Both the position numbers and the translations under genes were made by a program. DNA of 64,000 bases from Oscillospiraceae bacterium. GTDB taxonomy: Bacteria > Bacillota > Clostridia > Oscillospirales > Oscillospiraceae. The stretch is from contig JAFTFT010000027.1 of NCBI GenBank assembly GCA_017458335.1, positions 53,826-117,825 on the forward strand, in the 5' to 3' direction. This document shows, in pieces, positions 1 through 64,000 of this stretch. How positions within the stretch are numbered: the stretch's first letter is position 1; the number at the start of each line of letters is the position of its first letter. The notes under the pieces are model-generated. The model searched no databases. It saw only the letters and a list, made by a program, of their open reading frames with translations, and was not told the origin of the DNA.

Positions 1-922
1 CTTTACTGCTATTTGCAACTGTAAGTAAACTGCGAACATCCTGATTTATCTCCTCAATTGAGCGATTCGCTTTGGACATCTCGCTGTACAGAATGTATTG
101 ATTATCCTTTATTTGTTCAAGATTGCTCTGAATATTTTCCAGTTTGCCTATAATCAAATTTTGACGGAGCTCTGATTCATATAGATTATAGGCTCCATTT
201 GGCCCTGTTAATTCTGTGCAGCGACCTGATGCAAAATATTCATAAATTGTACTGACTGCTATAAGGTTACGATACTTTGGAAAAATAACATCTAGGTCAT
301 ATAAGTTTTGTAATGTTTCCTTAGAGACTTCCAGCGGAAGTTCAAGTTTTGAAATTTCTGCTTTTGCCTTTGGATATTTATCTATATCTAAATCTCTGCG
401 TCTCTTAGCCTCCTCAAATTCTGCATCATTTTCCGAAATTAACTGCTTGTATTCGACTTGATCCTTCTCGTATTTTTCCCGAAGTCTTTTAACCTGAGAA
501 TCATAATACGATCTTCGGCTTCTGTTTGTCTCTTCAACTTTTTTCTTTCGATTATGTGTAATGGCCCAATACGGAAGAAATAGTATTGCCGCAATGGCAA
601 AACAAGCGCCAAGTGCTTCGGTAAATACTAAGCCCATAACAAAAGCACCAATTGCCAATACGAGAAAGAACACTTCAAAATTCGCCAAAGCGCGCTCCGC
701 AGTAGGTTGAGGAACAGTTGTTGACATATCAACAGGTTTCTTGATATTCGCTCTCCGCGCAGATAAACGCTCTGTTGTCATCTGATAAATATGGTCGGGA
801 CTGTTTAGCTCTAAACTATTTTTTGCTTGTCTGACTGATTCTTCTTGCTGATATACTGATGCTTCAAGTTCTGAAACTGTTTTCAAATATTCCGTAAGTC
901 CCTTAATATCATTGAATTCCAT
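1..922 (-). CDS. Membrane protein with coiled-coil arms, partial at window edge
   Basis: An open frame on the minus strand runs from the ATG at 922 off the left edge (307 codons seen, stop not in window). A GAGGG ribosome binding site at 931-935 sits 8 bases from this ATG; an in-frame ATG at 928 is too close to it. Residues 1-60 are polar and Glu/Gln-rich, residues about 83-101 and 103-120 form two adjacent hydrophobic segments, and residues 122-200 are a charged, heptad-like stretch rich in Lys, Arg and Glu. The downstream neighbour gene ends 11 bases before it, so the two are probably co-transcribed. I do not recognise a family. It belongs to the AT-rich integrated element, so it may serve that element rather than the host. 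Confidence 0.7.
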   Translation of the reverse strand, partial: MEFNDIKGLTEYLKTVSELEASVYQQEESVRQAKNSLELNSPDHIYQMTTERLSARRANIKKPVDMSTTVPQPTAERALANFEVFFLVLAIGAFVMGLVFTEALGACFAIAAILFLPYWAITHNRKKKVEETNRSRRSYYDSQVKRLREKYEKDQVEYKQLISENDAEFEEAKRRRDLDIDKYPKAKAEISKLELPLEVSKETLQNLYDLDVIFPKYRNLIAVSTIYEYFASGRCTELTGPNGAYNLYESELRQNLIIGKLENIQSNLEQIKDNQYILYSEMSKANRSIEEINQDVRSLLTVANSSK

Positions 923-933
923 TTGCATGTCCC

Positions 934-1293
934 TCACAATTTCATCAAATTATTGAATACACTTTTTACGCCTTTATCACAACTTTTCCGCGCGTAATAT
1001 CCCGATTCCCTCTTAAAGACAGGTTTCCCTTTTTGATAATATGTGTAATAATATAGGGGTTCAGGTACTTCTTCACGCATACATGAAGATATCACGATGA
1101 TTTCATCATCTATGGCATCAAGATGATTAGTGATAACAAATGCTTTGAACTCTTCCAAGCCGTCCAGACATTCTTGAGGTGTTTCAAATTCATTAGCAGA
1201 TACACCAAGAGGATAACTATTGCTGTTTGATGGAAAAATTTTGAAAACATATTTGCCGTTGTCTAAGCGAACTATACAGTCTTCTTTCTTCAT
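934..1293 (-). CDS. Small hypothetical protein, possibly DUF1508 (YegP)-like
   Basis: A 119-residue protein with no signal peptide or membrane segment. The N-terminal half (about residues 8-55) has a beta-rich pattern with YVFKIF, then a serine/asparagine turn, LGVSANEF and a helix beginning TPQECLDGLEEFK. That order resembles one YegP-type DUF1508 unit, where a short strand pair is followed by a helix with a conserved Cys-x-x-Gly-Ile-type start, but the match is by eye only. The C-terminal half is Tyr/Lys-rich (YYYTYYQKGK). It is followed closely by the coiled-coil membrane protein gene on the same strand. The gene lies in the AT-rich element. Function unknown. Confidence 0.6.
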   Translation of the reverse strand: MKKEDCIVRLDNGKYVFKIFPSNSNSYPLGVSANEFETPQECLDGLEEFKAFVITNHLDAIDDEIIVISSCMREEVPEPLYYYTYYQKGKPVFKRESGYYARKSCDKGVKSVFNNLMKL

Positions 1294-1376
1294 TCCAATC
1301 TCCCTTCATTTTGATAATAAAAAAGTGCGCAGCCCCAAACGGAACTACGCACGAAAAATACACAACTCCGTTTGCC

Positions 1377-1482
1377 GCGACGCAACTAATGACACTCCTT
1401 GGGAATGCAATAGTGGAGAGTGCATTTTTACCAAAGGTAAAAACGCATTCCCAAGAAGTCATTATTCAGTTGCGTCGCAAGA
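1377..1482. repeat. Long imperfect palindrome, MITE-like
   Basis: Bases from GCGACGCAACT (about 1377) to AGTTGCGTCGC (ending near 1480) form a roughly 105-base imperfect inverted repeat. Matching arm segments include CTTGGGAATGC on the left and GCATTCCCAAG on the right, and the centre holds a second hairpin TTTTTACC-aaa-GGTAAAAA. It lies between the divergent genes at 934-1293 and 1571-1696. It could be a miniature inverted-repeat element, a structured regulatory site or a replication or transfer structure of the integrated element. Confidence 0.6.
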
Positions 1483-1570
1483 TTATAATACCATACTGCT
1501 AGCTGAAACACAACCTTTACTTTTCCTGTTTTTCTGCTAAAATGAACAAAAGAAGGGAGGCGCTGACGCC

Positions 1571-1696
1571 GTGGATATGGAGGAACTTGGCTATTTTATC
1601 TATATGGATTCTATGGAAAAGAAGCAAAAGCAAGAGCAGGAAGAAATGATGCGTGACATTTTCGGCGACAACAGCGAACACGATGAAGATGAATAG
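1571..1696 (+). CDS. Small acidic 41-residue protein
   Basis: A GTG codon at 1571 follows an AGGGAGG ribosome binding site (1554-1560) by 10 bases and opens a 41-codon frame ending with TAG at 1694-1696. The peptide is highly charged: a short start (VDMEELGYFIYMDSM), then a Glu/Gln/Lys-rich helix and an acidic end (EHDEDE). The strong ribosome binding site is the main argument that it is real. An overlapping frame from the ATG at 1542 gives 35 Lys/Arg/Trp-rich residues and looks like a shadow. Small proteins of this kind are common next to integrases on mobile elements, but I cannot assign a function. Confidence 0.5.
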   Translation: MDMEELGYFIYMDSMEKKQKQEQEEMMRDIFGDNSEHDEDE

Positions 1697-1865
1697 CCGC
1701 TTCGCTGTGGTGAAAGCGTGCTTCGCCAGATAATTCCACTACCGTTCTGCTGACCTTTTTTGAAAATACACTTTCAATATGCCTGTATCATTAACAATCG
1801 CGCTGATTGTCTTTTGGAATGTATCATTGTTTTGGAAAGTTCTATCCGAATTCTTCAAAGATGTA

Positions 1866-1901
1866 TAAAAACGATGGAGAGCTGTAAAAAGTCTCTCCAT
1901 C
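1866..1901 (-). terminator. Intrinsic terminator of the integrase gene
   Basis: On the minus strand a 9-bp stem GATGGAGAG / CTCTCCATC (1874-1901) is followed by GTTTTTATAC. It starts 27 bases after the integrase stop codon. Confidence 0.75.
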
Positions 1902-1927
1902 AAGCTTAAAGATGTGCAAAAGATGTA

Positions 1928-2887
1928 TCAAGATGTTCTCATAGGTTTTCTTTTCATAGAAATTCTCTTGGAATTGTTTTTCTGAATTTGCGCAAGAGGG
2001 GAAAACTGGTCATAGTTCTTTGCTATGTCAGCATCAAATATGGCACAGTAGTGTTTCGTCATATCAAGAGTGGAATGACCAAGCAGATGTTGAAGAGTGA
2101 AAGCGTTGCCTCCACAATCCACAAGATACTTTCTGGCAAAGGTATGACGGAACATATGAAGACTTGTTTTCTCTACGCCCCGTTTCCTGTTGTATTTGGC
2201 AATGGAGCATCGTAAGCCGTTTTCAGAAAGTTGCTCTCCAAACTCATTTGGGAACAGATAATCATAATCATTTCCACCACGAATGCGCAAATACTCTTTG
2301 AAGGTTGAGCACAAACTATCACAAAGGGGAATGCTCTGTGATTTCTTGTTCTTTGTGTGGCGTAGATATATGATGCGATTCTGGAGATCTAAGTCTCTGT
2401 TTTTGATGTTTCGGACAGTGGCAGCTCGGCAGCCGTTGTTCAGTAATAGATTGATGATCACCCAATTGCGATATTCTGAAAACTTACAAGTACGTGTGTT
2501 TGGCTTTTTCAAGAGTTTTTCTAATTCATGGTCAGTGTATGTTTCCTTGATCGTTTCTTCGGCTTTATAGAGTGGAATATCAAGATCGACAATTCCTTCC
2601 TCTCTGCACCAAGTGAAAAAAGTTTTCAAAGTCGCTGTGTAGCTTCTTATAGTGTTAGAGGAAAGGTTCGTATCTCGCATGTCGGCAATCATTATCTGCA
2701 AATCTTTTTTGCATAAAAAGTCAATTGGTTTGTTTACGTCAAGGTGCTTGCTGATGGCAGAAAAATGTTGCTCATAAGTGGCAAGCGTCTTGTCAGCAGT
2801 CCCATAAGCCTTCTTCGCCAATAGGAAACTCTTGAATTGATCCCTTATCAGTACGCTTGAATCCATGGTTAGCCTCATTCTTGCCAT
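1928..2887 (-). CDS. Tyrosine recombinase / phage-type integrase
   Basis: A 319-residue site-specific recombinase of the XerC/lambda-integrase superfamily. Residues about 10-105 form the SAM-like core-binding domain (ending IRSYTATLKTFFTWCREEG). The catalytic domain shows the full set: Arg in NNGCRAATVRN, Lys in HTKNKKSQS, His-x-x-Arg in HMFRHTFARKY, the second His in LLGHS and the nucleophilic Tyr in TKHYCAIF. All expected residues are present, so the enzyme should be active. The gene lies beside the 3' end of tRNA-Pro, matching the tRNA preference of many such integrases; the element it mobilises extends left. ATG 2887 is the first start of the frame; in-frame downstream ATGs (MRLTM) are possible. 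Confidence 0.93.
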   Translation of the reverse strand: MARMRLTMDSSVLIRDQFKSFLLAKKAYGTADKTLATYEQHFSAISKHLDVNKPIDFLCKKDLQIMIADMRDTNLSSNTIRSYTATLKTFFTWCREEGIVDLDIPLYKAEETIKETYTDHELEKLLKKPNTRTCKFSEYRNWVIINLLLNNGCRAATVRNIKNRDLDLQNRIIYLRHTKNKKSQSIPLCDSLCSTFKEYLRIRGGNDYDYLFPNEFGEQLSENGLRCSIAKYNRKRGVEKTSLHMFRHTFARKYLVDCGGNAFTLQHLLGHSTLDMTKHYCAIFDADIAKNYDQFSPLAQIQKNNSKRISMKRKPMRTS

Positions 2888-2934
2888 AACCGATTTCCTC
2901 CCATAAACAGGCGCTTCTCGCCATTTTCAGGCAT

Positions 2935-2990
2935 AAAAAACAGCACGCTTGAATCCTCCTTTTTCTTCAAAATTCAAGAGTGCTGTTTTT
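2935..2990. terminator. Strong bidirectional hairpin between tRNA-Pro and integrase
   Basis: Arms 2935-2954 and 2972-2990 pair over about 19 bp with one mismatch, each arm ending in a run of A or T (AAAAAACAGCAC on the left, GTGCTGTTTTT on the right). It can end transcription in both directions and insulates the integrase promoter from the tRNA transcript. Confidence 0.75.
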
Positions 2991-3000
2991 CATAAGAGCA

Positions 3001-3037
3001 TAAAAAGAAAACGCTGAAATCATTCGCGATTTCAGCG
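3001..3037 (-). terminator. Terminator of the tRNA-Pro gene
   Basis: A perfect 10-bp stem (CGCTGAAATC / GATTTCAGCG, 3012-3037) with a 6-base loop lies four bases after the tRNA CCA end and is followed on the minus strand by TTTTCTTTTTA. Confidence 0.85.
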
Positions 3038-3040
3038 TTT

Positions 3041-3117
3041 TGGTCCGAGTGACTGGATTTGAACCAGCGGCCTCTTGAACCCCATTCAAGCGCGCTACCA
3101 TCTGCGCTACACCCGGA
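3041..3117 (-). tRNA. tRNA-Pro (anticodon GGG)
   Basis: Read on the minus strand, the 77-base segment begins TCCGGGT and ends ACTCGGACCA, a 7-bp acceptor stem (one G-U pair) plus encoded CCA. The anticodon stem CTTGA/TCAAG encloses the loop ATGGGGT, giving anticodon GGG for the CCC proline codon. The T loop GTTCAAATCC is standard. It has its own promoter (3149-3177) and terminator. It is the likely insertion target of the neighbouring integrase. Confidence 0.96.
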
Positions 3118-3148
3118 TACTCGGGCTGCCATTTCCGACAGCCCAAAT

Positions 3149-3177
3149 ATAATAGCACAATTTGAAACGTATTGCAA
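3149..3177 (-). promoter_or_regulatory. Sigma-A promoter of tRNA-Pro
   Basis: On the minus strand TTGCAA (3172-3177) and TATTAT (3149-3154) are separated by exactly 17 bases, 31 bases upstream of the mature tRNA. Confidence 0.75.
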
Positions 3178-3207
3178 TAGAAAAATTCTGATTCCTGAAA
3201 AAATCGC

Positions 3208-3816
3208 TTAAATTTCCGGCAGGACGATATATCCGTCGGCATTGATGGTGACTCCATTGCTTCCGGCGCCTGAAGCGTTCGGCATCGTATTCGGCACTGC
3301 ACCCAGAGCTGGTGCTCCGTCTACGGCAGGAATCTCATATTCCCGCATTTTGAGTCCGGATCCGGAGGCCGTGATTTCCGGGCCGGGTGTCGGTGCAGGC
3401 GTGGGGGTAGGCGTGGGAGTAGGCGTAGGCGTGGGAGTAGGCGTAGGCGTGGGGGTAGGTGTCGGCGTCGGAGTGGGCGACGGCGTGGGAGTAGGAGTAG
3501 GCGTCGGCACAGGTGTCGGTGTGGACTCCCAAATCGGCGTACTCACCGGTGTTGGAGTCGGTGTCGGCGTGGGGGTAGGGGTAGGCGTAGCTGTTGGCGT
3601 AGGTGTTGGTGTTGGTGTCGGTGTAGGCGTAGGTGTCGGTGAAGCGGATGGAGCCGGCGTGACAGTCGGCGAGGGTAAGACGGTCGGCGATACGGTGACA
3701 ACAGGCGTCGGAGATGTTGCCGGAACTTCAGATGCCCGATGACGAAGCAGCATGACCAGCAGGAGAATCAGCACCAGCACAACAACCGCACAGAGAAGGA
3801 TGGTCTTCTTTTTCAT
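3208..3816 (-). CDS. Membrane-anchored Pro-Thr repeat protein
   Basis: A 202-residue protein: short basic start (MKKKT), one hydrophobic helix at about residues 5-24, then roughly 115 residues made almost wholly of alternating Pro and Thr, with a few Ser, Val and Ala breaks, and a non-repetitive end of about 55 residues (from PGPEITASG) with Gly/Asn-rich sequence. The helix is followed by RHR, so it may act as an N-terminal anchor rather than a cleaved signal. The repeat would be an extended, rigid spacer through the cell wall. The DNA is a long run of GT-rich 6-base units, liable to slippage. The start follows GGGAGG by about 8 bases. Function unknown. Confidence 0.75.
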
Positions 3817-3860
3817 TCACATGTCCTCCCGAAGCATTCCGGATTTGGACGGCTAACGGA

Positions 3861-5462
3861 TTAATTAGCCTGCTTCAGCGCGTCTGAGGCTTTGTAATAG
3901 TGATACAGCGCGGCCATGGCATTGACCATTTCGCCGCTCGAAGCTTCGCTTTCCAGACAGGCTTTGACATAGGAAAGAGCGGAGAGCTGTACGGTCATGG
4001 GCTCGGCGCCCTCAGTTTGAATTACAATGTGATGCGTATTGCCCAGCCGATCCGCGGAGATGGCCGGAATGACGATCCGGTACCGGCCGTCCGCCTCCTG
4101 CGTCACGGGAACGGAGGCGTTGTCCAGAAGAGCACTGACGGTACCGCTGTAACTCTCTGCAGGAGTCACATAGAGATAGACGGAAGTCACGGAGTCGAGA
4201 ATCAGAGAGCAGGAAACGGAGCGGATGTTCCGGTTCCGGCCGCGCAGGAACTCCTGATCCGAGAGGGCTTTCAGGATGTCAGCGATCTGCTCCTCGGAAT
4301 AGGATTCGGTGAAGTAAGTCGACATGCGGGTGTGGTCCGCGAATACGGTACGATTTTCAAGCTTGGAGAGGAAGACCTGGGAATGGTAACCATAGTCCAG
4401 CAGAGCGCGGGCGAGGGTTTTCACCTCGTCAGTGATCTCGTCACTGCCGATCAGGGCGTTGAGGTAGCCTTCTGCAGTAAAGACCTCTGAAACGGTCTGT
4501 TCTGTGTTGCCCACGCGGTAATGGTAGACCGCCGTGATCTCATCCGCCAGCTGCAGGGCATTCAGACTGCAGGTAAAGCCGTAGCAGCCGCTGCCGCCCA
4601 GATCGGTATCGGACGGATCAAAGGGATCCTGAACGGTTTTACCATTGACCGTAAAGTCCATATAGCTGTCGGAATAGTCGGCTCCGTCAAACACGGGCAG
4701 ATCCAGGAAGAAGTTCAGACCCAGCTCACCGCCGAGAACCAGAGAGTGGGTGGCAAAGGCCGGCCGGGGAGCTTCTTTGAAGGAGGCAGAGACGGTCACA
4801 TCGCCTCGGGGCATTTCGAAAGAGGCTGCAGCGCCCTCCATGGAGAACGGAACTGCGGTGTCGCCCTGCATCACCTGCAGCGCGTCGAGGACATAATTCT
4901 CAGCCGGAACCACCGTCACAGTCACCAAATCATGCACCGCCGCGTCGGAAGAGGAGAGCGTGACGCTGCCATTGAGCATCGAAGGATCCGGAATGATGCT
5001 ATAGCGGTCGGGGTAGACGGGGATCACATAGGAATTCTCGCGGTTGAAGCCTGTCTCACTCTGGCCGCCGACACTCACGAGAGAGCCCGTGTCCAGAACG
5101 ACGGAAACAGGTTCGGCGGGGCCGTAGTCGGAGCTGTCGCTCTGGCTGCGCCGGATTACGGCGTCTGCGTAAGCCGCTGTCCCGGCAAGATCAAAAGCGG
5201 CGATGCCGGTTTCGTCTGTCACGACTGCAGCGGCGACCTCGCCGGACGGCAGGACAAGCTCCAGAGAAAGATTGCCCACGGCGATATTGCCCGGGGTAAC
5301 GGCCATGACCCAGAGCGTCGGATATTCCGGGGCGCTCTGCGGGATTTCGACTTCAGCGGTCTCAAGCTCGTTCTCCGCCAGCGCCCCGACCGAAAACAGG
5401 CCGGCGAGCACCAGCAGGCAGATGACAAGCGAAAGAAGTCTCCGGACAGAAGATTGTTTCAT
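3861..5462 (-). CDS. Secreted protein with an InlB-B-like repeat domain
   Basis: A 533-residue exported protein. Residues 1-29 are a classical signal peptide ending VGALA. Residues about 45-150 look like a carboxypeptidase-regulatory-type beta sandwich (PSGEVAAAVVTDETG, then FDLAG). Residues about 155-230 fit a bacterial divergent InlB-type repeat, ending ASFEMPRGDVTVSASF. The remaining 300 residues are a domain I have seen only as an unnamed extracellular region of Clostridial proteins, with GLNFFLDLP, a CYGF-type Cys pair and a helical end (AMAALYHYYKASDALKQ). There is no sorting signal or C-terminal helix, so it is probably released or wall-associated. The GGAGGG site before ATG 5462 supports the start. 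It lies between a GH25 lysozyme and the Pro-Thr protein, all on the minus strand. Confidence 0.75.
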   Translation of the reverse strand: MKQSSVRRLLSLVICLLVLAGLFSVGALAENELETAEVEIPQSAPEYPTLWVMAVTPGNIAVGNLSLELVLPSGEVAAAVVTDETGIAAFDLAGTAAYADAVIRRSQSDSSDYGPAEPVSVVLDTGSLVSVGGQSETGFNRENSYVIPVYPDRYSIIPDPSMLNGSVTLSSSDAAVHDLVTVTVVPAENYVLDALQVMQGDTAVPFSMEGAAASFEMPRGDVTVSASFKEAPRPAFATHSLVLGGELGLNFFLDLPVFDGADYSDSYMDFTVNGKTVQDPFDPSDTDLGGSGCYGFTCSLNALQLADEITAVYHYRVGNTEQTVSEVFTAEGYLNALIGSDEITDEVKTLARALLDYGYHSQVFLSKLENRTVFADHTRMSTYFTESYSEEQIADILKALSDQEFLRGRNRNIRSVSCSLILDSVTSVYLYVTPAESYSGTVSALLDNASVPVTQEADGRYRIVIPAISADRLGNTHHIVIQTEGAEPMTVQLSALSYVKACLESEASSGEMVNAMAALYHYYKASDALKQAN

Positions 5463-5522
5463 CTTTGTACCCTCCGATCTTAAATGATGTTGTTTTAACC
5501 CATCCGCAGCGCGGACAGGGAC

Positions 5523-6374
5523 TTACTTTCTCACAAAGCGCAGATTCAGATCCGCATTTCCGGTCACACCGGGGATCGAGGCCTCAAAGCTGCACTGCCA
5601 GAAGTCGCAGGCATAATAGTAGTCGGGAAAATCACCGGGGACAGACACCCAGAAGGCATAGTCCGTCAGACGGGAGAGGTCAAAGCCGTAGTAACCCAGG
5701 TAGCGGTTGAAGTAGACGCCGGCGTCATAACCCGCATTCTCAATGGTACGGCAGAAGGCCACCGCGCAGTCGGTCAGCGTCAGATCGCCCAGACCGGTGG
5801 TGCGGGCCTGTTCTTCGTCGATTTTCTCCCAGTCAAAGATGACCGGCAGATTCACACGGAAGCCCCGGAGATGATCGATGACAAACTCGGCTTCTTCGAT
5901 GGCTTCGCTGACGTTGGTTGCCTGAGAAAAAAAGTAGACGCCGGTATCCAGTCCGGCGGCAGAGGCCCCGGACAAATTGGTCTCAAACCAGGGATCCAGA
6001 AAGAGCCCGCCCTCGGTGTAGCCGCGGTAACCCAGACGGACGTAAGCAAAGTCCAGAACCTGGGCGGCAGCGTTCCAGTTGACTTCCCATTGATGTTCTG
6101 AGGTGTCGATCCCCAGATAGGTGGTGTAGTCCGAACCGGTATAGGTCGGAATACCGTCCACGGTCCGGAAGTCATCCGGCTTCAGCGTACTCACCGGGAC
6201 GTTTTCAAACGGCGTTATCCAGACCATGTCGAACCCGTCGTTCAGATAGACCTGCCCGGCATGCTCATCCGGTTTCGGTTCCGGGAGGGTCATCCGGATG
6301 ATGCCGATCAGTGCGATGATCAACGCGGCGCCGATCACAAGATACCTCAGTTTTCCGGGACGTCTTCTTCTCAT
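5523..6374 (-). CDS. GH25 lysozyme-like muramidase, membrane-anchored
   Basis: A 283-residue protein that should hydrolyse the N-acetylmuramyl linkage of peptidoglycan outside the cell. A basic start (MRRRRPGKLR) and a hydrophobic helix at about residues 11-26 form an N-terminal anchor. Residues about 85-280 are the GH25 barrel: LGIDTSEHQ with Asp90, and FDWEK with Asp181 and Glu183, the conserved acidic residues of the family; GVYFFSQA and GVYFNRYL are family-like strand motifs. A good ribosome binding site (GGAGG) precedes ATG 6374. It is divergent from the NTPase gene at 6503. Role is probably cell-wall turnover; a lysin-type role cannot be excluded. Confidence 0.88.
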   Translation of the reverse strand: MRRRRPGKLRYLVIGAALIIALIGIIRMTLPEPKPDEHAGQVYLNDGFDMVWITPFENVPVSTLKPDDFRTVDGIPTYTGSDYTTYLGIDTSEHQWEVNWNAAAQVLDFAYVRLGYRGYTEGGLFLDPWFETNLSGASAAGLDTGVYFFSQATNVSEAIEEAEFVIDHLRGFRVNLPVIFDWEKIDEEQARTTGLGDLTLTDCAVAFCRTIENAGYDAGVYFNRYLGYYGFDLSRLTDYAFWVSVPGDFPDYYYACDFWQCSFEASIPGVTGNADLNLRFVRK

Positions 6375-6502
6375 GCTTTCCTCCGAGTGTATCCGCCGTT
6401 TTCCATTTGACGGATCCGAACGAATCCATTATAATACAAAGAAACAGAAAGACGCAAGTGGGCAATCGAAAGATTCGGGAGCGTCTGACCGGAGGCGAGA
6501 CA

Positions 6503-7111
6503 ATGAAGCGACATCTGTTCCTGAGCGGACCGGCCTTCTGCGGGAAAAGCCGGCTGATCCGGGAGCAGCTCGGCAGCAGCCTGCAGAACGCCGGAGGCTT
6601 CTGCACGGAGCTCTGCAAAGCGCCGGACGGAAGCGTGCTCGGCTGTGCCATGATCCCGACTGCCGCGGCAGGCGGTGTTGAGGGGCTGGAGCAGGAGCTG
6701 TTTCTCAATATGAGGAGCTTTCCGCCCGCGCACGACAGCGAGGTGTTTCGCGGACTTGGCGTCCGGCTGCTGGATGAGGCGGCCTGGTACCCCTTCGCGG
6801 TGCTGGACGAGATCGGCGGGATCGACCTGATCATTCCGCAGTTTCGTGTTGCACTGGAAAGCCTTCTGGCCTCGGAGCTGCCGATTCTCGGTGTGGTTAA
6901 GAGCAGAGAAGACAGCGAGCAGATGCGGCGCCTCCTCGGTCCGGGATCCCGTTTCACGGCGTTCTCCGAGCGGCTTTTTGAGCAGCTGGCCGGAGACCCG
7001 GAGACGGAACTGCTCTTCATCACGGATGACGCGGAGAGAGAAGCCGCGGACGCGGTTACGGCCTGGATTGCAGAATATGCGGCGCTGCCGGGCTTTCAGA
7101 ACAGACTATGA
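6503..7111 (+). CDS. THEP1-like nucleoside-triphosphatase
   Basis: A 202-residue P-loop NTPase. Walker A is GPAFCGKS (residues 9-16) and the Walker B region is AVLDEIGGIDL, the pattern of the NTPase_1/THEP1 family, where Glu follows the Asp. The C-terminal part (SREDSEQMRRLL, FSERLFEQLAG) is helical. ATG 6503 is preferred because GGAGG lies 8 bases before it and Walker A then sits near the N terminus as in the family; the frame is open back to 6407. The stop overlaps the next ATG by 4 bases, so NTPase and CsoR-type repressor should be translated together. Natural substrate is unknown. Confidence 0.75.
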   Translation: MKRHLFLSGPAFCGKSRLIREQLGSSLQNAGGFCTELCKAPDGSVLGCAMIPTAAAGGVEGLEQELFLNMRSFPPAHDSEVFRGLGVRLLDEAAWYPFAVLDEIGGIDLIIPQFRVALESLLASELPILGVVKSREDSEQMRRLLGPGSRFTAFSERLFEQLAGDPETELLFITDDAEREAADAVTAWIAEYAALPGFQNRL

Positions 7112-7539
7112 TACAGAAATCGGGCGATCAAATGGAAACGAAACCCAATATACCGATGGAAGAAGCGCTTCCGGAGGGCTATCACCGCCACGCGGACGGC
7201 ACGGTGCACTGCCACCGGCATCTGGAGGACGGAAGCATCTCACCGGAGCATGAACATGACCATGCGCACGGACACGGCCATACCCATACCCAGACCAAGG
7301 CGGTGGTAAATCGGCTCGCCCGGGCCATCGGACATCTGGAATCGGTCAAAAGCATGGTGGAGAACGGGCGGGACTGCACGGAGGTGCTGATCCAGCTGGC
7401 CGCAGTGCGATCTGCGCTCAGCAGCACGGCGAAGGTTATCCTGAAGGACCATCTGGAGCACTGCATCAGCGAGGACGGGGCCAACACCGAAGAACAGCTG
7501 CGCGCCCTGAACGACGCCATCGACAAGTTTATGCAGTGA
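7108..7539 (+). CDS. CsoR-family metal-sensing repressor with His-rich N terminus
   Basis: A 143-residue protein. Residues about 64-143 are the all-helical CsoR/RcnR domain with the copper ligand set Cys90, His115 and Cys119 (RDC, then DHLEHC). This set is the Cu(I)-type one of CsoR; FrmR/CstR members lack parts of it. Residues 25-62 hold about a dozen histidines in an acidic stretch (HEHDHAHGHGHTH), plus a Cys among histidines at 33-38, unlike the short N termini of typical CsoR. This could be an extra metal-binding tail. No copper exporter is next to it; the only partner in view is the NTPase, overlapped by 4 bases. An internal ATG at 7132 would give a slightly shorter form with the same tail. 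Confidence 0.85.
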   Translation: MIQKSGDQMETKPNIPMEEALPEGYHRHADGTVHCHRHLEDGSISPEHEHDHAHGHGHTHTQTKAVVNRLARAIGHLESVKSMVENGRDCTEVLIQLAAVRSALSSTAKVILKDHLEHCISEDGANTEEQLRALNDAIDKFMQ

Positions 7540-7553
7540 GCTGTTCTCAATAA

Positions 7554-7582
7554 AAAACGCCCTCCGGATTTCTCCGGAGGGC
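7554..7582 (-). terminator. Terminator of the 6S-like RNA
   Basis: A stem GCCCTCCGGA / TCCGGAGGGC (7559-7582) is followed on the minus strand by GTTTTTTATT. It lies just after the convergent CsoR gene and may also slow read-through from that side. Confidence 0.85.
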
Positions 7583-7770
7583 GCCCGCTTATGCCGTGCC
7601 GGCCCATAGGTAACCTGCACAAAAGAGCAGGTGGGTTGCCTAAGTTCTGTTTCACTGCTTCCAACTTCCGGGACAAGTCTCCGGGAGGCCTGCAATCCGC
7701 AGATTCAAATCAGCATCCCTTATAAGAGATGTGGGTTTCATGGGCCGTGAAGTCTGAAAAGACTACACGG
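7583..7770 (-). ncRNA. ssrS: Probable 6S RNA
   Basis: The 188-base gap between DUF1292 (ends 7785) and the terminator has no open frame but strong structure. On the minus strand GGCCCAT near the 5' end pairs with ATGGGCC near the 3' end, closing a long irregular stem; a 3'-half segment reads ACTTAGGCAACCCACCTGC and is followed by a CCTGC/GCAGG hairpin, a layout I associate with Firmicutes 6S RNA. A hairpin CCGTG...CACGG marks the 5' end. 6S RNA binds the sigma-A RNA polymerase holoenzyme and mimics an open promoter. Ends are estimated. If not 6S, it is another structured RNA. Confidence 0.68.
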
Positions 7771-7784
7771 ACACAGCAGAAAAA

Positions 7785-8084
7785 TCATTCATCGGAAGGG
7801 CCTTCCTCGTCCTCATCATCATAGAGGAGCGCCATGAAGCGCTCATAGACATCCTGAAGCTCGGCGTCATCGTCGATGGACTCAAAGACCTCATCGCCGT
7901 TTTCATCTTCCACCACGCGCAGGAGAATGAAGCCGTAATCAGGGTCGTCTTCCTTCATGTCGGCGGGGAGGAAGGACATATAGGTCTGGCCGTTATAGTC
8001 CATGGACTCAATCACTTCCAGCTCGAACTCCTGGCCGTCGTCGTCTACGATGGTGATAAAATCGCTGCCGAATTCGTCGCTCAT
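7785..8084 (-). CDS. DUF1292 family protein (YrzB-like)
   Basis: A 99-residue, very acidic protein matching the DUF1292 pattern: ITIVDDDGQEFELEVIE at the start, YNGQTYMSFLPAD in the middle (the family's YVLL/P.-type strand), then VVEDENGDEVFESIDDDAELQ and a helix VYERFMALL. The length is usual for the family. It is cytoplasmic, of unknown function, and commonly found in Firmicutes housekeeping clusters. The stop lies 15 bases before the predicted 5' end of the 6S-like RNA, so the RNA might be processed from a shared transcript. Confidence 0.85.
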   Translation of the reverse strand: MSDEFGSDFITIVDDDGQEFELEVIESMDYNGQTYMSFLPADMKEDDPDYGFILLRVVEDENGDEVFESIDDDAELQDVYERFMALLYDDEDEEGPSDE

Positions 8085-8155
8085 CTCTTCAGCCTCCTGT
8101 TATCTGGTGAATCTATTGTATCTCATCACCGTAAAGAAATCAATAGTTCTTCGAG

Positions 8156-8198
8156 AAAAAACCCATTCTGATCGAAAATGACCGGAATGGGTTCTTCT
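8156..8198 (-). terminator. Terminator after the solute-binding protein gene
   Basis: A stem AACCCATTC / GAATGGGTT with a 16-base loop region is followed on the minus strand by TTTTCTCG. It separates the binding protein gene from DUF1292. Confidence 0.75.
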
Positions 8199-8263
8199 TT
8201 CTCATGAACGCGCGTCCGGATGCCACGGCGTCCGCTTTTCAGTCGGAAACGCAGCAGGGGAAA

Positions 8264-10738
8264 TCAGCGCTGTTCGTTCACATAGATGTTGGCTTTGCTC
8301 TGAATCAGGCGGGCAACCTCGTCGACGCTCTTCTGATCCGCGAAGAAGGCCTGAGCCTGTTCGTTGACGATGTCATAGATGCTGGTGTCGTAGCTTGCCA
8401 CCTTGGTGCAGGTTTCGATGATGGAGAGAACCTCATCCGCCTGCTCCTGGGTCATGGCATAGATGTGGTGCTCCACACCGCTGTCGTCGATCCAGCCGCC
8501 GCGGCTTTCCTCAATCTTCTCTCCGTTTTCATCCAGAAGGATGTTGCCGTCGGCGTCCTTGCGGTACCTCGGCGTCATGAAGTCTTCCAGCTGCTTGTTG
8601 AAGACGTTGCGGTTGGAGGGAATGTTATACTGATTGGTCTGGCCGGATTCGGTCAGCATGGAACGGAAGAACTCCCAGGCGGCGTCCTTGTCGGCGCAGC
8701 TGCGGCTCATGGCAAAACCGTTTTCAAAGCGCATGATGCTGCCGACGCCGCTGCTCGTGGGCCATCCAATATAGGTGGCCTGACCGCCGAAGTTGGCGCC
8801 GTTCCAGAGGATGGAATCCAGGCCGTAGAGGTAGGTCTGGGTCAGCATCTGGCGGCCCTGGCGCAGCAGATCCTGGGTGCTCTCGGAATTGTCATGCTCA
8901 TCCCAGTTGTATTCCGCGGGGAACTGCTTGACAAACTGCAGCAGCTGCTTAAAGTTGTCGCTTTCAAAGTTGACCTTTCCCGTGGTCCAGTCAACAAAAC
9001 TGTCCATATCCGCGTAGAGCAGGGAGCTCATGACCTGATCCCGGGTGACATAGGGTTCCAGAGGGGTGCAGCCTTCCGGCATCTTCTCCAGTGCGGCGTT
9101 GAAGTCGTCATAGGTCCAGCCCGGCGTATCTCCAACGATGCTGGCCGCCCCGCAGAGGGTTTCCACGGAGAAGCCGGAGACGACCTGGTACAGGCCGCCG
9201 TTGACCTCCAGGGCGGAGAGCAGGTTGGGGAAGAAGTCCTCGCGCTTCAGCTCCGGATCCTTGTCGAGATAGGGATAGAGATCTTCCAGCAGGCCCTTGG
9301 ACGCGATCTGACGGTAGGCGATCTGGTTGGTCGGGATGATGTCGGGGAGGTTGCCGGCCATGACTTCGGTGTTGAACTTGGTGATACCGGCGGTGAAGTC
9401 GCTCTCGGTGTTGTACTGGGAATAGTCCAGATACTCCAGGCGGACATTGTCGTGGCTGCGGTTGAAACGGACCATGCGGTTGGTGAGCTGATAATCGGGG
9501 TTATACTCCAGTTGCGCGACGGTCAGAATCTGCTTCTTCGGCAGGGAATCGGCCGGAACTCTGGTCAGCGTGAAGAGCTGGGTGTCGATGCTGCCGCCGG
9601 AGTAGTCCGTGGTGATCCCCATGATGCTGCCGTCGGAAGAAATCTTCAGGGCCTGACTGGCGACGGAGTCGCCGTTGATGTCACAGCTCATCCAGTTCAG
9701 AACCGGAACCGGTTCCGCTTCTCCCAGCTTGAATCCGTAGAGGAACATGCCGCTGGTATAGTAGAAGTCATAATTCTCATCGCCGGGGAACAACGTCCAT
9801 GCGGAATCGGGGATCGGGAAGCTCTCGCCGAGCTCCTTCTTTTCAAAGTCGATGGGACGAAGCTCGGGGCCTTTATCGCCGAAGAGCATAACCGCGACAC
9901 TGCCGTCGGCCAGAGTAACCATGGAATTTACGTAGTTGTCCAGCTGCATGGACCAGGCGATGCTGCCGTCCGGCGCGATTGCCTGAAGCGTCATTTCCAT
10001 GACGACAATGAGATTACCGTCGGGATCTTTCGCGATATTATAGGTGTTGAGCCAGGTGTTCGTGGTATCGAGGTCGACGGGGGCACGGCTCAGTTCCTCG
10101 CCCTCCGGACTGAGGATGACAACGTCATAGTTCTGCTCATTGTGATAATAATCGCCAGTGTACTGCTCTTCGGTCCCGTAGACACTCTCCGGTCCCTCGA
10201 ACCAGCCCGCGCCTTCCATCTGAAGCAGCATGAGATTTCCGTCGGCATTCACGATCGGGGTGCCGAGGTTCTGATAGGAATAGAAGTCTTTGTAGTTTTC
10301 CGGGTTGGCCATGGGCGGAACCGGTACATATTTCGGCAGAGCCTCGAGTTTGCCGTCTTTGGTGATGAAGTAGAGCATGCTGCCGTAGATGTTAAACTGG
10401 CCTTCGTACTCCTCTACCTCGCCCTCGGAAGCTTCCCGGCGGCCGAGTGTCACCTGACCGGAGGCGTAGACGCCGTCGTCCGTGAAGAGAATCGGCTGGA
10501 TCGGTGTGTCGTTGTCTTCCCGGACGATGGGAAGAAAGCTGCTCTTCCAGGCGTACTCCGAAGCAGCGGAAGAGGATGTGCCGCCGGATTGCGAAGTCTG
10601 TGTATTCTGTGTGCTCTGAGCGCTCTGTGTCTCCTGGGCGGGGGCAGAACCCTGACCGGAGCTGCCGCAGGCCGTGAGAGCGAGCACCATCATAAGGCAA
10701 AGCGCCAGGGACAGAACACGAATCATGGTATTGTTCAT
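8264..10738 (-). CDS. Solitary extracellular solute-binding lipoprotein, two-domain
   Basis: An 824-residue lipoprotein. The signal peptide has the lipobox LTAC with Cys24, followed by a Ser/Gln/Thr-rich linker. Residues about 60-395 are a beta-rich region with repeated DGN/DGS turns (NADGNLML, DPDGNLIV, APDGSIAW, LADGSVAV, SSDGSIMG), suggesting a beta-propeller. Residues about 400-824 have the features of family 1 solute-binding proteins (FNTEVMAGNLPDI, then GQATYIGWP and NGFAMS). Most binding proteins are 400-550 residues, so the N-terminal half is an addition. No permease or ATPase lies next to it; it may feed a distant permease or act as a sensor. GGAG before ATG 10738 supports the start. 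Confidence 0.85.
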   Translation of the reverse strand: MNNTMIRVLSLALCLMMVLALTACGSSGQGSAPAQETQSAQSTQNTQTSQSGGTSSSAASEYAWKSSFLPIVREDNDTPIQPILFTDDGVYASGQVTLGRREASEGEVEEYEGQFNIYGSMLYFITKDGKLEALPKYVPVPPMANPENYKDFYSYQNLGTPIVNADGNLMLLQMEGAGWFEGPESVYGTEEQYTGDYYHNEQNYDVVILSPEGEELSRAPVDLDTTNTWLNTYNIAKDPDGNLIVVMEMTLQAIAPDGSIAWSMQLDNYVNSMVTLADGSVAVMLFGDKGPELRPIDFEKKELGESFPIPDSAWTLFPGDENYDFYYTSGMFLYGFKLGEAEPVPVLNWMSCDINGDSVASQALKISSDGSIMGITTDYSGGSIDTQLFTLTRVPADSLPKKQILTVAQLEYNPDYQLTNRMVRFNRSHDNVRLEYLDYSQYNTESDFTAGITKFNTEVMAGNLPDIIPTNQIAYRQIASKGLLEDLYPYLDKDPELKREDFFPNLLSALEVNGGLYQVVSGFSVETLCGAASIVGDTPGWTYDDFNAALEKMPEGCTPLEPYVTRDQVMSSLLYADMDSFVDWTTGKVNFESDNFKQLLQFVKQFPAEYNWDEHDNSESTQDLLRQGRQMLTQTYLYGLDSILWNGANFGGQATYIGWPTSSGVGSIMRFENGFAMSRSCADKDAAWEFFRSMLTESGQTNQYNIPSNRNVFNKQLEDFMTPRYRKDADGNILLDENGEKIEESRGGWIDDSGVEHHIYAMTQEQADEVLSIIETCTKVASYDTSIYDIVNEQAQAFFADQKSVDEVARLIQSKANIYVNEQR

Positions 10739-10785
10739 TCCAGTCTCCTTGCAATGTTTTTTATTCTTGCTCTCTGAGCGGTCTC

Positions 10786-10794
10786 ATTGTAGCA
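10786..10794 (-). promoter_or_regulatory. Possible extended -10 promoter of the binding protein gene
   Basis: On the minus strand TGCTACAAT (TG-n-TACAAT) lies 48 bases upstream of the start codon; no convincing -35 is seen. Confidence 0.4.
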
Positions 10795-10844
10795 TAAGCG
10801 GCAGTTTTTGTGTATGAAGATTTCTTAAATCCATCAAAGAGGCA

Positions 10845-10872
10845 GGGCCGGCGCGTTTTCTCGCGCCGGCCC
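10845..10872. terminator. GC-rich hairpin after the ABC operon
   Basis: An 11-bp perfect stem GGGCCGGCGCG / CGCGCCGGCCC with a 6-base loop lies 45 bases past the end of the five-gene importer operon. It lacks a clear T-run on the minus strand, so it may be a weak terminator or an RNA-stabilising stem. Confidence 0.55.
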
Positions 10873-10917
10873 TAGAAAGATAACTGTATTATAGCCGTGA
10901 TCGGGAAGAGCCCGGGA

Positions 10918-11403
10918 TCAGAAATCACCCAGGTCTTCCATCTCAAACTCATCGCCGCCGGGAACTTCTTCGTCCTCCGCCGTGGATTCCGTTGCAATCG
11001 GAACGAACTCAGACATCCATGCCTCTTCGGGGAGCCCTTCCAGATAGGCCGGGAGATTGACGACGATGCCGTCCATGTTGTAGGGCAGCTTCAGCTGATA
11101 AGTCTCGACGACCTCATCGCCGCCCTTTTCCTGCGTGATTTTCAGGGTCATCGCAAAGTTCTGGCCGATGGTGGTTGCCATGCCGCGTTCCTTGGCCTTG
11201 AGGTTTGCAACCTGCTCGTCCTTGACCAGAACCTTGATTTTATACGGGCATTCACAGGTGGTTCCGTTGTACTCCAGCTGCTTGTTGTCGAAGTAGACCG
11301 TATGGCCGCGGCCGACGATCATCATCACGGCGCAGATGCCGATCAGGATCAGGACCGTGCCGAGGCGGAACAGAAGACGGCGTGTTTTGCTCGCGTTATC
11401 CAT
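10918..11403 (-). CDS. Small membrane protein, fifth gene of the DUF3798 importer operon
   Basis: A 161-residue protein from ATG 11403, which overlaps the preceding permease gene by 8 bases; the frame is open back to 11484 but that part lies wholly inside the permease gene. One helix at about residues 8-30 (TVLILIGICAVMMIVG) is followed by an extracytoplasmic domain of about 110 residues with a YDNKQLEYNG-like hairpin, a CECPYK motif (two Cys) and a strongly acidic end (AEDEEVPGGDEFEMEDLGDF). I recognise no family. Its tight coupling to two permeases suggests an accessory subunit of that importer. Confidence 0.75.
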   Translation of the reverse strand: MDNASKTRRLLFRLGTVLILIGICAVMMIVGRGHTVYFDNKQLEYNGTTCECPYKIKVLVKDEQVANLKAKERGMATTIGQNFAMTLKITQEKGGDEVVETYQLKLPYNMDGIVVNLPAYLEGLPEEAWMSEFVPIATESTAEDEEVPGGDEFEMEDLGDF

Positions 11404-12523
11404 TGTTCTGCGCCTCCTCTTCCTTCTGGGCCTGGGCGAGCTGCTGGCCGACCAGACTCTTGTTCTTACGCTTCTTTGTCTCATACATGATCAGGGAGAT
11501 CGTGACGACGCCATAGGAGGCGAACACGCGGAAATATTCACCGATCATGGAGTCGCCGGTGATGGCGGCGCCCGCTTTCGGCGCCACGATGAACATGGTG
11601 TGGAACAGAATCACGCCCAGGAAGACGTTGCCGATGGAAGCGCGGTCGACAGAAGCGCCGCCGACCAGCAGCGCCGCGATGCAGAACATGCCGATCTGGG
11701 AATGGGAGCTGTACGTTGCGATGTTGCCCATGTTCTGAAGGTAGATCACCATGCCGAAGCCGGCGAGCACCGTGGACATGATCATGGAGATGATGCGGGT
11801 GCGTTCCACCTTGATGCCGGCGTCACGCGCGACGTTCATATCCTGACCGACGGCGCGCATGTCCTGACCGAGCTTGGTCCTGCGGAACCAGATGATGAAA
11901 ATGCAGAGAACCCCGATGATCAGGAAAGTGAGAACCGGGATCTTGACCCCGCCGACGCGTACCGCGAGGAGATTGTCCAGGCACTGGCGCATGTTCAGCA
12001 GGGACACTGTGTTGCGTACGCCGTAGCCGCGCGGCAGCTTGATGGAGGAGTGCTTGATGGGGATGATCGGACCCATCATGTACAGCACGATCAGCTGATA
12101 GATGCCGTTCATAAAATAGCTGATGATGTAGCTGGTGATCATCTCGCGGCCCTTCGCCATATTCAGGATCTTTCCGCAGAAATAACCGAGCAGCACGGAG
12201 ATGGGGATCGAGAGAATCATCGCCAGCACCACGCCGGGGATCCCCCAGATCTGCCAGTCGGAGACCAGGATCAGAGCGATCTCTCCGGCCATGGCGCCGA
12301 GCGTCATGCCGAAGTTCAGGCCCATACCGGCCATGATCGGGATCAGCAGGCAGAGAATCAGGAAAATGTTGCGCCCCATACGGGTGACGATTTCATTGAT
12401 CAGGTAGCTGGCGGAGAACCCGGAGAGCGGAATGCAGATCGCGCAGATCACGATGAACATCAGCGGGACGGTGTTGTCCTGGACAAATCCAAGTACTTTT
12501 TTGCCGAAACTCTTGTTGTTCAT
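11396..12523 (-). CDS. ABC transporter permease (RbsC/BPD_transp_2 type)
   Basis: A 375-residue integral membrane protein with about nine hydrophobic segments and the family loop RRTKLGQDMRAVGQDMNVARDAGI, the cytoplasmic coupling region that contacts the ATPase. This fold serves importers of sugars, nucleosides, autoinducer-2 and branched amino acids. It pairs with the adjacent permease (12520-13599, ATGA overlap) to form the channel. Its C-terminal tail is Gln/Glu/Lys-rich. The substrate depends on the DUF3798 binding protein and is unknown. Confidence 0.9.
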   Translation of the reverse strand: MNNKSFGKKVLGFVQDNTVPLMFIVICAICIPLSGFSASYLINEIVTRMGRNIFLILCLLIPIMAGMGLNFGMTLGAMAGEIALILVSDWQIWGIPGVVLAMILSIPISVLLGYFCGKILNMAKGREMITSYIISYFMNGIYQLIVLYMMGPIIPIKHSSIKLPRGYGVRNTVSLLNMRQCLDNLLAVRVGGVKIPVLTFLIIGVLCIFIIWFRRTKLGQDMRAVGQDMNVARDAGIKVERTRIISMIMSTVLAGFGMVIYLQNMGNIATYSSHSQIGMFCIAALLVGGASVDRASIGNVFLGVILFHTMFIVAPKAGAAITGDSMIGEYFRVFASYGVVTISLIMYETKKRKNKSLVGQQLAQAQKEEEAQNNG

Positions 12524-13599
12524 TTCGTACCCTCCGTCTTTCTGGTCAGTGCGTAGAGAATCATGCCCTGAGAGGCGACCACGCGGATGACCTCGCTCAT
12601 GTCCATGTGGATGGCACTGTTCATGACGGTCGGTGTCATGGTGACGATGCCCTGGAACAGGAAGGTGCCGATGATGACGTTGGCGATGCTGGCCTTGTTG
12701 ACGGAGGCACCGCCGATCAGGATGGCGGAGACAGCCGGCAGCGCCATATAGAAGGGAGCCATGTACAGCTGAATAAAACCGAAGCCCTGCTCATAGACCA
12801 GAATGCCGATGGCGGCCAGCCAGGTGGACATGACCACGGAGAGCAGGCGCATCCTGTCGACGTTTACGCCGGCGGCCCGGGCAAAGGTGGGATTCGAGCC
12901 CACGGCCGTCATGGCCGTGCCGGTCTTGGTGTGGAGGAACGCCCACATCAGCCAGGCAAGCAGCGCAAAGAACAGCAGCGTGCCGGTGGGGATGGAAAGA
13001 TTGCCGATGTTGATCTGGAGGAAGTTTGCCAGGACCTTGTCGTAAAAGCCCTCCAGAGAAATCGTGGTACGCAGACCCTTGCCGGCGAAGCCCCAGACCA
13101 TTGTCGGGCTGTGGTAGGGGAGCAGCAGCCACATCATGCACATGAAGGACACGGAGGAGAAGCCGACGTAGGTCGCGATCATCATCTCGCCGCCCTTGAT
13201 CTTGTTCAGCAGCCAGCCGTAGGCGGCGCCGAGAACCAGCGCAAAGGGAGTCGCGATCAGGATCGCCATGACAAAACTCAGCGGACCCGTGAAGCCGAAC
13301 TCAATGGAAAGCGTGGCGCCCAGCAGGCCGGAAATGATCCCGAGGGGCAGACCGAAGTTCAGGCCGCAGCCGGAATGGATCATCGGAACCATGGCGAGGA
13401 CCATGATGGCGTTCCAGCTGAAACGGTTTACGGTGTTGCTGATCTGCGTCCAGAAATCCGCGCCCACGAAAGGCGCCGCGATGAACAGCAGCAGAAGAAA
13501 GCCGGCAATGATGAGGCGCGGCAGACCGAAGCTCGCGACCATGTTTTTCAGCCGGTCGCGAAGCGTGATGTTGTTTCTGTCAACCAATGTTTCGTTCAT
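12520..13599 (-). CDS. ABC transporter permease (RbsC/BPD_transp_2 type)
   Basis: A 359-residue membrane protein related to its neighbour, with a soluble basic start (about 20 residues) and the coupling loop HTKTGTAMTAVGSNPTFARAAG. PFVGADFW and GCGLNFGLPLG mark the early transmembrane part; the second motif is shared with the partner permease (GMGLNFGMTLG), suggesting the pair arose by duplication. It starts 10 bases after the ATPase gene and overlaps the next permease by 4 bases, so translation is coupled. Confidence 0.9.
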   Translation of the reverse strand: MNETLVDRNNITLRDRLKNMVASFGLPRLIIAGFLLLLFIAAPFVGADFWTQISNTVNRFSWNAIMVLAMVPMIHSGCGLNFGLPLGIISGLLGATLSIEFGFTGPLSFVMAILIATPFALVLGAAYGWLLNKIKGGEMMIATYVGFSSVSFMCMMWLLLPYHSPTMVWGFAGKGLRTTISLEGFYDKVLANFLQINIGNLSIPTGTLLFFALLAWLMWAFLHTKTGTAMTAVGSNPTFARAAGVNVDRMRLLSVVMSTWLAAIGILVYEQGFGFIQLYMAPFYMALPAVSAILIGGASVNKASIANVIIGTFLFQGIVTMTPTVMNSAIHMDMSEVIRVVASQGMILYALTRKTEGTK

Positions 13600-13609
13600 G
13601 CTGCCCTCC

Positions 13610-15199
13610 TCACTTTACCATGCTGACCATCAGAAGGCCAAATTCCTCGGACGGATCCGAGGCAGGGCGGATGCCGGCGATCCGGCCGCCGGAAACGATC
13701 GCGATGCGGTCACAGATCTGACGCAGCTCTTCCAGCTCCGAGGAAATCATCACGACGGTGACGCCGCTCTCGCGGTTGAACTTCTTCAGGGCCTGCAGCA
13801 CCAGCTCCTTGGCGCCGATGTCGATGCCGCGGGTCGGCTCGGAGACAAAGAGGAACTTCGGCTCCAGGGCAAAGGCCTTCGCCAGGCAGATCTTCTGCTG
13901 GTTGCCGCCGGAGAGCTCACGCGCCTTCTGCTTGGAGCCGGTGCACTTGATGGCGAGCTCGTCGATATAGCGGTCGGTGACCTCGCGGATCGCCTTCTCG
14001 TCCCTCCACTTGACCAGGCCGCCGAGGTAGCGCTTGAGAAACTTGTTCTGTACCTGCATGGCGGGGAAGGCGACGTTCCATTCCAACGTTTCGTCCAGCA
14101 GCAGACCGACGCCGCGCCGGTCCTCCGACACAAAGGCCAGAGAGGCGTCCAGGCACTTTCGCGGGCTGTTGAGGGGGATGGGCTTTCCGTCGAGCTCCAC
14201 GGCGCCGCCGGCCTCATAGAGCCCCATGATCCCGTTCGGGATGCCGAGCTTGCCCTGGCCGGCCAGACCGCCGATGCCGAGAATCTCACCTTCCTTGATG
14301 TCCAGGGTGACGTTGCGGACCGTCTCGCCGGGCATATCCACCCAGAGATTGCGGATGGACATCATCGTCTTCGATTTGGAAGTGTCTCTTATATCAATGC
14401 TGCCCGTGTTTTCCACCGAGCGGCCGACCATCCATTTTGAAATTTCACTCACGCTGGTTTCGGCGGCGGGGACATCGGATACGACATATCCGTCCCGCAT
14501 AACCACAACCTTGTCGCAGACCGACAGAATCTCATGAAGCCGGTGCGTAATGAAGATGACGGCAATGCCCTTTTCGGACATGGACCGGATGGAGCTGAGA
14601 AGCGCGTCCGCTTCCTTCTCGGTCAGAACGGCCGTCGGCTCGTCCAGAATAAGCAGTTTCAGATTATCCTTGCTGAGCTCACGGGCGATTTCGGTAAACT
14701 GTTTATGACCGACGGGCATTTCGTTGATCCGCATGCCTTTGTCGATCTTGAATCCCATTTTATCAATGGCGGCCTCCGCGCGTCCGGTCATTTCGTTGTA
14801 ATCGAGGGTGTCCAGACGTTCACCGAAGACCTCGGAGATGACGTTGCGTTTTTTGGGTTCGCGGTTGAGAAGAATATTCTCCGTGGCGGTGAAGCCCGGG
14901 ATCAGGGAAAACTCCTGATGGACCATGCCGATCCCGGCGGCCAGCGCGTCGAAGGGGGTGGCGAAGCGGACAGGTTTCCCGTTCAGCAGAATCTCGCCCT
15001 CATAGCCGCCCGTTTCCCGGATCACGTCCATCCCGAAGAGGATTTTCATGAGCGTGCTCTTGCCGGCGCCGTTTTCGCCGCAGAGACCGAGCACCTCACC
15101 CTCGGCCAGCGTCAGGTTGATGTCGGTCAGGACCTGGTTGCCGAAGAAATCCTTTTTGATGCTGCGCATTTCCAATAGTGGGGTGTTATCACTTAACAT
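13610..15199 (-). CDS. ABC importer ATPase, tandem (RbsA/MglA type)
   Basis: A 529-residue protein with two nucleotide-binding domains. The first has Walker A GENGAGKST and Walker B LKLLILDEP. The second has a degenerate Walker A (GGLAGQGKL), a good signature LSGGNQQK and Walker B LFVSEP. This asymmetry is normal for sugar and nucleoside importers of the RbsA/MglA/YufO type. ATG 15199 is chosen because the sequence after it (MLSDNTPLLEMRSIKKDF) is the usual N terminus; the frame is open further up to 15256. It is separated from the upstream binding protein gene by a stem-loop, typical where the binding protein is made in excess. Confidence 0.9.
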   Translation of the reverse strand: MLSDNTPLLEMRSIKKDFFGNQVLTDINLTLAEGEVLGLCGENGAGKSTLMKILFGMDVIRETGGYEGEILLNGKPVRFATPFDALAAGIGMVHQEFSLIPGFTATENILLNREPKKRNVISEVFGERLDTLDYNEMTGRAEAAIDKMGFKIDKGMRINEMPVGHKQFTEIARELSKDNLKLLILDEPTAVLTEKEADALLSSIRSMSEKGIAVIFITHRLHEILSVCDKVVVMRDGYVVSDVPAAETSVSEISKWMVGRSVENTGSIDIRDTSKSKTMMSIRNLWVDMPGETVRNVTLDIKEGEILGIGGLAGQGKLGIPNGIMGLYEAGGAVELDGKPIPLNSPRKCLDASLAFVSEDRRGVGLLLDETLEWNVAFPAMQVQNKFLKRYLGGLVKWRDEKAIREVTDRYIDELAIKCTGSKQKARELSGGNQQKICLAKAFALEPKFLFVSEPTRGIDIGAKELVLQALKKFNRESGVTVVMISSELEELRQICDRIAIVSGGRIAGIRPASDPSEEFGLLMVSMVK

Positions 15200-15269
15200 A
15201 TAAATACCCTGCCTGAAATCAGTGGGGGAGGAATAAATCCTCCCCGAAATGGTCAAAAGAGAAGCGTCA

Positions 15270-15293
15270 CCTCCCTGCCGAAGGGCAGGGAGG
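15270..15293 (-). promoter_or_regulatory. Intercistronic stem-loop after the binding protein gene
   Basis: A 10-bp perfect stem CCTCCCTGCC / GGCAGGGAGG with a short loop lies 22-45 bases past the stop of the DUF3798 gene. There is no T-run directly after it, so mRNA stabilisation or partial attenuation is more likely than full termination. Confidence 0.65.
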
Positions 15294-15314
15294 ATGATGC
15301 AGCGTGGAAAAGAA

Positions 15315-16511
15315 TTACTTCACGGTGAAGTAGACTTCGGGAACTTCGATCTCGGTGGAGCCCATGTAGTGACCCGGATTGCCCATGATGTAGGTATCCT
15401 GGTACACGAGGAAGGTGTTGTCGGCCTTGACACCGGTCTCGGCGTTGGTGTAGTTGGAGCCGTTCCAGGCGGCACCGGGAGAGAAGACCTCGTAAGCCTT
15501 CGCGATGTCGTCCATGTCAAGCAGGTCGCTCTCGCCGTTGATGACGTTCACGGCATGCTGGGCAAGACCGGCGGAAACGGTGTAGCCATAGGAGTAGGCC
15601 CAGGTGCCGAACTTGCCGGCGCCGCCCTTGTCGCAGATGGCCTGCTCAACCTTCGCGAGGATCTTGGCATAGTCGCCGGCTTCCTCAGTCAGGTCAATGC
15701 CCAGAGCACCGGGGTAGCCCATGGTGGGAGAGGGCAGGTCAGCCTCAATGAAATATCCGCCGTACTCGAGCAGCTGCTTGAGCAGAGGCTCGGTGTGGGC
15801 GTCATTGGTGCAGAAGTAGGCGGCGTTTTTGCCGTACTTCTCAACCCATTCGGGAACCTTCTCAAGGATGTAGGCCTGAGCACCGGCAACACCGACGTCC
15901 GTGGTGGGGTCGGGAGCGGTCTCAAGGACGAAGGTCATACCGAACTCTTCGCAGGCGGCCTTCATGATGGCAACACGGCGGCTCATGGTCTCATAGGACA
16001 TGTGACGCGGGAAGGAGATATGGACGAAGGTGTCGCAGCCAAGCTCGTGGGCGGTGCGGATGATCAGGTAGCCGCGGGCAACGAAGTCGTTGTTGCAGAC
16101 CAGATCGGCAGCGCTGCCGATTTCGGGCAGGTCTTCGTGGGACTCACCGGCAATGCAGAGGATGTCGGGACGACGCTCTTTGATCTGACGGAAGGCCTCG
16201 GTGGTGCCGGGGACGGCCTGGTTGACGATGATGGCCTTCATCTGAGGATCGTCAGACATGTTGACGATGGTCTGGATGGTGGTCTCGAGCTCTTCGGTGA
16301 AGTTGTCGGGATAGATCGCGAGCTTTACGCGGTCCTCGCCGTACATCGCCTGGAAAGCTTCCGCGCCGCGGCGGTCGTCTTCGCTCTGGGAGACGGAACC
16401 GGTGATGATGCCGATGTGGAAATCATCATCCGCGAAGGCAGTGGGCATGGCAAAGGCGGCCAGAGAGAATACCAGCGCCAGTGCAAGCACGATGGAAAGA
16501 TACTTCTTCAT
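15315..16511 (-). CDS. DUF3798 family periplasmic-type binding protein
   Basis: A 398-residue exported protein from ATG 16511 (GAGGAAAAC before it). The first 24 residues are a signal peptide ending TAFA, without a lipobox Cys. The mature part begins DDDFHIGIITGSVSQSEDDRRGAEAF, diagnostic in my recollection of DUF3798, a two-lobed binding-protein-like family known from Clostridia; later landmarks are NQAVPGTTEAFRQI and FCTNDAHTEPLL. It heads the operon with a tandem ATPase, two permeases and a small membrane protein, so it is taken to be the substrate receptor. The ligand is not known. Lack of a lipid anchor is unusual for a Gram-positive importer. Confidence 0.88.
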   Translation of the reverse strand: MKKYLSIVLALALVFSLAAFAMPTAFADDDFHIGIITGSVSQSEDDRRGAEAFQAMYGEDRVKLAIYPDNFTEELETTIQTIVNMSDDPQMKAIIVNQAVPGTTEAFRQIKERRPDILCIAGESHEDLPEIGSAADLVCNNDFVARGYLIIRTAHELGCDTFVHISFPRHMSYETMSRRVAIMKAACEEFGMTFVLETAPDPTTDVGVAGAQAYILEKVPEWVEKYGKNAAYFCTNDAHTEPLLKQLLEYGGYFIEADLPSPTMGYPGALGIDLTEEAGDYAKILAKVEQAICDKGGAGKFGTWAYSYGYTVSAGLAQHAVNVINGESDLLDMDDIAKAYEVFSPGAAWNGSNYTNAETGVKADNTFLVYQDTYIMGNPGHYMGSTEIEVPEVYFTVK

Positions 16512-16572
16512 GTTTTCCTCCTCATTCTTTTTTCTCTTCCGGAACCATGAATCCATTCCGAAAGCTCCCCTT

Positions 16573-16601
16573 ACTATAGCATGTTATCGCCTCTTTTACA
16601 A
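16573..16601 (-). promoter_or_regulatory. Promoter of the DUF3798 importer operon
   Basis: On the minus strand TTGTAA (16596-16601) and TATAGT (16573-16578) are 17 bases apart, 62 bases before ATG 16511. The gap to the divergent response regulator (16512-16852) also holds that gene's likely -10 and a 14-bp stem-loop. Confidence 0.8.
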
Positions 16602-16707
16602 GAAACTTTTGCCCCGGTGTTCGGTTTTTTTGAACATTCAGGGCTTCCGGCAGAATCTTTATTTTTCTTAAAGTTCACAGAATACATGGAAAAACAAAAA
16701 CGACTTG

Positions 16708-16716
16708 TGATATACT
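16708..16716 (+). promoter_or_regulatory. Possible extended -10 promoter of the two-component operon
   Basis: TGATATACT (TG-n-TATACT) at 16708-16716 could start a leader of about 130 bases that includes the stem-loop at 16752-16782. No good -35 is seen. Confidence 0.4.
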
Positions 16717-16751
16717 GTATACATGATATGGTAAACGAAACCAGTGCCTGC

Positions 16752-16782
16752 GTTACTCCGCCCGCGTAGCGGGCGGAGTAAC
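16752..16782. other. 14-bp perfect stem-loop in the leader of the response regulator
   Basis: Arms 16752-16765 and 16769-16782 (GTTACTCCGCCCGC and its complement) pair perfectly around GTA. CGAAAC at 16735 and GTTTCG at 16792 extend the symmetry. It has no T-run, so a regulatory or operator role is possible. Confidence 0.6.
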
Positions 16783-16852
16783 GGAAGACCAGTTTCGAAA
16801 AACGCAAAAATCATAATGTGTTTACTATAAATATCCCTGCCGGAGGAGACCG

Positions 16853-17545
16853 ATGAGCGAAGAGACAAGAATTCTGATCGTGGACGATGATCCCGATATT
16901 CGTAATATCCTGAACCTGCTGCTGAGAAGAGAATACGATACGGCGGAGGCGGCCAACGGGCGGGATGCCGTGGCCTATATGCAGAGTCACCGGGAGACGG
17001 ATCTCATCATCCTGGACGTCATGATGCCCGGCATGGACGGGATTGAGACCTGCGAAAAGATCCGGGAGTTTTCCAATGCGCCCATTCTCTTCCTGACCGC
17101 CAAGAGCGCGGAGCGTGACCGCCTGGCCGCCTATCAGAGCGGCGGGGATGACTTCCTTTCCAAACCCTTCTCCCAGCCGGAGCTCCTGGCCAAGGTGAAG
17201 TCGCTTCTGCGCCGCTACCAGGAATACCGCGGCAAGCCGGCCTCATCCATCTGGACCTGCGGGAATCTGGAAGTGGATCTGGGCACCAGGATGGTGCGCA
17301 ACGCGGGAGAGAACGTCCCGCTGACGGACACGGAATACTCCATCCTCGAATGCCTGGTGAAGAATCGGGGGAGAACCGTCACCACCCAGGAACTGTATGA
17401 AACGGTGTGGAATGAAAAGTTTCTTCCCGGCTCGGGCAACACCATCATGGTGCATGTGCTGAACCTGCGCCGCAAGATCGAGGAGGTCCCCTCGTCACCC
17501 AAGGTCATCCGCACGGTCTGGGGCAGGGGATATCAGGTTGACTGA
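16853..17545 (+). CDS. OmpR/PhoB-family response regulator
   Basis: A 230-residue DNA-binding regulator. The receiver (residues 5-118) has the acidic pair VDDD, phospho-acceptor Asp55 in IILDVMMPG, Thr in LFLTAKS and Lys in FLSKPFSQPE. The winged-helix output domain (residues about 132-230) contains LTDTEYSILECLVKN, the recognition-helix region TIMVHVLNLRRKIE and the closing VWGRGYQV. It is overlapped by 8 bases with the kinase gene downstream, forming a normal two-component operon. Targets are not visible; the divergent DUF3798 importer is the nearest candidate. Confidence 0.95.
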   Translation: MSEETRILIVDDDPDIRNILNLLLRREYDTAEAANGRDAVAYMQSHRETDLIILDVMMPGMDGIETCEKIREFSNAPILFLTAKSAERDRLAAYQSGGDDFLSKPFSQPELLAKVKSLLRRYQEYRGKPASSIWTCGNLEVDLGTRMVRNAGENVPLTDTEYSILECLVKNRGRTVTTQELYETVWNEKFLPGSGNTIMVHVLNLRRKIEEVPSSPKVIRTVWGRGYQVD

Positions 17546-18902
17546 AGCGAAGCAGCCGCTGCTCCACTCGCTGAGTACCAAGCTGCTGCTGGCGGCATTG
17601 CTCAGCGTGCTCTGTGCGGCGGCGGGGTATCTTGCGGTCTTCGGCATCGGTACGTTCTTTGTCAACCGCTATTATATGAGTCCGAACTCCGTGGCCGCCC
17701 GCAAGGCGGAGATCTATACGGAGTTTAACCGCTATGTACAGGAGGGCGGTTACAGCAGCGGGGACACGGAAGCGCTTCAGCGTTTCCTCACGGAGCATGA
17801 TCACATCTCCGTTTCGGTCTATTCGGCCGAAATGCTCAATCTCCCTGCCGGACCGGCTGACGGTGCCCGCGCCATGACGCTGCAGAGTTATGAGGCACCC
17901 CGGCGCAGCGGGATCAACGGAAGGCTGTACCCGATGCGGTTTTCCGACGGGATCAGCTACGTCTCCATCACGGACAATTCCCGTGAACGGGAGGACACCA
18001 TCAACCGGATCATGGGCCTGGTGGTGGCCGTTCTGGTCCTGGTAAGCGTGCTCTTCTGGTACACCAACCGCCTGACCTGGCGGATCATCCGCCTGTCTCA
18101 GGAAGCGGCGACGGTCGGGGCGGGCGATCTGGACGGACCGATCACCGTGGACGGCGTGGACGAAGTCGCGACGCTGGCTTCCGACATCGACGGCATGCGG
18201 GACGCGATCATCGAACGCATGGGGAATGAAAAACGCGCCTGGGAGGCCAACAGCGAGCTGATCACCGCCATGAGCCACGATATCCGGACCCCGATGACTT
18301 CGCTGATCGGCTATCTCGGCCTGCTGAACAACACCGAGTCGCTCACCGAAGAGGAGCGCAGACGCTACCTCGAGGCGGCTTACGGAAAGTCCCTGGCTCT
18401 GAAGGAACTGACGGACGAGCTGTTCAAATACTTTCTGGTGTTCGGCCGCAGCGAGCTGGAACTGCAGAAAGAAGATTATGACATCCACATGCTGCTGATG
18501 CAGCTGCTGGGCGAGGCGGAATTTGACCTGAGAGATTCCGGCTTCAACGTCCAGAGCATCGACCGCCTGGAGGACGGATGGCTGCTTCGTACGGACGCGG
18601 CCATGCTCAAGCGCGTGATCGACAACCTCGTCTCGAACATCAAGAAATACGCGGATCTGGCGAGGCCGGTGATCTTCCTGACGGAGATGAAAAACGGGCA
18701 GATTTCGGTAACCATTTCGAACGCTCTGTCCAACCGCGGCACCGGAACCGAGAGCACCAAAATCGGCCTTCGGACCTGCGAAAAGATCCTCGACGCGCTG
18801 GGCGGCAGCTTCGGCACCGCGCGGGATGAAAAGCACTTCGCGGCGGAATTTACCCTGCCGATGACGGCGCAGCCCGGAAAGACCGGGACAGACGGCGTCT
18901 GA
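17538..18902 (+). CDS. Membrane sensor histidine kinase with atypical ATP-binding motifs
   Basis: A 454-residue kinase. Helices at about 16-42 and 157-176 enclose an extracytoplasmic sensor of about 110 residues; a HAMP linker follows (about 177-230), then the HisKA helix with phospho-acceptor His247 (MSHDIRTPMTS). In the ATPase domain the N box is RVIDNLVSNIKKYAD, but the usual Asp-x-Gly-x-Gly of the G1 box is replaced by ISNALSNRG, followed by a G2-like IGLRTCEKI. This resembles a subset of Clostridial kinases. TTG 17538 is the likely start, since the next ATG lies after the first helix; it overlaps the regulator gene by 8 bases. Confidence 0.9.
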   Translation: MTEAKQPLLHSLSTKLLLAALLSVLCAAAGYLAVFGIGTFFVNRYYMSPNSVAARKAEIYTEFNRYVQEGGYSSGDTEALQRFLTEHDHISVSVYSAEMLNLPAGPADGARAMTLQSYEAPRRSGINGRLYPMRFSDGISYVSITDNSREREDTINRIMGLVVAVLVLVSVLFWYTNRLTWRIIRLSQEAATVGAGDLDGPITVDGVDEVATLASDIDGMRDAIIERMGNEKRAWEANSELITAMSHDIRTPMTSLIGYLGLLNNTESLTEEERRRYLEAAYGKSLALKELTDELFKYFLVFGRSELELQKEDYDIHMLLMQLLGEAEFDLRDSGFNVQSIDRLEDGWLLRTDAAMLKRVIDNLVSNIKKYADLARPVIFLTEMKNGQISVTISNALSNRGTGTESTKIGLRTCEKILDALGGSFGTARDEKHFAAEFTLPMTAQPGKTGTDGV

Positions 18903-18921
18903 AAAGTCAATACGGAAACAC

Positions 18922-18972
18922 AAAACCCCCTCCGTCCGGCAGGCCTTGCGCCCGGGACAGAGGGGATTGTGT
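18922..18972. terminator. Terminator after the two-component operon
   Basis: CCCCTCCGTCC (from 18927) pairs with GGACAGAGGGG (ending 18965) with small mismatches, preceded by AAAA and followed by ATTGTGTT. It lies between convergent genes and could serve both. Confidence 0.6.
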
Positions 18973-19054
18973 TCAGAAAAGAAAATGGGAAAACGGGCAG
19001 AAGCCACAACGTGCATGCCCGGACGCATTGTAGCCCGGACAGCGCGGAGCCGGC

Positions 19055-19810
19055 TTACCAGCCGAAGACCCAGAGGTGGGTCACGCCGAAGGCCTCGCGG
19101 ATGAAATAGTTCAGCATGACCATCTTATACCCCCAGGGGGCGGCAACCCCGGCGGCCTGCACGCCCTGCAGACGCGCCATGGACTTGGCGCGGAAGAGAT
19201 GATAGGCGCTGGAGACGATGGCCACGTTGCCGTCGGGCTCATCGCCGCGGTTGCGGATGATCTCAAACGAATAGCGGAGATTCTCTTCGGTGGAGGTCGC
19301 GTTCGGCTCCATGAGAACACGCTCCTCCGGCAGGCCGTGCTGCACGAGCCAGTCATGCATGGCACGGGCTTCCGTGATGTCCTCCCCCTTGCCCATACCG
19401 CCGGAGACGATGGCAATCGAGTCCGGATACCGGTCCAGGTAATCCAGAGCGCCTTCCAGCCGGCGCACCAGCGTGAGGGAGGGGCGTTCGCCGTAGACGG
19501 CGGCGCCGAGCACGATGAGATAAGGACGCTCCGGATCCGGGTCGGTTCGTGCATTTTTGACGATCGGGACCTCGACGATGCAGAAGTAAACGATTCCGAG
19601 ACAGGTCAGGCCGAGCACGACGCGCCAGAGCAGCAGCGGGAGAAAACGGTGGGCGAGGATCAGCGCAATCAGGAAAAAGCAGAGATAGCCCCAGTAGACA
19701 TAACCGCGCAGCGCAAAGCGGAAGAAACAGCCCAGAGCCGCAAGTACCGCGCAGAGAATGACCCGGACCGGGTCTTTTTTCTTCTGTTGTTTTTTCTGAT
19801 CAGGCGTCAT
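19055..19810 (-). CDS. DUF218 (YdcF/SanA/ElyC-like) membrane protein
   Basis: A 251-residue protein. The start is Lys/Gln-rich, then two to three helices (about residues 17-35, 38-58 and 61-84) precede a DUF218 domain (residues about 95-245) with LIVLGAAVYGERPS, IVSGGMGKGEDITEA, EPNATSTEENLRYS and IVSSAYHLFRAKSMA, all standard family motifs. Family members are tied to envelope biogenesis (for example ElyC and SanA), though their chemistry is unsettled. It overlaps the ABC-F gene by 11 bases and is the last gene of the envelope operon. Confidence 0.9.
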   Translation of the reverse strand: MTPDQKKQQKKKDPVRVILCAVLAALGCFFRFALRGYVYWGYLCFFLIALILAHRFLPLLLWRVVLGLTCLGIVYFCIVEVPIVKNARTDPDPERPYLIVLGAAVYGERPSLTLVRRLEGALDYLDRYPDSIAIVSGGMGKGEDITEARAMHDWLVQHGLPEERVLMEPNATSTEENLRYSFEIIRNRGDEPDGNVAIVSSAYHLFRAKSMARLQGVQAAGVAAPWGYKMVMLNYFIREAFGVTHLWVFGW

Positions 19811-21719
19811 CGCTCAGGGCCTCCCAACGTTCATATTGTTCCATGAGCGCCGTGTTCAGCGCTTCCTTCTGTTCTTCGAGTTCCATGAGTTTCTGGTAGT
19901 CCGTGGCGTAGCGGGCACATTCCTCTTCCAGCGCGGCGAGCTGTCCCTCAAGCCGTGCGATCTCCTTCTCCGCGCGCTGCATCTGCCGGGCCTGGTTCCC
20001 GCCCTTCTGCCGCCCTTCCGGTTTTCGGGCAGCCTCCGGAACGGTTTCGGCGGAGGGCTTTTTCCTGTCCGATCTGTCCGCGGCCTTTTTCTCCGCGGAA
20101 GCCACGACGGCCTGATGTTCCTTCCAGGCGACATAGGCGGCATATCCGCCCCGGTAGTCCGTGAGCACGCCGTTCTCGAAGGCCCAGATGCGGGTGGCGA
20201 ACTTCTCGATGAAATAGCGGTCGTGAGAGACAAAAAGCAGGGTTTCGCCGTACTCGGAGAGCGCGTCCTCCATCCACTCGCGGCTGATGATGTCCAGGTG
20301 GTTGGTGGGCTCGTCGAGAATCAGAAAATTGATATCGCCGCCCATGAGCATACAGAGCTTGAGACGGCTGCGCTCGCCGCCGGAGAGGGTGGAGACGGGC
20401 TTGAACACATCTTCACCCCGGAAGCCGAAGGCGGCCAGACGGTCCCGTGCTTCCTGCGGCGTACAGCGGCACTCCCAGAGCATGGTGTCATAGGCGGTGC
20501 GGCTGTCGTCCTGAAAGCGCACGATCTGCGGCAGACAGGCGCTGCGCACCGAGGGACCGAGAGAGATCCAGCCCGCGTCCGGGCTCTCCTCTCCGGTGAT
20601 GAGCTTTACAAGGGTGGACTTGCCGCTGCCGTTGTCGCCGATGACGGCGATGCGCTCCTGCCCCTCGACGATGAAGGAGAGATCGGAGAAGAGCACCCGG
20701 TCGCCGAAGCCCTTCTTCAGACTATCGGCCACCAGCACCTCGTCCCCGGCAAAGGCGCGCTCCTTAAAGCGGGCGGAGAGCTTTTTCTGCTCTTTCGGCT
20801 TCTCGCTGCGGGAGAGCTTTTCGATGCGCTTTTCCATGGAGAAGGCGCGCTTGTGGAGCTTATCGTTGCCCATGAAGGCCCAGAGATGCATCTGCTCCGC
20901 CGCCCGGGTGAGCTGCTCGAGCTTGGCCTGGTCTTTTTCATACTGTTTCCGCTTTTCTTCAAAGCGGCGCTGCCGCTCTTCAAGAAAGAAGCTGTAGTTG
21001 CCGCTGTAGAACTCCGCCTTCCCGTCCACCAGTTCGATGCAGCGCTGGGCCACCACGTCGAGAAAATAGCGGTCGTGGCTGATGGCGAGAACGGTCCCTT
21101 TGAAGTGCAGCAGGTAGTTTTCCAGCCATTCCACCGCATGGAGATCCAGATGGTTTGTCGGCTCATCCAGCAGGAGAATCTCCGTGTCCTCGAGGATCAG
21201 ACGGGCGAGGTTCAGGCGGGTTTTCTCCCCGCCGGAGAGACTCTCGAAGCTCTGCGCCCGCATTTCCGGACCGATCTGAAGGCCGTTTGCCACCCGGTTC
21301 ACGGCCACGTCCGTCTCATAGCCTCCGAGCCGCTCAAAGTCCGCGGCCAGACGGTCATATTCCGCCAGCAGCGCGGGGGAACTGTCGTGCTCCATCTGCT
21401 CGGTCAGCTTCTCCATCCGAAGGCGGATGGCGTCGACATGGCGGAAGGCGTTCTGCAGCACGTCCTCGGCGGTCCAGCCCTCCGGATAGACCGGCAGCTG
21501 GGAGATGAGGCCGAGACGCTTGGAGGGGGCGATGCTGACCTGCCCCTCGTCATAATCCAGCGCCCCGGTCAGAATGCGGAAGAGCGTCGTCTTGCCGCAG
21601 CCGTTGGGGCCGAGAATCCCGACGCGCTCGCCGGCCTCCACCTGAAAGCTGAGCCCGTCGAGAATGTTGGTTCCGATTTCAAAGGATTTGACCAGCGAGG
21701 TCACGGTGATGTCGATCAT
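19800..21719 (-). CDS. ABC-F ATPase
   Basis: A 639-residue soluble protein with two ABC domains and no membrane segment, the ABC-F architecture (translation factors and ribosome-protecting proteins). The first domain has Walker A GPNGCGKT and signature LSGGEKTRLN; an interdomain Arg/Lys/Glu-rich linker follows (about residues 230-310, with AFMGNDKLHKRAFSMEKRIEKL); the second domain has GDNGSGKS and LSGGERSRLK. The C-terminal 120 residues are a Lys/Ala/Glu-rich linker and a coiled coil. It is embedded in an envelope operon, 3 bases after the transpeptidase gene. Whether it gives antibiotic protection cannot be read from the sequence. Confidence 0.93.
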   Translation of the reverse strand: MIDITVTSLVKSFEIGTNILDGLSFQVEAGERVGILGPNGCGKTTLFRILTGALDYDEGQVSIAPSKRLGLISQLPVYPEGWTAEDVLQNAFRHVDAIRLRMEKLTEQMEHDSSPALLAEYDRLAADFERLGGYETDVAVNRVANGLQIGPEMRAQSFESLSGGEKTRLNLARLILEDTEILLLDEPTNHLDLHAVEWLENYLLHFKGTVLAISHDRYFLDVVAQRCIELVDGKAEFYSGNYSFFLEERQRRFEEKRKQYEKDQAKLEQLTRAAEQMHLWAFMGNDKLHKRAFSMEKRIEKLSRSEKPKEQKKLSARFKERAFAGDEVLVADSLKKGFGDRVLFSDLSFIVEGQERIAVIGDNGSGKSTLVKLITGEESPDAGWISLGPSVRSACLPQIVRFQDDSRTAYDTMLWECRCTPQEARDRLAAFGFRGEDVFKPVSTLSGGERSRLKLCMLMGGDINFLILDEPTNHLDIISREWMEDALSEYGETLLFVSHDRYFIEKFATRIWAFENGVLTDYRGGYAAYVAWKEHQAVVASAEKKAADRSDRKKPSAETVPEAARKPEGRQKGGNQARQMQRAEKEIARLEGQLAALEEECARYATDYQKLMELEEQKEALNTALMEQYERWEALSDDA

Positions 21720-21722
21720 AGA

Positions 21723-23033
21723 TCAGTACTCCATATCCGTTCCGCGCCGCATGGCGGCCTGCAGAACGGTATTTGCGATCGGGGTGGCCACGGAGAGTCC
21801 GCCTCCGCCCTGTTCGACGAAGACGATGAAGGCATAGGGATGCTCCTCGTCCTTCAGGAAGCCCGTGAACCAGGCATGATCGGTTCCGTCGCCGACTTCG
21901 GCGGTGCCGGTCTTGCCGCAGACCTCCAGACCGGGAAAGCGGTTGTCGCCGTAGGTCTGGATGACGTTGTTGCGCATGAGATCCTGCATGGTTCTGGCAG
22001 TCTCGGGATTGACCAGAAGGGACTGTTCGGCGGGCTTGCCGTCGTCGATGAGTTTGGGCTCGACCAGAACGCCGTCGTTTGCGATGGCGGCGACAAAGCG
22101 CAGCATGGAATAGGGGCAGATCAGATCCGTAGACTGACCGATGCCGGACCAGCCGGTCTCCGGATCGCCGACAAATTCCAGGGGGTAGGACCCTGCCGCG
22201 GTGGGGATGCCGTCCAGACTGTGGGAGTCCAGAAAGCCGTATGCCCGGACATGGTTGACCATCTCCCTCTGACCGACCGAGATGGCGATCTGGGCGAAGG
22301 CGATGTTGCAGGAGTTTGCCAGAGCCCCGCGGAAGTCGTTGGTATAGTGCTCAAAGGGGCAGTGGAAGAGAACGCCGGAGATCTCCTCCTCTCCGAGACA
22401 GAAGAAGCTGCGCTGCCAGATGGAAGGAACGCACTCGATGGCCGCGGCCGCTGTCACGAGCTTGAAAATGGAGCCGGGGGTGAAGGTCGCGGAGAGCAGA
22501 CGGTTGATGTACACGCCCTCCGGCGCCACGGGGTCGCTCTCAATGGGGTCGACGGCGGGGGATGAGACCATGCAGATGAGTTCGCCCGTGCGATAGTTGA
22601 CGACGCCGACGGCGCCTTTGCGTCCCGCGAGGGCGGCATAGGCCTTGTTGTTGAGGACCGAGTCCACGTTCAGCTTCAGAGAGATGCGTTTGGTCTGGGT
22701 CATGCCGGTGATCGGGCTGTAGCTGTGCAGCTGGCGGGCAAAGTTCGTGAGGATGCCGGTGCCGGTGCGGTTCCAGAAGTCACCGGTGACGTGATAGTTC
22801 GCGATCCGGGTGTTGCGGTCCTCGTTGTAGCTGTTGTCGTTGGCGGTGAAGGCCGCGAGGAGAACGCCGTTGCGGTCGGTGACATAGCCTTCGGAGAGAG
22901 AATTGAGCCGGGAGAAGTAGCTTGCCCAGCTCTCCCCGTCCCGGAGAAAACGCTCGATGTAGGTGAAGAGTCCCAGAATGATGAAGAGCGCGATCATCAT
23001 CACGGAAAGGGCACGGCGATTGAGTTTTTTCAT
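21723..23033 (-). CDS. Class B-like penicillin-binding protein (transpeptidase)
   Basis: A 436-residue D,D-transpeptidase that cross-links peptidoglycan outside the membrane. A helix at about residues 10-25 anchors it; a short N-terminal region (YVTDRNGVLLA) is typical of MrdA/FtsI-like proteins. The three catalytic motifs are Ser188-x-x-Lys191 (TPGSIFKLV), Ser241-Cys-Asn243 and Lys374-Thr-Gly. At 436 residues it is shorter than usual class B proteins because the dimerisation region is small, as in PbpA-type partners of RodA/FtsW. Its ATG overlaps the SEDS gene by 4 bases, so the pair probably works as polymerase plus transpeptidase. Confidence 0.93.
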   Translation of the reverse strand: MKKLNRRALSVMMIALFIILGLFTYIERFLRDGESWASYFSRLNSLSEGYVTDRNGVLLAAFTANDNSYNEDRNTRIANYHVTGDFWNRTGTGILTNFARQLHSYSPITGMTQTKRISLKLNVDSVLNNKAYAALAGRKGAVGVVNYRTGELICMVSSPAVDPIESDPVAPEGVYINRLLSATFTPGSIFKLVTAAAAIECVPSIWQRSFFCLGEEEISGVLFHCPFEHYTNDFRGALANSCNIAFAQIAISVGQREMVNHVRAYGFLDSHSLDGIPTAAGSYPLEFVGDPETGWSGIGQSTDLICPYSMLRFVAAIANDGVLVEPKLIDDGKPAEQSLLVNPETARTMQDLMRNNVIQTYGDNRFPGLEVCGKTGTAEVGDGTDHAWFTGFLKDEEHPYAFIVFVEQGGGGLSVATPIANTVLQAAMRRGTDMEY

Positions 23034-24829
23034 GAGGCACCTCCTCGCCTGCTCTGCTTCTTTGCGGCACGGCCGGCTTTAGTGGCCTGTTTCTTCTCGG
23101 CGCGCTTTTCCCGCCGCGCTTCCCGAATGGCCTCGCGGTCACTGGCCGAACGGATGGTCTCACCCGGGCGGACGGCAAAGCTGGCCTCGCGTCGGTTGTC
23201 CGCGCTCTTGAGGAAGGCCATCATCATCCAGCAGGAGAGCATGGAGGAGCCGCCTCTGGAGACAAAGGGAAAGGTAACGCCCGTAAAGGGGAGAATGTCC
23301 ATGGAACCGAACACGTTCAGCGCCAGCTGCGTCAGCAGAATGGTCATGGCCGCGCAGGCGGCGATGCTGTAGTAGGCACTGCGACCGGTGCGGGCACTGC
23401 GGATGGCAAAGCAGGCCAGAAGAATCACCGCCAGCACCATCATGCAGGCGATGAGCAGGCCCAGCTCCTCACAGACCATACCGAAGACCAGGTCGGTGTT
23501 GGCGGCGAAGATCCGGTGGAGCCATCCGTTTCCGGCACCCTTGCCGAAGAGCCCGCCGGCAGCGGCGGCGCTCATGGCGCGGGTCTGCTGAAAGCCCTTG
23601 TCATAGATGTCCTCCCAGACATGGCCCCAGGAGGCAAAACGCTGGGCGATATAGGGACGGGCGCTCACGGCAAGGAAGCCCGCGAGGCCTGCACCGGTTA
23701 CGGCCAGCATGACGGTGGCGATGGAGCCCGAGCGCATGAAGGAAATCACCAGAAAGCAGACAAAGAACACCAGCGCGGTACCGAAGTCTCCGATCAGGGC
23801 CAGCGCCATCACGCAGATGGCGGAGAAGCCGATGAAGACATACAGGTTGTTCCGGCGGAACAGCCGGTCCAGGGTGGCTGCGCCGACGTAGACATAGCCG
23901 ACCTTGACGATCTCGGAGGGCTGGAAGGAGAAGCCCCAGAATTCCAGCCAGTTCCTTGCACCGAGGACGACGTCGCTGGCCACCACGTTGATGCCGAGCA
24001 GAAGGAGCGCGCCCGCGGCAACCAGAACACGGGTGGAGGCGGTACGCTGCAGAGAGCGCTGCCACCAGCCGCAGAGCAGAAAGAGCACCACGCCGGTCAG
24101 CGTCAGGAGAATCTGCTTGTACATGTCCTCCGGGGTGGAGGACGCCGCGACCGACATGCCGAGAGAAGAAAGGTAGAATGCAAGGGTCTCGATTTCAAAG
24201 CCGGCGCGGTTGATGATGCGCATGGCATTGAAGCAGCTCCATTCCATGACGATCAGACTGCCGAAACCGAGGGCAATGTCCGGAAGCGTTTCGGGCTCGG
24301 CGTAGAACGAATGCTGCAGCAGGAGGAAGAGCTGAAACGCCGTCAGCATCAGCAGGGTCAGACTCGGCGAATACCGCCGCCCGACGCCGCTGCGCTTTGA
24401 TTCCAGACGCTCGCGCTTTTCCATGCTGAGGTCTTCGAAACGGACGCAGATGCCGTTGAGGTTGAGAATATCGCCGCTCACAATCTCCGTACCGTCGTCA
24501 TCGACAAAGACATTGTTGACCCAGACGCCGCCGCGGGAGAACACGTCGTAAACGCGCCACTGGCCCAGATCGTTGCGGCGGAGAATCGCGTGGCTGCGCG
24601 CGATCTCGCGCTCCGGGATGTAGACGTCGGCATCCGGGGAGCGGCCGATGATGACCTCCCAGTGCTGAACGGGAAGACGGTCACGGCCGTAACGGAGATA
24701 GGCCCAGGTCTCGGGGTCATATTCTTCGCGCAGCATGGAGCGCAGACAGCGCAGCAGAATGGCGAAGGAGAGCAGAATCAGAATCGCCTTGCTGGCGGCC
24801 AGGGTATAGGCATAGAAATCTCCCTGCAC
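23030..24829 (-). CDS. FHA domain fused to a SEDS (FtsW/RodA/SpoVE) glycosyltransferase
   Basis: A 599-residue fusion. Residues 8-27 are one helix; residues about 55-135 are an FHA domain (IIGRSPDADVYIPEREIARSHA, then SGDILNLNG), which normally reads phosphothreonine. Residues about 150-540 are the multi-pass SEDS peptidoglycan polymerase, with FSFQPSEIVKVG, GDFGTAL and TFPFVSRGGSSML as family landmarks. The C-terminal 70 residues are very basic (REARREKRAEKKQ). GTG 24829 is the start, after GAGGTG. FHA next to a SEDS/PBP pair recalls the actinobacterial fha-rodA-pbpA-pknB cluster, so Ser/Thr kinase control is plausible though no kinase is in the window. Confidence 0.9.
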   Translation of the reverse strand: MQGDFYAYTLAASKAILILLSFAILLRCLRSMLREEYDPETWAYLRYGRDRLPVQHWEVIIGRSPDADVYIPEREIARSHAILRRNDLGQWRVYDVFSRGGVWVNNVFVDDDGTEIVSGDILNLNGICVRFEDLSMEKRERLESKRSGVGRRYSPSLTLLMLTAFQLFLLLQHSFYAEPETLPDIALGFGSLIVMEWSCFNAMRIINRAGFEIETLAFYLSSLGMSVAASSTPEDMYKQILLTLTGVVLFLLCGWWQRSLQRTASTRVLVAAGALLLLGINVVASDVVLGARNWLEFWGFSFQPSEIVKVGYVYVGAATLDRLFRRNNLYVFIGFSAICVMALALIGDFGTALVFFVCFLVISFMRSGSIATVMLAVTGAGLAGFLAVSARPYIAQRFASWGHVWEDIYDKGFQQTRAMSAAAAGGLFGKGAGNGWLHRIFAANTDLVFGMVCEELGLLIACMMVLAVILLACFAIRSARTGRSAYYSIAACAAMTILLTQLALNVFGSMDILPFTGVTFPFVSRGGSSMLSCWMMMAFLKSADNRREASFAVRPGETIRSASDREAIREARREKRAEKKQATKAGRAAKKQSRRGGAS

Positions 24830-24905
24830 GCGAACACCTCCCCTCTGTGCGGGATGGGCGGGAAAAATGCCGGAATGATATCGGATTATATCAAATCTTG
24901 GACGT

Positions 24906-25484
24906 TTATCTGTTGAGAAGAAAGATGCTGCCGCTCACGGCGGTGACGGAGAAGTTCTGAATGGTGGTGACATAGCTGCTGCTGAGGAAACCGTACTGCC
25001 AGGTCATGGTCCTGCTTCCCTGCGGCCAGAAGGGAAGGGTTTCGGATATGGTCCCGGTCTGGGTCCCCTCAGGGTCGATCCAGAGCACCTCATAGCGCGG
25101 GACAGTGCCGGATGCGGCGTCCTGAAAATCGATGCTGAATTCGCCGTGCTGGGACAGAACGTCCGCCGTGAAACTCACCTTCAGCGTGTCTTTGTGGTCC
25201 GGGTCGTTGGCCGCGGCCAGGCCTTCTTTCAGGGAAAAGCCGCAGCTGAGATTGCAGGCGGTGATGTTTCCGTCTTCATCGGTGGCGAAGCTCGGATAAT
25301 CTTTGTAGTCGAAGTAGTCATAGAAGTTCGCGCCGGTGATCTTCACTTCCACGATTTCGGGCCCTTTGGGTACGTCTTCCTCGGAAGCCTCTTTCTCCTT
25401 CTGTTTGCCGCATGCGGTGAGCAGGCATAGCGCCAGCAGCAGGATCAGCAGGACGGAGCGCTTATTCTTATTCATCAGTCTCAT
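24906..25484 (-). CDS. Small lipoprotein of unknown function
   Basis: A 192-residue lipoprotein with lipobox LLTAC (Cys25) and a charged linker (KQKEKEASEE). The rest is beta-rich: VEVKITGANFYDYFDYKDYPSFATDEDGNITACNLS... with a central strand series and a Trp-containing GSRTMTWQYGF segment. ATG 25484 follows a GGGGG ribosome binding site; ATG 25475 is a weaker alternative. It is the second gene of the envelope operon, between the PepSY protein and the FHA-SEDS fusion, which suggests a role near the peptidoglycan machinery. Confidence 0.75.
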   Translation of the reverse strand: MRLMNKNKRSVLLILLLALCLLTACGKQKEKEASEEDVPKGPEIVEVKITGANFYDYFDYKDYPSFATDEDGNITACNLSCGFSLKEGLAAANDPDHKDTLKVSFTADVLSQHGEFSIDFQDAASGTVPRYEVLWIDPEGTQTGTISETLPFWPQGSRTMTWQYGFLSSSYVTTIQNFSVTAVSGSIFLLNR

Positions 25485-25499
25485 CTGGTTTTCCCCCTG

Positions 25500-25832
25500 T
25501 CAGGACTCGGGATCGGTCGGTTTTGTCGTGTGATCCAGAATATGGCCGGTCTGTGCGTCGATCACATAGCGGTATTCCGCCGTATGGTCGGTAAAAAGAA
25601 TCTCATATACCGGCAGGTTCTGTTCCGTGGTGCCGTAGACGGTACTGACATCATAGATCCGTCCCTCGTCGGTGCCGGCGTCGTGGACGGCGATGCGCAG
25701 GGCCTGAGAGGAGGAGAGCCAGTCGTCCTCGTGCTCGTAGAGATAGAGAGAGACCAGAAGCACGGCAACGAGAAGCAGCAGAACCGCGAGCACGCGCAGA
25801 AAATGTTTCCCGCGGCGTTTTTTCTTTTCCAT
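25500..25832 (-). CDS. Single-pass membrane protein with a PepSY domain
   Basis: A 110-residue protein with a basic start (MEKKKRRGKHF), one helix (about residues 12-28) and an extracytoplasmic PepSY domain (about residues 38-105): the family helix SSQALRIAVHDAG, strand VYEILFTDHTAEYRYVIDAQTG and the closing HILDHTTKP. PepSY domains are thought to inhibit or bind proteases or bind metals. It is the first gene of the envelope operon that continues through the lipoprotein, FHA-SEDS, transpeptidase, ABC-F and DUF218 genes. Confidence 0.85.
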   Translation of the reverse strand: MEKKKRRGKHFLRVLAVLLLLVAVLLVSLYLYEHEDDWLSSSQALRIAVHDAGTDEGRIYDVSTVYGTTEQNLPVYEILFTDHTAEYRYVIDAQTGHILDHTTKPTDPES

Positions 25833-25931
25833 CGCCGATCCTCCTTCCTCAGACCCGATCCGTGCCGGACACGATTACACAAACATATATGATACCACAA
25901 AAGAGCGGAAAAGTCATGAAGATGAGGTAAA

Positions 25932-25975
25932 CGAAACAGCCGCGCGGCGCGATGAAAGGCCGCGTGGCTGTTTCG
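25932..25975 (-). terminator. Stem-loop after the nucleoside importer operon
   Basis: A 17-bp stem with one wobble (CGAAACAGCCGCGCGGC with GCCGCGTGGCTGTTTCG) and a 10-base loop lies 62 bases past the last permease gene. The minus strand continues TTTACC, a weak T-run. Confidence 0.7.
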
Positions 25976-26036
25976 CAGTGTTTTAACGGGACGGGGCGCG
26001 GAATGAAGCCGGCGGATGCACGTCCGGGCGGGAGCC

Positions 26037-27029
26037 TTACCGCTCTTCGCGGAAGTAAGGGAGACCCAGAGAAGCGGGCGGCTGATTCTCGCGCCTGTTG
26101 CGCATGCTGGAGAGCACCAGCACGACGATGGTGACCACATAGGGGGCCATCTTGTAGAGTTCCTTGATGGCGAGGTTCATGCCGGAGGGAATGTACATAT
26201 GCAGGATGTACAGGCCGCCGAACAGGAAGGAGGCCAGCACGCCGACGTTTGGCCGCCAGACCGTGAAGATAACCAGCGCGATGGCGAGCCAGCCGCGGTC
26301 GCCGAAGGCGTCGCTGGACCAGATGCCGGAGGTATAGTCCATGATGTAGTACAGCCCGCCGAGCCCCGCAATCATGGAACCGGCGCAGGTGGCGACGTAC
26401 TTGTAGCGGCTGACGTTGATGCCGGCGGCGTCCGCGGTGTTCGGGCTCTCGCCGACCGCACGCAGGTGCAGGCCGACGCGGGTGCGCTTGAGGATGAATG
26501 CGGCGACCAGCGCGATCAGAACCGCGAGATACGCAAGGAAACCGTAGCTCAGAAACACCTTCCCGAACCAGCCCGTGCTGCCGGAGACGGGGAGAGTCTT
26601 GCGAAAATAGGAACTGGTGCCGGAGAGCACGATGGCGGGCACGCTGCTGCCGGAGAGCTTGATGAGGGAGCCGCCGAAGAAGTTGCCGAAGCCGACGCCA
26701 AAGGTGGTCAGTGCCAGACCGGTGACGTTCTGGTTGGCCCGGAGCGAGACCGTCAGGAAGCAGTAGAGCAGGCCCATCAGGAAGGAGCCCAGCAGACAGC
26801 AGCAGAGGGGGATCGCCACCGCGAGAAAGCCCTTCATGTTCGCCGCGCCGACTCTCGTCTCATAGAAGAAGGCGCCCATGACGCCGCTGATGGCGCCGAC
26901 ATACATGATGCCGGGAATACCGAGGTTCAGGTTGCCGGATTTCTCGGTGAGGGTCTCACCCGTGCTGCCGTAGAGCAGCGGGATGCCCTGCATGATGGCG
27001 CGCGGAATGAAGGAAACAAAATCAAACAT
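26037..27029 (-). CDS. Nucleoside-type ABC permease (YufQ-like)
   Basis: A 330-residue membrane protein of the BPD_transp_2 family with about nine helices. The start GTFREAL-like region reads MQGIPLLYGSTGETLTEKSGNLNLGIPG, the hallmark of permeases paired with BMP-family binding proteins, and the coupling loop is RVGLHLRAVGESPNTADAAGI. It is the last gene of the guanine-riboswitch operon, 3 bases after the partner permease. The likely substrate class is nucleosides. Confidence 0.9.
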   Translation of the reverse strand: MFDFVSFIPRAIMQGIPLLYGSTGETLTEKSGNLNLGIPGIMYVGAISGVMGAFFYETRVGAANMKGFLAVAIPLCCCLLGSFLMGLLYCFLTVSLRANQNVTGLALTTFGVGFGNFFGGSLIKLSGSSVPAIVLSGTSSYFRKTLPVSGSTGWFGKVFLSYGFLAYLAVLIALVAAFILKRTRVGLHLRAVGESPNTADAAGINVSRYKYVATCAGSMIAGLGGLYYIMDYTSGIWSSDAFGDRGWLAIALVIFTVWRPNVGVLASFLFGGLYILHMYIPSGMNLAIKELYKMAPYVVTIVVLVLSSMRNRRENQPPASLGLPYFREER

Positions 27030-27032
27030 GAC

Positions 27033-28133
27033 TCAATCCTCCTTTCCCGCGGCGTGGCGGAACTTGATCTGATAGTTGATGAAAAACTCGCTGCCGATGA
27101 TGAAGAACAGGATGAGGCCCGTGAGGATGTCGGCATAGGAGGCGCTCAGGCCGAAGCTGGTGGCGATCTGGCCGGCGCCGCGTTCGAGGAAGACCAGCAG
27201 GAAGCTGGTGAGAATCATCCAGATGGGGTTGAATTTGGCCAGCCACGAGACCATGACGGCGGTGAAGCCGCGTCCGGAGGTGATGGTGGTGGTGAGCGTG
27301 TGCTCCGTTCCGCCGACCAGAAGCATCCCCGCAAGGCCGCAGACGGCGCCGGAGAGGAACATCGTCCGGATGATGACCCGGTCGACCTTGATGCCGACGT
27401 AACGGGCGGTGCGCTCGCTCTCGCCGACGACCGCGATCTCATAACCGTGCTTGGAGTAGTTGAGGTAGACATACATGAGAACGCAGACGACGGCGACGAT
27501 GAGGATGTTCAGCAGATACTTGTAGCTGCCGATCTGGGGGAGCCAGCCGGCCTGGGTGCTCTGGTTGATGATGCCGATCTTGCCGGCGCCCTTCGGCACT
27601 TCCCAGATGATGATGTAGTAGGCGACGAGCTGGGTTGCGATGTAGTTCATCATGAGGGTGAAGAGGGTCTCGTTGGTGTTCCACTTCGCCTTGAAGAAAG
27701 CGGGGATGGCGGCCCAAATCGCGCCGGCCAGCACGCTGGAGACGAACATGCAGAGGATCACGACGCCGTTCGGAAGCTTCCCGCCCAGGAGAATCATACA
27801 GGCCGTGGTGGCAAGACAGCCGATCAGCATCTGGCCGTCGCCGCCCAGGTTCCAGCAGCGCATCCGGAAGGCCGGGGTGATGGCGAGGGAGACGCACAGA
27901 AGCATCGCGATGTTCTGAAACAGGACCCAAGTGCGCCGGGCGCTGCCGAAGGAGCCCTGCCAGATGGTGGCGTAAACCTCCAGCGGGTTCAGGCCGGTGA
28001 TGAGGTTTGTGATCAGCGCGCAGGCAAGCAGCGCGATGATCAGCGCCGCGGCGCGGATGCCCCAGGCGCCGTACCAGGGGAGCGCGGCACGTCTGGAGAC
28101 GTGGAAGAGCGGGGTATGGGCTTTGTTATTCAT
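27033..28133 (-). CDS. Nucleoside-type ABC permease (YufP-like)
   Basis: A 366-residue membrane protein of the BPD_transp_2 family. Typical features are the N-terminal helix after a short basic segment, FRMRCWNLGGDGQM and NTNETLFTLMMNYIA, both strongly conserved in YufP-type nucleoside permeases, and the coupling loop GYEIAVVGESERTARYVGI. It overlaps the ATPase gene by 8 bases and is followed 3 bases later by the second permease. Together they form the membrane channel of the importer. Confidence 0.9.
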   Translation of the reverse strand: MNNKAHTPLFHVSRRAALPWYGAWGIRAAALIIALLACALITNLITGLNPLEVYATIWQGSFGSARRTWVLFQNIAMLLCVSLAITPAFRMRCWNLGGDGQMLIGCLATTACMILLGGKLPNGVVILCMFVSSVLAGAIWAAIPAFFKAKWNTNETLFTLMMNYIATQLVAYYIIIWEVPKGAGKIGIINQSTQAGWLPQIGSYKYLLNILIVAVVCVLMYVYLNYSKHGYEIAVVGESERTARYVGIKVDRVIIRTMFLSGAVCGLAGMLLVGGTEHTLTTTITSGRGFTAVMVSWLAKFNPIWMILTSFLLVFLERGAGQIATSFGLSASYADILTGLILFFIIGSEFFINYQIKFRHAAGKED

Positions 28134-29661
28134 CCAGTTTCCCTCCCAGCTTGGTCATCATCAGGCCGACGTCACGCTTGCTGGCGCCGCAGCCGGGCAC
28201 GATCCCGCTGACCTTGCCGCCGCAGAGGACCAGAATCCGGTCGGCGAGCTCCAGCAGAACGTCCAGATCCTCGCCGACGTAGATGACGGCGACGCCCTCG
28301 GCCTTCTGTTTGTTGATCAGGTCATAAATCGTGTAGGACGAGTTGATATCGAGACCGCGCACCGCGTAGGCGGTGAGCAGCACGGTGGGGGCGGAGGAGA
28401 TCTCACGGCCGACCAGGACCTTCTGGACATTGCCGCCGGAGAGACGGCGGACCGGAGTGGAGATACCGGGTGTGCTGACCTCAAGATCCTGCACGACAGC
28501 CTCCGCCAGCTCTTTCGGCGTGCGGCGGTCGGTAAAGAGGGAATGCCCCTTGCGGAAGGAACGGAGCATCATGTTGTCCGCGAGATCCATGTTGCCGACC
28601 AAGCCCATGCCGAGGCGGTCTTCCGGGACGAAGGAGAGGCTCACGCCCATCTCGGCGATGCTGAGCGGATCCTTGCCGATGAGTTCTTCGCGCGAACCGT
28701 CGTCTTCGATGTAGGTGATGCTGCCGCCTTCCACGGGCTGCAGCCCGGCGATGGCCTCGAGCAGCTCCTTCTGGCCGCAGCCGGAGATGCCGGCAATACC
28801 GAGAATCTCGCCGGAAAAGGCGTCGAAGCTGACGTTATCCAGCTTGAGAATGCCGTCGATGCTGCGAACCGTGAGGTCCCTGACTTCGATGCGCTTTTTC
28901 GGGTTCACGGGTTCCGGGCGGTCGATGTTCAGCTTGACGGCGTGGCCGACCATCATGTTGGTCATCTCCTGGGCATTGGTCTTCCGGGTCGGCATGTCGC
29001 CGATGAACTGCCCGTGCCGGAGAATGGCCACGCGGTCGGAGAGCGACTCGACCTCGTGCATCTTATGGGTGATGATGACGATGGCCTTGCCGGCGTCGCG
29101 CATATTGCGCAGCACGGCGAAGAGCCTGTCGGTCTCCTGCGGGGTGAGCACGGCGGTGGGCTCGTCCAGAATCAGGATGTCCGCACCGCGGTAGAGGACC
29201 TTGACGATCTCGACGGTCTGCTTCTGGGAAACGGACATGTCGTAGATCTTCTGATCCGGGTCAACCTCAAAGCCGTAGGCATCGCAGATCTCGCGGATCT
29301 TCTTCGAGGCGGCCTTCAGATCCAGCTTCCCGTCCAGCCCGAGGACGATGTTCTCGGCTGCCGTCAGCACGTCGACCAGCTTGAAGTGCTGGTGAATCAT
29401 GCCGATGCCGAGATCGAAGGCATCCTTGGGAGAGCGGATGACGACTTCCTTTCCGTCGATGCTGATGCTCCCCTCATCCGGGAAGTAGATCCCCGAAAGC
29501 ATGTTCATAAGCGTGGTCTTGCCGCTGCCGTTTTCCCCCAGCAGGGCCAGAATTTCGCCGCGATAGATGTCCAGCCAGACCCTGTCGTTGGCAAGAACGG
29601 GACCGAAGCGCTTGGTGATGTTCCGCATTTCGACTGCGGCGGTCTTGTTGTCCAAGGACAT
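28126..29661 (-). CDS. Nucleoside ABC importer ATPase, tandem (YufO-like)
   Basis: A 511-residue protein with two ABC domains. The first has Walker A GENGSGKTT, signature region SVSQKQTVEIVK and Walker B ILILDEPTAVLTPQE. The second has GISGCGQKE in place of Walker A and LSGGNVQKVLVGREI, the usual asymmetric pattern of YufO-type ATPases. ATG 29661 is preferred over the adjacent GTG 29664; the ribosome binding site is AAAGGAGGG. It follows the binding protein gene after a 130-base gap that contains two stem-loops. Confidence 0.92.
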   Translation of the reverse strand: MSLDNKTAAVEMRNITKRFGPVLANDRVWLDIYRGEILALLGENGSGKTTLMNMLSGIYFPDEGSISIDGKEVVIRSPKDAFDLGIGMIHQHFKLVDVLTAAENIVLGLDGKLDLKAASKKIREICDAYGFEVDPDQKIYDMSVSQKQTVEIVKVLYRGADILILDEPTAVLTPQETDRLFAVLRNMRDAGKAIVIITHKMHEVESLSDRVAILRHGQFIGDMPTRKTNAQEMTNMMVGHAVKLNIDRPEPVNPKKRIEVRDLTVRSIDGILKLDNVSFDAFSGEILGIAGISGCGQKELLEAIAGLQPVEGGSITYIEDDGSREELIGKDPLSIAEMGVSLSFVPEDRLGMGLVGNMDLADNMMLRSFRKGHSLFTDRRTPKELAEAVVQDLEVSTPGISTPVRRLSGGNVQKVLVGREISSAPTVLLTAYAVRGLDINSSYTIYDLINKQKAEGVAVIYVGEDLDVLLELADRILVLCGGKVSGIVPGCGASKRDVGLMMTKLGGKLDE

Positions 29662-29692
29662 CACCCTCCTTTATCTTTAATAATGGCAACAA

Positions 29693-29781
29693 TGCCGCAA
29701 AGGGCAGCGCGGCGGCGAAAAAGTCACTGCGCTGCCCTTTGCAGCATCAATGGCTAAGCCCGAATGTCTCGGGCTTAGCCA
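29693..29781 (-). promoter_or_regulatory. Two intercistronic stem-loops between binding protein and ATPase genes
   Basis: GCAAAGGGCAGCGC (from 29694) pairs with GCGCTGCCCTTTGC (ending 29745) over 14 bp, and GGCTAAGCCCGA pairs with its complement at 29752-29780. Such structures usually raise the yield of the first cistron over the distal ones. Confidence 0.65.
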
Positions 29782-29793
29782 CAGGAGTTTCAA

Positions 29794-30978
29794 TCAGAAT
29801 GCGGTGTCGAGCAGCGTGATGCCGTCGATCTGCAGATCAAAGTACGGAGCGGAGCGGAACTCGGACTCGTGGAAGTAACCGTCGGAAATGACCTCGGTGT
29901 CGCCCTCATAGGCGGGGTCGGTGTCGACGTCGGCCATGTAGCTCTCAAGCTTCTCACCGTTCACGGTGAAGGTGTCGGTGTCGAAGACGTGAATCTCGCC
30001 GGCGGCGAAGGCTTCCTTGACGGACTCGAGAACAGCGGGGGTACCCTCGGCGGCAACGGCCTCATTGACATCGGTGAGCTCGACGGAGCCGGTCAGGATG
30101 GAGCCGGTCCAGTCGGCATCGATGGCCTCGCCGGCCTGAACCTGGCCGATGATGTACTCAAAATAGGGCTCCCAGTTGATGCGGGAGGAGACGATGAAGG
30201 TGTTCGGGCCGGCCTCGATGGTGGAGCCGTTGTAGGAGACATTGGGGATACCAGCGGCTTCGCAGGTGGAGGGGGCGCCGAGAGAGTCGGCGTGCTGGCT
30301 GATCAGGACGCAGCCGTCGTCAATCAGCTTCTGGGCGCCTTCGGCTTCCAGGGACAGATCGTACCAGGAACCGGTGAAGGTGACTTCCATGGTGGCCTCG
30401 GGGACAACGTGACGGACACCGAGGAAGAAGGAGGTGTAACCGGAAATGACTTCGGCATAGGTGAAGGCGCCGACGTAGCCGATCTTGGCCTGATCCGCGG
30501 TGATGTCACCGTTGTTGATCATTTCCTGGAGCTTCAGACCGGCAGCGATACCGGCGAGGAAGCGGCCTTCATAGATGGAAGCGAACGCGTTGTGGTAGTT
30601 GGCAAGACCCTCGGTGTGGGCGCGGGTACCGGTGGCGTGGCAGAACTCCACTTCCGGGCACTCCATGGCGGCCTGGATCATGTAATCCTCATGACCGAAG
30701 GAGTCGGCAAAGACGATGTTGCAGCCTTCATCGACCAGGTCCATGGCGGCCTCATAGCACTCCTGACCCTCGGGGATGCCGACCTTGTTGACGTACTCGA
30801 TGCCGAGCTTCTCGCAGGCGGCCTGAGCGGCCTTCATGAAGTTGAGGTCGTAGGTGGACTGCTCATCATGCAGGAAAATGAAGCCGACTTTGACTTCCTT
30901 GGCTTCGGCGGAAGCAGCGGGAACAGCCAGGGCGAAGATCATGACCAGAGTAAGCGCGAGCGCGATGATCTTTTTCAT
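29794..30978 (-). CDS. BMP-family nucleoside-binding protein
   Basis: A 394-residue exported receptor of the BMP/PnrA family (purine nucleoside binding). The signal peptide ends PAASA and lacks a lipobox Cys, unlike most Gram-positive relatives. The mature part begins KEVKVGFIFLHDEQSTYDLNF and carries family motifs: VFADSFGHEDYMIQAA, EVEFCHATG and GYVGAFTYAEVISGY. It heads the operon with ATPase and two permeases. The guanine riboswitch upstream independently supports purine nucleoside or nucleobase uptake. Confidence 0.92.
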   Translation of the reverse strand: MKKIIALALTLVMIFALAVPAASAEAKEVKVGFIFLHDEQSTYDLNFMKAAQAACEKLGIEYVNKVGIPEGQECYEAAMDLVDEGCNIVFADSFGHEDYMIQAAMECPEVEFCHATGTRAHTEGLANYHNAFASIYEGRFLAGIAAGLKLQEMINNGDITADQAKIGYVGAFTYAEVISGYTSFFLGVRHVVPEATMEVTFTGSWYDLSLEAEGAQKLIDDGCVLISQHADSLGAPSTCEAAGIPNVSYNGSTIEAGPNTFIVSSRINWEPYFEYIIGQVQAGEAIDADWTGSILTGSVELTDVNEAVAAEGTPAVLESVKEAFAAGEIHVFDTDTFTVNGEKLESYMADVDTDPAYEGDTEVISDGYFHESEFRSAPYFDLQIDGITLLDTAF

Positions 30979-31011
30979 TCTTCTTGATACTCCTTATTCA
31001 TTTAATTTATT

Positions 31012-31040
31012 GGAAGTGCCGTTGTGGGTACGGCACTTCC
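31012..31040 (-). promoter_or_regulatory. Leader stem-loop just before the BMP gene
   Basis: GGAAGTGCCGT and ACGGCACTTCC form an 11-bp perfect stem with a 7-base loop, about 35 bases before the start codon. The minus strand continues AATAAATTAAATG, not a T-run. Confidence 0.6.
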
Positions 31041-31054
31041 GGTCTATCTGTAGA

Positions 31055-31207
31055 GACACAGGCCTCCGAGATACAAAGGAAGGAAAAACATACTTTTCAA
31101 AGGAAAAGTATGTGGGGAGGGACACAGACCTCCGGGATACAATGGAAGGAAAAATACTTTTCAAAGGAAAAGTATGAAGGGGGACACAGACCTCCGGGAT
31201 ACAAAGA
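31055..31207. repeat. Tandem 62-66 bp repeats in the leader of the BMP operon
   Basis: Units start at 31055, 31121 and 31183 with GACACAGRCCTCCGRGATACA; the first two are full (66 and 62 bases), the third is cut short. Each full unit contains an internal hairpin CATACTTTTC-aaag-GAAAAGTATG. They lie between the riboswitch terminator and the start codon, so they are transcribed only when the terminator is not used. Confidence 0.85.
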
Positions 31208-31210
31208 AAC

Positions 31211-31248
31211 AAAAAACACCGTGGAACGGACTTGAAAAGTTCCCGGTG
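31211..31248 (-). terminator. Riboswitch-controlled intrinsic terminator
   Basis: On the minus strand CACCGGGAAC pairs with GTTCCACGGTG, followed by TTTTTTG (31211-31216). It lies 63 bases downstream of the guanine aptamer, as expected for its expression platform. Confidence 0.85.
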
Positions 31249-31310
31249 GAGAAAAGAATGAACTCGGAAGCGGCAGTACATCAAAAACCTCTTACACAGC
31301 TTCCTGATTC

Positions 31311-31381
31311 GTTCGATAGTCCGGTCATTTACGGTGTCCGGGTAGAAACTTCAAATCCATATCATTTGCTTATATCGAAAC
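31311..31381 (-). promoter_or_regulatory. Guanine-class purine riboswitch
   Basis: On the minus strand the segment shows every conserved core element of the purine aptamer: GATATAA after P1, ATATGG, GTTTCTACC, CCGTAAA and GGACTAT, with P1 formed by GTTTCGATA and TATCGAAC. The pyrimidine that contacts the ligand (in GACTAT) is C, which specifies guanine rather than adenine. No core change typical of 2'-deoxyguanosine variants is seen. It controls the BMP-type nucleoside importer through the terminator at 31211-31248. Confidence 0.95.
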
Positions 31382-31625
31382 ACTATATTCAGAACGGACT
31401 TTCGTCCGGATGTGCGTATGATATCAGGTATCATGCCAAAAGTCAAGCCGAAAATTTGGCATTTTACACATTTTTTGATTCAAAATTTTGTATAGTTTGA
31501 ACAATAAAAGCATTTGCGATCCGAATGACAGACATGCTTGAAATCATATGGAAAAACGCTTGACTTTTGATGCGCCGTTTTTTATGATGAAGGGGCAAAA
31601 ACGAAACAGAAAAGGAGCGCAGGGA

Positions 31626-32363
31626 ATGATGATCGGCAGAGACTGGAAGGCGGAATTTGAAGGACGGACCGCGTGGATCCGCGGCCTGGTGGAAAGCAGC
31701 GGAGTCAGGGGCATCATCTTCGGCAACTCCGGCGGAAAGGACAGCGCCCTGACAGGGATCCTCTGCAAGGCCGCGTGCGAAAACACCGTCGGCGTCATCA
31801 TGCCCTGTGCCTCCAGACGCAATTACGGCGAGGATGCCGACGACGGACGGGCGCTGGCGGAACAGTTCGGCATCGAGACGCGTACGGTCGACCTGACCGG
31901 CGTGCGGGAGGCGGAACTCGCCGCCCTGAGAGGGATCACGGAGGTGAGCGATCTCGCACTGGCCAACATCGCGCCGCGCCTGCGCATGACGACGCTCTAC
32001 ACCATCGCCGCGGCGGAGGGAAGGCTCGTGGCCGGCACCGGGAACCGCAGCGAGGCCTATATGGGATATTTCACCAAATGGGGCGACGGCGCCTGTGACT
32101 TCAACCCCATCGCGGATCTGACGGCGACGGAGGTGCTGGACTTTCTGCGCTGGCTCGGCGCCCCGAAGAGCATCATCGAGAAGGCGCCGTCCGCCGGCCT
32201 CTTTGACGGACAGACGGACGAGAAGGAGATGGGCGTGACCTATCGGGCGATCGACGAGTACCTGACGGAAGGAACCGCGAGCGACAGAGACCTTGCGATC
32301 ATCGAGCGCTATCACCGCCGCAGCGAGCACAAGCGCAGACCCATCCCGGTCTATACGCCCTGA
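31626..32363 (+). CDS. nadE: Ammonia-dependent NAD synthase-like protein
   Basis: A 245-residue enzyme of the adenine nucleotide alpha hydrolase fold, making NAD from deamido-NAD, ATP and ammonia in the cytoplasm. The PP-loop is SGGKDS (residues 35-40); IMPCASRRNYGEDADDGRALAEQFGIE and GTGNRSEAYMGYFTKWGDG are typical NadE motifs, the second lining the NAD-binding site, followed by FNPIADLTATEV. There is no glutaminase domain. ATG 31626 is chosen because AGGAG lies 8 bases before it; the frame is open to 31548. It is transcribed alone, divergent from the riboswitch operon. Confidence 0.92.
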   Translation: MMIGRDWKAEFEGRTAWIRGLVESSGVRGIIFGNSGGKDSALTGILCKAACENTVGVIMPCASRRNYGEDADDGRALAEQFGIETRTVDLTGVREAELAALRGITEVSDLALANIAPRLRMTTLYTIAAAEGRLVAGTGNRSEAYMGYFTKWGDGACDFNPIADLTATEVLDFLRWLGAPKSIIEKAPSAGLFDGQTDEKEMGVTYRAIDEYLTEGTASDRDLAIIERYHRRSEHKRRPIPVYTP

Positions 32364-32427
32364 GACCCGAAGCCGGGGCGCCGGAACCGGCAGAACAACG
32401 GAAAACAGCCCGCAAACAAAAGCAATG

Positions 32428-32461
32428 AAGGCAGCGTCCCTGAAGATGGGGGCGCTGCCTT
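32428..32461. terminator. Bidirectional terminator between nadE and the GH3 gene
   Basis: AAGGCAGCG and CGCTGCCTT form a 9-bp stem, extended by CCC-GGG, between convergent genes; T-rich or TTAAAAA tails lie on either side. Confidence 0.65.
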
Positions 32462-32479
32462 AAAAACAGCGTCAGAGAA

Positions 32480-35341
32480 TCAGACCGGGTCGCCGTTTCC
32501 CTCTTCCCCGGCACGGCGTGCGGCCTGCGCTTCACGGAACTGTTCCTCCAGATCTTCCGCCAGAATAAGACGGACGTTCCGCAGCTCCAGCCCGCTCTGG
32601 GCAAAGTAGAGCTTCAAAAGGAAATTGCCGGTGTAGCAGAGCCGCAGCTCCACCGAGACCGGGGTCCACGCGGTGTCCGCCCCGGTCAGCGTTACCTCCC
32701 GGACGAGTTCGCGGTCTTGAAAGACGCTGAAAGGAAGCTGCGCCATCAAAGGCTGATTCGCGGCTCTGGCCTCCAGCTCCAGACGGACGGTGCCCCGGTG
32801 TGGCGTCGTGACGGCCAGAACCGTGGTCTCGCCCCGCTGCGCCCGGATCAGAGCGGCATCGAGGGGCACTTCCGGCGCGTCGATCACGACGGGGACGGCG
32901 TCCCGCAGAGAGAGATCTTCCCGGGAGAGCGTCTCCCGCAGCTCCCGGTCGAGGTCCGACTCCTGCCCCAGACTGTGAGGCCAGCAGGGCAGCGTCAGCA
33001 GAAAGCGGCAGATGTTCTCCGCGCTGCGTGTAAGTTCCGCCCGGGTGAGGCGTCCTTCGGCCAGCGCCGAATCCAGATCGTCCCCGTTGCTGTTTGAGGC
33101 CGCGTCGGCGTTGACCATGTTCAGGTCGTTCTGGGCCCGGACCTGGGCCGAGACGTTCTGATAGCTTCCGGGCAGGCCGGCCGCGTCATTGGCCATCGCC
33201 CACCAGTCGGTCATCACCACACCCTCGAAGCCCCATTCGCCGCGGAGAATGCCCGTCAGCAGGTCGTAGTTCCCGGAGGTCCAGAGTCCGTTCACCGGGC
33301 CGTAGGTGCTCATGACCGCGCGGGCATGACCTTCCCGGACCGCGATCTCAAAGCCGCGAAGGTAGACCTCCCGCAGCGCGCGTTCGGAGACGACCGCGTT
33401 CACATGATGGCGGAGGGTCTCCTGGGTGTTGGCGCAGAAGTGCTTGATGACGCCGGTGACGCCGAAGCGGTGCAGACCGCGCAGCTGCGCCGATGCCATG
33501 CGGCCGGTGAGGAGCGGATCCTCGGAGAAATATTCAAAGTTCCGCCCGTTCAGCGGGCTGCGGTGGATGTTCATCCCCGGCCCCAGCAGACAGTCGATGC
33601 GGTTGCGGCGCAGTTCCAGCCCTTCCCAGGCGAACAGCTCCTCGTTCAGCGCCTCGTTGAAGCTGCAGGCGAGGCAGGTCCCGTTCGGCAGAGAGAAGGC
33701 GTGGGTGCCGCAGTCCATGCGGATTCCGCTGGGCCCGTCGGAGCAGCCTCCGACCGGGATGCCGAAGCCCTTCAGGGCCTCGGTCACGCCGCCGAAAGCC
33801 CCGGCGATGCCGGGCGTGACCTTGGGCGAGCACATGCCCTCGCCGCGCACCATGGCGCAGAGGTCGGCGTCACTGAGCTGAGACAGAAACTCCTGCATCG
33901 ACCGCCTGCCTTCGGCCACGTCGCGGAGCTTCCACCCCCGATCACCCGCACAGGGGAGACAGGCGGGGAGATGCCGCATACGCTTTTCCTGCGGGGAGAC
34001 GGTCTGCAGCGGCGCCGGTTCCCGGGCAGGGACAAAAGCTCCCTCACCGGCGCGGATGTCTTTCCGCGGCGCCGGGCGCAGCCGGTCGAAGGCCCGCACG
34101 GGGGCCATGGCCTCTTCACAGGCGCGGACACAGACGGTCTCCGGAAGCGTGAAGCGCCCCGCCTCTACGGCGCCGCGCACGTCGGCGCCGGCATAGATCT
34201 TATATTCGCCTTCCTCCAGCACCCAGGAGGAGCGGAAGCCGCTGCGGCCGCCGTCGTCATAGGAGGCGAGCAGGGAGAGCGGCAGGTCAAAGCGCAGCGT
34301 CTCGGTCTCACCCGGGGCGAGCAGGGCGGTCTTTAAGAAGGCGAGCAGAACGCGGACGGGTTTCCCGAGCGCCCCCTGCGGCGCGCTGCCGTAGACTTGG
34401 ACGACCTGCTTCCCGGCGACGGAGCCGATGTTCCGGACCGAGACCGCGAGCGAAACGGATTCCGGCGCATGTGCCGAGAAGGCCGTCGGCTCCATGTCAA
34501 AACTCGTATACGAGAGGCCGAAGCCGAAGGGATAGAGCACCTTCTCCGGGCAGAAGGTCTCAAAGTACCGGTAACCGACATAGAGGTCCTCGGTCTGGAC
34601 GTTTTCGGTCTTCGAGCCGAAGCTTCCGAAAGAGGGCCAGTCCTCGATGCGCTCCGCGACCGTATCCGACAGATGGCCGGAGGGAGTCACGTCGCCGGAG
34701 AGTATGTCCAGAACGGCGTTGCCGCCCTCCTGGCCGCCCTGCCAGACATACAGCACGGCGGCAGGGTCAAACTCGTTCACCCAGCGCATGTCCATGATGT
34801 TCCCCGTATTCAGGAGCACCGCGGTCCTGGGGAAGGTTCGGCAGACAAGACGGAGCATATCGCGTTCCGTCTCCGTGAGCAGAAAGCTCCCGGCCTCGGC
34901 GCGGTTATCCTGATCCTCACCGGCGGTGCGCCCGATCAGGACCAGGGCGGCGTCGGATTCCTCTGCCGCCCGGCGGACCAGTTCCTCGGAGAGGGGCATC
35001 TCCTCCTGAAACCAGGGTTCGGAGGCCCAGCCCTGCCCGGCGTCGAAGGGATGATCCTCCAGCCAGGCCTCGTAGACGGCGGTGAGCGCGGCGTTGAGGC
35101 GATAACGCCCGGACCGCTCCAGCGCGTCACGAATCCCGACGACATAGTCGGTGTTGACACAGCCGCCGGAGCCGGTGCCGCTTTTATAATAATGAAACTG
35201 AGCGCGGCCGAAAAGAGAGAGGCGCTCGCCGTCACGCAGCGGAAGCGCCTCCCGGTCATTCTTCAGAAGGACGATGCCCTCGGCGGCGGCCTGCCGCGCG
35301 GCGGCGGCATAGGCGGCCGGATTCCAATGAGTCGGGTGCAT
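32480..35341 (-). CDS. GH3 beta-glucosidase-type enzyme with permuted domain order
   Basis: A 953-residue cytoplasmic glycoside hydrolase (no signal peptide). The alpha/beta sandwich domain, usually C-terminal, comes first (residues about 10-260, VLLKNDREALPLRDG, then LIGRTAGEDQDNRAEAG), followed by a fibronectin-type region (about 290-400, KQVVQVYGSA) and then the catalytic barrel (about 480-790) with GPSGIRM, GPGMNIHRSP, GVIKHFCAN and nucleophile Asp712 in VMTDWW. This order is known in a subset of gut and rumen GH3 enzymes. ATG 35341 has GAGGT at a 9-base distance inside the end of the upstream deaminase gene. Activity is probably on beta-glucosides; specificity cannot be read. Confidence 0.9.
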   Translation of the reverse strand: MHPTHWNPAAYAAAARQAAAEGIVLLKNDREALPLRDGERLSLFGRAQFHYYKSGTGSGGCVNTDYVVGIRDALERSGRYRLNAALTAVYEAWLEDHPFDAGQGWASEPWFQEEMPLSEELVRRAAEESDAALVLIGRTAGEDQDNRAEAGSFLLTETERDMLRLVCRTFPRTAVLLNTGNIMDMRWVNEFDPAAVLYVWQGGQEGGNAVLDILSGDVTPSGHLSDTVAERIEDWPSFGSFGSKTENVQTEDLYVGYRYFETFCPEKVLYPFGFGLSYTSFDMEPTAFSAHAPESVSLAVSVRNIGSVAGKQVVQVYGSAPQGALGKPVRVLLAFLKTALLAPGETETLRFDLPLSLLASYDDGGRSGFRSSWVLEEGEYKIYAGADVRGAVEAGRFTLPETVCVRACEEAMAPVRAFDRLRPAPRKDIRAGEGAFVPAREPAPLQTVSPQEKRMRHLPACLPCAGDRGWKLRDVAEGRRSMQEFLSQLSDADLCAMVRGEGMCSPKVTPGIAGAFGGVTEALKGFGIPVGGCSDGPSGIRMDCGTHAFSLPNGTCLACSFNEALNEELFAWEGLELRRNRIDCLLGPGMNIHRSPLNGRNFEYFSEDPLLTGRMASAQLRGLHRFGVTGVIKHFCANTQETLRHHVNAVVSERALREVYLRGFEIAVREGHARAVMSTYGPVNGLWTSGNYDLLTGILRGEWGFEGVVMTDWWAMANDAAGLPGSYQNVSAQVRAQNDLNMVNADAASNSNGDDLDSALAEGRLTRAELTRSAENICRFLLTLPCWPHSLGQESDLDRELRETLSREDLSLRDAVPVVIDAPEVPLDAALIRAQRGETTVLAVTTPHRGTVRLELEARAANQPLMAQLPFSVFQDRELVREVTLTGADTAWTPVSVELRLCYTGNFLLKLYFAQSGLELRNVRLILAEDLEEQFREAQAARRAGEEGNGDPV

Positions 35342-35352
35342 GATCAGATACC

Positions 35353-35835
35353 TCAAAGCATGAAAATCGAATCGTCGTTTTCGATCCAGTCACTGACCGG
35401 AATGGTGCGGTATTCGGTGGGGGTGATGCGGATGACGATCTTGTCGATGCCGGCGTTGATGATCTGCCGCTTGCACATCGAGCAGCTCATCGCGTCCGAA
35501 AGCAGCTCGTTGGTACGGGCATCCCGCCCGACCAGATAGATCGTCGCACCGATCATGTCCCGGCGGGAGGCGGAGATGATGGCGTTGGCCTCGGCATGGA
35601 CGCTTCGGCAGAGCTCATAGCGCTCACCGGAGGGAATGTTCAGCGTCTCGCGGGTGCAGACGCCCAGATCGCTGCAGTTGCGCCGGCCGCGCGGCGCGCC
35701 GTTGTAGCCGGTGGAGATGATTTCGTCGTTGCGTACGATGATCGCGCCGTACTTCCGGCGCAGACAGGTGGACCGTTCGAGAACGGAATCTGCGATATCC
35801 AGGTAATAATTCTGCTTGCTGGTGCGGGAATCCAT
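35353..35835 (-). CDS. dCMP deaminase / ComEB-like cytidine deaminase
   Basis: A 160-residue zinc enzyme likely to convert dCMP to dUMP for thymidylate synthesis. The zinc site is HAEANA plus the Cys pair in SCSMC (the usual Pro before the first Cys is Ser). TGYNGAPRG and the extra Cys/His-bearing insert (RNCSDLGVCTRE) are typical of dCMP deaminases. ATG 35835 follows AAAAGGAG; the frame is open to 35871. It lies 11 bases upstream of the GH3 gene, which is an unrelated activity but probably co-transcribed. Confidence 0.9.
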   Translation of the reverse strand: MDSRTSKQNYYLDIADSVLERSTCLRRKYGAIIVRNDEIISTGYNGAPRGRRNCSDLGVCTRETLNIPSGERYELCRSVHAEANAIISASRRDMIGATIYLVGRDARTNELLSDAMSCSMCKRQIINAGIDKIVIRITPTEYRTIPVSDWIENDDSIFML

Positions 35836-36021
35836 GCTGCATCGCTCCTTTTCGAAACCGGCGCAAAGCACGCCGGTCTGCCTGTTACCGGCATTATACG
35901 CATTCGCCGGGCCCGCGTCAAGCCCGCGCCGCGCCGGCAGAGCGAAAACCTTTGGAAACGTACAGAGAGACGTGAAAATGACAATGACGTAAAAATAAAC
36001 CGGACAGGGGACATAAAGCCG

Positions 36022-36050
36022 TTGAGATTTCCGAAAAAATATGTTACAAT
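36022..36050 (+). promoter_or_regulatory. Promoter of the coiled-coil/signal peptidase operon
   Basis: TTGAGA (36022-36027) and TACAAT (36045-36050) are 17 bases apart, 45 bases before the chosen start codon. Confidence 0.8.
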
Positions 36051-36094
36051 ACCACTTCAGAATGTCTTAATGCATGGAAGGGAGAATCGCCACC

Positions 36095-36592
36095 GTGACA
36101 GAGAAGGAACTACACCGACTGAGCCGGCAGGATCTGCTGCAGCTGCTTCTGGCACAGAGCAAGGAAGTTTCCCGGCAGAGAGCCGCCATCGAAGAACTGA
36201 AAAGCAACGCCGAAAAGGATCATGAACTGATCGACCGGCTGAAGGGCAAACTCGACGATAAGGACGCCAGCCTCGAAACCCTGAAGCATCGCCTGGATGA
36301 GAAGGACGAGACCATTGCCCACCTGAAGCGCCGCCTGGACGCCAAGGACGAGACCATGAACAAACTGAAGGCGGACGCGGAGGACATGTCCGGGACCATG
36401 GAATTCCTGCGCTCGAGACTGGACGAGAAGGACGCCGCCCTCGACGCGGCGCGTGCCCGTCTTGATCTGCTGACCGGTGTTTCGACCTCCGTGCGAAGCG
36501 GGAAGAACGCCGAAGAGCGCCTGCAGGAACTGAAAAAGCAGGTGGCCCGGGAGGAATCCGCTGAGGCAGAACAGCGGAAGGAAGAGGCATGA
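36095..36592 (+). CDS. Coiled-coil protein upstream of signal peptidases
   Basis: A 165-residue soluble protein. After VTEKELHRLSRQDLLQLLLAQSKEV it is one long heptad coiled coil with repeated DEKDE, LKRRLD and LDEKDA units (residues about 20-130), then a short Ser/Lys linker and a charged end. GTG 36095 is preferred to ATG 36074 because AGGGAG (36078-36083) lies in front of it. The N-terminal motif recurs in Clostridial coiled-coil proteins near secretion and pilus genes. It overlaps the signal peptidase gene by 4 bases, suggesting a scaffold or positioning role. No enzyme motif. Confidence 0.75.
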   Translation: MTEKELHRLSRQDLLQLLLAQSKEVSRQRAAIEELKSNAEKDHELIDRLKGKLDDKDASLETLKHRLDEKDETIAHLKRRLDAKDETMNKLKADAEDMSGTMEFLRSRLDEKDAALDAARARLDLLTGVSTSVRSGKNAEERLQELKKQVAREESAEAEQRKEEA

Positions 36593-37182
36593 GCGAGAAG
36601 AAGGAAGTCCAGCAGCTGGAGATCCCGTCTGTCGACCTGCTGGAAGGAGAACTGAAGCGGACGCGGTATAACGCCCGTTACCGCAGAACCCTCCGCACGA
36701 CGATCTTCTCCCTGCTGCTTGTGGCGGCGGCCGCCGTGATCATCGCGGTGCTTCTGCTGCCCGTGCTGCAGATCTCCAGCGGCTCCATGGAGAACACGCT
36801 GGTGGACGGCGACATGGTCATTTCCCTCAACAACGGGAAATACAAAACCGGCGACATCATCGGATTTTACTATAACAATGTGGTCCTGATCAAGCGCGTG
36901 ATCGCCACCAGCGGCGACTGGGTCGACATTGCCGAGGACGGCACCGTCACGGTCAACGGCGTCGTGCTGGACGAGCCCTACGTCGAAGAGAAGGCCCTGG
37001 GCGACTGCAACATCAAGCTGCCGTATCAGGTGCCGCAGGGCAAGTGCTTTGTCCTCGGAGACAACCGCACCGAGAGCGTCGACAGCCGGAACACGGCGGT
37101 CGGCTGCATCTCGAACGACGTGGTTCTGGGAAAGCTGCTGGCACGCATCTGGCCGCTGAAGTCGTTCACGCTCCTGAACTGA
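36589..37182 (+). CDS. lepB: Type I signal peptidase
   Basis: A 197-residue membrane protease. After about 40 basic residues there is one helix (about 39-62), then the S26 domain: catalytic Ser in SSGSMENTL, catalytic Lys in VLIKRVIA, and the box VLGDNRTESVDSR. It removes signal peptides of exported proteins at the outer membrane face. It overlaps the coiled-coil gene by 4 bases and is 29 bases upstream of a paralogue. Position ahead of a sortase/adhesin island suggests dedicated processing of fibre subunits. Confidence 0.95.
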   Translation: MSEKKEVQQLEIPSVDLLEGELKRTRYNARYRRTLRTTIFSLLLVAAAAVIIAVLLLPVLQISSGSMENTLVDGDMVISLNNGKYKTGDIIGFYYNNVVLIKRVIATSGDWVDIAEDGTVTVNGVVLDEPYVEEKALGDCNIKLPYQVPQGKCFVLGDNRTESVDSRNTAVGCISNDVVLGKLLARIWPLKSFTLLN

Positions 37183-37211
37183 CAAGGGCCTGAAATGAGA
37201 AGAACAGAGAC

Positions 37212-37811
37212 ATGAGCGAACCAAAGAGAAGAAAACGGCAGCGGATGGAAGTCCCGCCGGTGGAGCTGATGGAGGCCGAGCTTGGCAGAATGCGTCAGCA
37301 GGGCCGCAGAAGAAGCTCCGCCCGCAGCACGATGTACACGCTGCTGATCGTGGCGGCCTTCGCGGTGATCATGACGATCCTGATTCTGCCGGTGCTGACC
37401 ATCGAGGGCGTCTCGATGGAGGAGACGCTGTTCGACGGCGACGTCGTGATCGCGCTGAACAACCACCGCTACAAGACCGGCGACGTGATCGGCTTTTACT
37501 ATAATAACGAGGTCCTGATCAAGCGCGTGGTCGCCACGGAGACCGACTGGGTCGACATCGACCAGGACGGAACGGTGTACGTGAACAACGTCCGCCTGGA
37601 CGAGCCGTATATCAGCGAAAAGGCCTTCGGCGAGTGCAACATCAATCTGCCGTATCAGGTTCCGGAGGGCTGCTGCTTTGTGCTGGGCGACCACCGGGCC
37701 ACCAGCATCGACAGCCGCAACAGGTCCGTCGGCTGCATCCCCAACGACAAGGTCGTCGGGAGACTGCTGCTGAGGATCTGGCCGATTGAATCCTTCGGAA
37801 CCGTGGAATAA
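37212..37811 (+). CDS. lepB: Type I signal peptidase, tandem paralogue
   Basis: A 199-residue paralogue of the preceding gene with the same architecture: one helix (about residues 37-60), Ser in EGVSMEETL, Lys in VLIKRVVA and VLGDHRATSIDSR. Its most notable difference is in the Ser box (EGVSME versus SSGSME) and in the region just before it, which shapes the substrate pocket, so specificities may differ. Tandem duplication is clear from long stretches of shared sequence (KTGDVIGFYYNN and KTGDIIGFYYNN). Confidence 0.95.
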   Translation: MSEPKRRKRQRMEVPPVELMEAELGRMRQQGRRRSSARSTMYTLLIVAAFAVIMTILILPVLTIEGVSMEETLFDGDVVIALNNHRYKTGDVIGFYYNNEVLIKRVVATETDWVDIDQDGTVYVNNVRLDEPYISEKAFGECNINLPYQVPEGCCFVLGDHRATSIDSRNRSVGCIPNDKVVGRLLLRIWPIESFGTVE

Positions 37812-37834
37812 TCCGCGGGCGAGGAATTACCCAA

Positions 37835-37865
37835 CCGGGAACGGGAAACTGTTCCCGGCTTTTTG
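37835..37865 (+). terminator. Terminator after the signal peptidase pair
   Basis: CCGGGAAC and GTTCCCGG form an 8-bp stem followed by CTTTTTG. The remainder of the 342-base gap up to 38153 is AT-rich and holds possible -10 boxes: TATAAT near 37911 and 37955, and TGATATACT at 38090-38098. Confidence 0.8.
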
Positions 37866-38089
37866 TCGGAAAGCGCATGCGGCTCAGTTATTCTTAGGAA
37901 ATATTTAAGATATAATTCATAAATATGCAACAGATCTGACATGAGAAATTGTTATAATAAACTGCTTTAGAATGCTTATTGCAGAGAATAGATAGCTGAA
38001 ACTAACTGCCGGCGCAGGCGGAAAAGAGAAAAAATTTGTGAAAAAGTACACTCCGCATGATTTTATTGACGGTTTTATTGACTGCGGAT

Positions 38090-38098
38090 CTGATATAC
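38090..38098 (+). promoter_or_regulatory. Possible extended -10 promoter of the giant adhesin
   Basis: TGATATACT lies about 55 bases before the start codon, preceded by TTGAC-like blocks at non-ideal spacing. The same TGATATACT occurs before the sortase and two-component operons. Confidence 0.4.
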
Positions 38099-38153
38099 TC
38101 AGCATGAACGAAGGATCCATCAGACCGAATAATGAGGAGAAGGAGGAAGACAG

Positions 38154-41100
38154 ATGAACAGACGTACGGAAAATCAAATCAACGCAATGCTGCGTGCGAT
38201 CAACAGACGCAGATGGCATGTCGTGCTGCTGGTCTGCCTTGCACTGGTGGTGACAGCCGGCGTGGCCGGCGTCTTCCATCTCCCCGCGATCGCGAAGACC
38301 TATCAGGTAACCCAGCTGACCTGTGCGGCCGTGCCGCCCGAGGGCCCGGCTTACGCGGACTTCTTCGTCCACATCCACAACGACGACTGCTTTGACGCAA
38401 ACGGAAACCTGGTCTGCCCGATGCCGGAAATCCGTCCTCACCGTCATACGGCGGACTGTTATACCACAACAAGAACGCTTATCTGCGCAGTTCCGGAATC
38501 AGACGGGCATCAGCACACGGCGGCCTGTTACACCCCTGTCCGCGGCGACCTGATCTGTGAACTCTCTACGGAGCCGGTTCTGGACGAGGAGGGCAATGTC
38601 CTTGAAGAGGGGCATGTCCACACGGACGAGTGCTTCGCATGGACGGAAGAACTTACCTGCGGCATGGAAGCGGGCGAAGGCGCCCACCACCATGACAACA
38701 GCTGCTATCAGACTGTTACGGCCCTGACCTGCGAGCAGCCGGAAATTTTGCTGCATACCCATACGGATGCCTGCTATCAGAAAAACGAGGACGGCAGCCT
38801 CTATGTGGACGAAGACGGAAACACCTGGCTGATCTGCGGGCAGCTGCAGGTCACCGAGCACGTCCACGGACCCGAGTGCTTCACAACCTATGAACTGGAT
38901 GACGGGGAATCGGAGTTCATCTTCATGGAAGAGAAAGAGACGGAAACTGCCGATGCCGATGCCGTAGACGTGAATACCGAAGGGGAAGAGCCCTCCACGG
39001 AAGAGCAGGAGACCGATCCCCAGACGACCGAAGGCAGTGACGAAGACGCCGAAGGCAACGACGCCGATACTGCCGAAACTGCAGACAGCACCGAGCCGAA
39101 CGCAGGCGAAGAAAATCAGGAAGCCGCGGCCGACGAAGCGGAAGCCGGCGTCGAAGAGGCGCACACGGTCGTTTACACCGGCACACGCGGCGCTGAAAAG
39201 GGCGGCATGACCGTCCTGGCCGAGATCCCGGAGGGCGCGCTGGATGAAAATGTCCAGCTGATCCTCACCGATGCGGACGAAAACGCTGCGCGGAAGCAGA
39301 TCCTCAGAGTGATCAATGAGAACGCCGCCGAGGGCGAAGAGCGGGAGATCTCCTCCATGCTGCTGCTGGACATCGGCTTTGCCGCCAGTGGAGAGCCCGC
39401 GGCGCTGAACGGCCTGGATCCCATCCGCGTCACGCTCAGGGCAGCCGCAATCCGTGGCATGAGCGCGCCGAAGCTGTTCCACCTGACGGGCGGAACCGCG
39501 CGGGAAGTGGAAGACGTCCTCTTCGACACCGAAGCGGGAACCGTGGTTTTCACCAGCACGACCTTCTCTCCCTTCGCGGTCGTGGACCTGACCGGTGAAG
39601 AGCAGACCGAAGAGACAACGGAAGTGACCGCCGAAGAGACGGTCAGCGAAAGCATGCCCGCAGCGCACTTTGAAGCGGAGACCGCTGGAGTGCTTGTCAC
39701 GGTCGATGCGCCCGAAGGCGCGTTCCCCGAAGGGACCACCATGGTCGTCAGTCAGGTTGAGATGGACGACGATACGCTCAGTAACATCACGGATGCGGTC
39801 GAGAGCAGCGGCGAGAAGAAAGTCGTCACCGCACAGGCCGTCGACATCAGTTTCTTTGACGCGGACCAGAATTTGATCGAACCGAAGCTCCCGATCAGAG
39901 TCAGCATGAAGTCCGCCATCGTCAGTGAGAGTGAAAACGTCGCCCTGGTCCACCTGGCCGAAACAGACACGGCGGAGACCTCCCAGAACGAGACGACCGA
40001 AGCCCCCGCCGCGCCCACCGCGGAAGTCGTAACCGATGTCCAGGTTGTGGAAAACCCGGATGAGGATAACGAGATCCAGTTCGAATCCGACGCCTTCTCG
40101 GTGTATGTTATCGTCGGAACAGTGATCGAAAAGAATGTACTGGCGAGTGATGGGAAGAATTATAAGGTTACTGTGACGTATGGGGCCGAGACCGGGATCC
40201 CGGAAGGGGCGGAACTGGAGGCAGAGGAAATACTGCCGGATGAAAACGACGATGCAAGCACTTTATCTGCTTACGACGAGTATGTTTCAAAGACTGAGAA
40301 TGCACTTGGCATGGAAGAAGGAACAGCGGGGTATATCCGGTTGTTTGATATCAAGATCGTGGATAAGGACGATCATGAGATTAAGTACCAGCCGGCGGAG
40401 GGTACTGTTGTTGACGTGCGGATTGAGCTGGCGGATGCGGAAGAAGGAAAAGACCTGAGCGTTGTGCATTTTGCGGATGGGGCGGAGGAAGGAGATAAGG
40501 TAGAGAGCAGTACAGAGTCTGTGGATGGCAGGCAGACAGTGAGCTTTGAAGCTTCAGGTTTTTCTGTATATGGGATCGTAGACCTCGACTCTGCAGAGAC
40601 AGCAGCATCTGTTGATGGGCTCGATGGAAACAGCTACTATCTGTCGATGGATGATGGAAACAACCGATATTATTATACCGACCCTTTGGTTTTGGTGAGC
40701 AACGCATGGAAATTCCAGAGGACTACAACTCTTGATTCTGCAAACCGATTCTATTTTGAGAAAACAGAGCCTGATGAGCAGGGTAATTGCTTATATATCT
40801 ACATATACGATGCAGAAGGAAATAAAAAGTACGTCAACCTGAAAATAATAGAAACAAACAATCTGAGATATTACGAATTCGGTGACGACGAAGAATCGGC
40901 AACAAAATATACGGTGGAGATCCATACGGAAGGTTCACCTACGTCTTTCGTGATTTATCATAAAAGGGCCAACAAGGAGTTTTATTACTGGAATCGAAAC
41001 GGCAGCTATTTTGAACTTGCGAAAGGTACCAGTACTTCTGTACCTAAAAACAACGGTACTAAGATCATCCTGACAAAAATCGGAGAGGGTGAGGATCCCT

Positions 41101-44100
41101 ATGGTCTTGACGGGCAGTCACTCGGTATTATCTGGAATGTGAATGATACATCCGGTTCAGGTATGATTTCTTCTACCGGGACGATGAGTTCCGAAATCAC
41201 ACTTTCCGATGGAAGCGGAAAGGTGAAGGAGACTGTCAATATCCTGAAAAACAAATCTACTACTGTAAGAATCGACCCTGTCAGCAGGACGGATCGTGTC
41301 TTTGTCGCGCAGAACAGTGATATTACGATGTGGACATTCGCCTGCTGCGGACCAGCCCAGTATTATATCACGGCAGTGGTAAACGGTGAACTGAAATATG
41401 TGCGATTTGATGACACGGTTAATGTTGGTACAGGCAATAAGGGCATTTCCCTGGTAGATACCCCTGATGAGAGATGCAAGATAACAGTAACCGAAGGGAC
41501 CGGCACTTACAGCGGAAAGTATAAGTTCAGCAGCAACGGCCGGACCCTCTATAACAATAACGGGAACTTTTATACGGTCGCCGACACACAGAACGGCTCA
41601 AATGTCTGGATGTATTTTGCCGAGCAGTCAAACCTGAACGATGACGACTTTGTGGTTTATACGGCAAAGAAGGTCAGCGTGTCCGGCACGGTGAATGATG
41701 ACGGAACCATTGATTATGATGTCAAGGATGGGGATCAGGTCGTCATCTATACCCGTATCTGGAACGAAACCACGCTGGAATACGAGTATTACGCAATCGA
41801 TTATGATGGCATGCTGGTAAGAGCTTATATGAGCGGTGATAACATTTCCTGGGTCGGCAGCAAGGTCAACACTATGCTGTGGGATTTCACGGAATATCAT
41901 TATCTTGATGATGACGGGAACGAAACGGATGTTCCAAACTACTATTATGAACTACAGAATAACTATTCCGGGAAGTATATTGCGCCGCAGGTAACAGGAG
42001 ACGAATTCCTGGCAGACAGCCCCATCGGTATCAACCTGAACGGGCGGCGGTATAACGAATATTACAGCACGATTTTGGCGTGGGATGATCCGTATTATGA
42101 TTATGCCATGCTCATGGTTCCCGAAAACGAGTACCAGCTTGGTTCCGCTCCGATCGCGCTGGCGAATGACACGACGATCACCAGGGACTTCTATTTTGCC
42201 ATCATGACAAATGATGAGGAAAGCGGTGAACTTTCAACGGTTGAGACAATTGATCACTCGGATTTTGGAATCACGATAAAAATGATCAACTATCCGGACG
42301 GTATGCAAAGCACTGCAAATGGCAATTACCATAATATGATCCAGACGGCTGTCCTGGGGCAGACATCAAAGAACGGAAGCACTGTTTATGCCAACCTGTT
42401 GAAAAAGAACCTGAGTGGTAACGGATATCCTGATGTCGCGCTGAACGGGTATACAAGTCATAATCTCAGTGAATTGTATTCTGCCTGCAGCGCTGCTTCT
42501 GAAACGACTGTCAACCATACTTTCCTTGCGAGCACCTACAGCGAGACCGGATACTTTGAATATGACTGTACCCAAAATTTTGCTCATCTGATTACAAGTG
42601 CGGACGATATCTGGTATGGTAAGCCAATGCCTGGCGGCGGTGCTTATGGCATTGGGGATATTGTTGTATACGATCAGCTGGGAACAACTTCGGAAACCGG
42701 AGATACGAGGCGCCACGGGCAGTACTTCCCCTACAATGACCTCGCAAAGACGGTAGAAGTGGATGAAGATGGCAATCTGGTCATTACGCCGGCTTATTCC
42801 TACTCCACCACGATGTATAACACGACGAATATCAAAGGGCAGGCGATCACATCGCTGGATCCGAGGTATGGAGAGCAGTTATACCAGATTCCAAACAGTT
42901 ATACCAATAAGCTTGCACCGAACGTTGACCATTACTTCGGCATGGAGATGGATGCCAGCTTCATGCAGAGTGAAAGCGGACTGGATGCCTGGGGACACGA
43001 TCTGATCTTTGAGTTCTCGGGAGACGATGACTTCTGGCTTTACATAGATGGCAAGTTGGTTCTGGATCTTGGCGGCATTCACTCGGCCTGCGATGGAAGC
43101 GTTAACTTCAGGACCGGGGAAGTAAATGTAAACGGTACTAAAACAACCCTTAGGGCGCTGTATAAAGCAGCATATCTGGAGGAGAACCCCGACGCAACGG
43201 AAGATGAGATCACGGCATATCTGGACGGCTTCTTCAAGGACGGAGGGACGGTCTTCAAGGACTACTCAGGCCATACCATGAAGATGTTCTATATGGAACG
43301 TGGTGCCGGCGCATCGAATCTTCACATGCGTTTTAACCTGGCACCTTATGTCAATGGTGAAGTGCAGCTGGAAAAGGAAGTAAGCGGAACTGATACCGTA
43401 AGTACACAGTTCCCGTTCCAGATCTGGTACTGGGATACAACCAGTGCCCGGTTTGTGCAGGCAAAGAGAGGGACGGAGACAGAGCCCTATGCTTATGACC
43501 CTTCTGTTCTGGATGCAACTACGAAGGAACCAGTACCATACCAGGCAGAATACAATGTGAACGGCGTAAGCTATCAGGGGGTTTATTTCCTGACTCCCGG
43601 CCAGACAGCCTCCATTCAGCTGCCTTCGGAAGATACGGAATACTATTTTGTGGAATGCGGGATCGCCCCAAACACCTATGATCAGGTAACGGCGAATGGA
43701 GAGATCCTTGAGGGAACCACTGTCACTGGTTCCGACACTCTGAAGAACTTTAAGATAGAAAAAGACACTGTTTCCGGGCGTAAGAAGGTCATCTACAACA
43801 ATCACGTCTCCGACAGCGCACAGAAGACGCTGACCGTGACGAAGAGGCTTTGGAGAGATTTTGGGAAAACGACGGAAATCCATAGCGGAGATGGAGCTGA
43901 TGCGGACAAAACCAACTTCCGGTTCAGGATCTATATTGGTTCCGGAACGGATAAGACAGTTGATGGAACCGGCTATGCCGTGTACAACACCGGTAAGTAC
44001 TATGTGAAGAACAGCGCGGGTGAATACTGTATCTGGCAAAATGGAGATTTTGTATCTACAGGAGAAACGGTCTTCTCGGAGCTGAATACGCAAAAAGCCG

Positions 44101-46169
44101 CAGGCGAGTGGAAGAGCGAAGCCGAGCAGGCCACCTTCTATAGCTCCCCGGGCGGTGCTGTTGATAACATTAAGGCGGGTTACAGCATAGAGATCCCCGG
44201 CCTGATGGCGGGAACGCCCTATTACATCGAAGAACGCAGCACCGAGATACCGGCAGGCTATAATCTGATTGGATATATGACTACGGAAGGTTCTTATTCA
44301 TCCGGGACAACAGGCACGGAAGACAACTGCGGTAGGATTGCGGCCGGCGACACCAACAGAACAGTCACAGTTCATAACCAGCACGGCTATGGCCTGATTG
44401 TGAATAAGGTCTGGTCAGACGCGGCATTCATGGAGTTGCATGATGATATTTACTTCGGCGTATATCTGAATGGCTCTCTGATGGAGGACTCTGTGCGGAG
44501 GCTTCATCATCCGGCGACCTCCATCAACTGGTTCTTCCCGGAACTGGAAAATGGCAGGACGCTGAATGACTATCAGGTATACGAACTGGAGCTGAAAAAG
44601 GGTGACAACCCTATTACTGATGGAGATATTACCGTTGATCCGGATACCGGAAAGGTAACCTGGTCTTCTGACTCAGGTGTTACTGTAATAAAAAAAGAAG
44701 CGAACAGTTCCATCAATGTCGGCGGCATTTCCAACGAGCATGGATATTCTGTCAGTTATTCCTATACCGTTAGTTATGAAAGACAGACACTGACGGCGGA
44801 CGATATCAATAATAAGGTGAATTCCCGCACAGATACCGTGTCGAACGCAAGGCCGGGTATCAAATTTGTGAAGACCGATCTCGGTGGAAGTCCACTTGGC
44901 GGCGCGAAGTTTGTGCTAACGGATGACAGCGGGACGATCAGGAAGACCTTCACTTCCGCGGAAGATGGTCTGATCGTGGTTTCCTATCTGGAAAACGATA
45001 AAGAATACACTCTTACTGAAACTGCCGCCCCGTACGGTTATCAGACATTGATTTCTTCCATTACCATTAAGAAAACGGTCAACGATAACGGCAAGACGGT
45101 TGTCTATGTGAATGGAGAAGCTGTAAGTGGTTCTGTAATGGATGAGACAAACGCATACGAACTCTATATCGTTTCCCAGGTAGATGAACCTACTGCCGAT
45201 AACATGCCTACGATCACGATCTGGAACAAGGATTATACACTGAAGGCCGTTAAGGTGGATGCGTATTCGTATGAACCAATGAAGGACGTAAAGTTCGCAC
45301 TGTATAAAGAAGTATATGAGACGGTAAACGGCGTTCCAAATCATGACTATCCGATGCCGGATTATAATCCGATGAGCGGGTACGACAACCTGACAACCGA
45401 TGAAAACGGTGTAATCCCGGGGATCTTCATGAAAAATTCCGAGACGCCCGGCGGACTGACTGCGGGTACTTATTACTTGCGTGAAGAGACACCATCCGGG
45501 TATAATTCCCTGGGCTTTGACATCAGAATTACGATCTCTGAAACCGGGGAGGTAACGCTTCAAAGCGCGACCCGCCCGGCTCAGTCAGGGCATTGGACAT
45601 TTGGCACTGTGTCAGACAGTGTTGCAAGCGTGGCTTACAGTGACGGGGTTATGCAGATCACGGTGAAAAACACGCCGAAGGATCCGGTGCGCATCAAAAA
45701 GCTTGAAATGCTGTCGAGGGATAAGGCTCTGGAAGGCGTTAAATTCGAGCTGTATAAAATCGGACAGATTGATGACGATGGACTGCCAAGAGAAGACGAA
45801 AGCGCTGTTATTTCCGGCGCTACAAATGAGTATGGTATTTTGCTGCTCGGCGGTCTGGAAGAGAATACATCATATTATCTGTATGAAACTGAAGCACTTC
45901 CCGGTTACAACATGCTCACTGCACCGGTCATCATCACAACGGCAGGACCAAACACGATCAATGCTTCGCTAAATGGCGCACCGCTTGGATGCCAGAAAGT
46001 CAAAGACAGTAACAATAACGACGTCTGGGAAATTACAGTTTACAATTCCACCGGCTACGAGCTTCCCTCCACCGGCGGCCCCGGTACCAACCTGATCTAC
46101 CTCCTCGGTACCATGATGACAGGCATCGCCGGCGTGGGTCTGGTGATGAGGAAGAGAAGGAGAACATAA
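38154..46169 (+). CDS. Giant LPxTG surface adhesin with His/Cys repeats, fibro-slime and Cna-B-like domains
   Basis: A 2671-residue wall-anchored protein. Residues about 20-45 are a signal/anchor helix. Residues about 55-246 hold repeated units ending in H-x-H-x(3)-C-Y, each followed about 10 residues later by another Cys. An acidic Glu/Thr linker (260-333) is followed by three related beta domains (336-479, 500-653, 659-813), a large beta-rich region, a fibro-slime/PA14-like domain (about 1500-1726: FGMEMDASF, FSGDDDFWLYIDGKLVLDLGG) and Cna-B/SpaA-like domains to 2630 (VKTDLGGSPLGGAKFVL). The end is the sorting signal LPSTG (2637), helix and RKRRRT. GGAGG precedes ATG 38154. DNA from about 40130 to 46040 is poorer in GC than both ends. 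Confidence 0.93.
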   Translation: MNRRTENQINAMLRAINRRRWHVVLLVCLALVVTAGVAGVFHLPAIAKTYQVTQLTCAAVPPEGPAYADFFVHIHNDDCFDANGNLVCPMPEIRPHRHTADCYTTTRTLICAVPESDGHQHTAACYTPVRGDLICELSTEPVLDEEGNVLEEGHVHTDECFAWTEELTCGMEAGEGAHHHDNSCYQTVTALTCEQPEILLHTHTDACYQKNEDGSLYVDEDGNTWLICGQLQVTEHVHGPECFTTYELDDGESEFIFMEEKETETADADAVDVNTEGEEPSTEEQETDPQTTEGSDEDAEGNDADTAETADSTEPNAGEENQEAAADEAEAGVEEAHTVVYTGTRGAEKGGMTVLAEIPEGALDENVQLILTDADENAARKQILRVINENAAEGEEREISSMLLLDIGFAASGEPAALNGLDPIRVTLRAAAIRGMSAPKLFHLTGGTAREVEDVLFDTEAGTVVFTSTTFSPFAVVDLTGEEQTEETTEVTAEETVSESMPAAHFEAETAGVLVTVDAPEGAFPEGTTMVVSQVEMDDDTLSNITDAVESSGEKKVVTAQAVDISFFDADQNLIEPKLPIRVSMKSAIVSESENVALVHLAETDTAETSQNETTEAPAAPTAEVVTDVQVVENPDEDNEIQFESDAFSVYVIVGTVIEKNVLASDGKNYKVTVTYGAETGIPEGAELEAEEILPDENDDASTLSAYDEYVSKTENALGMEEGTAGYIRLFDIKIVDKDDHEIKYQPAEGTVVDVRIELADAEEGKDLSVVHFADGAEEGDKVESSTESVDGRQTVSFEASGFSVYGIVDLDSAETAASVDGLDGNSYYLSMDDGNNRYYYTDPLVLVSNAWKFQRTTTLDSANRFYFEKTEPDEQGNCLYIYIYDAEGNKKYVNLKIIETNNLRYYEFGDDEESATKYTVEIHTEGSPTSFVIYHKRANKEFYYWNRNGSYFELAKGTSTSVPKNNGTKIILTKIGEGEDPYGLDGQSLGIIWNVNDTSGSGMISSTGTMSSEITLSDGSGKVKETVNILKNKSTTVRIDPVSRTDRVFVAQNSDITMWTFACCGPAQYYITAVVNGELKYVRFDDTVNVGTGNKGISLVDTPDERCKITVTEGTGTYSGKYKFSSNGRTLYNNNGNFYTVADTQNGSNVWMYFAEQSNLNDDDFVVYTAKKVSVSGTVNDDGTIDYDVKDGDQVVIYTRIWNETTLEYEYYAIDYDGMLVRAYMSGDNISWVGSKVNTMLWDFTEYHYLDDDGNETDVPNYYYELQNNYSGKYIAPQVTGDEFLADSPIGINLNGRRYNEYYSTILAWDDPYYDYAMLMVPENEYQLGSAPIALANDTTITRDFYFAIMTNDEESGELSTVETIDHSDFGITIKMINYPDGMQSTANGNYHNMIQTAVLGQTSKNGSTVYANLLKKNLSGNGYPDVALNGYTSHNLSELYSACSAASETTVNHTFLASTYSETGYFEYDCTQNFAHLITSADDIWYGKPMPGGGAYGIGDIVVYDQLGTTSETGDTRRHGQYFPYNDLAKTVEVDEDGNLVITPAYSYSTTMYNTTNIKGQAITSLDPRYGEQLYQIPNSYTNKLAPNVDHYFGMEMDASFMQSESGLDAWGHDLIFEFSGDDDFWLYIDGKLVLDLGGIHSACDGSVNFRTGEVNVNGTKTTLRALYKAAYLEENPDATEDEITAYLDGFFKDGGTVFKDYSGHTMKMFYMERGAGASNLHMRFNLAPYVNGEVQLEKEVSGTDTVSTQFPFQIWYWDTTSARFVQAKRGTETEPYAYDPSVLDATTKEPVPYQAEYNVNGVSYQGVYFLTPGQTASIQLPSEDTEYYFVECGIAPNTYDQVTANGEILEGTTVTGSDTLKNFKIEKDTVSGRKKVIYNNHVSDSAQKTLTVTKRLWRDFGKTTEIHSGDGADADKTNFRFRIYIGSGTDKTVDGTGYAVYNTGKYYVKNSAGEYCIWQNGDFVSTGETVFSELNTQKAAGEWKSEAEQATFYSSPGGAVDNIKAGYSIEIPGLMAGTPYYIEERSTEIPAGYNLIGYMTTEGSYSSGTTGTEDNCGRIAAGDTNRTVTVHNQHGYGLIVNKVWSDAAFMELHDDIYFGVYLNGSLMEDSVRRLHHPATSINWFFPELENGRTLNDYQVYELELKKGDNPITDGDITVDPDTGKVTWSSDSGVTVIKKEANSSINVGGISNEHGYSVSYSYTVSYERQTLTADDINNKVNSRTDTVSNARPGIKFVKTDLGGSPLGGAKFVLTDDSGTIRKTFTSAEDGLIVVSYLENDKEYTLTETAAPYGYQTLISSITIKKTVNDNGKTVVYVNGEAVSGSVMDETNAYELYIVSQVDEPTADNMPTITIWNKDYTLKAVKVDAYSYEPMKDVKFALYKEVYETVNGVPNHDYPMPDYNPMSGYDNLTTDENGVIPGIFMKNSETPGGLTAGTYYLREETPSGYNSLGFDIRITISETGEVTLQSATRPAQSGHWTFGTVSDSVASVAYSDGVMQITVKNTPKDPVRIKKLEMLSRDKALEGVKFELYKIGQIDDDGLPREDESAVISGATNEYGILLLGGLEENTSYYLYETEALPGYNMLTAPVIITTAGPNTINASLNGAPLGCQKVKDSNNNDVWEITVYNSTGYELPSTGGPGTNLIYLLGTMMTGIAGVGLVMRKRRRT

Positions 46170-46180
46170 GAACAAAAAGA

Positions 46181-46222
46181 AAACTGGCTCTGTGAGTGTG
46201 AAATCTCATGGAGCCGTTTCTT
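46181..46222 (+). terminator. Terminator after the adhesin gene
   Basis: AAAC-GGCTC-TGAG pairs with CTCA-GAGCC-GTTT around an 8-base loop, followed by CTTAT, 15 bases past the stop codon. Confidence 0.7.
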
Positions 46223-46299
46223 ATATCCGAATACTTCAATACGGTACAACTGCGTTGTACGAAAAAGCGGAATTGCACAAATCCAGTCCCTTCATCTTT

Positions 46300-46369
46300 G
46301 TAAGCGGTAAACCACAGGTACTGTAAAAAAGACCGTAAGCGGTAAACCACAGGTACTGTAAAAAAGACC
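46300..46369. repeat. Terminal inverted repeat of the IS66 remnant, duplicated in tandem
   Basis: GTAAGCGGTAAACCACAGG starts at 46300 and again at 46335, a perfect 35-base tandem copy. The same GTAAGCGGTAAA motif, inverted, ends the element at 47578. Confidence 0.85.
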
Positions 46370-46398
46370 CGGTCATCAGAGTGACCGAGCCAGTATTC

Positions 46399-47012
46399 TT
46401 ATTTGGTTTTCAGCCTGCAGCAATCTGGAATGGAGTCTGACCAAGGAAGAAGATCGTCAAGGGAACACTCGGAGGTTTTCTGATCCAAACGCTGAGGAAT
46501 CTCAGTGAGCAGGTGCTTCAAGTATTCATACGGCTTCAGATTGTTCGCCTTGGCGGTCTCAACGATGCTGTAGATAATTGCGCTGGCTTTTGCTCCGTTG
46601 AGCGTATCAATAAGCTGCCAGTTCTTACGGCCAACTGTGAAAGGACGGATGGCACGTTCTGATGCGGAGTTATCAATGGGGATCAGGCCATTGTCCAGGA
46701 ACATACGCAGGAACTTCTCATTATTGATGCAGTAAGAGAAACCATCACCAGTCTTACCTTTGGGGGGCACATCATCCCTGTGCTCTTTTACCCACGCAAA
46801 GAACGCATCAACCCTGGGCTTTACAGTGGATTGACGCCGCTTTTTCCGTTCTTCCGGCGGAAGGTTCTTAAATTTTTCGTCCAGAAGGTAGATTCTGGAT
46901 ATTTTCTCCAGTGCCCGGTAAGCAAGCGTATCCTGGAGTCCCGGTTTTTTGCCGTATGCTTTTACCGCATCGGCAAACCTTCGTCGAGCATGAGCCCAGC
47001 AGCAGGCTATGG
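46399..47012 (-). pseudogene. tnpC: IS66 transposase (TnpC), 3' fragment
   Basis: The frame is open from about 47012 to the stop at 46399 without a start codon of its own. It encodes the C-terminal part of the IS66 DDE transposase: CCWAHARRRF, LLDEKFKNLPPEERKKRR, then IPIDNSASERAIRPFTVGRKNW and the closing YLKHLLTEIPQR. The N-terminal half with the leucine zipper and first catalytic residues is absent, so it cannot be active. Confidence 0.85.
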
Positions 47013-47104
47013 ATGATCATTGCAAGCCCATCCAGTCCCTTCCGAAGGTCTGTATATCCAGGCGCAATGTAGATCTTCTCGAATCCCTTTGCATCATAAA
47101 GCAT
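47012..47104 (-). pseudogene. tnpB: IS66 TnpB, 5' fragment
   Basis: ATG 47104 opens YDAKGFEKIYIAPGYTDLRKGLDGLAMII, the N terminus of IS66 TnpB, then the frame runs into tnpC sequence out of register near 47012. The deletion thus joins the first 30 or so codons of tnpB to the last third of tnpC. Confidence 0.8.
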
Positions 47105-47465
47105 GACGAATCATCTTCCCAATACTCATGAGCAGTGACTCTGAGATGTTTGCTGTGATCCCTACCGTTACATTCCCTATGGCAATGACGGCTTCCGGGT
47201 TGAATCCATTTGCCACTGTATTTGAAGATGCGCTGGCCAGTGGCACTTCTACAAGACTCTTTGCAGATTCCTGAGTAACAGAGACAAGTCCTCCAACCTG
47301 GGATTCATAAAGCTCTTTTCTCACTCGCCGCTGCCAGTAGAAAAACTGTTTTTCTGAAATCCCGTTTTCCCGGCACCATTCGCGCTTGTTCTGACCGCTG
47401 GCCTGCTGCGCCTGAATGATCTCCTGCCATTGGATTAGCCGGACTTCGTGCGTTGTCTTATCCAT
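47094..47465 (-). CDS. tnpA: IS66 TnpA-like protein
   Basis: A 123-residue protein from ATG 47465 (frame open to 47537), overlapping the tnpB start by 11 bases. The helix-turn-helix part reads EVRLIQWQEIIQAQQASGQNKREWCRENGISEKQFFYWQRRVRKE, the standard OrfA of IS66 elements. It is complete but without function in this deleted copy unless it acts in trans. Confidence 0.85.
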   Translation of the reverse strand: MDKTTHEVRLIQWQEIIQAQQASGQNKREWCRENGISEKQFFYWQRRVRKELYESQVGGLVSVTQESAKSLVEVPLASASSNTVANGFNPEAVIAIGNVTVGITANISESLLMSIGKMIRHAL

Positions 47466-47704
47466 GGATAATACCTCCCGATTTAGTGATTGAAAAACTA
47501 CAAGTTTTTCGAGTACGCCTGAGGTATTATCCCACATTTCCTTATTTCCCGGTAGAGTACCGGCTATTTACCGCTTACGGAATGTCAAGCAACTGCGGGT
47601 GGTGTTACCTAATTGGTAAAATCATTGAAAAGCCTTGAATTGTTCACAGGTCTTCAGTATAATAGAAAATAAGAGAACAGAAGGCATACAGAAAGGCGGG
47701 TGAA

Positions 47705-48546
47705 GTGGAGATGGGATCAAAGAATGAAGTCGGAAAGGTGGAATACCATTACGGCTTCTATGGCGCTGTCCATGCGGAATACGAACCGACGCATGTCCAG
47801 ATGGAATACCTTCAGGAGCATGAACTTGGGGATGAACCGGTCCGGATGGATATGCTTATATTAAGAGAGACTCCGCGGTATTACGTGATCCGATCGGGAG
47901 CTTCTTCCGTACGCATAATGTGCTGGAGTACAAGTCCCCGGAGAATAGCCTGAGCATAGACGATTTCTACAAAACGCAGGGCTATGCATTGCTCTACAAA
48001 GGACTGGGAAAGAGAGTAAACGAGATCCCACTGGAAGAACTGACAGTCTCTATTTTTCGACATGCATATCCACGGGAGATGTTCCGATCACTGGAGCAGA
48101 GCGGTCTGCACGTTTCAGAGGACACGCCGGGAGTGTACAGAATCGCCGGGATGCTGAATGTACCAACGCAGGTTGTGGTGACCTCGAGACTGCCGAAAGG
48201 GGAATACAGCGCGTTCAAAGCGCTGGCAAAAGATGCGGCAAAAGAGGATATTATTAAACTGCTTGAGCTTGCTGAAAGCGGCGATCCGCAGATGATCAAC
48301 TATGTTCAGGCAGTGATGCAGGTAAGTATCGTTGTCAATGAGCAAACCATTACGGAGATAAAGGAGGCGGGGATCATGCCGGAAGCAGTACGCAGAGTAT
48401 TTAAAGAAGAGTTCCAGAAGGAACGCGCGGAAGGCCGCGCGGAAGGACGCGCAGAAGGACGCGCAGAACAGGCAAAGGAATTCTATGATCGTCTGATTGC
48501 AGATAATATGCCGGAAGAAAAGGCCCGAGCCCTTGCATTTGGTTAA
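47705..48546 (+). pseudogene. Rpn/PD-(D/E)XK nuclease-like transposase, frameshifted
   Basis: Two overlapping frames together encode one protein. The first (from 47705) gives YHYGFYGAVHAEYEP and DEPVRMDMLILRET and then leaves frame near 47880. The second continues LRDPIGSFFRTHNVLEYKSPEN, where the first Asp and the E-x-K pair look like PD-(D/E)XK nuclease residues, and ends with the typical RAEGRAEGRAEGRAEQ tail at 48546. A one-base indel near 47878 explains the break; a sequencing error is possible. Members of this family are recombination-promoting nucleases found in many copies in gut Clostridia. Confidence 0.75.
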
Positions 48547-48649
48547 TATCGGAGGAATCGGTACCGCGATCTTCACGGTGACCGGCGGGATCATGACAGC
48601 GTTGGCCGGGGCGATCCTGACACTGAAGAAGCGGAAGGAACACGTCTGA
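48545..48649 (+). pseudogene. Decayed LPxTG sorting-signal tail of a lost surface protein
   Basis: The frame directly after the nuclease gene reads LVNIGGIGTAIFTVTGG, then a hydrophobic stretch ending LKKRKEHV and a TGA stop at 48647-48649. This is a C-terminal sorting signal: hydrophobic helix and basic tail, with LVNIGG in the place of LPNTGG. No start codon or upstream body exists. It implies that a sortase substrate gene upstream of the sortase was destroyed by the transposon insertions. Confidence 0.7.
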
Positions 48650-48654
48650 GATAA

Positions 48655-48682
48655 GGCATGAGGTACGTGTGTGCCTCATGCC
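48655..48682 (+). terminator. Stem-loop after the decayed surface protein tail
   Basis: GGCATGAGG and CCTCATGCC form a 9-bp stem with a 10-base loop, 5 bases past the remnant stop codon. No T-run follows. Confidence 0.5.
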
Positions 48683-48696
48683 TAAGCCAGACGTAT

Positions 48697-48746
48697 CACA
48701 AAACAGCATGACAAATACCGCGGCAGGCTCCGGAAACGGAGCCTGC
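48697..48746. repeat. 50-bp direct repeat, left copy, with hairpin
   Basis: The copy at 48697-48746 and that at 50363-50412 agree at 47 of 50 positions by direct alignment. Each contains GCAGGCTCCG-gaaa-CGGAGCCTGC, a 10-bp perfect stem. They bracket the ATPase gene at 49024-50346. Confidence 0.9.
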
Positions 48747-48817
48747 CGAAACTATACAAACTATTGCCGGAGCTCATCTGAGCTTTATTGACTAGTGCAA
48801 GCAAGGCTCGATTGCCC

Positions 48818-48898
48818 TCCGAAAATATGCAAAAAAGCCGATAAATAATGTCCAAAAATATGCATAAATTCAAGATTTGACAGTCCAAAAATATGCAT
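48818..48898. repeat. Three direct repeats of CCAAAAATATGCAT at 33-base spacing
   Basis: TCCGAAAATATGCA (48818), TCCAAAAATATGCAT (48851) and TCCAAAAATATGCAT (48884) are spaced 33 bases apart, about three helical turns, directly upstream of the promoter at 48906. They look like operator sites on one DNA face. Confidence 0.7.
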
Positions 48899-48905
48899 TC
48901 GGCTC

Positions 48906-48934
48906 TTGACTTCAGCTCTGCCGAACGTTATACT
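48906..48934 (+). promoter_or_regulatory. Promoter of the DUF4143-type ATPase gene
   Basis: TTGACT (48906-48911) and TATACT (48929-48934) are 17 bases apart, 90 bases upstream of the start codon, and follow the 33-base-spaced repeats. Confidence 0.8.
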
Positions 48935-49023
48935 GCTTAATGGAATCGATTGTCCGGTGAGATATACCGATACTGCATTTCGTTAAAGGGTATAAGGTAA
49001 AGATAACGGCAGGAGGTGACGTC

Positions 49024-50346
49024 ATGCTGCAGCGTAAAATCTATCAATTACTGCTGGACTGGAAGGCCAATAAGAATCGGGAATGCCTGCTCATCAAAGG
49101 CGCCCGGCAGATCGGAAAAACCTATATTGTTCAGCAGTTTGGAGCGGCCGAGTACGAAAGCTTTATTGAGATCAACTTTGTTCGCTACCCAAGCTTGAAG
49201 GATATTTTTGAAGGGGATCTGGATGCGGCCGAAATATATAAGCGTATGACAGCGCACCTTCCGGGCATCAGGCTGATTGAGGGGAAAACACTTATCTTTC
49301 TCGATGAGATTCAACGCTGCGCCAAAGCAAGGACAGCTTTGAAGTTTCTTGCTGAAGACAATCGCTTTGATGTGATTGCTTCCGGGTCCCTTCTCGGATT
49401 GCACTATGGGCAGGATGACGACGACGAAGTTGAAGAGATTGAGTCGATCCCTGTTGGCTATGAACGTCAGGTCGTCATGTACTCAATGGACTTTGAAGAA
49501 TTCCTTTGGGCTTATGGATATGACAGCGATACCATAGATTATTTGCACTCTTTTTTCACAGGCTTAACCAAAGTGCCGGAAGATATCAACGAGAAGTTCG
49601 AGAGTATTCTCCGGGAATATATTGTTGTCGGCGGAATGCCGGAAGTGGTGGCTGCTTTTGTGAAAAACAAGGACTTCGGCGAAGTGCAGAGCGTACAGGA
49701 GAAGATCCTGGCTGCCTATGACGATGATATTGCCCTTCATGCAAAAGGTGTGGAGAAAGTCAAGGTCCGCGCGTGCTATGACAGTCTGCCCAAGCAGTTG
49801 GCCCGCGAAAACAAAAAATTCAAATACTCCGAGGTCGAAAAAAAAGCCACCGCCCGAAAGTACGGCGACAGCATCACATGGCTGAAAGACGCCAATCTCG
49901 TTCATCTCTGCTATAATGTCTATGAGCCCTATCTTCCGCTGAGTGCCAATGGGAAAGAAAATGAGTTCAAGGTTTATGTCAATGATACCGGTCTGCTGAT
50001 GGCCCGCTATGGCATGCAGACCAAACTTGCTGTTCTCACGGGGAAAATCCTTGGCAACGCCAAGGGAGGGATCTACGAGAATCTTATTTCGGAGATGCTG
50101 GTGAAACGCGGGTATAACCTGAACTATTATAAGACCGACAACAGCTCCATGGAGATTGAGTTCATCATCGAGCGAAATGGAGAGGTGGTTCCTGTCGAGG
50201 TCAAGGCTGGGAACACATCCAGCCCTTCACTCAACCGATTTATTGAGCAGTTTGGCCCCGGCGAGGCTTACAAATTTGTCGACGGGAATATCGGAACTGC
50301 CAATGGGAAAACCACCCTGCCGCATTATATGGCAATGTTTCTTTGA
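49024..50346 (+). CDS. AAA ATPase with DUF4143 domain
   Basis: A 440-residue protein. The N-terminal AAA domain has Walker A KGARQIGKT (residues about 25-33) and Walker B LIFLDEIQ, then ASGSLLG, the sensor-like motif of this family. The C-terminal DUF4143 half ends with YENLISEMLVKRGYNLNYYKTDNSSMEIEFIIE and VPVEVKAGN, where Glu-x-Lys and the preceding acidic residue resemble a PD-(D/E)XK nuclease fold. The family is very common, often in many copies, with unknown role. Here the gene with its promoter sits between 50-bp direct repeats, so it was probably inserted as a unit between the lost surface protein gene and the sortase operon. Confidence 0.9.
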   Translation: MLQRKIYQLLLDWKANKNRECLLIKGARQIGKTYIVQQFGAAEYESFIEINFVRYPSLKDIFEGDLDAAEIYKRMTAHLPGIRLIEGKTLIFLDEIQRCAKARTALKFLAEDNRFDVIASGSLLGLHYGQDDDDEVEEIESIPVGYERQVVMYSMDFEEFLWAYGYDSDTIDYLHSFFTGLTKVPEDINEKFESILREYIVVGGMPEVVAAFVKNKDFGEVQSVQEKILAAYDDDIALHAKGVEKVKVRACYDSLPKQLARENKKFKYSEVEKKATARKYGDSITWLKDANLVHLCYNVYEPYLPLSANGKENEFKVYVNDTGLLMARYGMQTKLAVLTGKILGNAKGGIYENLISEMLVKRGYNLNYYKTDNSSMEIEFIIERNGEVVPVEVKAGNTSSPSLNRFIEQFGPGEAYKFVDGNIGTANGKTTLPHYMAMFL

Positions 50347-50362
50347 TTATCATTTGCTGTGC

Positions 50363-50412
50363 CACAAAACCGCACAACAAATACCGCGGCAGGCTCCGGA
50401 AACGGAGCCTGC
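50363..50412. repeat. 50-bp direct repeat, right copy, with hairpin
   Basis: Second copy of the repeat at 48697-48746. Its hairpin is followed by TGTATTTTCG, so it may act as the ATPase terminator. The rest of the gap to 50625 is AT-rich and holds the sortase promoter. Confidence 0.9.
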
Positions 50413-50561
50413 TGTATTTTCGTCAATTCGACGCAAAGTTTTTCGGTTTATTGACGCTTTTCTTGATTCTTCCTGTGGTAGAATGAAGCAGAATCCCGGA
50501 TCAGAGGTAAAAAACCCTGGAATTTTAATAAAAATCCAAGAAAAAAACCGTTGACCGTACC

Positions 50562-50590
50562 TTGAGAAATCCAAGATTATATGATATACT
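50562..50590 (+). promoter_or_regulatory. Promoter of the sortase/fibre operon
   Basis: TTGAGA (50562-50567) and TATACT (50585-50590, in TGATATACT) are 17 bases apart, 36 bases upstream of the sortase start codon. Confidence 0.8.
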
Positions 50591-50625
50591 AAAGTGCTTA
50601 ATGTAACCATATAACGGAGCAATAG

Positions 50626-51885
50626 ATGAGTAAGAAGAAAAGACCTCTGACCGCAGAGGAAAAGAGAAGAAAAAAGAGATCGGCGTTGGGAACCTGGATC
50701 CTTGTCCTGATCATGCTGATCGGCCTGGGAATTATGGCTTACCCGACGGTGAGCGACTGGTGGAACTCGTTCCATGCATCCCGCGCCATCGCCTCCTACT
50801 CCAACGCCGTCGAGAACGTGGACAAGGAAAAACTGGATGAGATGATCCAGGCCGCGCATGAATATAACGAAAGACTGCTCAAGAAGCCGAATCCCTATAC
50901 CATGACGGATGAGGACCTGGCGGAATACAACTCCCTGCTGGACCTCTCCGGCACCGGCATCATCGGATATATCACCATCAAGTCTATCGGCGTGTATATC
51001 CCCATCTACCACGGGGTGGAAGAATCCGTCCTGCAGATCGCCATCGGCCACATCGACTGGACCTCGCTTCCGGTGGGCGGCGAGAGCACCCACGCGGTTG
51101 TCTCCGGACACCGCGGCCTGCCCAGCGCGAAGCTCTTCACCGATCTGGACCAGCTGAGAGAGGGCGACACCTTCACCATCACGGTCCTGAACCAGATGAT
51201 CACCTATGAGGTCGACCAGATCCGCATCGTGGAACCCGGCGACATCTCGGAGCTGGCCATCGCACCCGGAAAGGACTACTGCACACTGGTCACCTGCACC
51301 CCCTACGGCATCAACACCCACCGCCTACTGATCCGCGGCACGCGCGTCGCGAACGAGGCCGGCGAGCTGGTGGTACCGGCGGAGGCCTTCCGGATCCCGA
51401 ACTACATCACCATCCCGGCCATCGGCGTGCCGCTGCTGTTCCTGACGCTGATCATCCTGCTTGTTGTCTCGGGACGCAGAAAACCGAAGATCAAGACAGC
51501 AGACCTGTACCGCATGATCGAGGAAGTGACGGAACAGCCCACGAAAAACAATAAACGCTCGGCACCGAAGAAACCCGAAGCAAAACCGAAGAACACCCCG
51601 GTGAAGGAGCCGGATGTAAAACCCGAAGACAAACCGGTTGAAGACCCGGAAGTGAAACCCGAAAGCGAACCGGCCAAAGAACCGGAAGCGAAACCCGAAG
51701 ACGAACCGGCCAAAGAACCGGAAGCGAAACCCGAAGACAAACCGGTTGAAGAGCCGGAAGTGAAACCCGAAGACGAACCGGCCAAAGAACCGGAAGCGGA
51801 ACCCGAGAAAGAACCCGAAATCTCAGCGGAAGAACCAAACCACAGCGCCGCGGAGGACGCTCCGGACGGCGGAGAAGAAAAGTGA
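50626..51885 (+). CDS. Class C-like pilus sortase with long cytoplasmic repeat tail
   Basis: A 419-residue transpeptidase that should join LPxTG-type subunits into fibres. A basic start and helix (residues about 22-40) are followed by the sortase barrel: His162 in SGHRGLPSAKLF, Cys224 in LVTCTPYG and Arg in THRLLIRG, the class C signature set. A second helix (about 270-290) is typical of class C. After it comes an unusual tail of about 125 residues made of Lys-Pro-Glu-rich repeats (EPAKEPEAKPED units), predicted to be cytoplasmic. DNA of the tail (51590-51830) is tandemly repeated. First gene of the fibre operon. Confidence 0.93.
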   Translation: MSKKKRPLTAEEKRRKKRSALGTWILVLIMLIGLGIMAYPTVSDWWNSFHASRAIASYSNAVENVDKEKLDEMIQAAHEYNERLLKKPNPYTMTDEDLAEYNSLLDLSGTGIIGYITIKSIGVYIPIYHGVEESVLQIAIGHIDWTSLPVGGESTHAVVSGHRGLPSAKLFTDLDQLREGDTFTITVLNQMITYEVDQIRIVEPGDISELAIAPGKDYCTLVTCTPYGINTHRLLIRGTRVANEAGELVVPAEAFRIPNYITIPAIGVPLLFLTLIILLVVSGRRKPKIKTADLYRMIEEVTEQPTKNNKRSAPKKPEAKPKNTPVKEPDVKPEDKPVEDPEVKPESEPAKEPEAKPEDEPAKEPEAKPEDKPVEEPEVKPEDEPAKEPEAEPEKEPEISAEEPNHSAAEDAPDGGEEK

Positions 51886-51898
51886 GGAGAGACGGCCA

Positions 51899-53212
51899 AT
51901 GAGAATGAATACACAGCGTATCCTGGCAGCACTGCTCAGCCTGGTCCTGCTGCTGGCGCTAGCACCGGCAGGCTGGGCGGAACAAGGCGGAGAGGCAGGT
52001 GCAGCGAACGAGCCTGTCCTGGAAGGCAGCGGTGACGGCGGGGCCGTTTCACTGCCTGCCGCGGGAGTGGTGCTGGTAGACGGAGCCTATGGAGTCAATG
52101 TCAATCTGGTTCCAGGCGATAAAGAAGGAACAGCCTACGAGACTGAAATCGTAAAAGCACAAGTTCAAGCCGATCTGTATCTGATTGCAAGTGCAAAGGC
52201 GGATCCTATGTATGATACCTACACCTATAGTTATGAAGGGTCATCCTTTGCGGGCTTGCAAGAAAGTATCAAAACAGCTTTGGTAGCAGATCCAGATAAC
52301 CAGAATGATCGGAACACCATGCTGAAGAAATTCTCTCCGATTGCACAGGCCGCAGCGAAGCTCGTGCAGGAGCAGAGTATTACTCCGTCAATAGATCCGG
52401 TTGCGGCTGGAGGGGCAACTGAAATAAGTCTTAGCGGATTGAATGCGGGAATGTATTTGTTGATCCTTCGTGGAGCAAATTTGAAAAACGATGGGTCCGC
52501 AACGAGTTCTTTCACAACGACAACAAAAAAAGGCAGCAACGCGTATAACGAATTTGCAGAGAACACAGATGGATCAAAGGATGCCACAATAACTGTAACC
52601 AGGGCGATATCCGACAATTATGAGTTTCTGTTTGAGCCGCAGCTGATAACTGTACCAACTAAAGTGGATAATACCACAACTCCTGCGACTCAGAACTATA
52701 ATACCGCCTATGGTGAATGGGAAAACATTTTAACGATCACAGCTAAGCCTGAGATGAAACCGCGATATGGAAAGGTTAAGATCATAAAGACCCTTGACAA
52801 TTATATAGATCTCAGTGAAAATCAAATCAAAGAGCCTGCACTCTTCGTGTTCGAGATTACGGCAGTGAAACCCTCTGAGACAGAGGGGGAAGAGGGCACC
52901 GTCGTATTTAAAGATGTCAGAGGAATCGAGTTTACCGCAACTGGCCAAGAATCAATCGTAGTAGATCATATCCCTGCAGGTTCAGTTGTTACGGTAAAGG
53001 AAGTCTCTTCCGGAGCAAGCTATACTGCGGTATCACCGCTTACCGTTTCAGGCATAGAAATCACAGCAGAACAAGATCTGGACAAAATAGCAAAGGCGGA
53101 ATTTGAAAACTATTTCAATGGACGAAACGGTGGACACGGAATTATCAATGAGATAGAATATGACGGTCAGAAATGGCACAGCGATCAGGAAGGAGAAGGT
53201 TGGCATGAATAA
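51899..53212 (+). CDS. Pilin-like secreted protein with isopeptide-type domain
   Basis: A 437-residue exported protein. The signal peptide ends AGWA. Residues about 60-250 form a pilin-like N-terminal domain with an Ala-rich helix (SPIAQAAAKLVQE) and SLSGLNAGMYLLIL. Residues about 290-410 look like a Cna-B/DUF5979-type domain: the Lys of YGKVKIIKTLDN and the Glu of VTVKEVSSG are placed as isopeptide-bond partners. It has no C-terminal helix or sorting motif, and ends EGEGWHE with the next gene overlapping by 8 bases. The first 180 bases are GC-rich; the rest is AT-rich. Likely a fibre subunit; homologues with this ending lack an anchor too, from memory. Confidence 0.75.
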   Translation: MRMNTQRILAALLSLVLLLALAPAGWAEQGGEAGAANEPVLEGSGDGGAVSLPAAGVVLVDGAYGVNVNLVPGDKEGTAYETEIVKAQVQADLYLIASAKADPMYDTYTYSYEGSSFAGLQESIKTALVADPDNQNDRNTMLKKFSPIAQAAAKLVQEQSITPSIDPVAAGGATEISLSGLNAGMYLLILRGANLKNDGSATSSFTTTTKKGSNAYNEFAENTDGSKDATITVTRAISDNYEFLFEPQLITVPTKVDNTTTPATQNYNTAYGEWENILTITAKPEMKPRYGKVKIIKTLDNYIDLSENQIKEPALFVFEITAVKPSETEGEEGTVVFKDVRGIEFTATGQESIVVDHIPAGSVVTVKEVSSGASYTAVSPLTVSGIEITAEQDLDKIAKAEFENYFNGRNGGHGIINEIEYDGQKWHSDQEGEGWHE

Positions 53213-53786
53213 GAGAAAGCTTGTTTTAATACTTCTGGTTTTCGCTCTGATTACTTGTGCCAATATTCAGCCTGCAATTGCATACTTTACTACTTTCACC
53301 TATGCAAAAGGCAGCCATCCAATATACCTGCGTGATACGACGAGAATCGAAGAGCAGTTTTCAAACATGACTAAGCATGTCAGAATTAGCAGTGATGCCA
53401 ATTCTGAACCAGTTTGGGTGCGGGCAAAAGTCTTTTATGCATATCAGGGAATAGATGAGATAAAAATAAATGAAGCAGGTAATCCTAAATGGCAAGAAGG
53501 GGAAACAGACGATAACGGATATGTCTACTACAACTATTCTGATCCATTGCCAGGGGGAGGAAAGACAGACGAACTCACGGTAACTATATATGCAAAGAGC
53601 AAAGAGATCATTAATCCTGATGATGGCGACCAGTATAATGTTATCGTAACTTATGAGAGCACTCCAGTACGCTATGACGAGGATGGAATTCGCTTACCTG
53701 TTGATTGGAATACACAACTGCTGCAATATGATAGTAACGGAGAGATTGTTCCTGTTTTCGAAGACAATGAGGAGGGGAATGGTTGA
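53205..53786 (+). CDS. SipW-type secreted fibre protein (TasA/CalY-like)
   Basis: A 193-residue protein from ATG 53205 (GGAGAAGG before it). Residues 5-27 are a signal helix ending with AYFTTFTYAKG; AYFT at the cleavage region is the hallmark of SipW-dependent signal peptides, as in TasA and camelysin relatives. The mature part is beta-rich (HVRISSDANSEPVWVRAKVFY, VTIYAKSKEIINPDDGDQYNVIVTYESTPV), fitting a donor-strand-type fibre subunit. It overlaps both neighbours by a few bases. The operon carries its own SipW-type peptidase downstream. Confidence 0.75.
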   Translation: MNKRKLVLILLVFALITCANIQPAIAYFTTFTYAKGSHPIYLRDTTRIEEQFSNMTKHVRISSDANSEPVWVRAKVFYAYQGIDEIKINEAGNPKWQEGETDDNGYVYYNYSDPLPGGGKTDELTVTIYAKSKEIINPDDGDQYNVIVTYESTPVRYDEDGIRLPVDWNTQLLQYDSNGEIVPVFEDNEEGNG

Positions 53787-54619
53787 TGAAGATGAAAAAG
53801 ATTAGATCGTTTTCTCGTTCTCCTATGGGAACTACGTTTTTGTTCATGCTCGCGATTCTTTTTCTGATGACAGGCACAATCGGCGGCGTGCGTGCTGCAC
53901 CCCAGATTTACAATGAGAACTCCGGCTATGGCGGGGTACAGTTGGATACAATCGGCGTTTCCCTATATGAAAATGATAAGCTGGTTGGCAGCAGAAACTA
54001 TGAGCGCGACTACAGCAATGATAGTACTGCGAAAGCGGACTTCGTGGAGGGCGGTTCTCATGTGCTGCTGTCTAACATGCTGGGAGACGAAAATAAAATC
54101 CAACTGGGACGTAAATATACTGAAAAACTTCACGTAGTCAACAGCGGTAATATTCCGGAATATGTCCGAGTGACCATATATAAGTATTGGACAGATAGCG
54201 CTGGTAATAAAGTTGCAGCAACAGACAGATTGAGCCCGGATTTAATAGATCTTCATTTGCTGGTTAACAACAACAATGGTTGGGTAATGGACACAGAGGA
54301 TAAAGAAACCAACACTAGAGAAAGAACTGTCTTGTATTATACTTCTTTGCTTGGAATTGGTAACCCAACCCCATATTTTACAGATACTTTAAAAATCGAT
54401 GAAAGAATTATTGATTTGGTTGATATAAAAACCAGTACAACTACGGGCGATGGAAATAAAATAGTAGAAACTGTAACATGGTTGGCTGAGGATGGGTATC
54501 AATTCTGGATTGAGGTTGAAGTAGATGCTGTTCAGAATCATAATGCCGAAGATGCAGTGAGAAGTGCATGGGGACTTCAAGCAAGTGATTCTATGTATAA
54601 AGCTATTTTTGGGTCATGA
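53786..54619 (+). CDS. Probable second SipW-type fibre protein
   Basis: A 277-residue protein from ATG 53786 (TTG 53783 is an alternative), overlapping the previous stop (TGATG). A helix at about residues 15-32 is followed by GGVRAAPQIYNENSGYGGVQLDTIGVSLYEN; RAA plus the tyrosine-rich start resembles other fibre subunits processed by SipW-type enzymes. The mature part has KLHVVNSGNIPEYVRVTIYKYW, a strand pattern seen in camelysin/TasA-like proteins, and VTWLAEDGYQFWIEVEVDAVQ near the end. No anchor. AT-rich relative to its surroundings. Confidence 0.65.
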   Translation: MKMKKIRSFSRSPMGTTFLFMLAILFLMTGTIGGVRAAPQIYNENSGYGGVQLDTIGVSLYENDKLVGSRNYERDYSNDSTAKADFVEGGSHVLLSNMLGDENKIQLGRKYTEKLHVVNSGNIPEYVRVTIYKYWTDSAGNKVAATDRLSPDLIDLHLLVNNNNGWVMDTEDKETNTRERTVLYYTSLLGIGNPTPYFTDTLKIDERIIDLVDIKTSTTTGDGNKIVETVTWLAEDGYQFWIEVEVDAVQNHNAEDAVRSAWGLQASDSMYKAIFGS

Positions 54620-54634
54620 AAGGAGTGAATCTAG

Positions 54635-55459
54635 ATGAAAAAAATTATTTCGCTTCTATTTACACTCAGCTTGATAATTGCTTTTTCAACTGTTGCCTAC
54701 TCCGATAATATGGGAAGTGTCAGTATTGGGACAGTATGGTTTGAATACGACGGTAAATCTATGGATAATAACTTCCAATATCTGGACGAAGACGACGAAG
54801 ACACAATGAAAGCGAGAAAAGCTAACCCGAACATAGAAGATGTGCTTAGCAATCGTGCGCAAAAACTCCAACCTGGCGATGAGATCGAATTCACGATTAA
54901 TATGAAAAATTACTATACTAAGGCATCTGATTGGTATCTTACACATGACATCATAGACTCCTTGGAGAGAGGTTCAGCACAAGACGGAGCTTATGATTAT
55001 GAGTTGGGATACATGAAAACGAAGTCATCTGATCCGAAGATTTTATTCAGCAGTGATAATGTTGGCGGTGATAATACTCAAGGTCTTGAAGTAATCAACG
55101 ATGTTCTGAAAACAGATTATACACATAATGGTCAAAAATATCTATTCCTTGATACCCTGAAAGCGAACGAAGGGAACAATGACGGCCCTTATGTATATCT
55201 GAAAATGACATTGGATGGTGAAACACAAGGAAACGGGTATCAGGAGCGTCTGGCTGACTTAAAAATGAATTTTGCTGTTCAAGTTGTCGAACCGTCAGGC
55301 GGAACTACAACCACAACACGAACCGCACCGAAGACAGGTGACGATCACAATTTACTTCCGTATTATATTGCGATGACAATCAGTGGCTTGTTGTTCCTTT
55401 ATTTTGCATTGGATGCATATACGGACAGACTGTACAAGAAAGGCAAGGGAAGGCCATGA
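54635..55459 (+). CDS. Surface protein with APKTG sorting-like signal
   Basis: A 274-residue protein. Residues 1-22 are a signal peptide ending AYS. The mature domain (VSIGTVWFEYDGKS, YYTKASDWYLTHDIIDSLE, FLDTLKANEGN, GPYVYLKMTLDGE) is unfamiliar. After a GGTTTTTR linker the C terminus reads APKTGDDHNLLPYY, a hydrophobic helix, then YTDRLYKKGKGRP: a sorting signal with APKTG instead of LPxTG. It overlaps the next gene by 4 bases and is a probable sortase substrate or fibre tip/base subunit. Bases 54901-54960 contain only 19 G or C. Confidence 0.75.
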   Translation: MKKIISLLFTLSLIIAFSTVAYSDNMGSVSIGTVWFEYDGKSMDNNFQYLDEDDEDTMKARKANPNIEDVLSNRAQKLQPGDEIEFTINMKNYYTKASDWYLTHDIIDSLERGSAQDGAYDYELGYMKTKSSDPKILFSSDNVGGDNTQGLEVINDVLKTDYTHNGQKYLFLDTLKANEGNNDGPYVYLKMTLDGETQGNGYQERLADLKMNFAVQVVEPSGGTTTTTRTAPKTGDDHNLLPYYIAMTISGLLFLYFALDAYTDRLYKKGKGRP

Positions 55460-56514
55460 AACGGATAAATTCATTGTTATCCTTGCTGATAGTGCTTGTT
55501 CTGATTCTTGGGATGCCGTCTTTTGCGTTTGCTGATGAAAATTCAGCGACAGACCTCGGATATTACAGAATTCGTGTTTACGGCGGTAGAGTTGCACCAG
55601 GGTTGGTATATGATGAACTGATTGACCGCAGTGCAAATGTTATAAGCCTCGCAGAGGATATTGGAGTAGGAAGCAAGGTTACTTTCGGTAAAAAATCATA
55701 CTATGTAAAAGACGTTTTACGTGAAAGCGGTAAAGAGAGACCTGAAGCAGTTGAACGTGATCAACTGTATAACGTCCCAATCGACAAAGACCGTGATTAC
55801 GTTCGGGTCTATGAAGTGTTAAGAAATCAGGCGGTTTACTATGTTGACTATCTCGATGCTAGCGGAAACGAACTGAGACCCAGAAGCGTGCCGCGATATG
55901 CAAACGTTGGAGATATAGTATATGTTGCAGCACTTGAGATACCCGGATATACGCCAGATGCCAGATTCCGTACAAATACAGATGGAATAACAGACGGATA
56001 TGTGTTTACTTTTCGCTATACGCGTACTCCCACGACAACCGGAGGCGGTACAACGACCACAACGACAACCGGCGGTGGCGGCGGCGGAGCTGCTGTAGCA
56101 GGCGGTGCAGCTGCGAATGCGAACGCTAATAATGCAGCAAACAACCCGAATGCAGCGAATAACCCGAACGACAACAATCAGAATCCCAATACCCCGACCA
56201 ATAATACTAATACCGGAACACAGCCTGTTACACCGGCAACTCCGCTGGACATCATTGATGAAGCTGAAGTGCCTCTGGCTGCACCGGATTTCGGTATGGT
56301 AGGAACGGCATCCGTTCCGAGTGCGCCTCAGGTGATTGAACCGAGTCAGCATAGCAGAATACCGAACTGGATGTTGATTGCCGGCGCGGTGCTCCTGGTC
56401 GGACTGATCTCCGTTCTGTACTGGTATCTCCTGTTCTATCGCAAGAAGAAAAAGTACGCGAGCCTCAATGAGGACTATGACATCCTCGACTTCGACAGTA
56501 ACGACGACTTCTGA
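55456..56514 (+). CDS. C-terminally anchored surface protein with Gly/Asn-rich stalk
   Basis: A 352-residue protein. Signal peptide to about residue 27 (FAFA). Residues 30-115 form an unfamiliar domain (YYRIRVYGGRVAPGLVYDELID). Residues about 118-190 resemble a MucBP-like module (YYVDYLDASGNELRP, VGDIVYVAALEIPGYTPD). A low-complexity stalk follows, rich in Thr, Gly, Ala and Asn (TTTTTTGGGGGG, NNPNAANNPN). Residues about 302-325 are a membrane helix, then RKKKKYASLNEDYDILDFDSNDDF in the cytoplasm. There is no sorting motif, so it stays in the membrane. It may be the base or receptor of the fibre system. Confidence 0.75.
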   Translation: MKRINSLLSLLIVLVLILGMPSFAFADENSATDLGYYRIRVYGGRVAPGLVYDELIDRSANVISLAEDIGVGSKVTFGKKSYYVKDVLRESGKERPEAVERDQLYNVPIDKDRDYVRVYEVLRNQAVYYVDYLDASGNELRPRSVPRYANVGDIVYVAALEIPGYTPDARFRTNTDGITDGYVFTFRYTRTPTTTGGGTTTTTTTGGGGGGAAVAGGAAANANANNAANNPNAANNPNDNNQNPNTPTNNTNTGTQPVTPATPLDIIDEAEVPLAAPDFGMVGTASVPSAPQVIEPSQHSRIPNWMLIAGAVLLVGLISVLYWYLLFYRKKKKYASLNEDYDILDFDSNDDF

Positions 56515-56525
56515 GGGGAAAACCA

Positions 56526-57149
56526 ATGGCAAACAGGACGTCCTCTTCGCGGCGCCCGATCAAAAAGGGCGGGATGTTGATTCCCGCCCTTTGCAATATT
56601 ATCGGGACGCTGCTTTTGATTGCAGTAATCGCGACAAGTATTCCCCTGGCGATCCCCACTCTGCTGGGATATGAGATCTATAACGTTACGAGCGGGAGCA
56701 TGGAGCCTGAGCTTCCCGTAGGAAGCGTTATCTATGTTGAACATGTTAAGCCGGAATCGATCAAAGAAGGAGAAATTATAGCCTTTTACAGTGGTGGAAG
56801 TGTAATCACACATAGAGCTGTGGAGAACTACCTGTTTGAAGGTAAAATATCTACAAAAGGTGATGCCAATCCAAGGGTCGACTTCAACGATGTCCCGTAT
56901 GCAGATGTAATAGGCGTTGTGAAATACCATTTCCCTTATCTCGGCAATTACCTGATGATCTATTCTCATCAGCTTACAAAGGTTTATCTCATTGTTCTGG
57001 CCTTCTGCGGCGTGATGTTTAACGTCCTGGCCGGGCGGATGCGGGCGCATTCGGAAGAGAAGTTCCGCGTCCAGGTGGAGCAGTGGGAGCGGCGGCAGGC
57101 CGCACGCAGCAGGGCCGAGATGGAGCAGATCCGCAAGCAGAGCCGCTGA
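56526..57149 (+). CDS. sipW: SipW-type (ER-type) signal peptidase
   Basis: A 207-residue membrane protease. One helix at about residues 20-42 precedes the catalytic domain with Ser in TSGSMEPELPVGS and His (not Lys) in VITHRAVE, the Ser-His pair of ER-type peptidases such as SipW; the third box is STKGDANPRVD. A second helix follows at about 145-165, then a charged cytoplasmic tail. In Bacillus, SipW processes TasA-type fibre proteins. It closes the operon with two SipW-type substrates upstream. GAGGGG precedes ATG 56526. Confidence 0.93.
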   Translation: MANRTSSSRRPIKKGGMLIPALCNIIGTLLLIAVIATSIPLAIPTLLGYEIYNVTSGSMEPELPVGSVIYVEHVKPESIKEGEIIAFYSGGSVITHRAVENYLFEGKISTKGDANPRVDFNDVPYADVIGVVKYHFPYLGNYLMIYSHQLTKVYLIVLAFCGVMFNVLAGRMRAHSEEKFRVQVEQWERRQAARSRAEMEQIRKQSR

Positions 57150-57162
57150 ACAATATGGATCA

Positions 57163-57202
57163 TAAAAAAGCGTCGGGCGATCAATAGAGATCGCCCGGCG
57201 CG
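57163..57202 (-). terminator. Terminator between sipW and the ATPase gene
   Basis: GCGCCGGGCGATC pairs with GATCGCCCGACGC (one mismatch) and is followed on the minus strand by TTTTTTATG. It ends the DUF234-type ATPase gene and can also slow transcripts from sipW. Confidence 0.85.
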
Positions 57203-57206
57203 CTAT

Positions 57207-58637
57207 TTACGCGAAGAGATCGTCCAGCGTGACCTGAGAATTTATCAGGTTACTGTACTGATTCTGCCTGAGACCGTAAGTGGTGATCATGGTCGTCTGG
57301 ATCGTCTTTTTTGTCTTTGTCGTGCTGAGAAACGCGTGGATCTTATTGCGCAGATTCCGGTCATAGTCCTTATCAATCGCGTATTCCTGTGTTGAAAACT
57401 TGATTTCACAGAGGTTGATGACATGATCGCTTCGATCAATCAGAAGATCGATCTGCGCACCGCTGTGCTCTTCGCTCTCCCGGACAAACCACGAGGATTC
57501 CTCCGCCAGAACACCCAGGATGCCGAGTTTCCGTTTGATCTGGGGAATGTGATCCTTGCAGACCTGCTCAAAGGTGAGACCGGCCCAGGCGTACTTTGCC
57601 GGACTTCCGTAGGTATGGCTCCAGAAGTGTTCATCCCGGCCGTGATCGTCCCGAAGAAAGCGAAAATAGAACCAGGTGTAATAATCGCACAGCTGATAAA
57701 GGGTCTGTCCTCTCTTTTTCCCGAAGAAGGAATACGCGCGGACAAAGTCACTGTGAACGAGATCAGACAGCATTTTGCTCAGAGCTCCGTTTTCCGCGAT
57801 TCCGGCTCTGTCCGCGATTTCGGAGCGGGTCAGGCCCATTCGCTTTGCCGTCAGGGCTTCCACAATCCGGATATATTTCTCACTGTTGCTGAACAGCGTA
57901 CGGTAGAGGTGATTGAATTCATTCCAGAGCTCGGCGCGTTTTCGGAAGAAAAGCATGTCGATGTTTTCATTCAGAGTCTTTTCACCGGTCAGAAGGCTGA
58001 GATAAAAGGGAATACCGCCGAGAATCATGTAGCACTCCGCAATGTCATATCTGGACCACCGGATTCCACGGGAGGCGAGGTAAGCTTCCGTTTCGCGCAG
58101 GGTGAACGGGCGCAGGAAAATGCTGCAGGTCTGGCGATTGAACAGCCCACCTTTGTTCTCGGCAATGTTCTCAATCATCCAGGAGGTCGCGGAGCCGCAG
58201 ACGACGAAAACCAGATTGTGCACCGCACAGCCGTAATCATTCCAGAAATGCTCAAACGCGGGCAGAAAACCGGACTGCGGCGTATCCAGCCAGGGGAGCT
58301 CGTCAAAGAAGACCACATGCTTTTCGTCCGGCGGAAGGTCCGACAGATACTCCCGCAGCATGCGAAAGGCGGAAATCCAGTCGGACGGAGTTTCAACAGG
58401 GCGCTTCAGATGGGCGGACAGCTCCTCCGTAAAATTACGCAGCTGAACTTCACGGGACGCCTGCCAGGCGCCGGTCATCTTGAAGTCGAATCTTCCGTCG
58501 AAGAACTCGTTGATCAGAAAGGTCTTTCCAATCCTTCGGCGACCGTAGAGAATCACCAGCTGGGCATCGGTTTCATTCAGACACCGGTTCAGCCGGCGGA
58601 TTTCTTCTGACCGGGCAATGATGCGATCCTGTGACAT
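57207..58637 (-). CDS. Archaeal-type ATPase with DUF234-like nuclease end
   Basis: A 476-residue protein. The AAA part (residues about 10-220) has Walker A YGRRRIGKT, Walker B HVVFFDELPWLDTP and VVCGSATSWM. A winged-helix-like middle (GLTRSEIADRAGI, LSKMLSDLVHSDFV) is followed by a C-terminal region with YAWAGLTFEQVCKDH, SGAQIDLLIDRSDHVINLCEIKFS, where Asp and Glu-x-Lys look like PD-(D/E)XK nuclease residues. The family is frequent and often multi-copy; role unknown. It is the second such ATPase in the fibre island, convergent with sipW. Confidence 0.9.
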   Translation of the reverse strand: MSQDRIIARSEEIRRLNRCLNETDAQLVILYGRRRIGKTFLINEFFDGRFDFKMTGAWQASREVQLRNFTEELSAHLKRPVETPSDWISAFRMLREYLSDLPPDEKHVVFFDELPWLDTPQSGFLPAFEHFWNDYGCAVHNLVFVVCGSATSWMIENIAENKGGLFNRQTCSIFLRPFTLRETEAYLASRGIRWSRYDIAECYMILGGIPFYLSLLTGEKTLNENIDMLFFRKRAELWNEFNHLYRTLFSNSEKYIRIVEALTAKRMGLTRSEIADRAGIAENGALSKMLSDLVHSDFVRAYSFFGKKRGQTLYQLCDYYTWFYFRFLRDDHGRDEHFWSHTYGSPAKYAWAGLTFEQVCKDHIPQIKRKLGILGVLAEESSWFVRESEEHSGAQIDLLIDRSDHVINLCEIKFSTQEYAIDKDYDRNLRNKIHAFLSTTKTKKTIQTTMITTYGLRQNQYSNLINSQVTLDDLFA

Positions 58638-58690
58638 GTGAATTCCCTCCCGTTACATGATATGATACAAACTGGGCTTATTTTATCAGC

Positions 58691-58726
58691 AAAAAAGACG
58701 GATGTCAACGTCGACGGCGTCTTTTT
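58691..58726. terminator. Bidirectional terminator-like hairpin
   Basis: AAAAAGACG and CGTCTTTTT form a 9-bp stem in the gap between the divergent ATPase and class B-like sortase genes. Confidence 0.55.
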
Positions 58727-58792
58727 CACGCGGAAAATCCTTGCTTTAGACGAAAGGTTGCAGTCATTTTGTCTTTTTCTCAAAAAATTTCT

Positions 58793-58833
58793 GAGTTTTA
58801 GACGAAAAAGGTAGTCGATTCCGTCTAAAACTC
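58793..58833. repeat. 12-bp inverted repeat in the ATPase/sortase divergent gap
   Basis: GAGTTTTAGACG (58793-58804) and CGTCTAAAACTC (58822-58833) pair perfectly. A half-site TTTAGACGAAA also occurs at 58745, and GTCTTTTTCTC follows it, giving a diverged second copy. It could be an operator of either gene. Confidence 0.65.
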
Positions 58834-58893
58834 TCTTTACGCGGATGGCCGGAGAAGTTCAACTGAGCGAGAGTCGAAATGAAATCCGCACTC

Positions 58894-58922
58894 TTGGCAA
58901 AGCCCGCGGAATGTGGTATTGT
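58894..58922 (+). promoter_or_regulatory. Promoter of the class B-like sortase gene
   Basis: TTGGCA (58894-58899) and TATTGT (58917-58922) are 17 bases apart, 35 bases upstream of ATG 58957. Confidence 0.75.
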
Positions 58923-58956
58923 ACACATATCAAACAACGACACGGAGAAAACGCCT

Positions 58957-59799
58957 ATGTGGAAGAAAATACGAAGAGTCCTGATGATCGTCCTGGCCGC
59001 GGTCTTTCTGTTCTGCGGCGGGACGGTGGCGGTGGTCCAGCACCAGTACAACGTCAGCAAGCGCCTCTACCGCGCGGCCTCCGATACCTTCACGTCCGCG
59101 GCCTCCGCCGAGGAGCTGACCGCGGAACAGACGCCGGCAGCCGCCCCCGCACCGGAGGAGAGCGCACGGCCCTCGCGGCTCAACGACGGGGTCTACCGCC
59201 TGCCGGAGAAGGCGCCGATCAAGGTTGACTTCGCGGCCCTGCAGAAGGTCAACCCCGACGTGGACGGATGGATCTACTGCCCGGGCACGGTGATCGATTA
59301 CCCGGTGATGCACGGCGCGTCCAACGATACCTATCTCCACCACAGCTATGACGGGACCTACAACGCCTCCGGCTCGATCTTTGTAGACGAGCGGAACCAG
59401 CGCTACTTCGCCGACCCGGTGACCATTCTCTACGGGCACCACATGGCAAGCGGGGCAATGTTTGCGACGCTGCAGTGGTGGGGGCTTAAGAGCTACCTTG
59501 ACGAGCACCCGATCATGTGGCTGCTGACGCCGGATCAGGACTATAAGGTCGAACTCTACAGCGCCTATACCACCTCGGCCTACAGCAATACCTATGAGAT
59601 CCCGCTGGCCGGGACGGATCCGTCGAACTATATCTGGATGGCGGAGAACTCCTCCGACTGGCACATCTTTCCCGATCTGGACCCCACCGCGCACTACATC
59701 GTCATGTCCACCTGCGCCTATATCTTTGAAGACGCGCGCTCCGTGCTGCACGGAAAGCTGGCGCCGGTGATGACCGCGGGCGGCGAGCTGATCCGGTAA
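58957..59799 (+). CDS. Class B-like sortase
   Basis: A 280-residue transpeptidase from ATG 58957 (GGAG 12 bases upstream; the frame is open to 58879). A helix at about residues 8-25 is followed by an Ala/Pro/Glu-rich linker and the sortase barrel, beginning VDFAALQKVNPDVDGWIYCPGTVIDYPVM, the class B entry motif. Catalytic residues are His in LYGHHMASGAMF, Cys in VMSTCAY and Arg in EDARSVLHGKL. Class B enzymes usually anchor single proteins, often with NPQTN-like signals, or in Clostridia (S/N)PxTG. No substrate gene is adjacent; it may act on fibre proteins of the island, for example the APKTG protein. Confidence 0.92.
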   Translation: MWKKIRRVLMIVLAAVFLFCGGTVAVVQHQYNVSKRLYRAASDTFTSAASAEELTAEQTPAAAPAPEESARPSRLNDGVYRLPEKAPIKVDFAALQKVNPDVDGWIYCPGTVIDYPVMHGASNDTYLHHSYDGTYNASGSIFVDERNQRYFADPVTILYGHHMASGAMFATLQWWGLKSYLDEHPIMWLLTPDQDYKVELYSAYTTSAYSNTYEIPLAGTDPSNYIWMAENSSDWHIFPDLDPTAHYIVMSTCAYIFEDARSVLHGKLAPVMTAGGELIR

Positions 59800-59911
59800 C
59801 GGAAACGGAGATCACAAACCGGTAAAACAGGCACAAAACCCGGGCAAGGCCACGAAGCCCGCGCAAGGTCCGGACAGGCCGGAAGACAAAACAGAACAAA
59901 CTAAGAGAAAA

Positions 59912-59955
59912 CGCAGCTTCTGTCAGAAGACGACAGAGGCTGCGTTTTTATTTTT
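59912..59955 (+). terminator. Terminator after the class B-like sortase
   Basis: CGCAGC-CTGTC pairs with GACAG-GCTGCG around a 7-base loop, followed by TTTTTATTTTT. The rest of the 234-base gap shows nothing else convincing. Confidence 0.9.
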
Positions 59956-60033
59956 CGCCTTTTTTAACGGTTGCACAATCTGCCACCTTTAAGTCCTACA
60001 GTACGGCCATGATCAGAGAGGGGAGGCGAACAG

Positions 60034-61491
60034 GTGGCTTCAGCGGAGCGTCCGCAGACCGGCGCCGGCGGGATTGCCACGGAAGACGAGGCCTTCCGCT
60101 TCCTGAGCGACGTGATGCGCGGGACGCTCACGGAGCCCGGCGGCAAAGCGGTCACCATCGGGGACCGCCTGAAGGCGTGCAGCGGCCTGATCAAGCTCTT
60201 TGAAACACATGAGGAAGAGAGCGCCGCCGGCGAGCGGGAGCTTGCCCTGGCCGCGGCGGCGGAGCGGATCGGACAGAGCATCGCGCCGGGATTTGCGCCG
60301 GTGCTGGGGGACGTGCTGGTCCACGGACACACGCACTATGACCTGCCGGGCGGGCGCGGCAGCATGAAGAGCAGCTTCGTGTCGCTGACGGTGGTGTATC
60401 TCCTGCTGCTGCGGAAGGAGGCCCACGCCCTGGTTCTGCGCAAGGTGGCCAACACCATGCGGGACTCGGTCTATGCCCAGTATCTCTGGGCGCTGGAACA
60501 GCTGGGCGTGCAGCAGTTCTTCGACTGCCGGCTCAGTCCGATGGAGCTGGTGTTCCGGCCCACGGGACAGAAGATCCTCTTCCGCGGCGCAGACGACCCG
60601 ATGAAGATCAAGTCCATCAAGGTCCCCTTCGGCAGCATCGCGGTGACGCACTTTGAGGAGAAGGATCAGTTCGCCGGACGGGCGGAGATCCGCACGATCC
60701 TCCAGTCGACCATGCGCGGCGGAGAGCGGTTCTGGAACTTTGAGAGCTACAACCCGCCTCTCAGCCGCGACAACTGGGCCAACCTCGATTCCAACCTGGA
60801 GCGGCCGGACCGGCTCTGCCACCGGAGCACCTATCTGGAGGCGCCGAGAGAATGGCTGGGCGAGCAGTTCATCACCGAGGCGGAGAGCCTCCGGGACAGC
60901 GACGAGAGGGCGTATCAGCACGAGTATCTCGGCCTTGCGGTGGGGACCGGCGGAAACGTCTTCGAGCATCTGGAGCTGCGGGAGATCAGCGACGAGGAAA
61001 TCCGGCAGTTCGACCGGATCTATATGGGCGTGGACTGGGGCTTTGCGCCGGATCCCTTCGCCTTTATCCGGCTGCATTATGACGCGGCGCGGGAGACGGT
61101 CTTCCTGATCGACGAGCTCGTTATCCGGCGTCAGACCAACACCGAGACCGCCGGGGAGCTGCTAAGGCGGGGATACCAGGACGGCGTCGTCACCTGTGAC
61201 AGCGCGGAACCCAAGAGCGTGGCGGACTATCGCAGTTTCGGCCTGAACGCGCGGGCGGCGGTCAAGGGGCCGGGCAGCGTGGAATACGGGATGAAGTGGC
61301 TGCAGGGCAGGAAGATCGTCATCGACCGACGCCGCACCCCGGAGGCGTACCGCGAGTTCTGCGGCTACGAATTCGAACGCGACCGGGACGGGAATTTCAT
61401 CTCCGGCTATCCCGACCGCGACAACCACACGATCGACGCGGTACGCTACGCGCTGGAGCGGGTGTACGGGAAGTACCGGAGCAGGGCGTGA
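60034..61491 (+). CDS. terL: Phage terminase large subunit with TerS-like N-terminal remnant
   Basis: A 485-residue packaging motor. GTG 60034 follows GGGGAGG by 7 bases. Residues 16-62 (TEDEAFRFLSDVMRGTL, then IGDRLKACSGLIKLF) look like the C-terminal part of small terminase subunits, not of TerL. From about residue 95 the TerL proper begins: Walker A GGRGSMKSS (106-114), then the Terminase_3 nuclease half with MGVDWGFAPDPFAF, VTCDSAEPKSV and RDNHTIDAVRYALE, which carry the metal-binding acidic residues. No separate small subunit gene lies upstream, so the fusion may replace it or reflect a deletion. First gene of the phage module. Confidence 0.9.
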   Translation: MASAERPQTGAGGIATEDEAFRFLSDVMRGTLTEPGGKAVTIGDRLKACSGLIKLFETHEEESAAGERELALAAAAERIGQSIAPGFAPVLGDVLVHGHTHYDLPGGRGSMKSSFVSLTVVYLLLLRKEAHALVLRKVANTMRDSVYAQYLWALEQLGVQQFFDCRLSPMELVFRPTGQKILFRGADDPMKIKSIKVPFGSIAVTHFEEKDQFAGRAEIRTILQSTMRGGERFWNFESYNPPLSRDNWANLDSNLERPDRLCHRSTYLEAPREWLGEQFITEAESLRDSDERAYQHEYLGLAVGTGGNVFEHLELREISDEEIRQFDRIYMGVDWGFAPDPFAFIRLHYDAARETVFLIDELVIRRQTNTETAGELLRRGYQDGVVTCDSAEPKSVADYRSFGLNARAAVKGPGSVEYGMKWLQGRKIVIDRRRTPEAYREFCGYEFERDRDGNFISGYPDRDNHTIDAVRYALERVYGKYRSRA

Positions 61492-61492
61492 C

Positions 61493-61600
61493 GTCCTCAC
61501 AAGCTCCGGATCGTCTCGCTTCCGGCAGGCATGCCGAAAGCTCGCTCCCTCCGCTGCTCGTCCTTTTCAAATCGAAGCCGCTTTGCCGGGCTTCGATTTG
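61493..61600 (+). repeat. Structured intergenic element, forward copy
   Basis: The core 61493-61568 matches the reverse complement of 63532-63607 at 64 of 76 positions with no gaps. Differences preserve pairing: the stem CTT-c-CGGCA / TGCCG-a-AAG here is CCT-c-CGTCA / TGACG-a-AGG in the other copy. A perfect 11-bp hairpin AAATCGAAGCC / GGCTTCGATTT follows at 61569-61599. It fills the gap between terminase and portal genes. Confidence 0.85.
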
Positions 61601-61630
61601 AGATTACGAATAAAAAAGAGGTAGAGGCGG

Positions 61631-62947
61631 ATGAGAGAAGAGATTTATCGGAAACTGAATGAACTGGGGTTCCCGAACGGAGGGGACGGCACGACCGAGG
61701 AGCGGCTGAACCTCTGGCGCAGCTGGTATGAGGGCAACGTCAGCCACTTTCACAGTTACCGGGTATACAACGGACAGAAGCGGGTTCTCTGCCGCCGGGC
61801 GGGCCTCGGCATGGCGAAGAAGATCTGCGAGGACTGGGCCAATCTCCTGATGAACGAACGGGTGCGCATCCGCCTGGAGGGAGAGCGGGAGCAGCGCTTC
61901 ATCGACGGCGTTCTGCGGGACAACCGCTTCTTCCTGATGGCCAACCGCCTGCAGGAGCAGAAGGCCGCCCTGGGAACGGCGGCCTATGTGCCCCGCGTGA
62001 CGGACGGGCGGATCCGGATTGACTTTCCCTCGGCGGAGGGGATCCTGCCGCTGAGCTGGGAAAACGGACACGTGACGGACTGCGCCTTCGCAAGCGGGCG
62101 GAGGCAGGGCGACCGGGAACTGCTGTATCTTCAGGTGCACCACCGGGCGGGAGAAAGGTATCGCATCGAGAATCTTCTCTTCGAAACGGACGGGGAGCGG
62201 CTGGAGCGGGTGAACCTTACGGAGGCGCCGGGTTTCAGCGGAATCCCGGAGACCGTGGACAGCGGCCGGGCGGAACGGGGTTTTGTCCTGGACCGGATGA
62301 ACATCGTGAACAACCTGGATCCCGCGTCCCCGATGGGCCTGTCGGTGTTCGCCAACGCGCTGGACCAGCTGCGCGGGGCGGACGTGGCCTATGACAGCTA
62401 TGTCAACGAGTTCATTCTCGGGAAGAAGCGGATCATGGTCAAGCCGGAGGCGACGAAGGACTTCGACGGGGCGCCGCTCTTCGACGCCGACGAACTGGCC
62501 TTCTACATTCTGCCGGAGGATTCCGGGAACGAGAGCATCATCAAGGAGATCGACATGACGCTCCGTACGGCGGAGCACCATGAGGGCATCCAGGATATGC
62601 TGAACCTCCTGGGACTCAAGTGCGGCCTCGGGGAACAGCACTACCGCTTTGAAAAGGGAAGCGTCCTCACGGCGACGCAGGTGATCAGCGAGAACAGCGT
62701 CCTGTACCGGAATGTCCGGCGCCACGAGCTGGTCCTGGAAGCGGCCCTGAAAGAGCTGACCGGCATCCTGCTGAGACTGGGGAACGACCACTTTTCTCTC
62801 GGCCTGCGGGAGGACGCGGAGGTCACGGTCGACTTCGACGACAGCATCATTGAGGACAAGAGCCGCGACTTTGAGCGCGACTGCAGAATGCTGGAGCTGG
62901 GGGTGATCGGAAAGGAGGAATTTCGGGAACGGTGGAAACGGAAATGA
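61631..62947 (+). CDS. Phage portal protein (SPP1 gp6-like)
   Basis: A 438-residue portal subunit, forming the dodecameric ring at the capsid vertex through which DNA passes. The N-terminal WRSWYEGNVSHFHSYRVYNGQKR, then LGMAKKICEDWANLLMNERVRI is typical of SPP1/gp6-type portals. Later landmarks are LGTAAYVPRV, MNIVNNLDPASPMGLSVFANALDQLRGADVAYDS and LTATQVISENS. Length is usual. It begins 31 bases after the structured element; AGAGGTAGAGGCGG precedes the ATG. Confidence 0.88.
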   Translation: MREEIYRKLNELGFPNGGDGTTEERLNLWRSWYEGNVSHFHSYRVYNGQKRVLCRRAGLGMAKKICEDWANLLMNERVRIRLEGEREQRFIDGVLRDNRFFLMANRLQEQKAALGTAAYVPRVTDGRIRIDFPSAEGILPLSWENGHVTDCAFASGRRQGDRELLYLQVHHRAGERYRIENLLFETDGERLERVNLTEAPGFSGIPETVDSGRAERGFVLDRMNIVNNLDPASPMGLSVFANALDQLRGADVAYDSYVNEFILGKKRIMVKPEATKDFDGAPLFDADELAFYILPEDSGNESIIKEIDMTLRTAEHHEGIQDMLNLLGLKCGLGEQHYRFEKGSVLTATQVISENSVLYRNVRRHELVLEAALKELTGILLRLGNDHFSLGLREDAEVTVDFDDSIIEDKSRDFERDCRMLELGVIGKEEFRERWKRK

Positions 62948-62995
62948 TAAATGTTAAATGTTAAATGAGACCACGAAGCAGAAGGGAGGAAAACG

Positions 62996-63442
62996 ATGAA
63001 TACAGAGACGGATGAGATTGTGAGAACGGAAGAAGCCGGCGGAGCGGAGAGCGGGACCACGGAAATCGAAGCCGTGGGCGGGACGGAGCAGAACGGAAAC
63101 AGTCCGGAAGACAGCGCCGCTTCCGCCGTCGACGGAAACGCGGCCGCGGAGCTCCGGGCGGCGCTCAGCCGGGCGGAGGAGCGGGTGACCCAGCTGGAGA
63201 GAGAAAGAGCCCTGCTCTCGCAGGGCGTACCGGAGGAGGATCTGGACTACTACATGTTCAAGATCGGAAAACTCGTGACCGGGGAGAAGGACTTCAACAC
63301 GGCGGCGAAGGAGTTCCTGAAGCAGCACGGAGCGGTGCACCGGGCGCCCGCGCCGCGCAGCACCGGCGCGAGCCTGGCCGGCCGGGCGTCATGCCCCCGA
63401 AGCACCAACGACACCATGAACCGCATTCTGCGCGGGGTGTAA
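62996..63442 (+). CDS. Probable phage scaffold protein, short
   Basis: A 148-residue protein between portal and capsid genes, the normal place of a scaffold. The first 60 residues are acidic and low in complexity (EEAGGAESGTTEIEAVGG). Residues about 60-90 form a helix (ELRAALSRAEERVTQLERERALL), then GVPEEDLDYYMFKIGKLVTGEKDFNTAAKEFLKQ, similar to the end of other phage scaffold-type proteins. The end has an Arg/Ser-rich segment with the final RGRASCPRSTNDTMNRILRGV-like pattern of capsid-binding tails. GGGAGG precedes ATG 62996. Shorter than most scaffolds. Confidence 0.7.
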   Translation: MNTETDEIVRTEEAGGAESGTTEIEAVGGTEQNGNSPEDSAASAVDGNAAAELRAALSRAEERVTQLERERALLSQGVPEEDLDYYMFKIGKLVTGEKDFNTAAKEFLKQHGAVHRAPAPRSTGASLAGRASCPRSTNDTMNRILRGV

Positions 63443-63499
63443 CCAACCAAAAAAGAATAGCTGCGCGAAATCTATATTTATTAGCGTCATTCCTGAAAT

Positions 63500-63607
63500 C
63501 GTGGAAGAGCCCAGCGCAGCGGGTCTTTCACGAAAAGGACGAGCAGCGTAGTGACCGAGCCTTCGTCACGCTTGACGGAGGCGAGCGGATACGGAGCTTG
63601 TGAGGAC
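63500..63607 (-). repeat. Structured intergenic element, reverse copy
   Basis: Inverted partner of the element at 61493-61600. The core is 63532-63607 and its associated hairpin lies at 63500-63532 (CGTG, AAGA, CCC paired with GGG, TCTT, CACG). It fills the gap between scaffold and capsid genes. Confidence 0.85.
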
Positions 63608-63625
63608 GCAGATTGTGAGGAACAC

Positions 63626-64000
63626 ATGGCAATGATTCAGCGAAATGACCTGGCGGGCCTGATCCCCGAACCCGTCAGCCGCGAGATCTTTCAGGGCGTG
63701 GTGGAGCAGAGCGCCGTGCTGAAGGCCGGGCGCAAGCTCCCCAATATGACCAGCAAGACCCAGAGCATCAACGTTCTGGACATGCTGCCCATGGCCTACT
63801 GGGTAGAGGGCGACACCGGCTACAAGGAGACCGCCTCCATGGCCTGGGGCAAGAAGCGCCTCTACGCCGAGGAGCTGGCCGTCATCATCCCCATCCCCGA
63901 GGCGGTGCTGGACGACAGCAACTATGACATCTGGGGCGAGGTAAAGCCCCGCATCGTGGAAGCGATGGGCCGCCGCATCGACGAAGCGATCCTCTTCGGC
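63626..64000 (+). CDS. Phage major capsid protein (HK97-type), partial
   Basis: ATG 63626 after GAGG opens a frame running off the window (125 codons). It encodes AMIQRNDLAGLIPEPVSREIF, VVEQSAVLKAGRKLPNMTSKTQSINVLD, and AYWVEGDTGYKETASM, the standard N-arm and early fold of HK97-type capsid proteins without a long delta domain, matching a separate scaffold gene upstream. Continuation right of the window should show tail genes if the module is intact. Confidence 0.9.
   Translation, partial: MAMIQRNDLAGLIPEPVSREIFQGVVEQSAVLKAGRKLPNMTSKTQSINVLDMLPMAYWVEGDTGYKETASMAWGKKRLYAEELAVIIPIPEAVLDDSNYDIWGEVKPRIVEAMGRRIDEAILFG

Follow-up and report, generated by a model that had tools for sequence, protein, structure and literature searches.

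The window, meaning the whole stretch of DNA analysed, covers 64,000 nucleotides from an Oscillospiraceae bacterium (assembly GCA_017458335.1, contig JAFTFT010000027.1). A cassette of seven genes was found at positions 50626 to 57149, running from a class C sortase gene to sipW. The features of the region are as follows:

36074..36589, + strand: CC, a coiled-coil protein that opens the region, found with our own HMM
36589..37182, + strand: type I signal peptidase of the Lys type (SGSMENT and VLIKRV read from the sequence; HMM class SPI)
37212..37811, + strand: second type I signal peptidase of the Lys type (ORF; HMM class SPI)
38154..46169, + strand: giant surface adhesin of 2671 aa with SpaA repeats, a fibro-slime domain and an LPSTG anchor
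about 48550..48649, + strand: what is left of a shaft pilin gene, namely the membrane span and the basic tail that close its sorting signal
50626..51885, + strand: SrtC, class C pilus sortase (NF033745); two membrane spans predicted, tail acidic and made of 12-aa repeats
51899..53212, + strand: PIL, pilin-like protein (PF19407, 27.4 bits, cut-off 25)
53205..53786, + strand: O3, BsaA-like, SipW-type signal end AYFTTF (alignment A6, 67 sequences)
53786..54619, + strand: O4, BsaA-like, signal end GGVRAAPQIY, alternative TTG start at 53783 (alignment A7, 65 sequences)
54635..55459, + strand: O5, candidate substrate of SrtB, with APKTGD, a membrane span and a basic tail at its C-terminus
55456..56514, + strand: O6, stalk protein with a low-complexity linker and a C-terminal membrane span (62 sequences aligned)
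56526..57149, + strand: SipW, ER/archaeal-type signal peptidase (over the cut-off of TIGR02228)
57207-58637, minus strand: ATPase gene between sipW and the SrtB gene
58879..59799, + strand: SrtB, class B sortase, start probably at 58957 (TIGR03064)

The three processing enzymes of the cassette and its 3' side all scored above their cut-offs. SrtC reached 272 bits against NF033745 (cut-off 160) and was the sole class C sortase found in the window's assembly, which is 84% complete. SipW reached 81 bits against TIGR02228 (cut-off 51.85) and carries the ER-type catalytic His where the other type has Lys; Ser58, His96 and Asp113 were conserved at 98-100% in 61 aligned copies, His96 at 98%. SrtB scored 155.5 bits against TIGR03064 (cut-off 153.75).

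Two type I signal peptidases and a giant LPxTG adhesin had been placed upstream of the cassette by the earlier note. All three are present, the adhesin with matches to PF17802 (1.9e-30), TIGR02148 and TIGR01167. They do not belong to any tight operon with SrtC here, because the adhesin lies about 4.4 kb from SrtC, with mobile-element-like ORFs and a gene for an AAA/DUF4143 ATPase in between. Relatives of CC were detected with our own HMM in 17 of 75 locus entries, a figure that includes the window and two double entries. The SrtB gene at 58879 and the shaft pilin remnant at about 48550-48649 did not figure in the earlier note. The remnant lies directly 3' of a 208-aa mobile-element-like ORF; shaft profile A9 matched it at G000:C14:102376-102459, over profile positions 500-527 of 532. 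No intact shaft pilin with a sorting signal was found in the window's locus. Two full-length shaft-type genes are located on contig C16 of the same assembly and, since the in-locus gene is a remnant, the C16 shaft pilins would have to serve in trans.

Conservation of the cassette

All genes named by the earlier note between SrtC and SipW were recovered, nearly touching or overlapping, with gaps from -8 to 15 bp. From SrtC to SipW the intergenic distances are 13, -8, -1 (-4 with the TTG start of O4), 15, -4 and 11 bp; for O3 a start at 53205 is more likely than one at 53160. The same seven-family order was sought in relatives and was not unique to this strain: of 73 loci, 72 in relatives plus that of the window, 47 had all seven genes contiguous, far beyond chance expectation. 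L016 and L017 duplicate L033 and L054 and do not enter this total. Cultured commensals are among the carriers, for instance Acetatifactor muris DSM 23669 (L053) and Acutalibacter sp. 1XD8-36 (L054). Median gaps between cassette genes were -8 to 21 bp, and in relatives a shaft gene stood immediately 5' of SrtC in 37 of 47 full loci. SrtB was labelled in just 26 of 72 loci. In relatives it lies directly 3' of sipW or is fused to SipW, and in four loci (L046, L078, L085 and L094) SipW and SrtB form one polypeptide with both halves above the NCBI cut-offs.

It is customary to regard sortase pili and TasA-type fibres as distinct systems. The conserved order, together with the co-variation of the genes described below, supports one conserved operon combining a pilus sortase with a SipW/BsaA-type module, as the earlier note had proposed. 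In related gut bacteria the cassette appears to unite a covalent pilus with a TasA/BsaA-like biofilm module. Its components were distributed as follows, in counts that include the window's own genome where it matched: the O4 protein in 3 of 200 genomes of the family, the O5 protein in 4 of 295 genomes of the order and the O4 profile in 15 of 393 genomes of the class, several of these merely distant. TIGR04090, the BsaA profile, matched 43 of 393 genomes of the class, the own genome being unmatched.

Characterization of O3 to O6

Members of the O3 family matched TIGR04090 in 31 of 67 cases at E <= 0.01 (best 2.8e-9), the window's O3 being unmatched. For the O4 family this was 49 of 65 (best 3.2e-9), and the window's O4 scored 17.6 bits, below the NCBI cut-off of 60 bits. 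The alignments used were A6 without L056, L081, L089 and L090, and A7 without L056, L072, L081, L082, L089, L090 and the half copies L086 and L087. O3 and O4 matched each other at 95.9% in hhalign. By profile, both families are remote relatives of BsaA. The AlphaFold2 models of O3 (pLDDT 82) and O4 (pLDDT 80) are both beta-sandwiches. Foldseek matched them to the TasA fibre 8aur at E = 0.024 and 0.021, a similarity that unrelated beta-sandwiches equal, cohesins, integrin and AP2 domains matching the models as well as TasA does.

The mechanism suggested by the earlier note was cleavage of O3 and O4 by SipW followed by covalent joining of the two as pilus subunits by the sortase. The shared operon and the secreted beta-sandwich models fit such a role. 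Neither a sorting signal nor a C-terminal membrane span was found in the window's O3 and O4 or in the family consensus, however, and the mechanism needs revision; as it was put, we regard it as very improbable.

In O5 the sorting-type motif is strongly conserved among aligned copies (T 65/65, D 97%), and 11 of 62 sequences matched TIGR03063 (srtB_target) at E <= 0.01, the window's O5 giving no match. The O5 alignment, A8 (62 sequences), was made without L056, L072, L089, L090 and ORFs outside 230-320 aa. The BsaA profile TIGR04090 matched 0 of 62 O5 sequences. Kinship of O5 with O4 (hhalign 41%) or O3 (46%) is not claimed, nor is O5 claimed as a TasA relative, just 1 of 62 sequences matching the TasA model (E 0.0072). 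Cross-matches of the O4 profile on O5 were discarded, the profile having included a fused O4-O5 ORF. O6 had no Pfam match at E <= 0.1 and no NCBIfam model over its cut-off.

The possibility was considered that O3-O6 are non-structural and form, together with SipW, a membrane-bound pilus assembly factor. A role of this kind is ascribed to the signal-peptidase-like SipA of streptococcal pilus islands. Most loci have a single copy of each cassette gene, O5 and O6 have membrane ends and the genes co-vary, all of which would suit an assembly factor. Against this, O3 and O4 resemble a secreted protein that forms polymers, O5 ends in a sortase-type signal and SipW retains its catalytic residues, which makes such a function unlikely.

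PIL and its fused forms

PIL contains a motif with the spacing of a pilin motif (W274-x8-K283), a C-terminal CnaB-type domain (K297, E368, N404) and the tail GHGIINEI. In the aligned column the pilin Lys was present in 61 of 61 unfused copies and the Trp in 59 of 61, a count leaving out the 2356-aa ORF of L052, the 120-aa piece of L064 and an 879-aa hit outside the set. The strict motif pattern was found in 41 of 69 PIL-labelled ORFs, including one chance match in a giant protein and one double. None of the 69 has an LPXTG-like motif among its 60 C-terminal residues, and a sorting signal of its own for anchoring to the wall is absent from PIL. With a pilin-type Lys and no LPXTG, PIL resembles the end of a chain and looks like the terminus of a sortase-built one.

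In seven loci (L039, L073, L076, L080, L081, L083 and L084) a giant protein has the CnaB domain and the tail of PIL at its C-terminus. The giant of L039 alone is complete (2924 aa), the other six running past the end of the DNA examined or of the contig; DNA 5' of the giant genes was covered in L039 only, for 670 bp. All seven have lost the pilin Lys and retained the CnaB Lys, Glu and Asn and the tail Asn, and in all seven loci O3 and O4 come after the giant gene. No class C sortase was seen in four of the seven genomes. The other three have a single one each, placed in a full cassette apart from the fused locus (SHAFT-SrtC-PIL-O3-O4-O5-O6-SipW; L167, L168 and, by coordinate match, L088). No SipW was found within about 8 kb downstream in L039 and L083, although the full cassette elsewhere in each of these genomes includes one, and none was seen in genome G473. 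The seven loci may serve as a natural experiment on the PIL Lys. The fused forms are also without the entire domain preceding the CnaB unit, and loss of the Lys may therefore be a by-product; as five of the six longer fused forms are from records titled Erysipelotrichaceae, independent events may be few.

Co-variation of distances was strongest between neighbours, namely PIL-O3 (0.87) and O3-O4, O4-O5 and O5-O6 (0.86 each), and lower for PIL-SrtC (0.68) and for SipW with the others (0.58 to 0.68). The largest permutation value was 0.31, and all values are confounded by shared descent.

These observations bear on the view that the operon merely serves joint expression of two unlinked fibres, a sortase pilus (adhesin, shaft and PIL) and a BsaA/TasA-like biofilm fibre (O3-O6 and SipW). 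According to the excerpted text of PMC8088525, the pilus locus VR-10B of C. perfringens and the alternative VR-10A occupy the same site; the tags CPE0515 for bsaA and CPE0513 for the srtB2 beside it lead us to infer that VR-10A is the sipW-bsa locus. In the excerpts of PMC7395162, deletion of the srtB beside sipW-bsaA altered neither BsaA polymers nor pellicles, so that BsaA polymerises without the adjacent sortase. PIL, however, has no anchor signal of its own, it co-varies with O3 above SrtC, and the fused forms keep its last domain with O3 and O4 in loci without a class C sortase. Two independent fibres are for these reasons rather doubtful.

Proposed model

Sequence comparison gave the parts, their order, the sorting signals present and absent, the pilin Lys, the fusions and the co-variation. 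From these we infer all physical contacts, the roles of tip, base and anchor and the cleavage of O3 and O4 by SipW. On balance, the cassette probably encodes one composite surface fibre, in which a shaft built by SrtC is capped by PIL and docked on a base of SipW-processed O3 and O4. SrtC would join the giant LPxTG adhesin, as the tip, and the LPSTG shaft pilin into a covalent pilus. Linkage of the last shaft subunit to the pilin-motif Lys of PIL, the base pilin, would end growth; being without a sorting signal, PIL could not be passed on. The CnaB-type domain of PIL and its [I/V]xNxF-like tail would then dock on O3 without a sortase, most likely by a donor strand as in TasA/TapA. SipW would release the BsaA/TasA-like O3 and O4 from the membrane, O3 being the first subunit, and both would rest on the membrane stalk O6 and on O5, whose (P/V)(K/R)T(G/S)D signal SrtB would use to attach it to the wall. 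Sortases would thus probably act in linking shaft to PIL (SrtC) and O5 to the wall (SrtB). Counted against the composite fibre were the fold comparison, which does not single out TasA, the dispensability of srtB in C. perfringens, the low rate of SrtB labelling, the lower co-variation of SipW and its absence downstream in L039 and L083, the reservations given above on the fused forms, and the window's lost shaft gene.

The PIL domain also occurs elsewhere. Larger stretches were examined from 37 of the 43 genomes with TIGR04090 and from one further O4-profile genome. The tail motif, originally noticed by eye in part of these loci, was present in 15 of 41 large secreted-looking proteins near SipW, O3 or O4 compared to 14 of 178 other ORFs of at least 300 aa (39 stretches, Fisher p = 1.3e-5). 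Comparison of the PIL domain with large secreted proteins gave 96% in hhalign, for 18 of the 41 chosen by eye. With a profile trained on PIL alone, the CnaB domain was recognised in several of these proteins, the tail-only part being weak. It is possible, and we put it forward tentatively, that Clostridia have a further way, beyond LPXTG, to fix large surface proteins: a C-terminal CnaB-type domain and an [I/V]xNx[F/Y]-like tail would donate a strand to SipW-processed BsaA-like fibres. Base pilins such as PIL would dock a sortase pilus in this manner and giant adhesins would make direct use of it. Large secreted proteins beside other SipW/BsaA loci, without an adjacent SrtC, also end in this domain, often followed by a similar tail.

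The cassette could thus be a new way of fixing a pilus to the cell. If true, a widespread cassette uniting the two fibres, with a base pilin that is not sortase-anchorable, would call for a revised account of how these pili end and stay on the cell. It would also assign a function to several gut Clostridia families that lack annotation, and the capping of SipW-type fibres, and what docks on them, becomes directly testable.

Comparison with known systems

The class C sortase (SpaA-type) pili share with the cassette SrtC, an LPxTG adhesin, the LPSTG shaft pilin (in relatives) and the pilin-motif Lys. They differ in that the base-like subunit here has the Lys without LPXTG and is followed by SipW/BsaA-type genes. 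The C. perfringens locus sipW-bsaABCRSD with its flanking srtB, as given in the excerpts of PMC7395162, has in common SipW, a secreted subunit of the BsaA family and a class B sortase gene beside sipW, and other strains carry a sortase pilus locus at apparently the same site (PMC8088525, excerpted text). There, however, the pilus and the other locus are alternatives, and no SrtC-PIL-O3-O4-O5-O6 cassette is described in the excerpts of either paper. The B. subtilis tapA-sipW-tasA operon resembles the cassette in its dedicated SipW, its beta-sandwich subunits and an accessory protein that has been suggested as the source of the first donor strand, whereas no sortase gene belongs to the operon as described in the excerpted part of PMC9674648. 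The proposed donor strand would be C-terminal in PIL and N-terminal in TapA (PMC9674648, same excerpt).

Composition of the locus

An earlier note had proposed a hybrid fibre locus from the sequence alone. The genes of its seven-gene cluster are real and nearly touch, and upstream of them, as the note also claimed, two Lys-type signal peptidases I and a giant LPSTG adhesin are encoded. The same upstream region encodes a coiled-coil protein. The cluster and the accompanying sortase are as follows.

50626-57149: cassette of class C sortase (SrtC), pilin-like protein (PIL), two proteins with SipW-type signal ends (O3, O4), APKTG-tailed protein (O5), membrane-anchored stalk (O6) and ER-type signal peptidase (SipW), in this order
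58879: class B sortase (SrtB)

SrtC well exceeded the cut-off of the NCBI class C sortase model and SipW passed the archaeal/ER-type signal peptidase model. The DUF5979 match of PIL was weak, and no Pfam or NCBIfam model was over its cut-off for O3, O4, O5 or O6. SrtB belongs to the cassette set, as judged by comparison with relatives; in the window a minus-strand ATPase gene parts it from sipW. The tail of SrtC is an acidic 12-aa repeat, encoded by a repeat of 36-bp period at 51536-51823. Two ORFs in 60034-62947 resemble what we take to be phage terminase and portal proteins, perhaps a prophage edge.

The gap between the adhesin and SrtC is filled by mobile-element-like ORFs and an ATPase gene.

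46300-46369: perfect 35-bp tandem repeat, beside the transposase-like ORFs
46399-46770 and 47094-47537, minus strand: ORFs presumably resembling IS66-type transposase pieces
~48550-48649: last part of a sorting signal, all that remains of the LPSTG shaft pilin (SHAFT)
48697-48746 and 50363-50412: two copies, at 94% identity, of a 50-nt direct repeat carrying a terminator-like hairpin
49024-50346: AAA/DUF4143 ATPase gene, flanked by the direct repeat as if inserted

Two full-length shaft-type genes are carried on another contig of the assembly (C16), on which a Pfam sortase search found nothing. No class C sortase other than the SrtC of the window was found in this 84% complete assembly.

Conservation among relatives

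A three-sequence O4 alignment was scanned against one genome per species, giving 72 loci, and their plus-strand ORFs were sorted by profiles built from the window and one relative (L016) and iterated on the loci. Record titles include Lachnospiraceae, Oscillospiraceae, Ruminococcaceae, Erysipelotrichaceae and Eubacterium; many source genomes are metagenome assemblies, and the isolates include Acetatifactor muris, Acutalibacter sp., Dorea sp. and Neglectibacter sp. The seven-family order, for which the note had suggested a search, was contiguous in 47 of 73 loci (the 72 and the window) and is not strain-specific. Many of the other 26 have contig-end cuts, fused neighbours or insertions; L089 and L090 are distant relatives. 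PIL-O3-O4-O5-O6 was likewise contiguous in 59/72 loci, a shaft pilin immediately preceded SrtC in 37 of the 47 full loci, and the SrtB label was assigned in 26/72. The cluster is genuine and conserved in many relatives. Its distribution is patchy: among 393 genomes of the class, the O4 profile had matches in 15, including the genome of the window itself, and several of the 15 are distant.

Neighbouring genes are fused in some loci (O5+O6 in L035, L080, L081 and L083; O4+O5 in L082). L094 holds a tandem pair of O3-O6 sets, both accompanied by a PIL gene; two SrtC genes and a SipW-SrtB fusion lie next to them. What we take to be a SARP/BTAD-like regulator gene adjoins the cassette, its O4-O5-O6 part or a SipW/SrtB pair in L029, L042, L091-L093 and L095. 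Presumed PilT-, GspF- and pseudopilin-like genes adjoin a transglutaminase-like gene in L017, L092 and L093; SrtC is present in L017, and L092 and L093 have no SrtC label.

Co-variation was measured as the correlation of pairwise distances across the 47 full loci, with 300 permutations per pair. Neighbours correlated best (PIL-O3 0.87; O3-O4, O4-O5 and O5-O6 each 0.86), and correlations with other genes were weaker for SrtC (0.64 to 0.69) and SipW (0.58 to 0.68); the top permutation value for any pair was 0.31. This fits a chain of contacts, with common descent as a confounder.

PIL, the SipW-type subunits and the SrtB pair

In unfused PIL copies a W-x8-K motif, whose spacing we take to be that of the pilin motif, is kept (W 59/61, K 61/61). 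The CnaB-type domain retains Lys297 and Glu368 (each 61/61) and Asn404 (58/61), and a short C-terminal tail with Asn417 (61/61) sits where LPXTG would be expected. None of 69 PIL-labelled ORFs had an LPXTG-like motif in its last 60 residues. A protein that accepts but cannot donate would terminate a sortase chain, and by its signals PIL is a putative base pilin.

The O3 signal ends in YF(T/S)T (67 sequences; F invariant, Y and T at least 90%). That of O4 commonly closes with RAA(L/P), or AAF in more distant relatives. The BsaA family model TIGR04090 matched 31/67 O3 and 49/65 O4 sequences at E <= 0.01, and 0/62 of O5, used as control; one of 62 O5 sequences matched the TasA model (E 0.0072). 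Against the 60-bit cut-off of TIGR04090, the O4 of the window scored 17.6 bits and its O3 gave no match. O3 and O4 have a segment in common (hhalign 95.9%). Their AlphaFold models are beta-sandwiches (pLDDT 82 and 80) with a low-confidence stretch directly after the signal. In the fold comparison that the note had also suggested, no known fold, that of TasA included, stood out, so the probable kinship of O3 and O4 with BsaA rests on sequence profiles, and a fold shared with TasA is a possibility.

SipW and SrtB form a single open frame in L046, L078, L085 (all titled Oscillospiraceae) and L094 (same class, outside the order of the window), and all four fusions scored above both the TIGR02228 and TIGR03064 cut-offs. 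O5 carries T(G/S)D ahead of its membrane span (T 65/65, D 97%, G 83%), and srtB_target matched 11/62 O5 sequences. C. difficile SrtB is described as taking (S/P)PXTG, and NPKTG and NVQTG less well (PMC5118464); the APKTG and VKTG of O5 resemble these signals. Together these features make SrtB and O5 a natural candidate pair of enzyme and substrate.

Giant proteins ending in the last domain of PIL

Seven loci encode a giant protein whose C-terminal end consists of PIL's CnaB domain and tail. The protein is complete (2924 aa) only in L039; in L073, L080, L083 and L084 the ORF continues past the retrieved DNA after 3149 to 3166 aa, and in L076 (1998 aa) and L081 (265 aa) it begins at a contig end. 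All seven keep the CnaB residues Lys, Glu and Asn, as well as the Asn of the tail. The acceptor lysine is missing in 7/7, to be read with caution since the fused forms are without the entire domain that precedes CnaB in PIL, and Erysipelotrichaceae is the record title for five of the six longer ones. O3 and O4 follow downstream in 7/7 and O5 and O6 in 6/7 (one fused ORF in L080, L081 and L083), the remaining contig, L073, ending there. SipW lies downstream in L076 and L084. None was found within ~8 kb downstream in L039 or L083, whose genomes have SipW in full cassettes, nor genome-wide in that of L073.

Searched genome-wide, three of the seven genomes (assemblies of unstated completeness) yielded a single class C sortase match each, and the other four yielded none. 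Each of these three sortases lies elsewhere, in a full unfused SHAFT-SrtC-PIL-O3-O4-O5-O6-SipW cassette. Fused locus and full cassette with its own SrtC are paired as L083/L167, L039/L168 and L080/L088; L167 and L168 have no DNA in common with the fused loci, and the sortase coordinates in the genome of L080 are those of L088. Two versions of the system thus coexist in one cell. With the PIL domain inside a giant protein, the acceptor lysine and the locus's own class C sortase are not kept and O3/O4 are. With the same caution, the fused loci may be read as a natural experiment, although an SrtC encoded in the second cassette might work in trans.

The PIL-like tail motif was found in 15/41 large secreted-looking proteins at other SipW/BsaA loci vs 14/178 other ORFs, the motif having first been noticed by eye in some of the same loci. 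Profile comparison of these ends with that of PIL gave 96% for 18 of the 41, chosen by eye. Large proteins at such loci of the class may, less surely, often end like PIL in a CnaB-type domain and tail.

Comparison with published systems

The best reading is a composite fibre in which PIL would act as the hinge, joining a sortase pilus to a base processed by SipW; its physical links are proposed. Titles and abstract openings of the literature searched, with subscription papers and preprints outside the scope, named no joined sortase pilus/SipW locus. As far as the sources describe them, TasA fibres arise by donor-strand exchange, with a first strand proposed from TapA (PMC9674648; PMC9715654), and the TasA/CalY/CapP system of B. 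cereus is sortase-independent (PMC13082335). In C. perfringens, sipW-bsaABCRSD (bsaA = CPE0515) is reported to give BsaA polymers for which the neighbouring srtB is not needed (PMC7395162). According to PMC8088525, one and the same site holds either VR-10B, which is a sortase pilus locus, or its alternative VR-10A, and both adjoin srtB2 (CPE0513); from the locus tags, we infer that VR-10A is the sipW-bsa locus.
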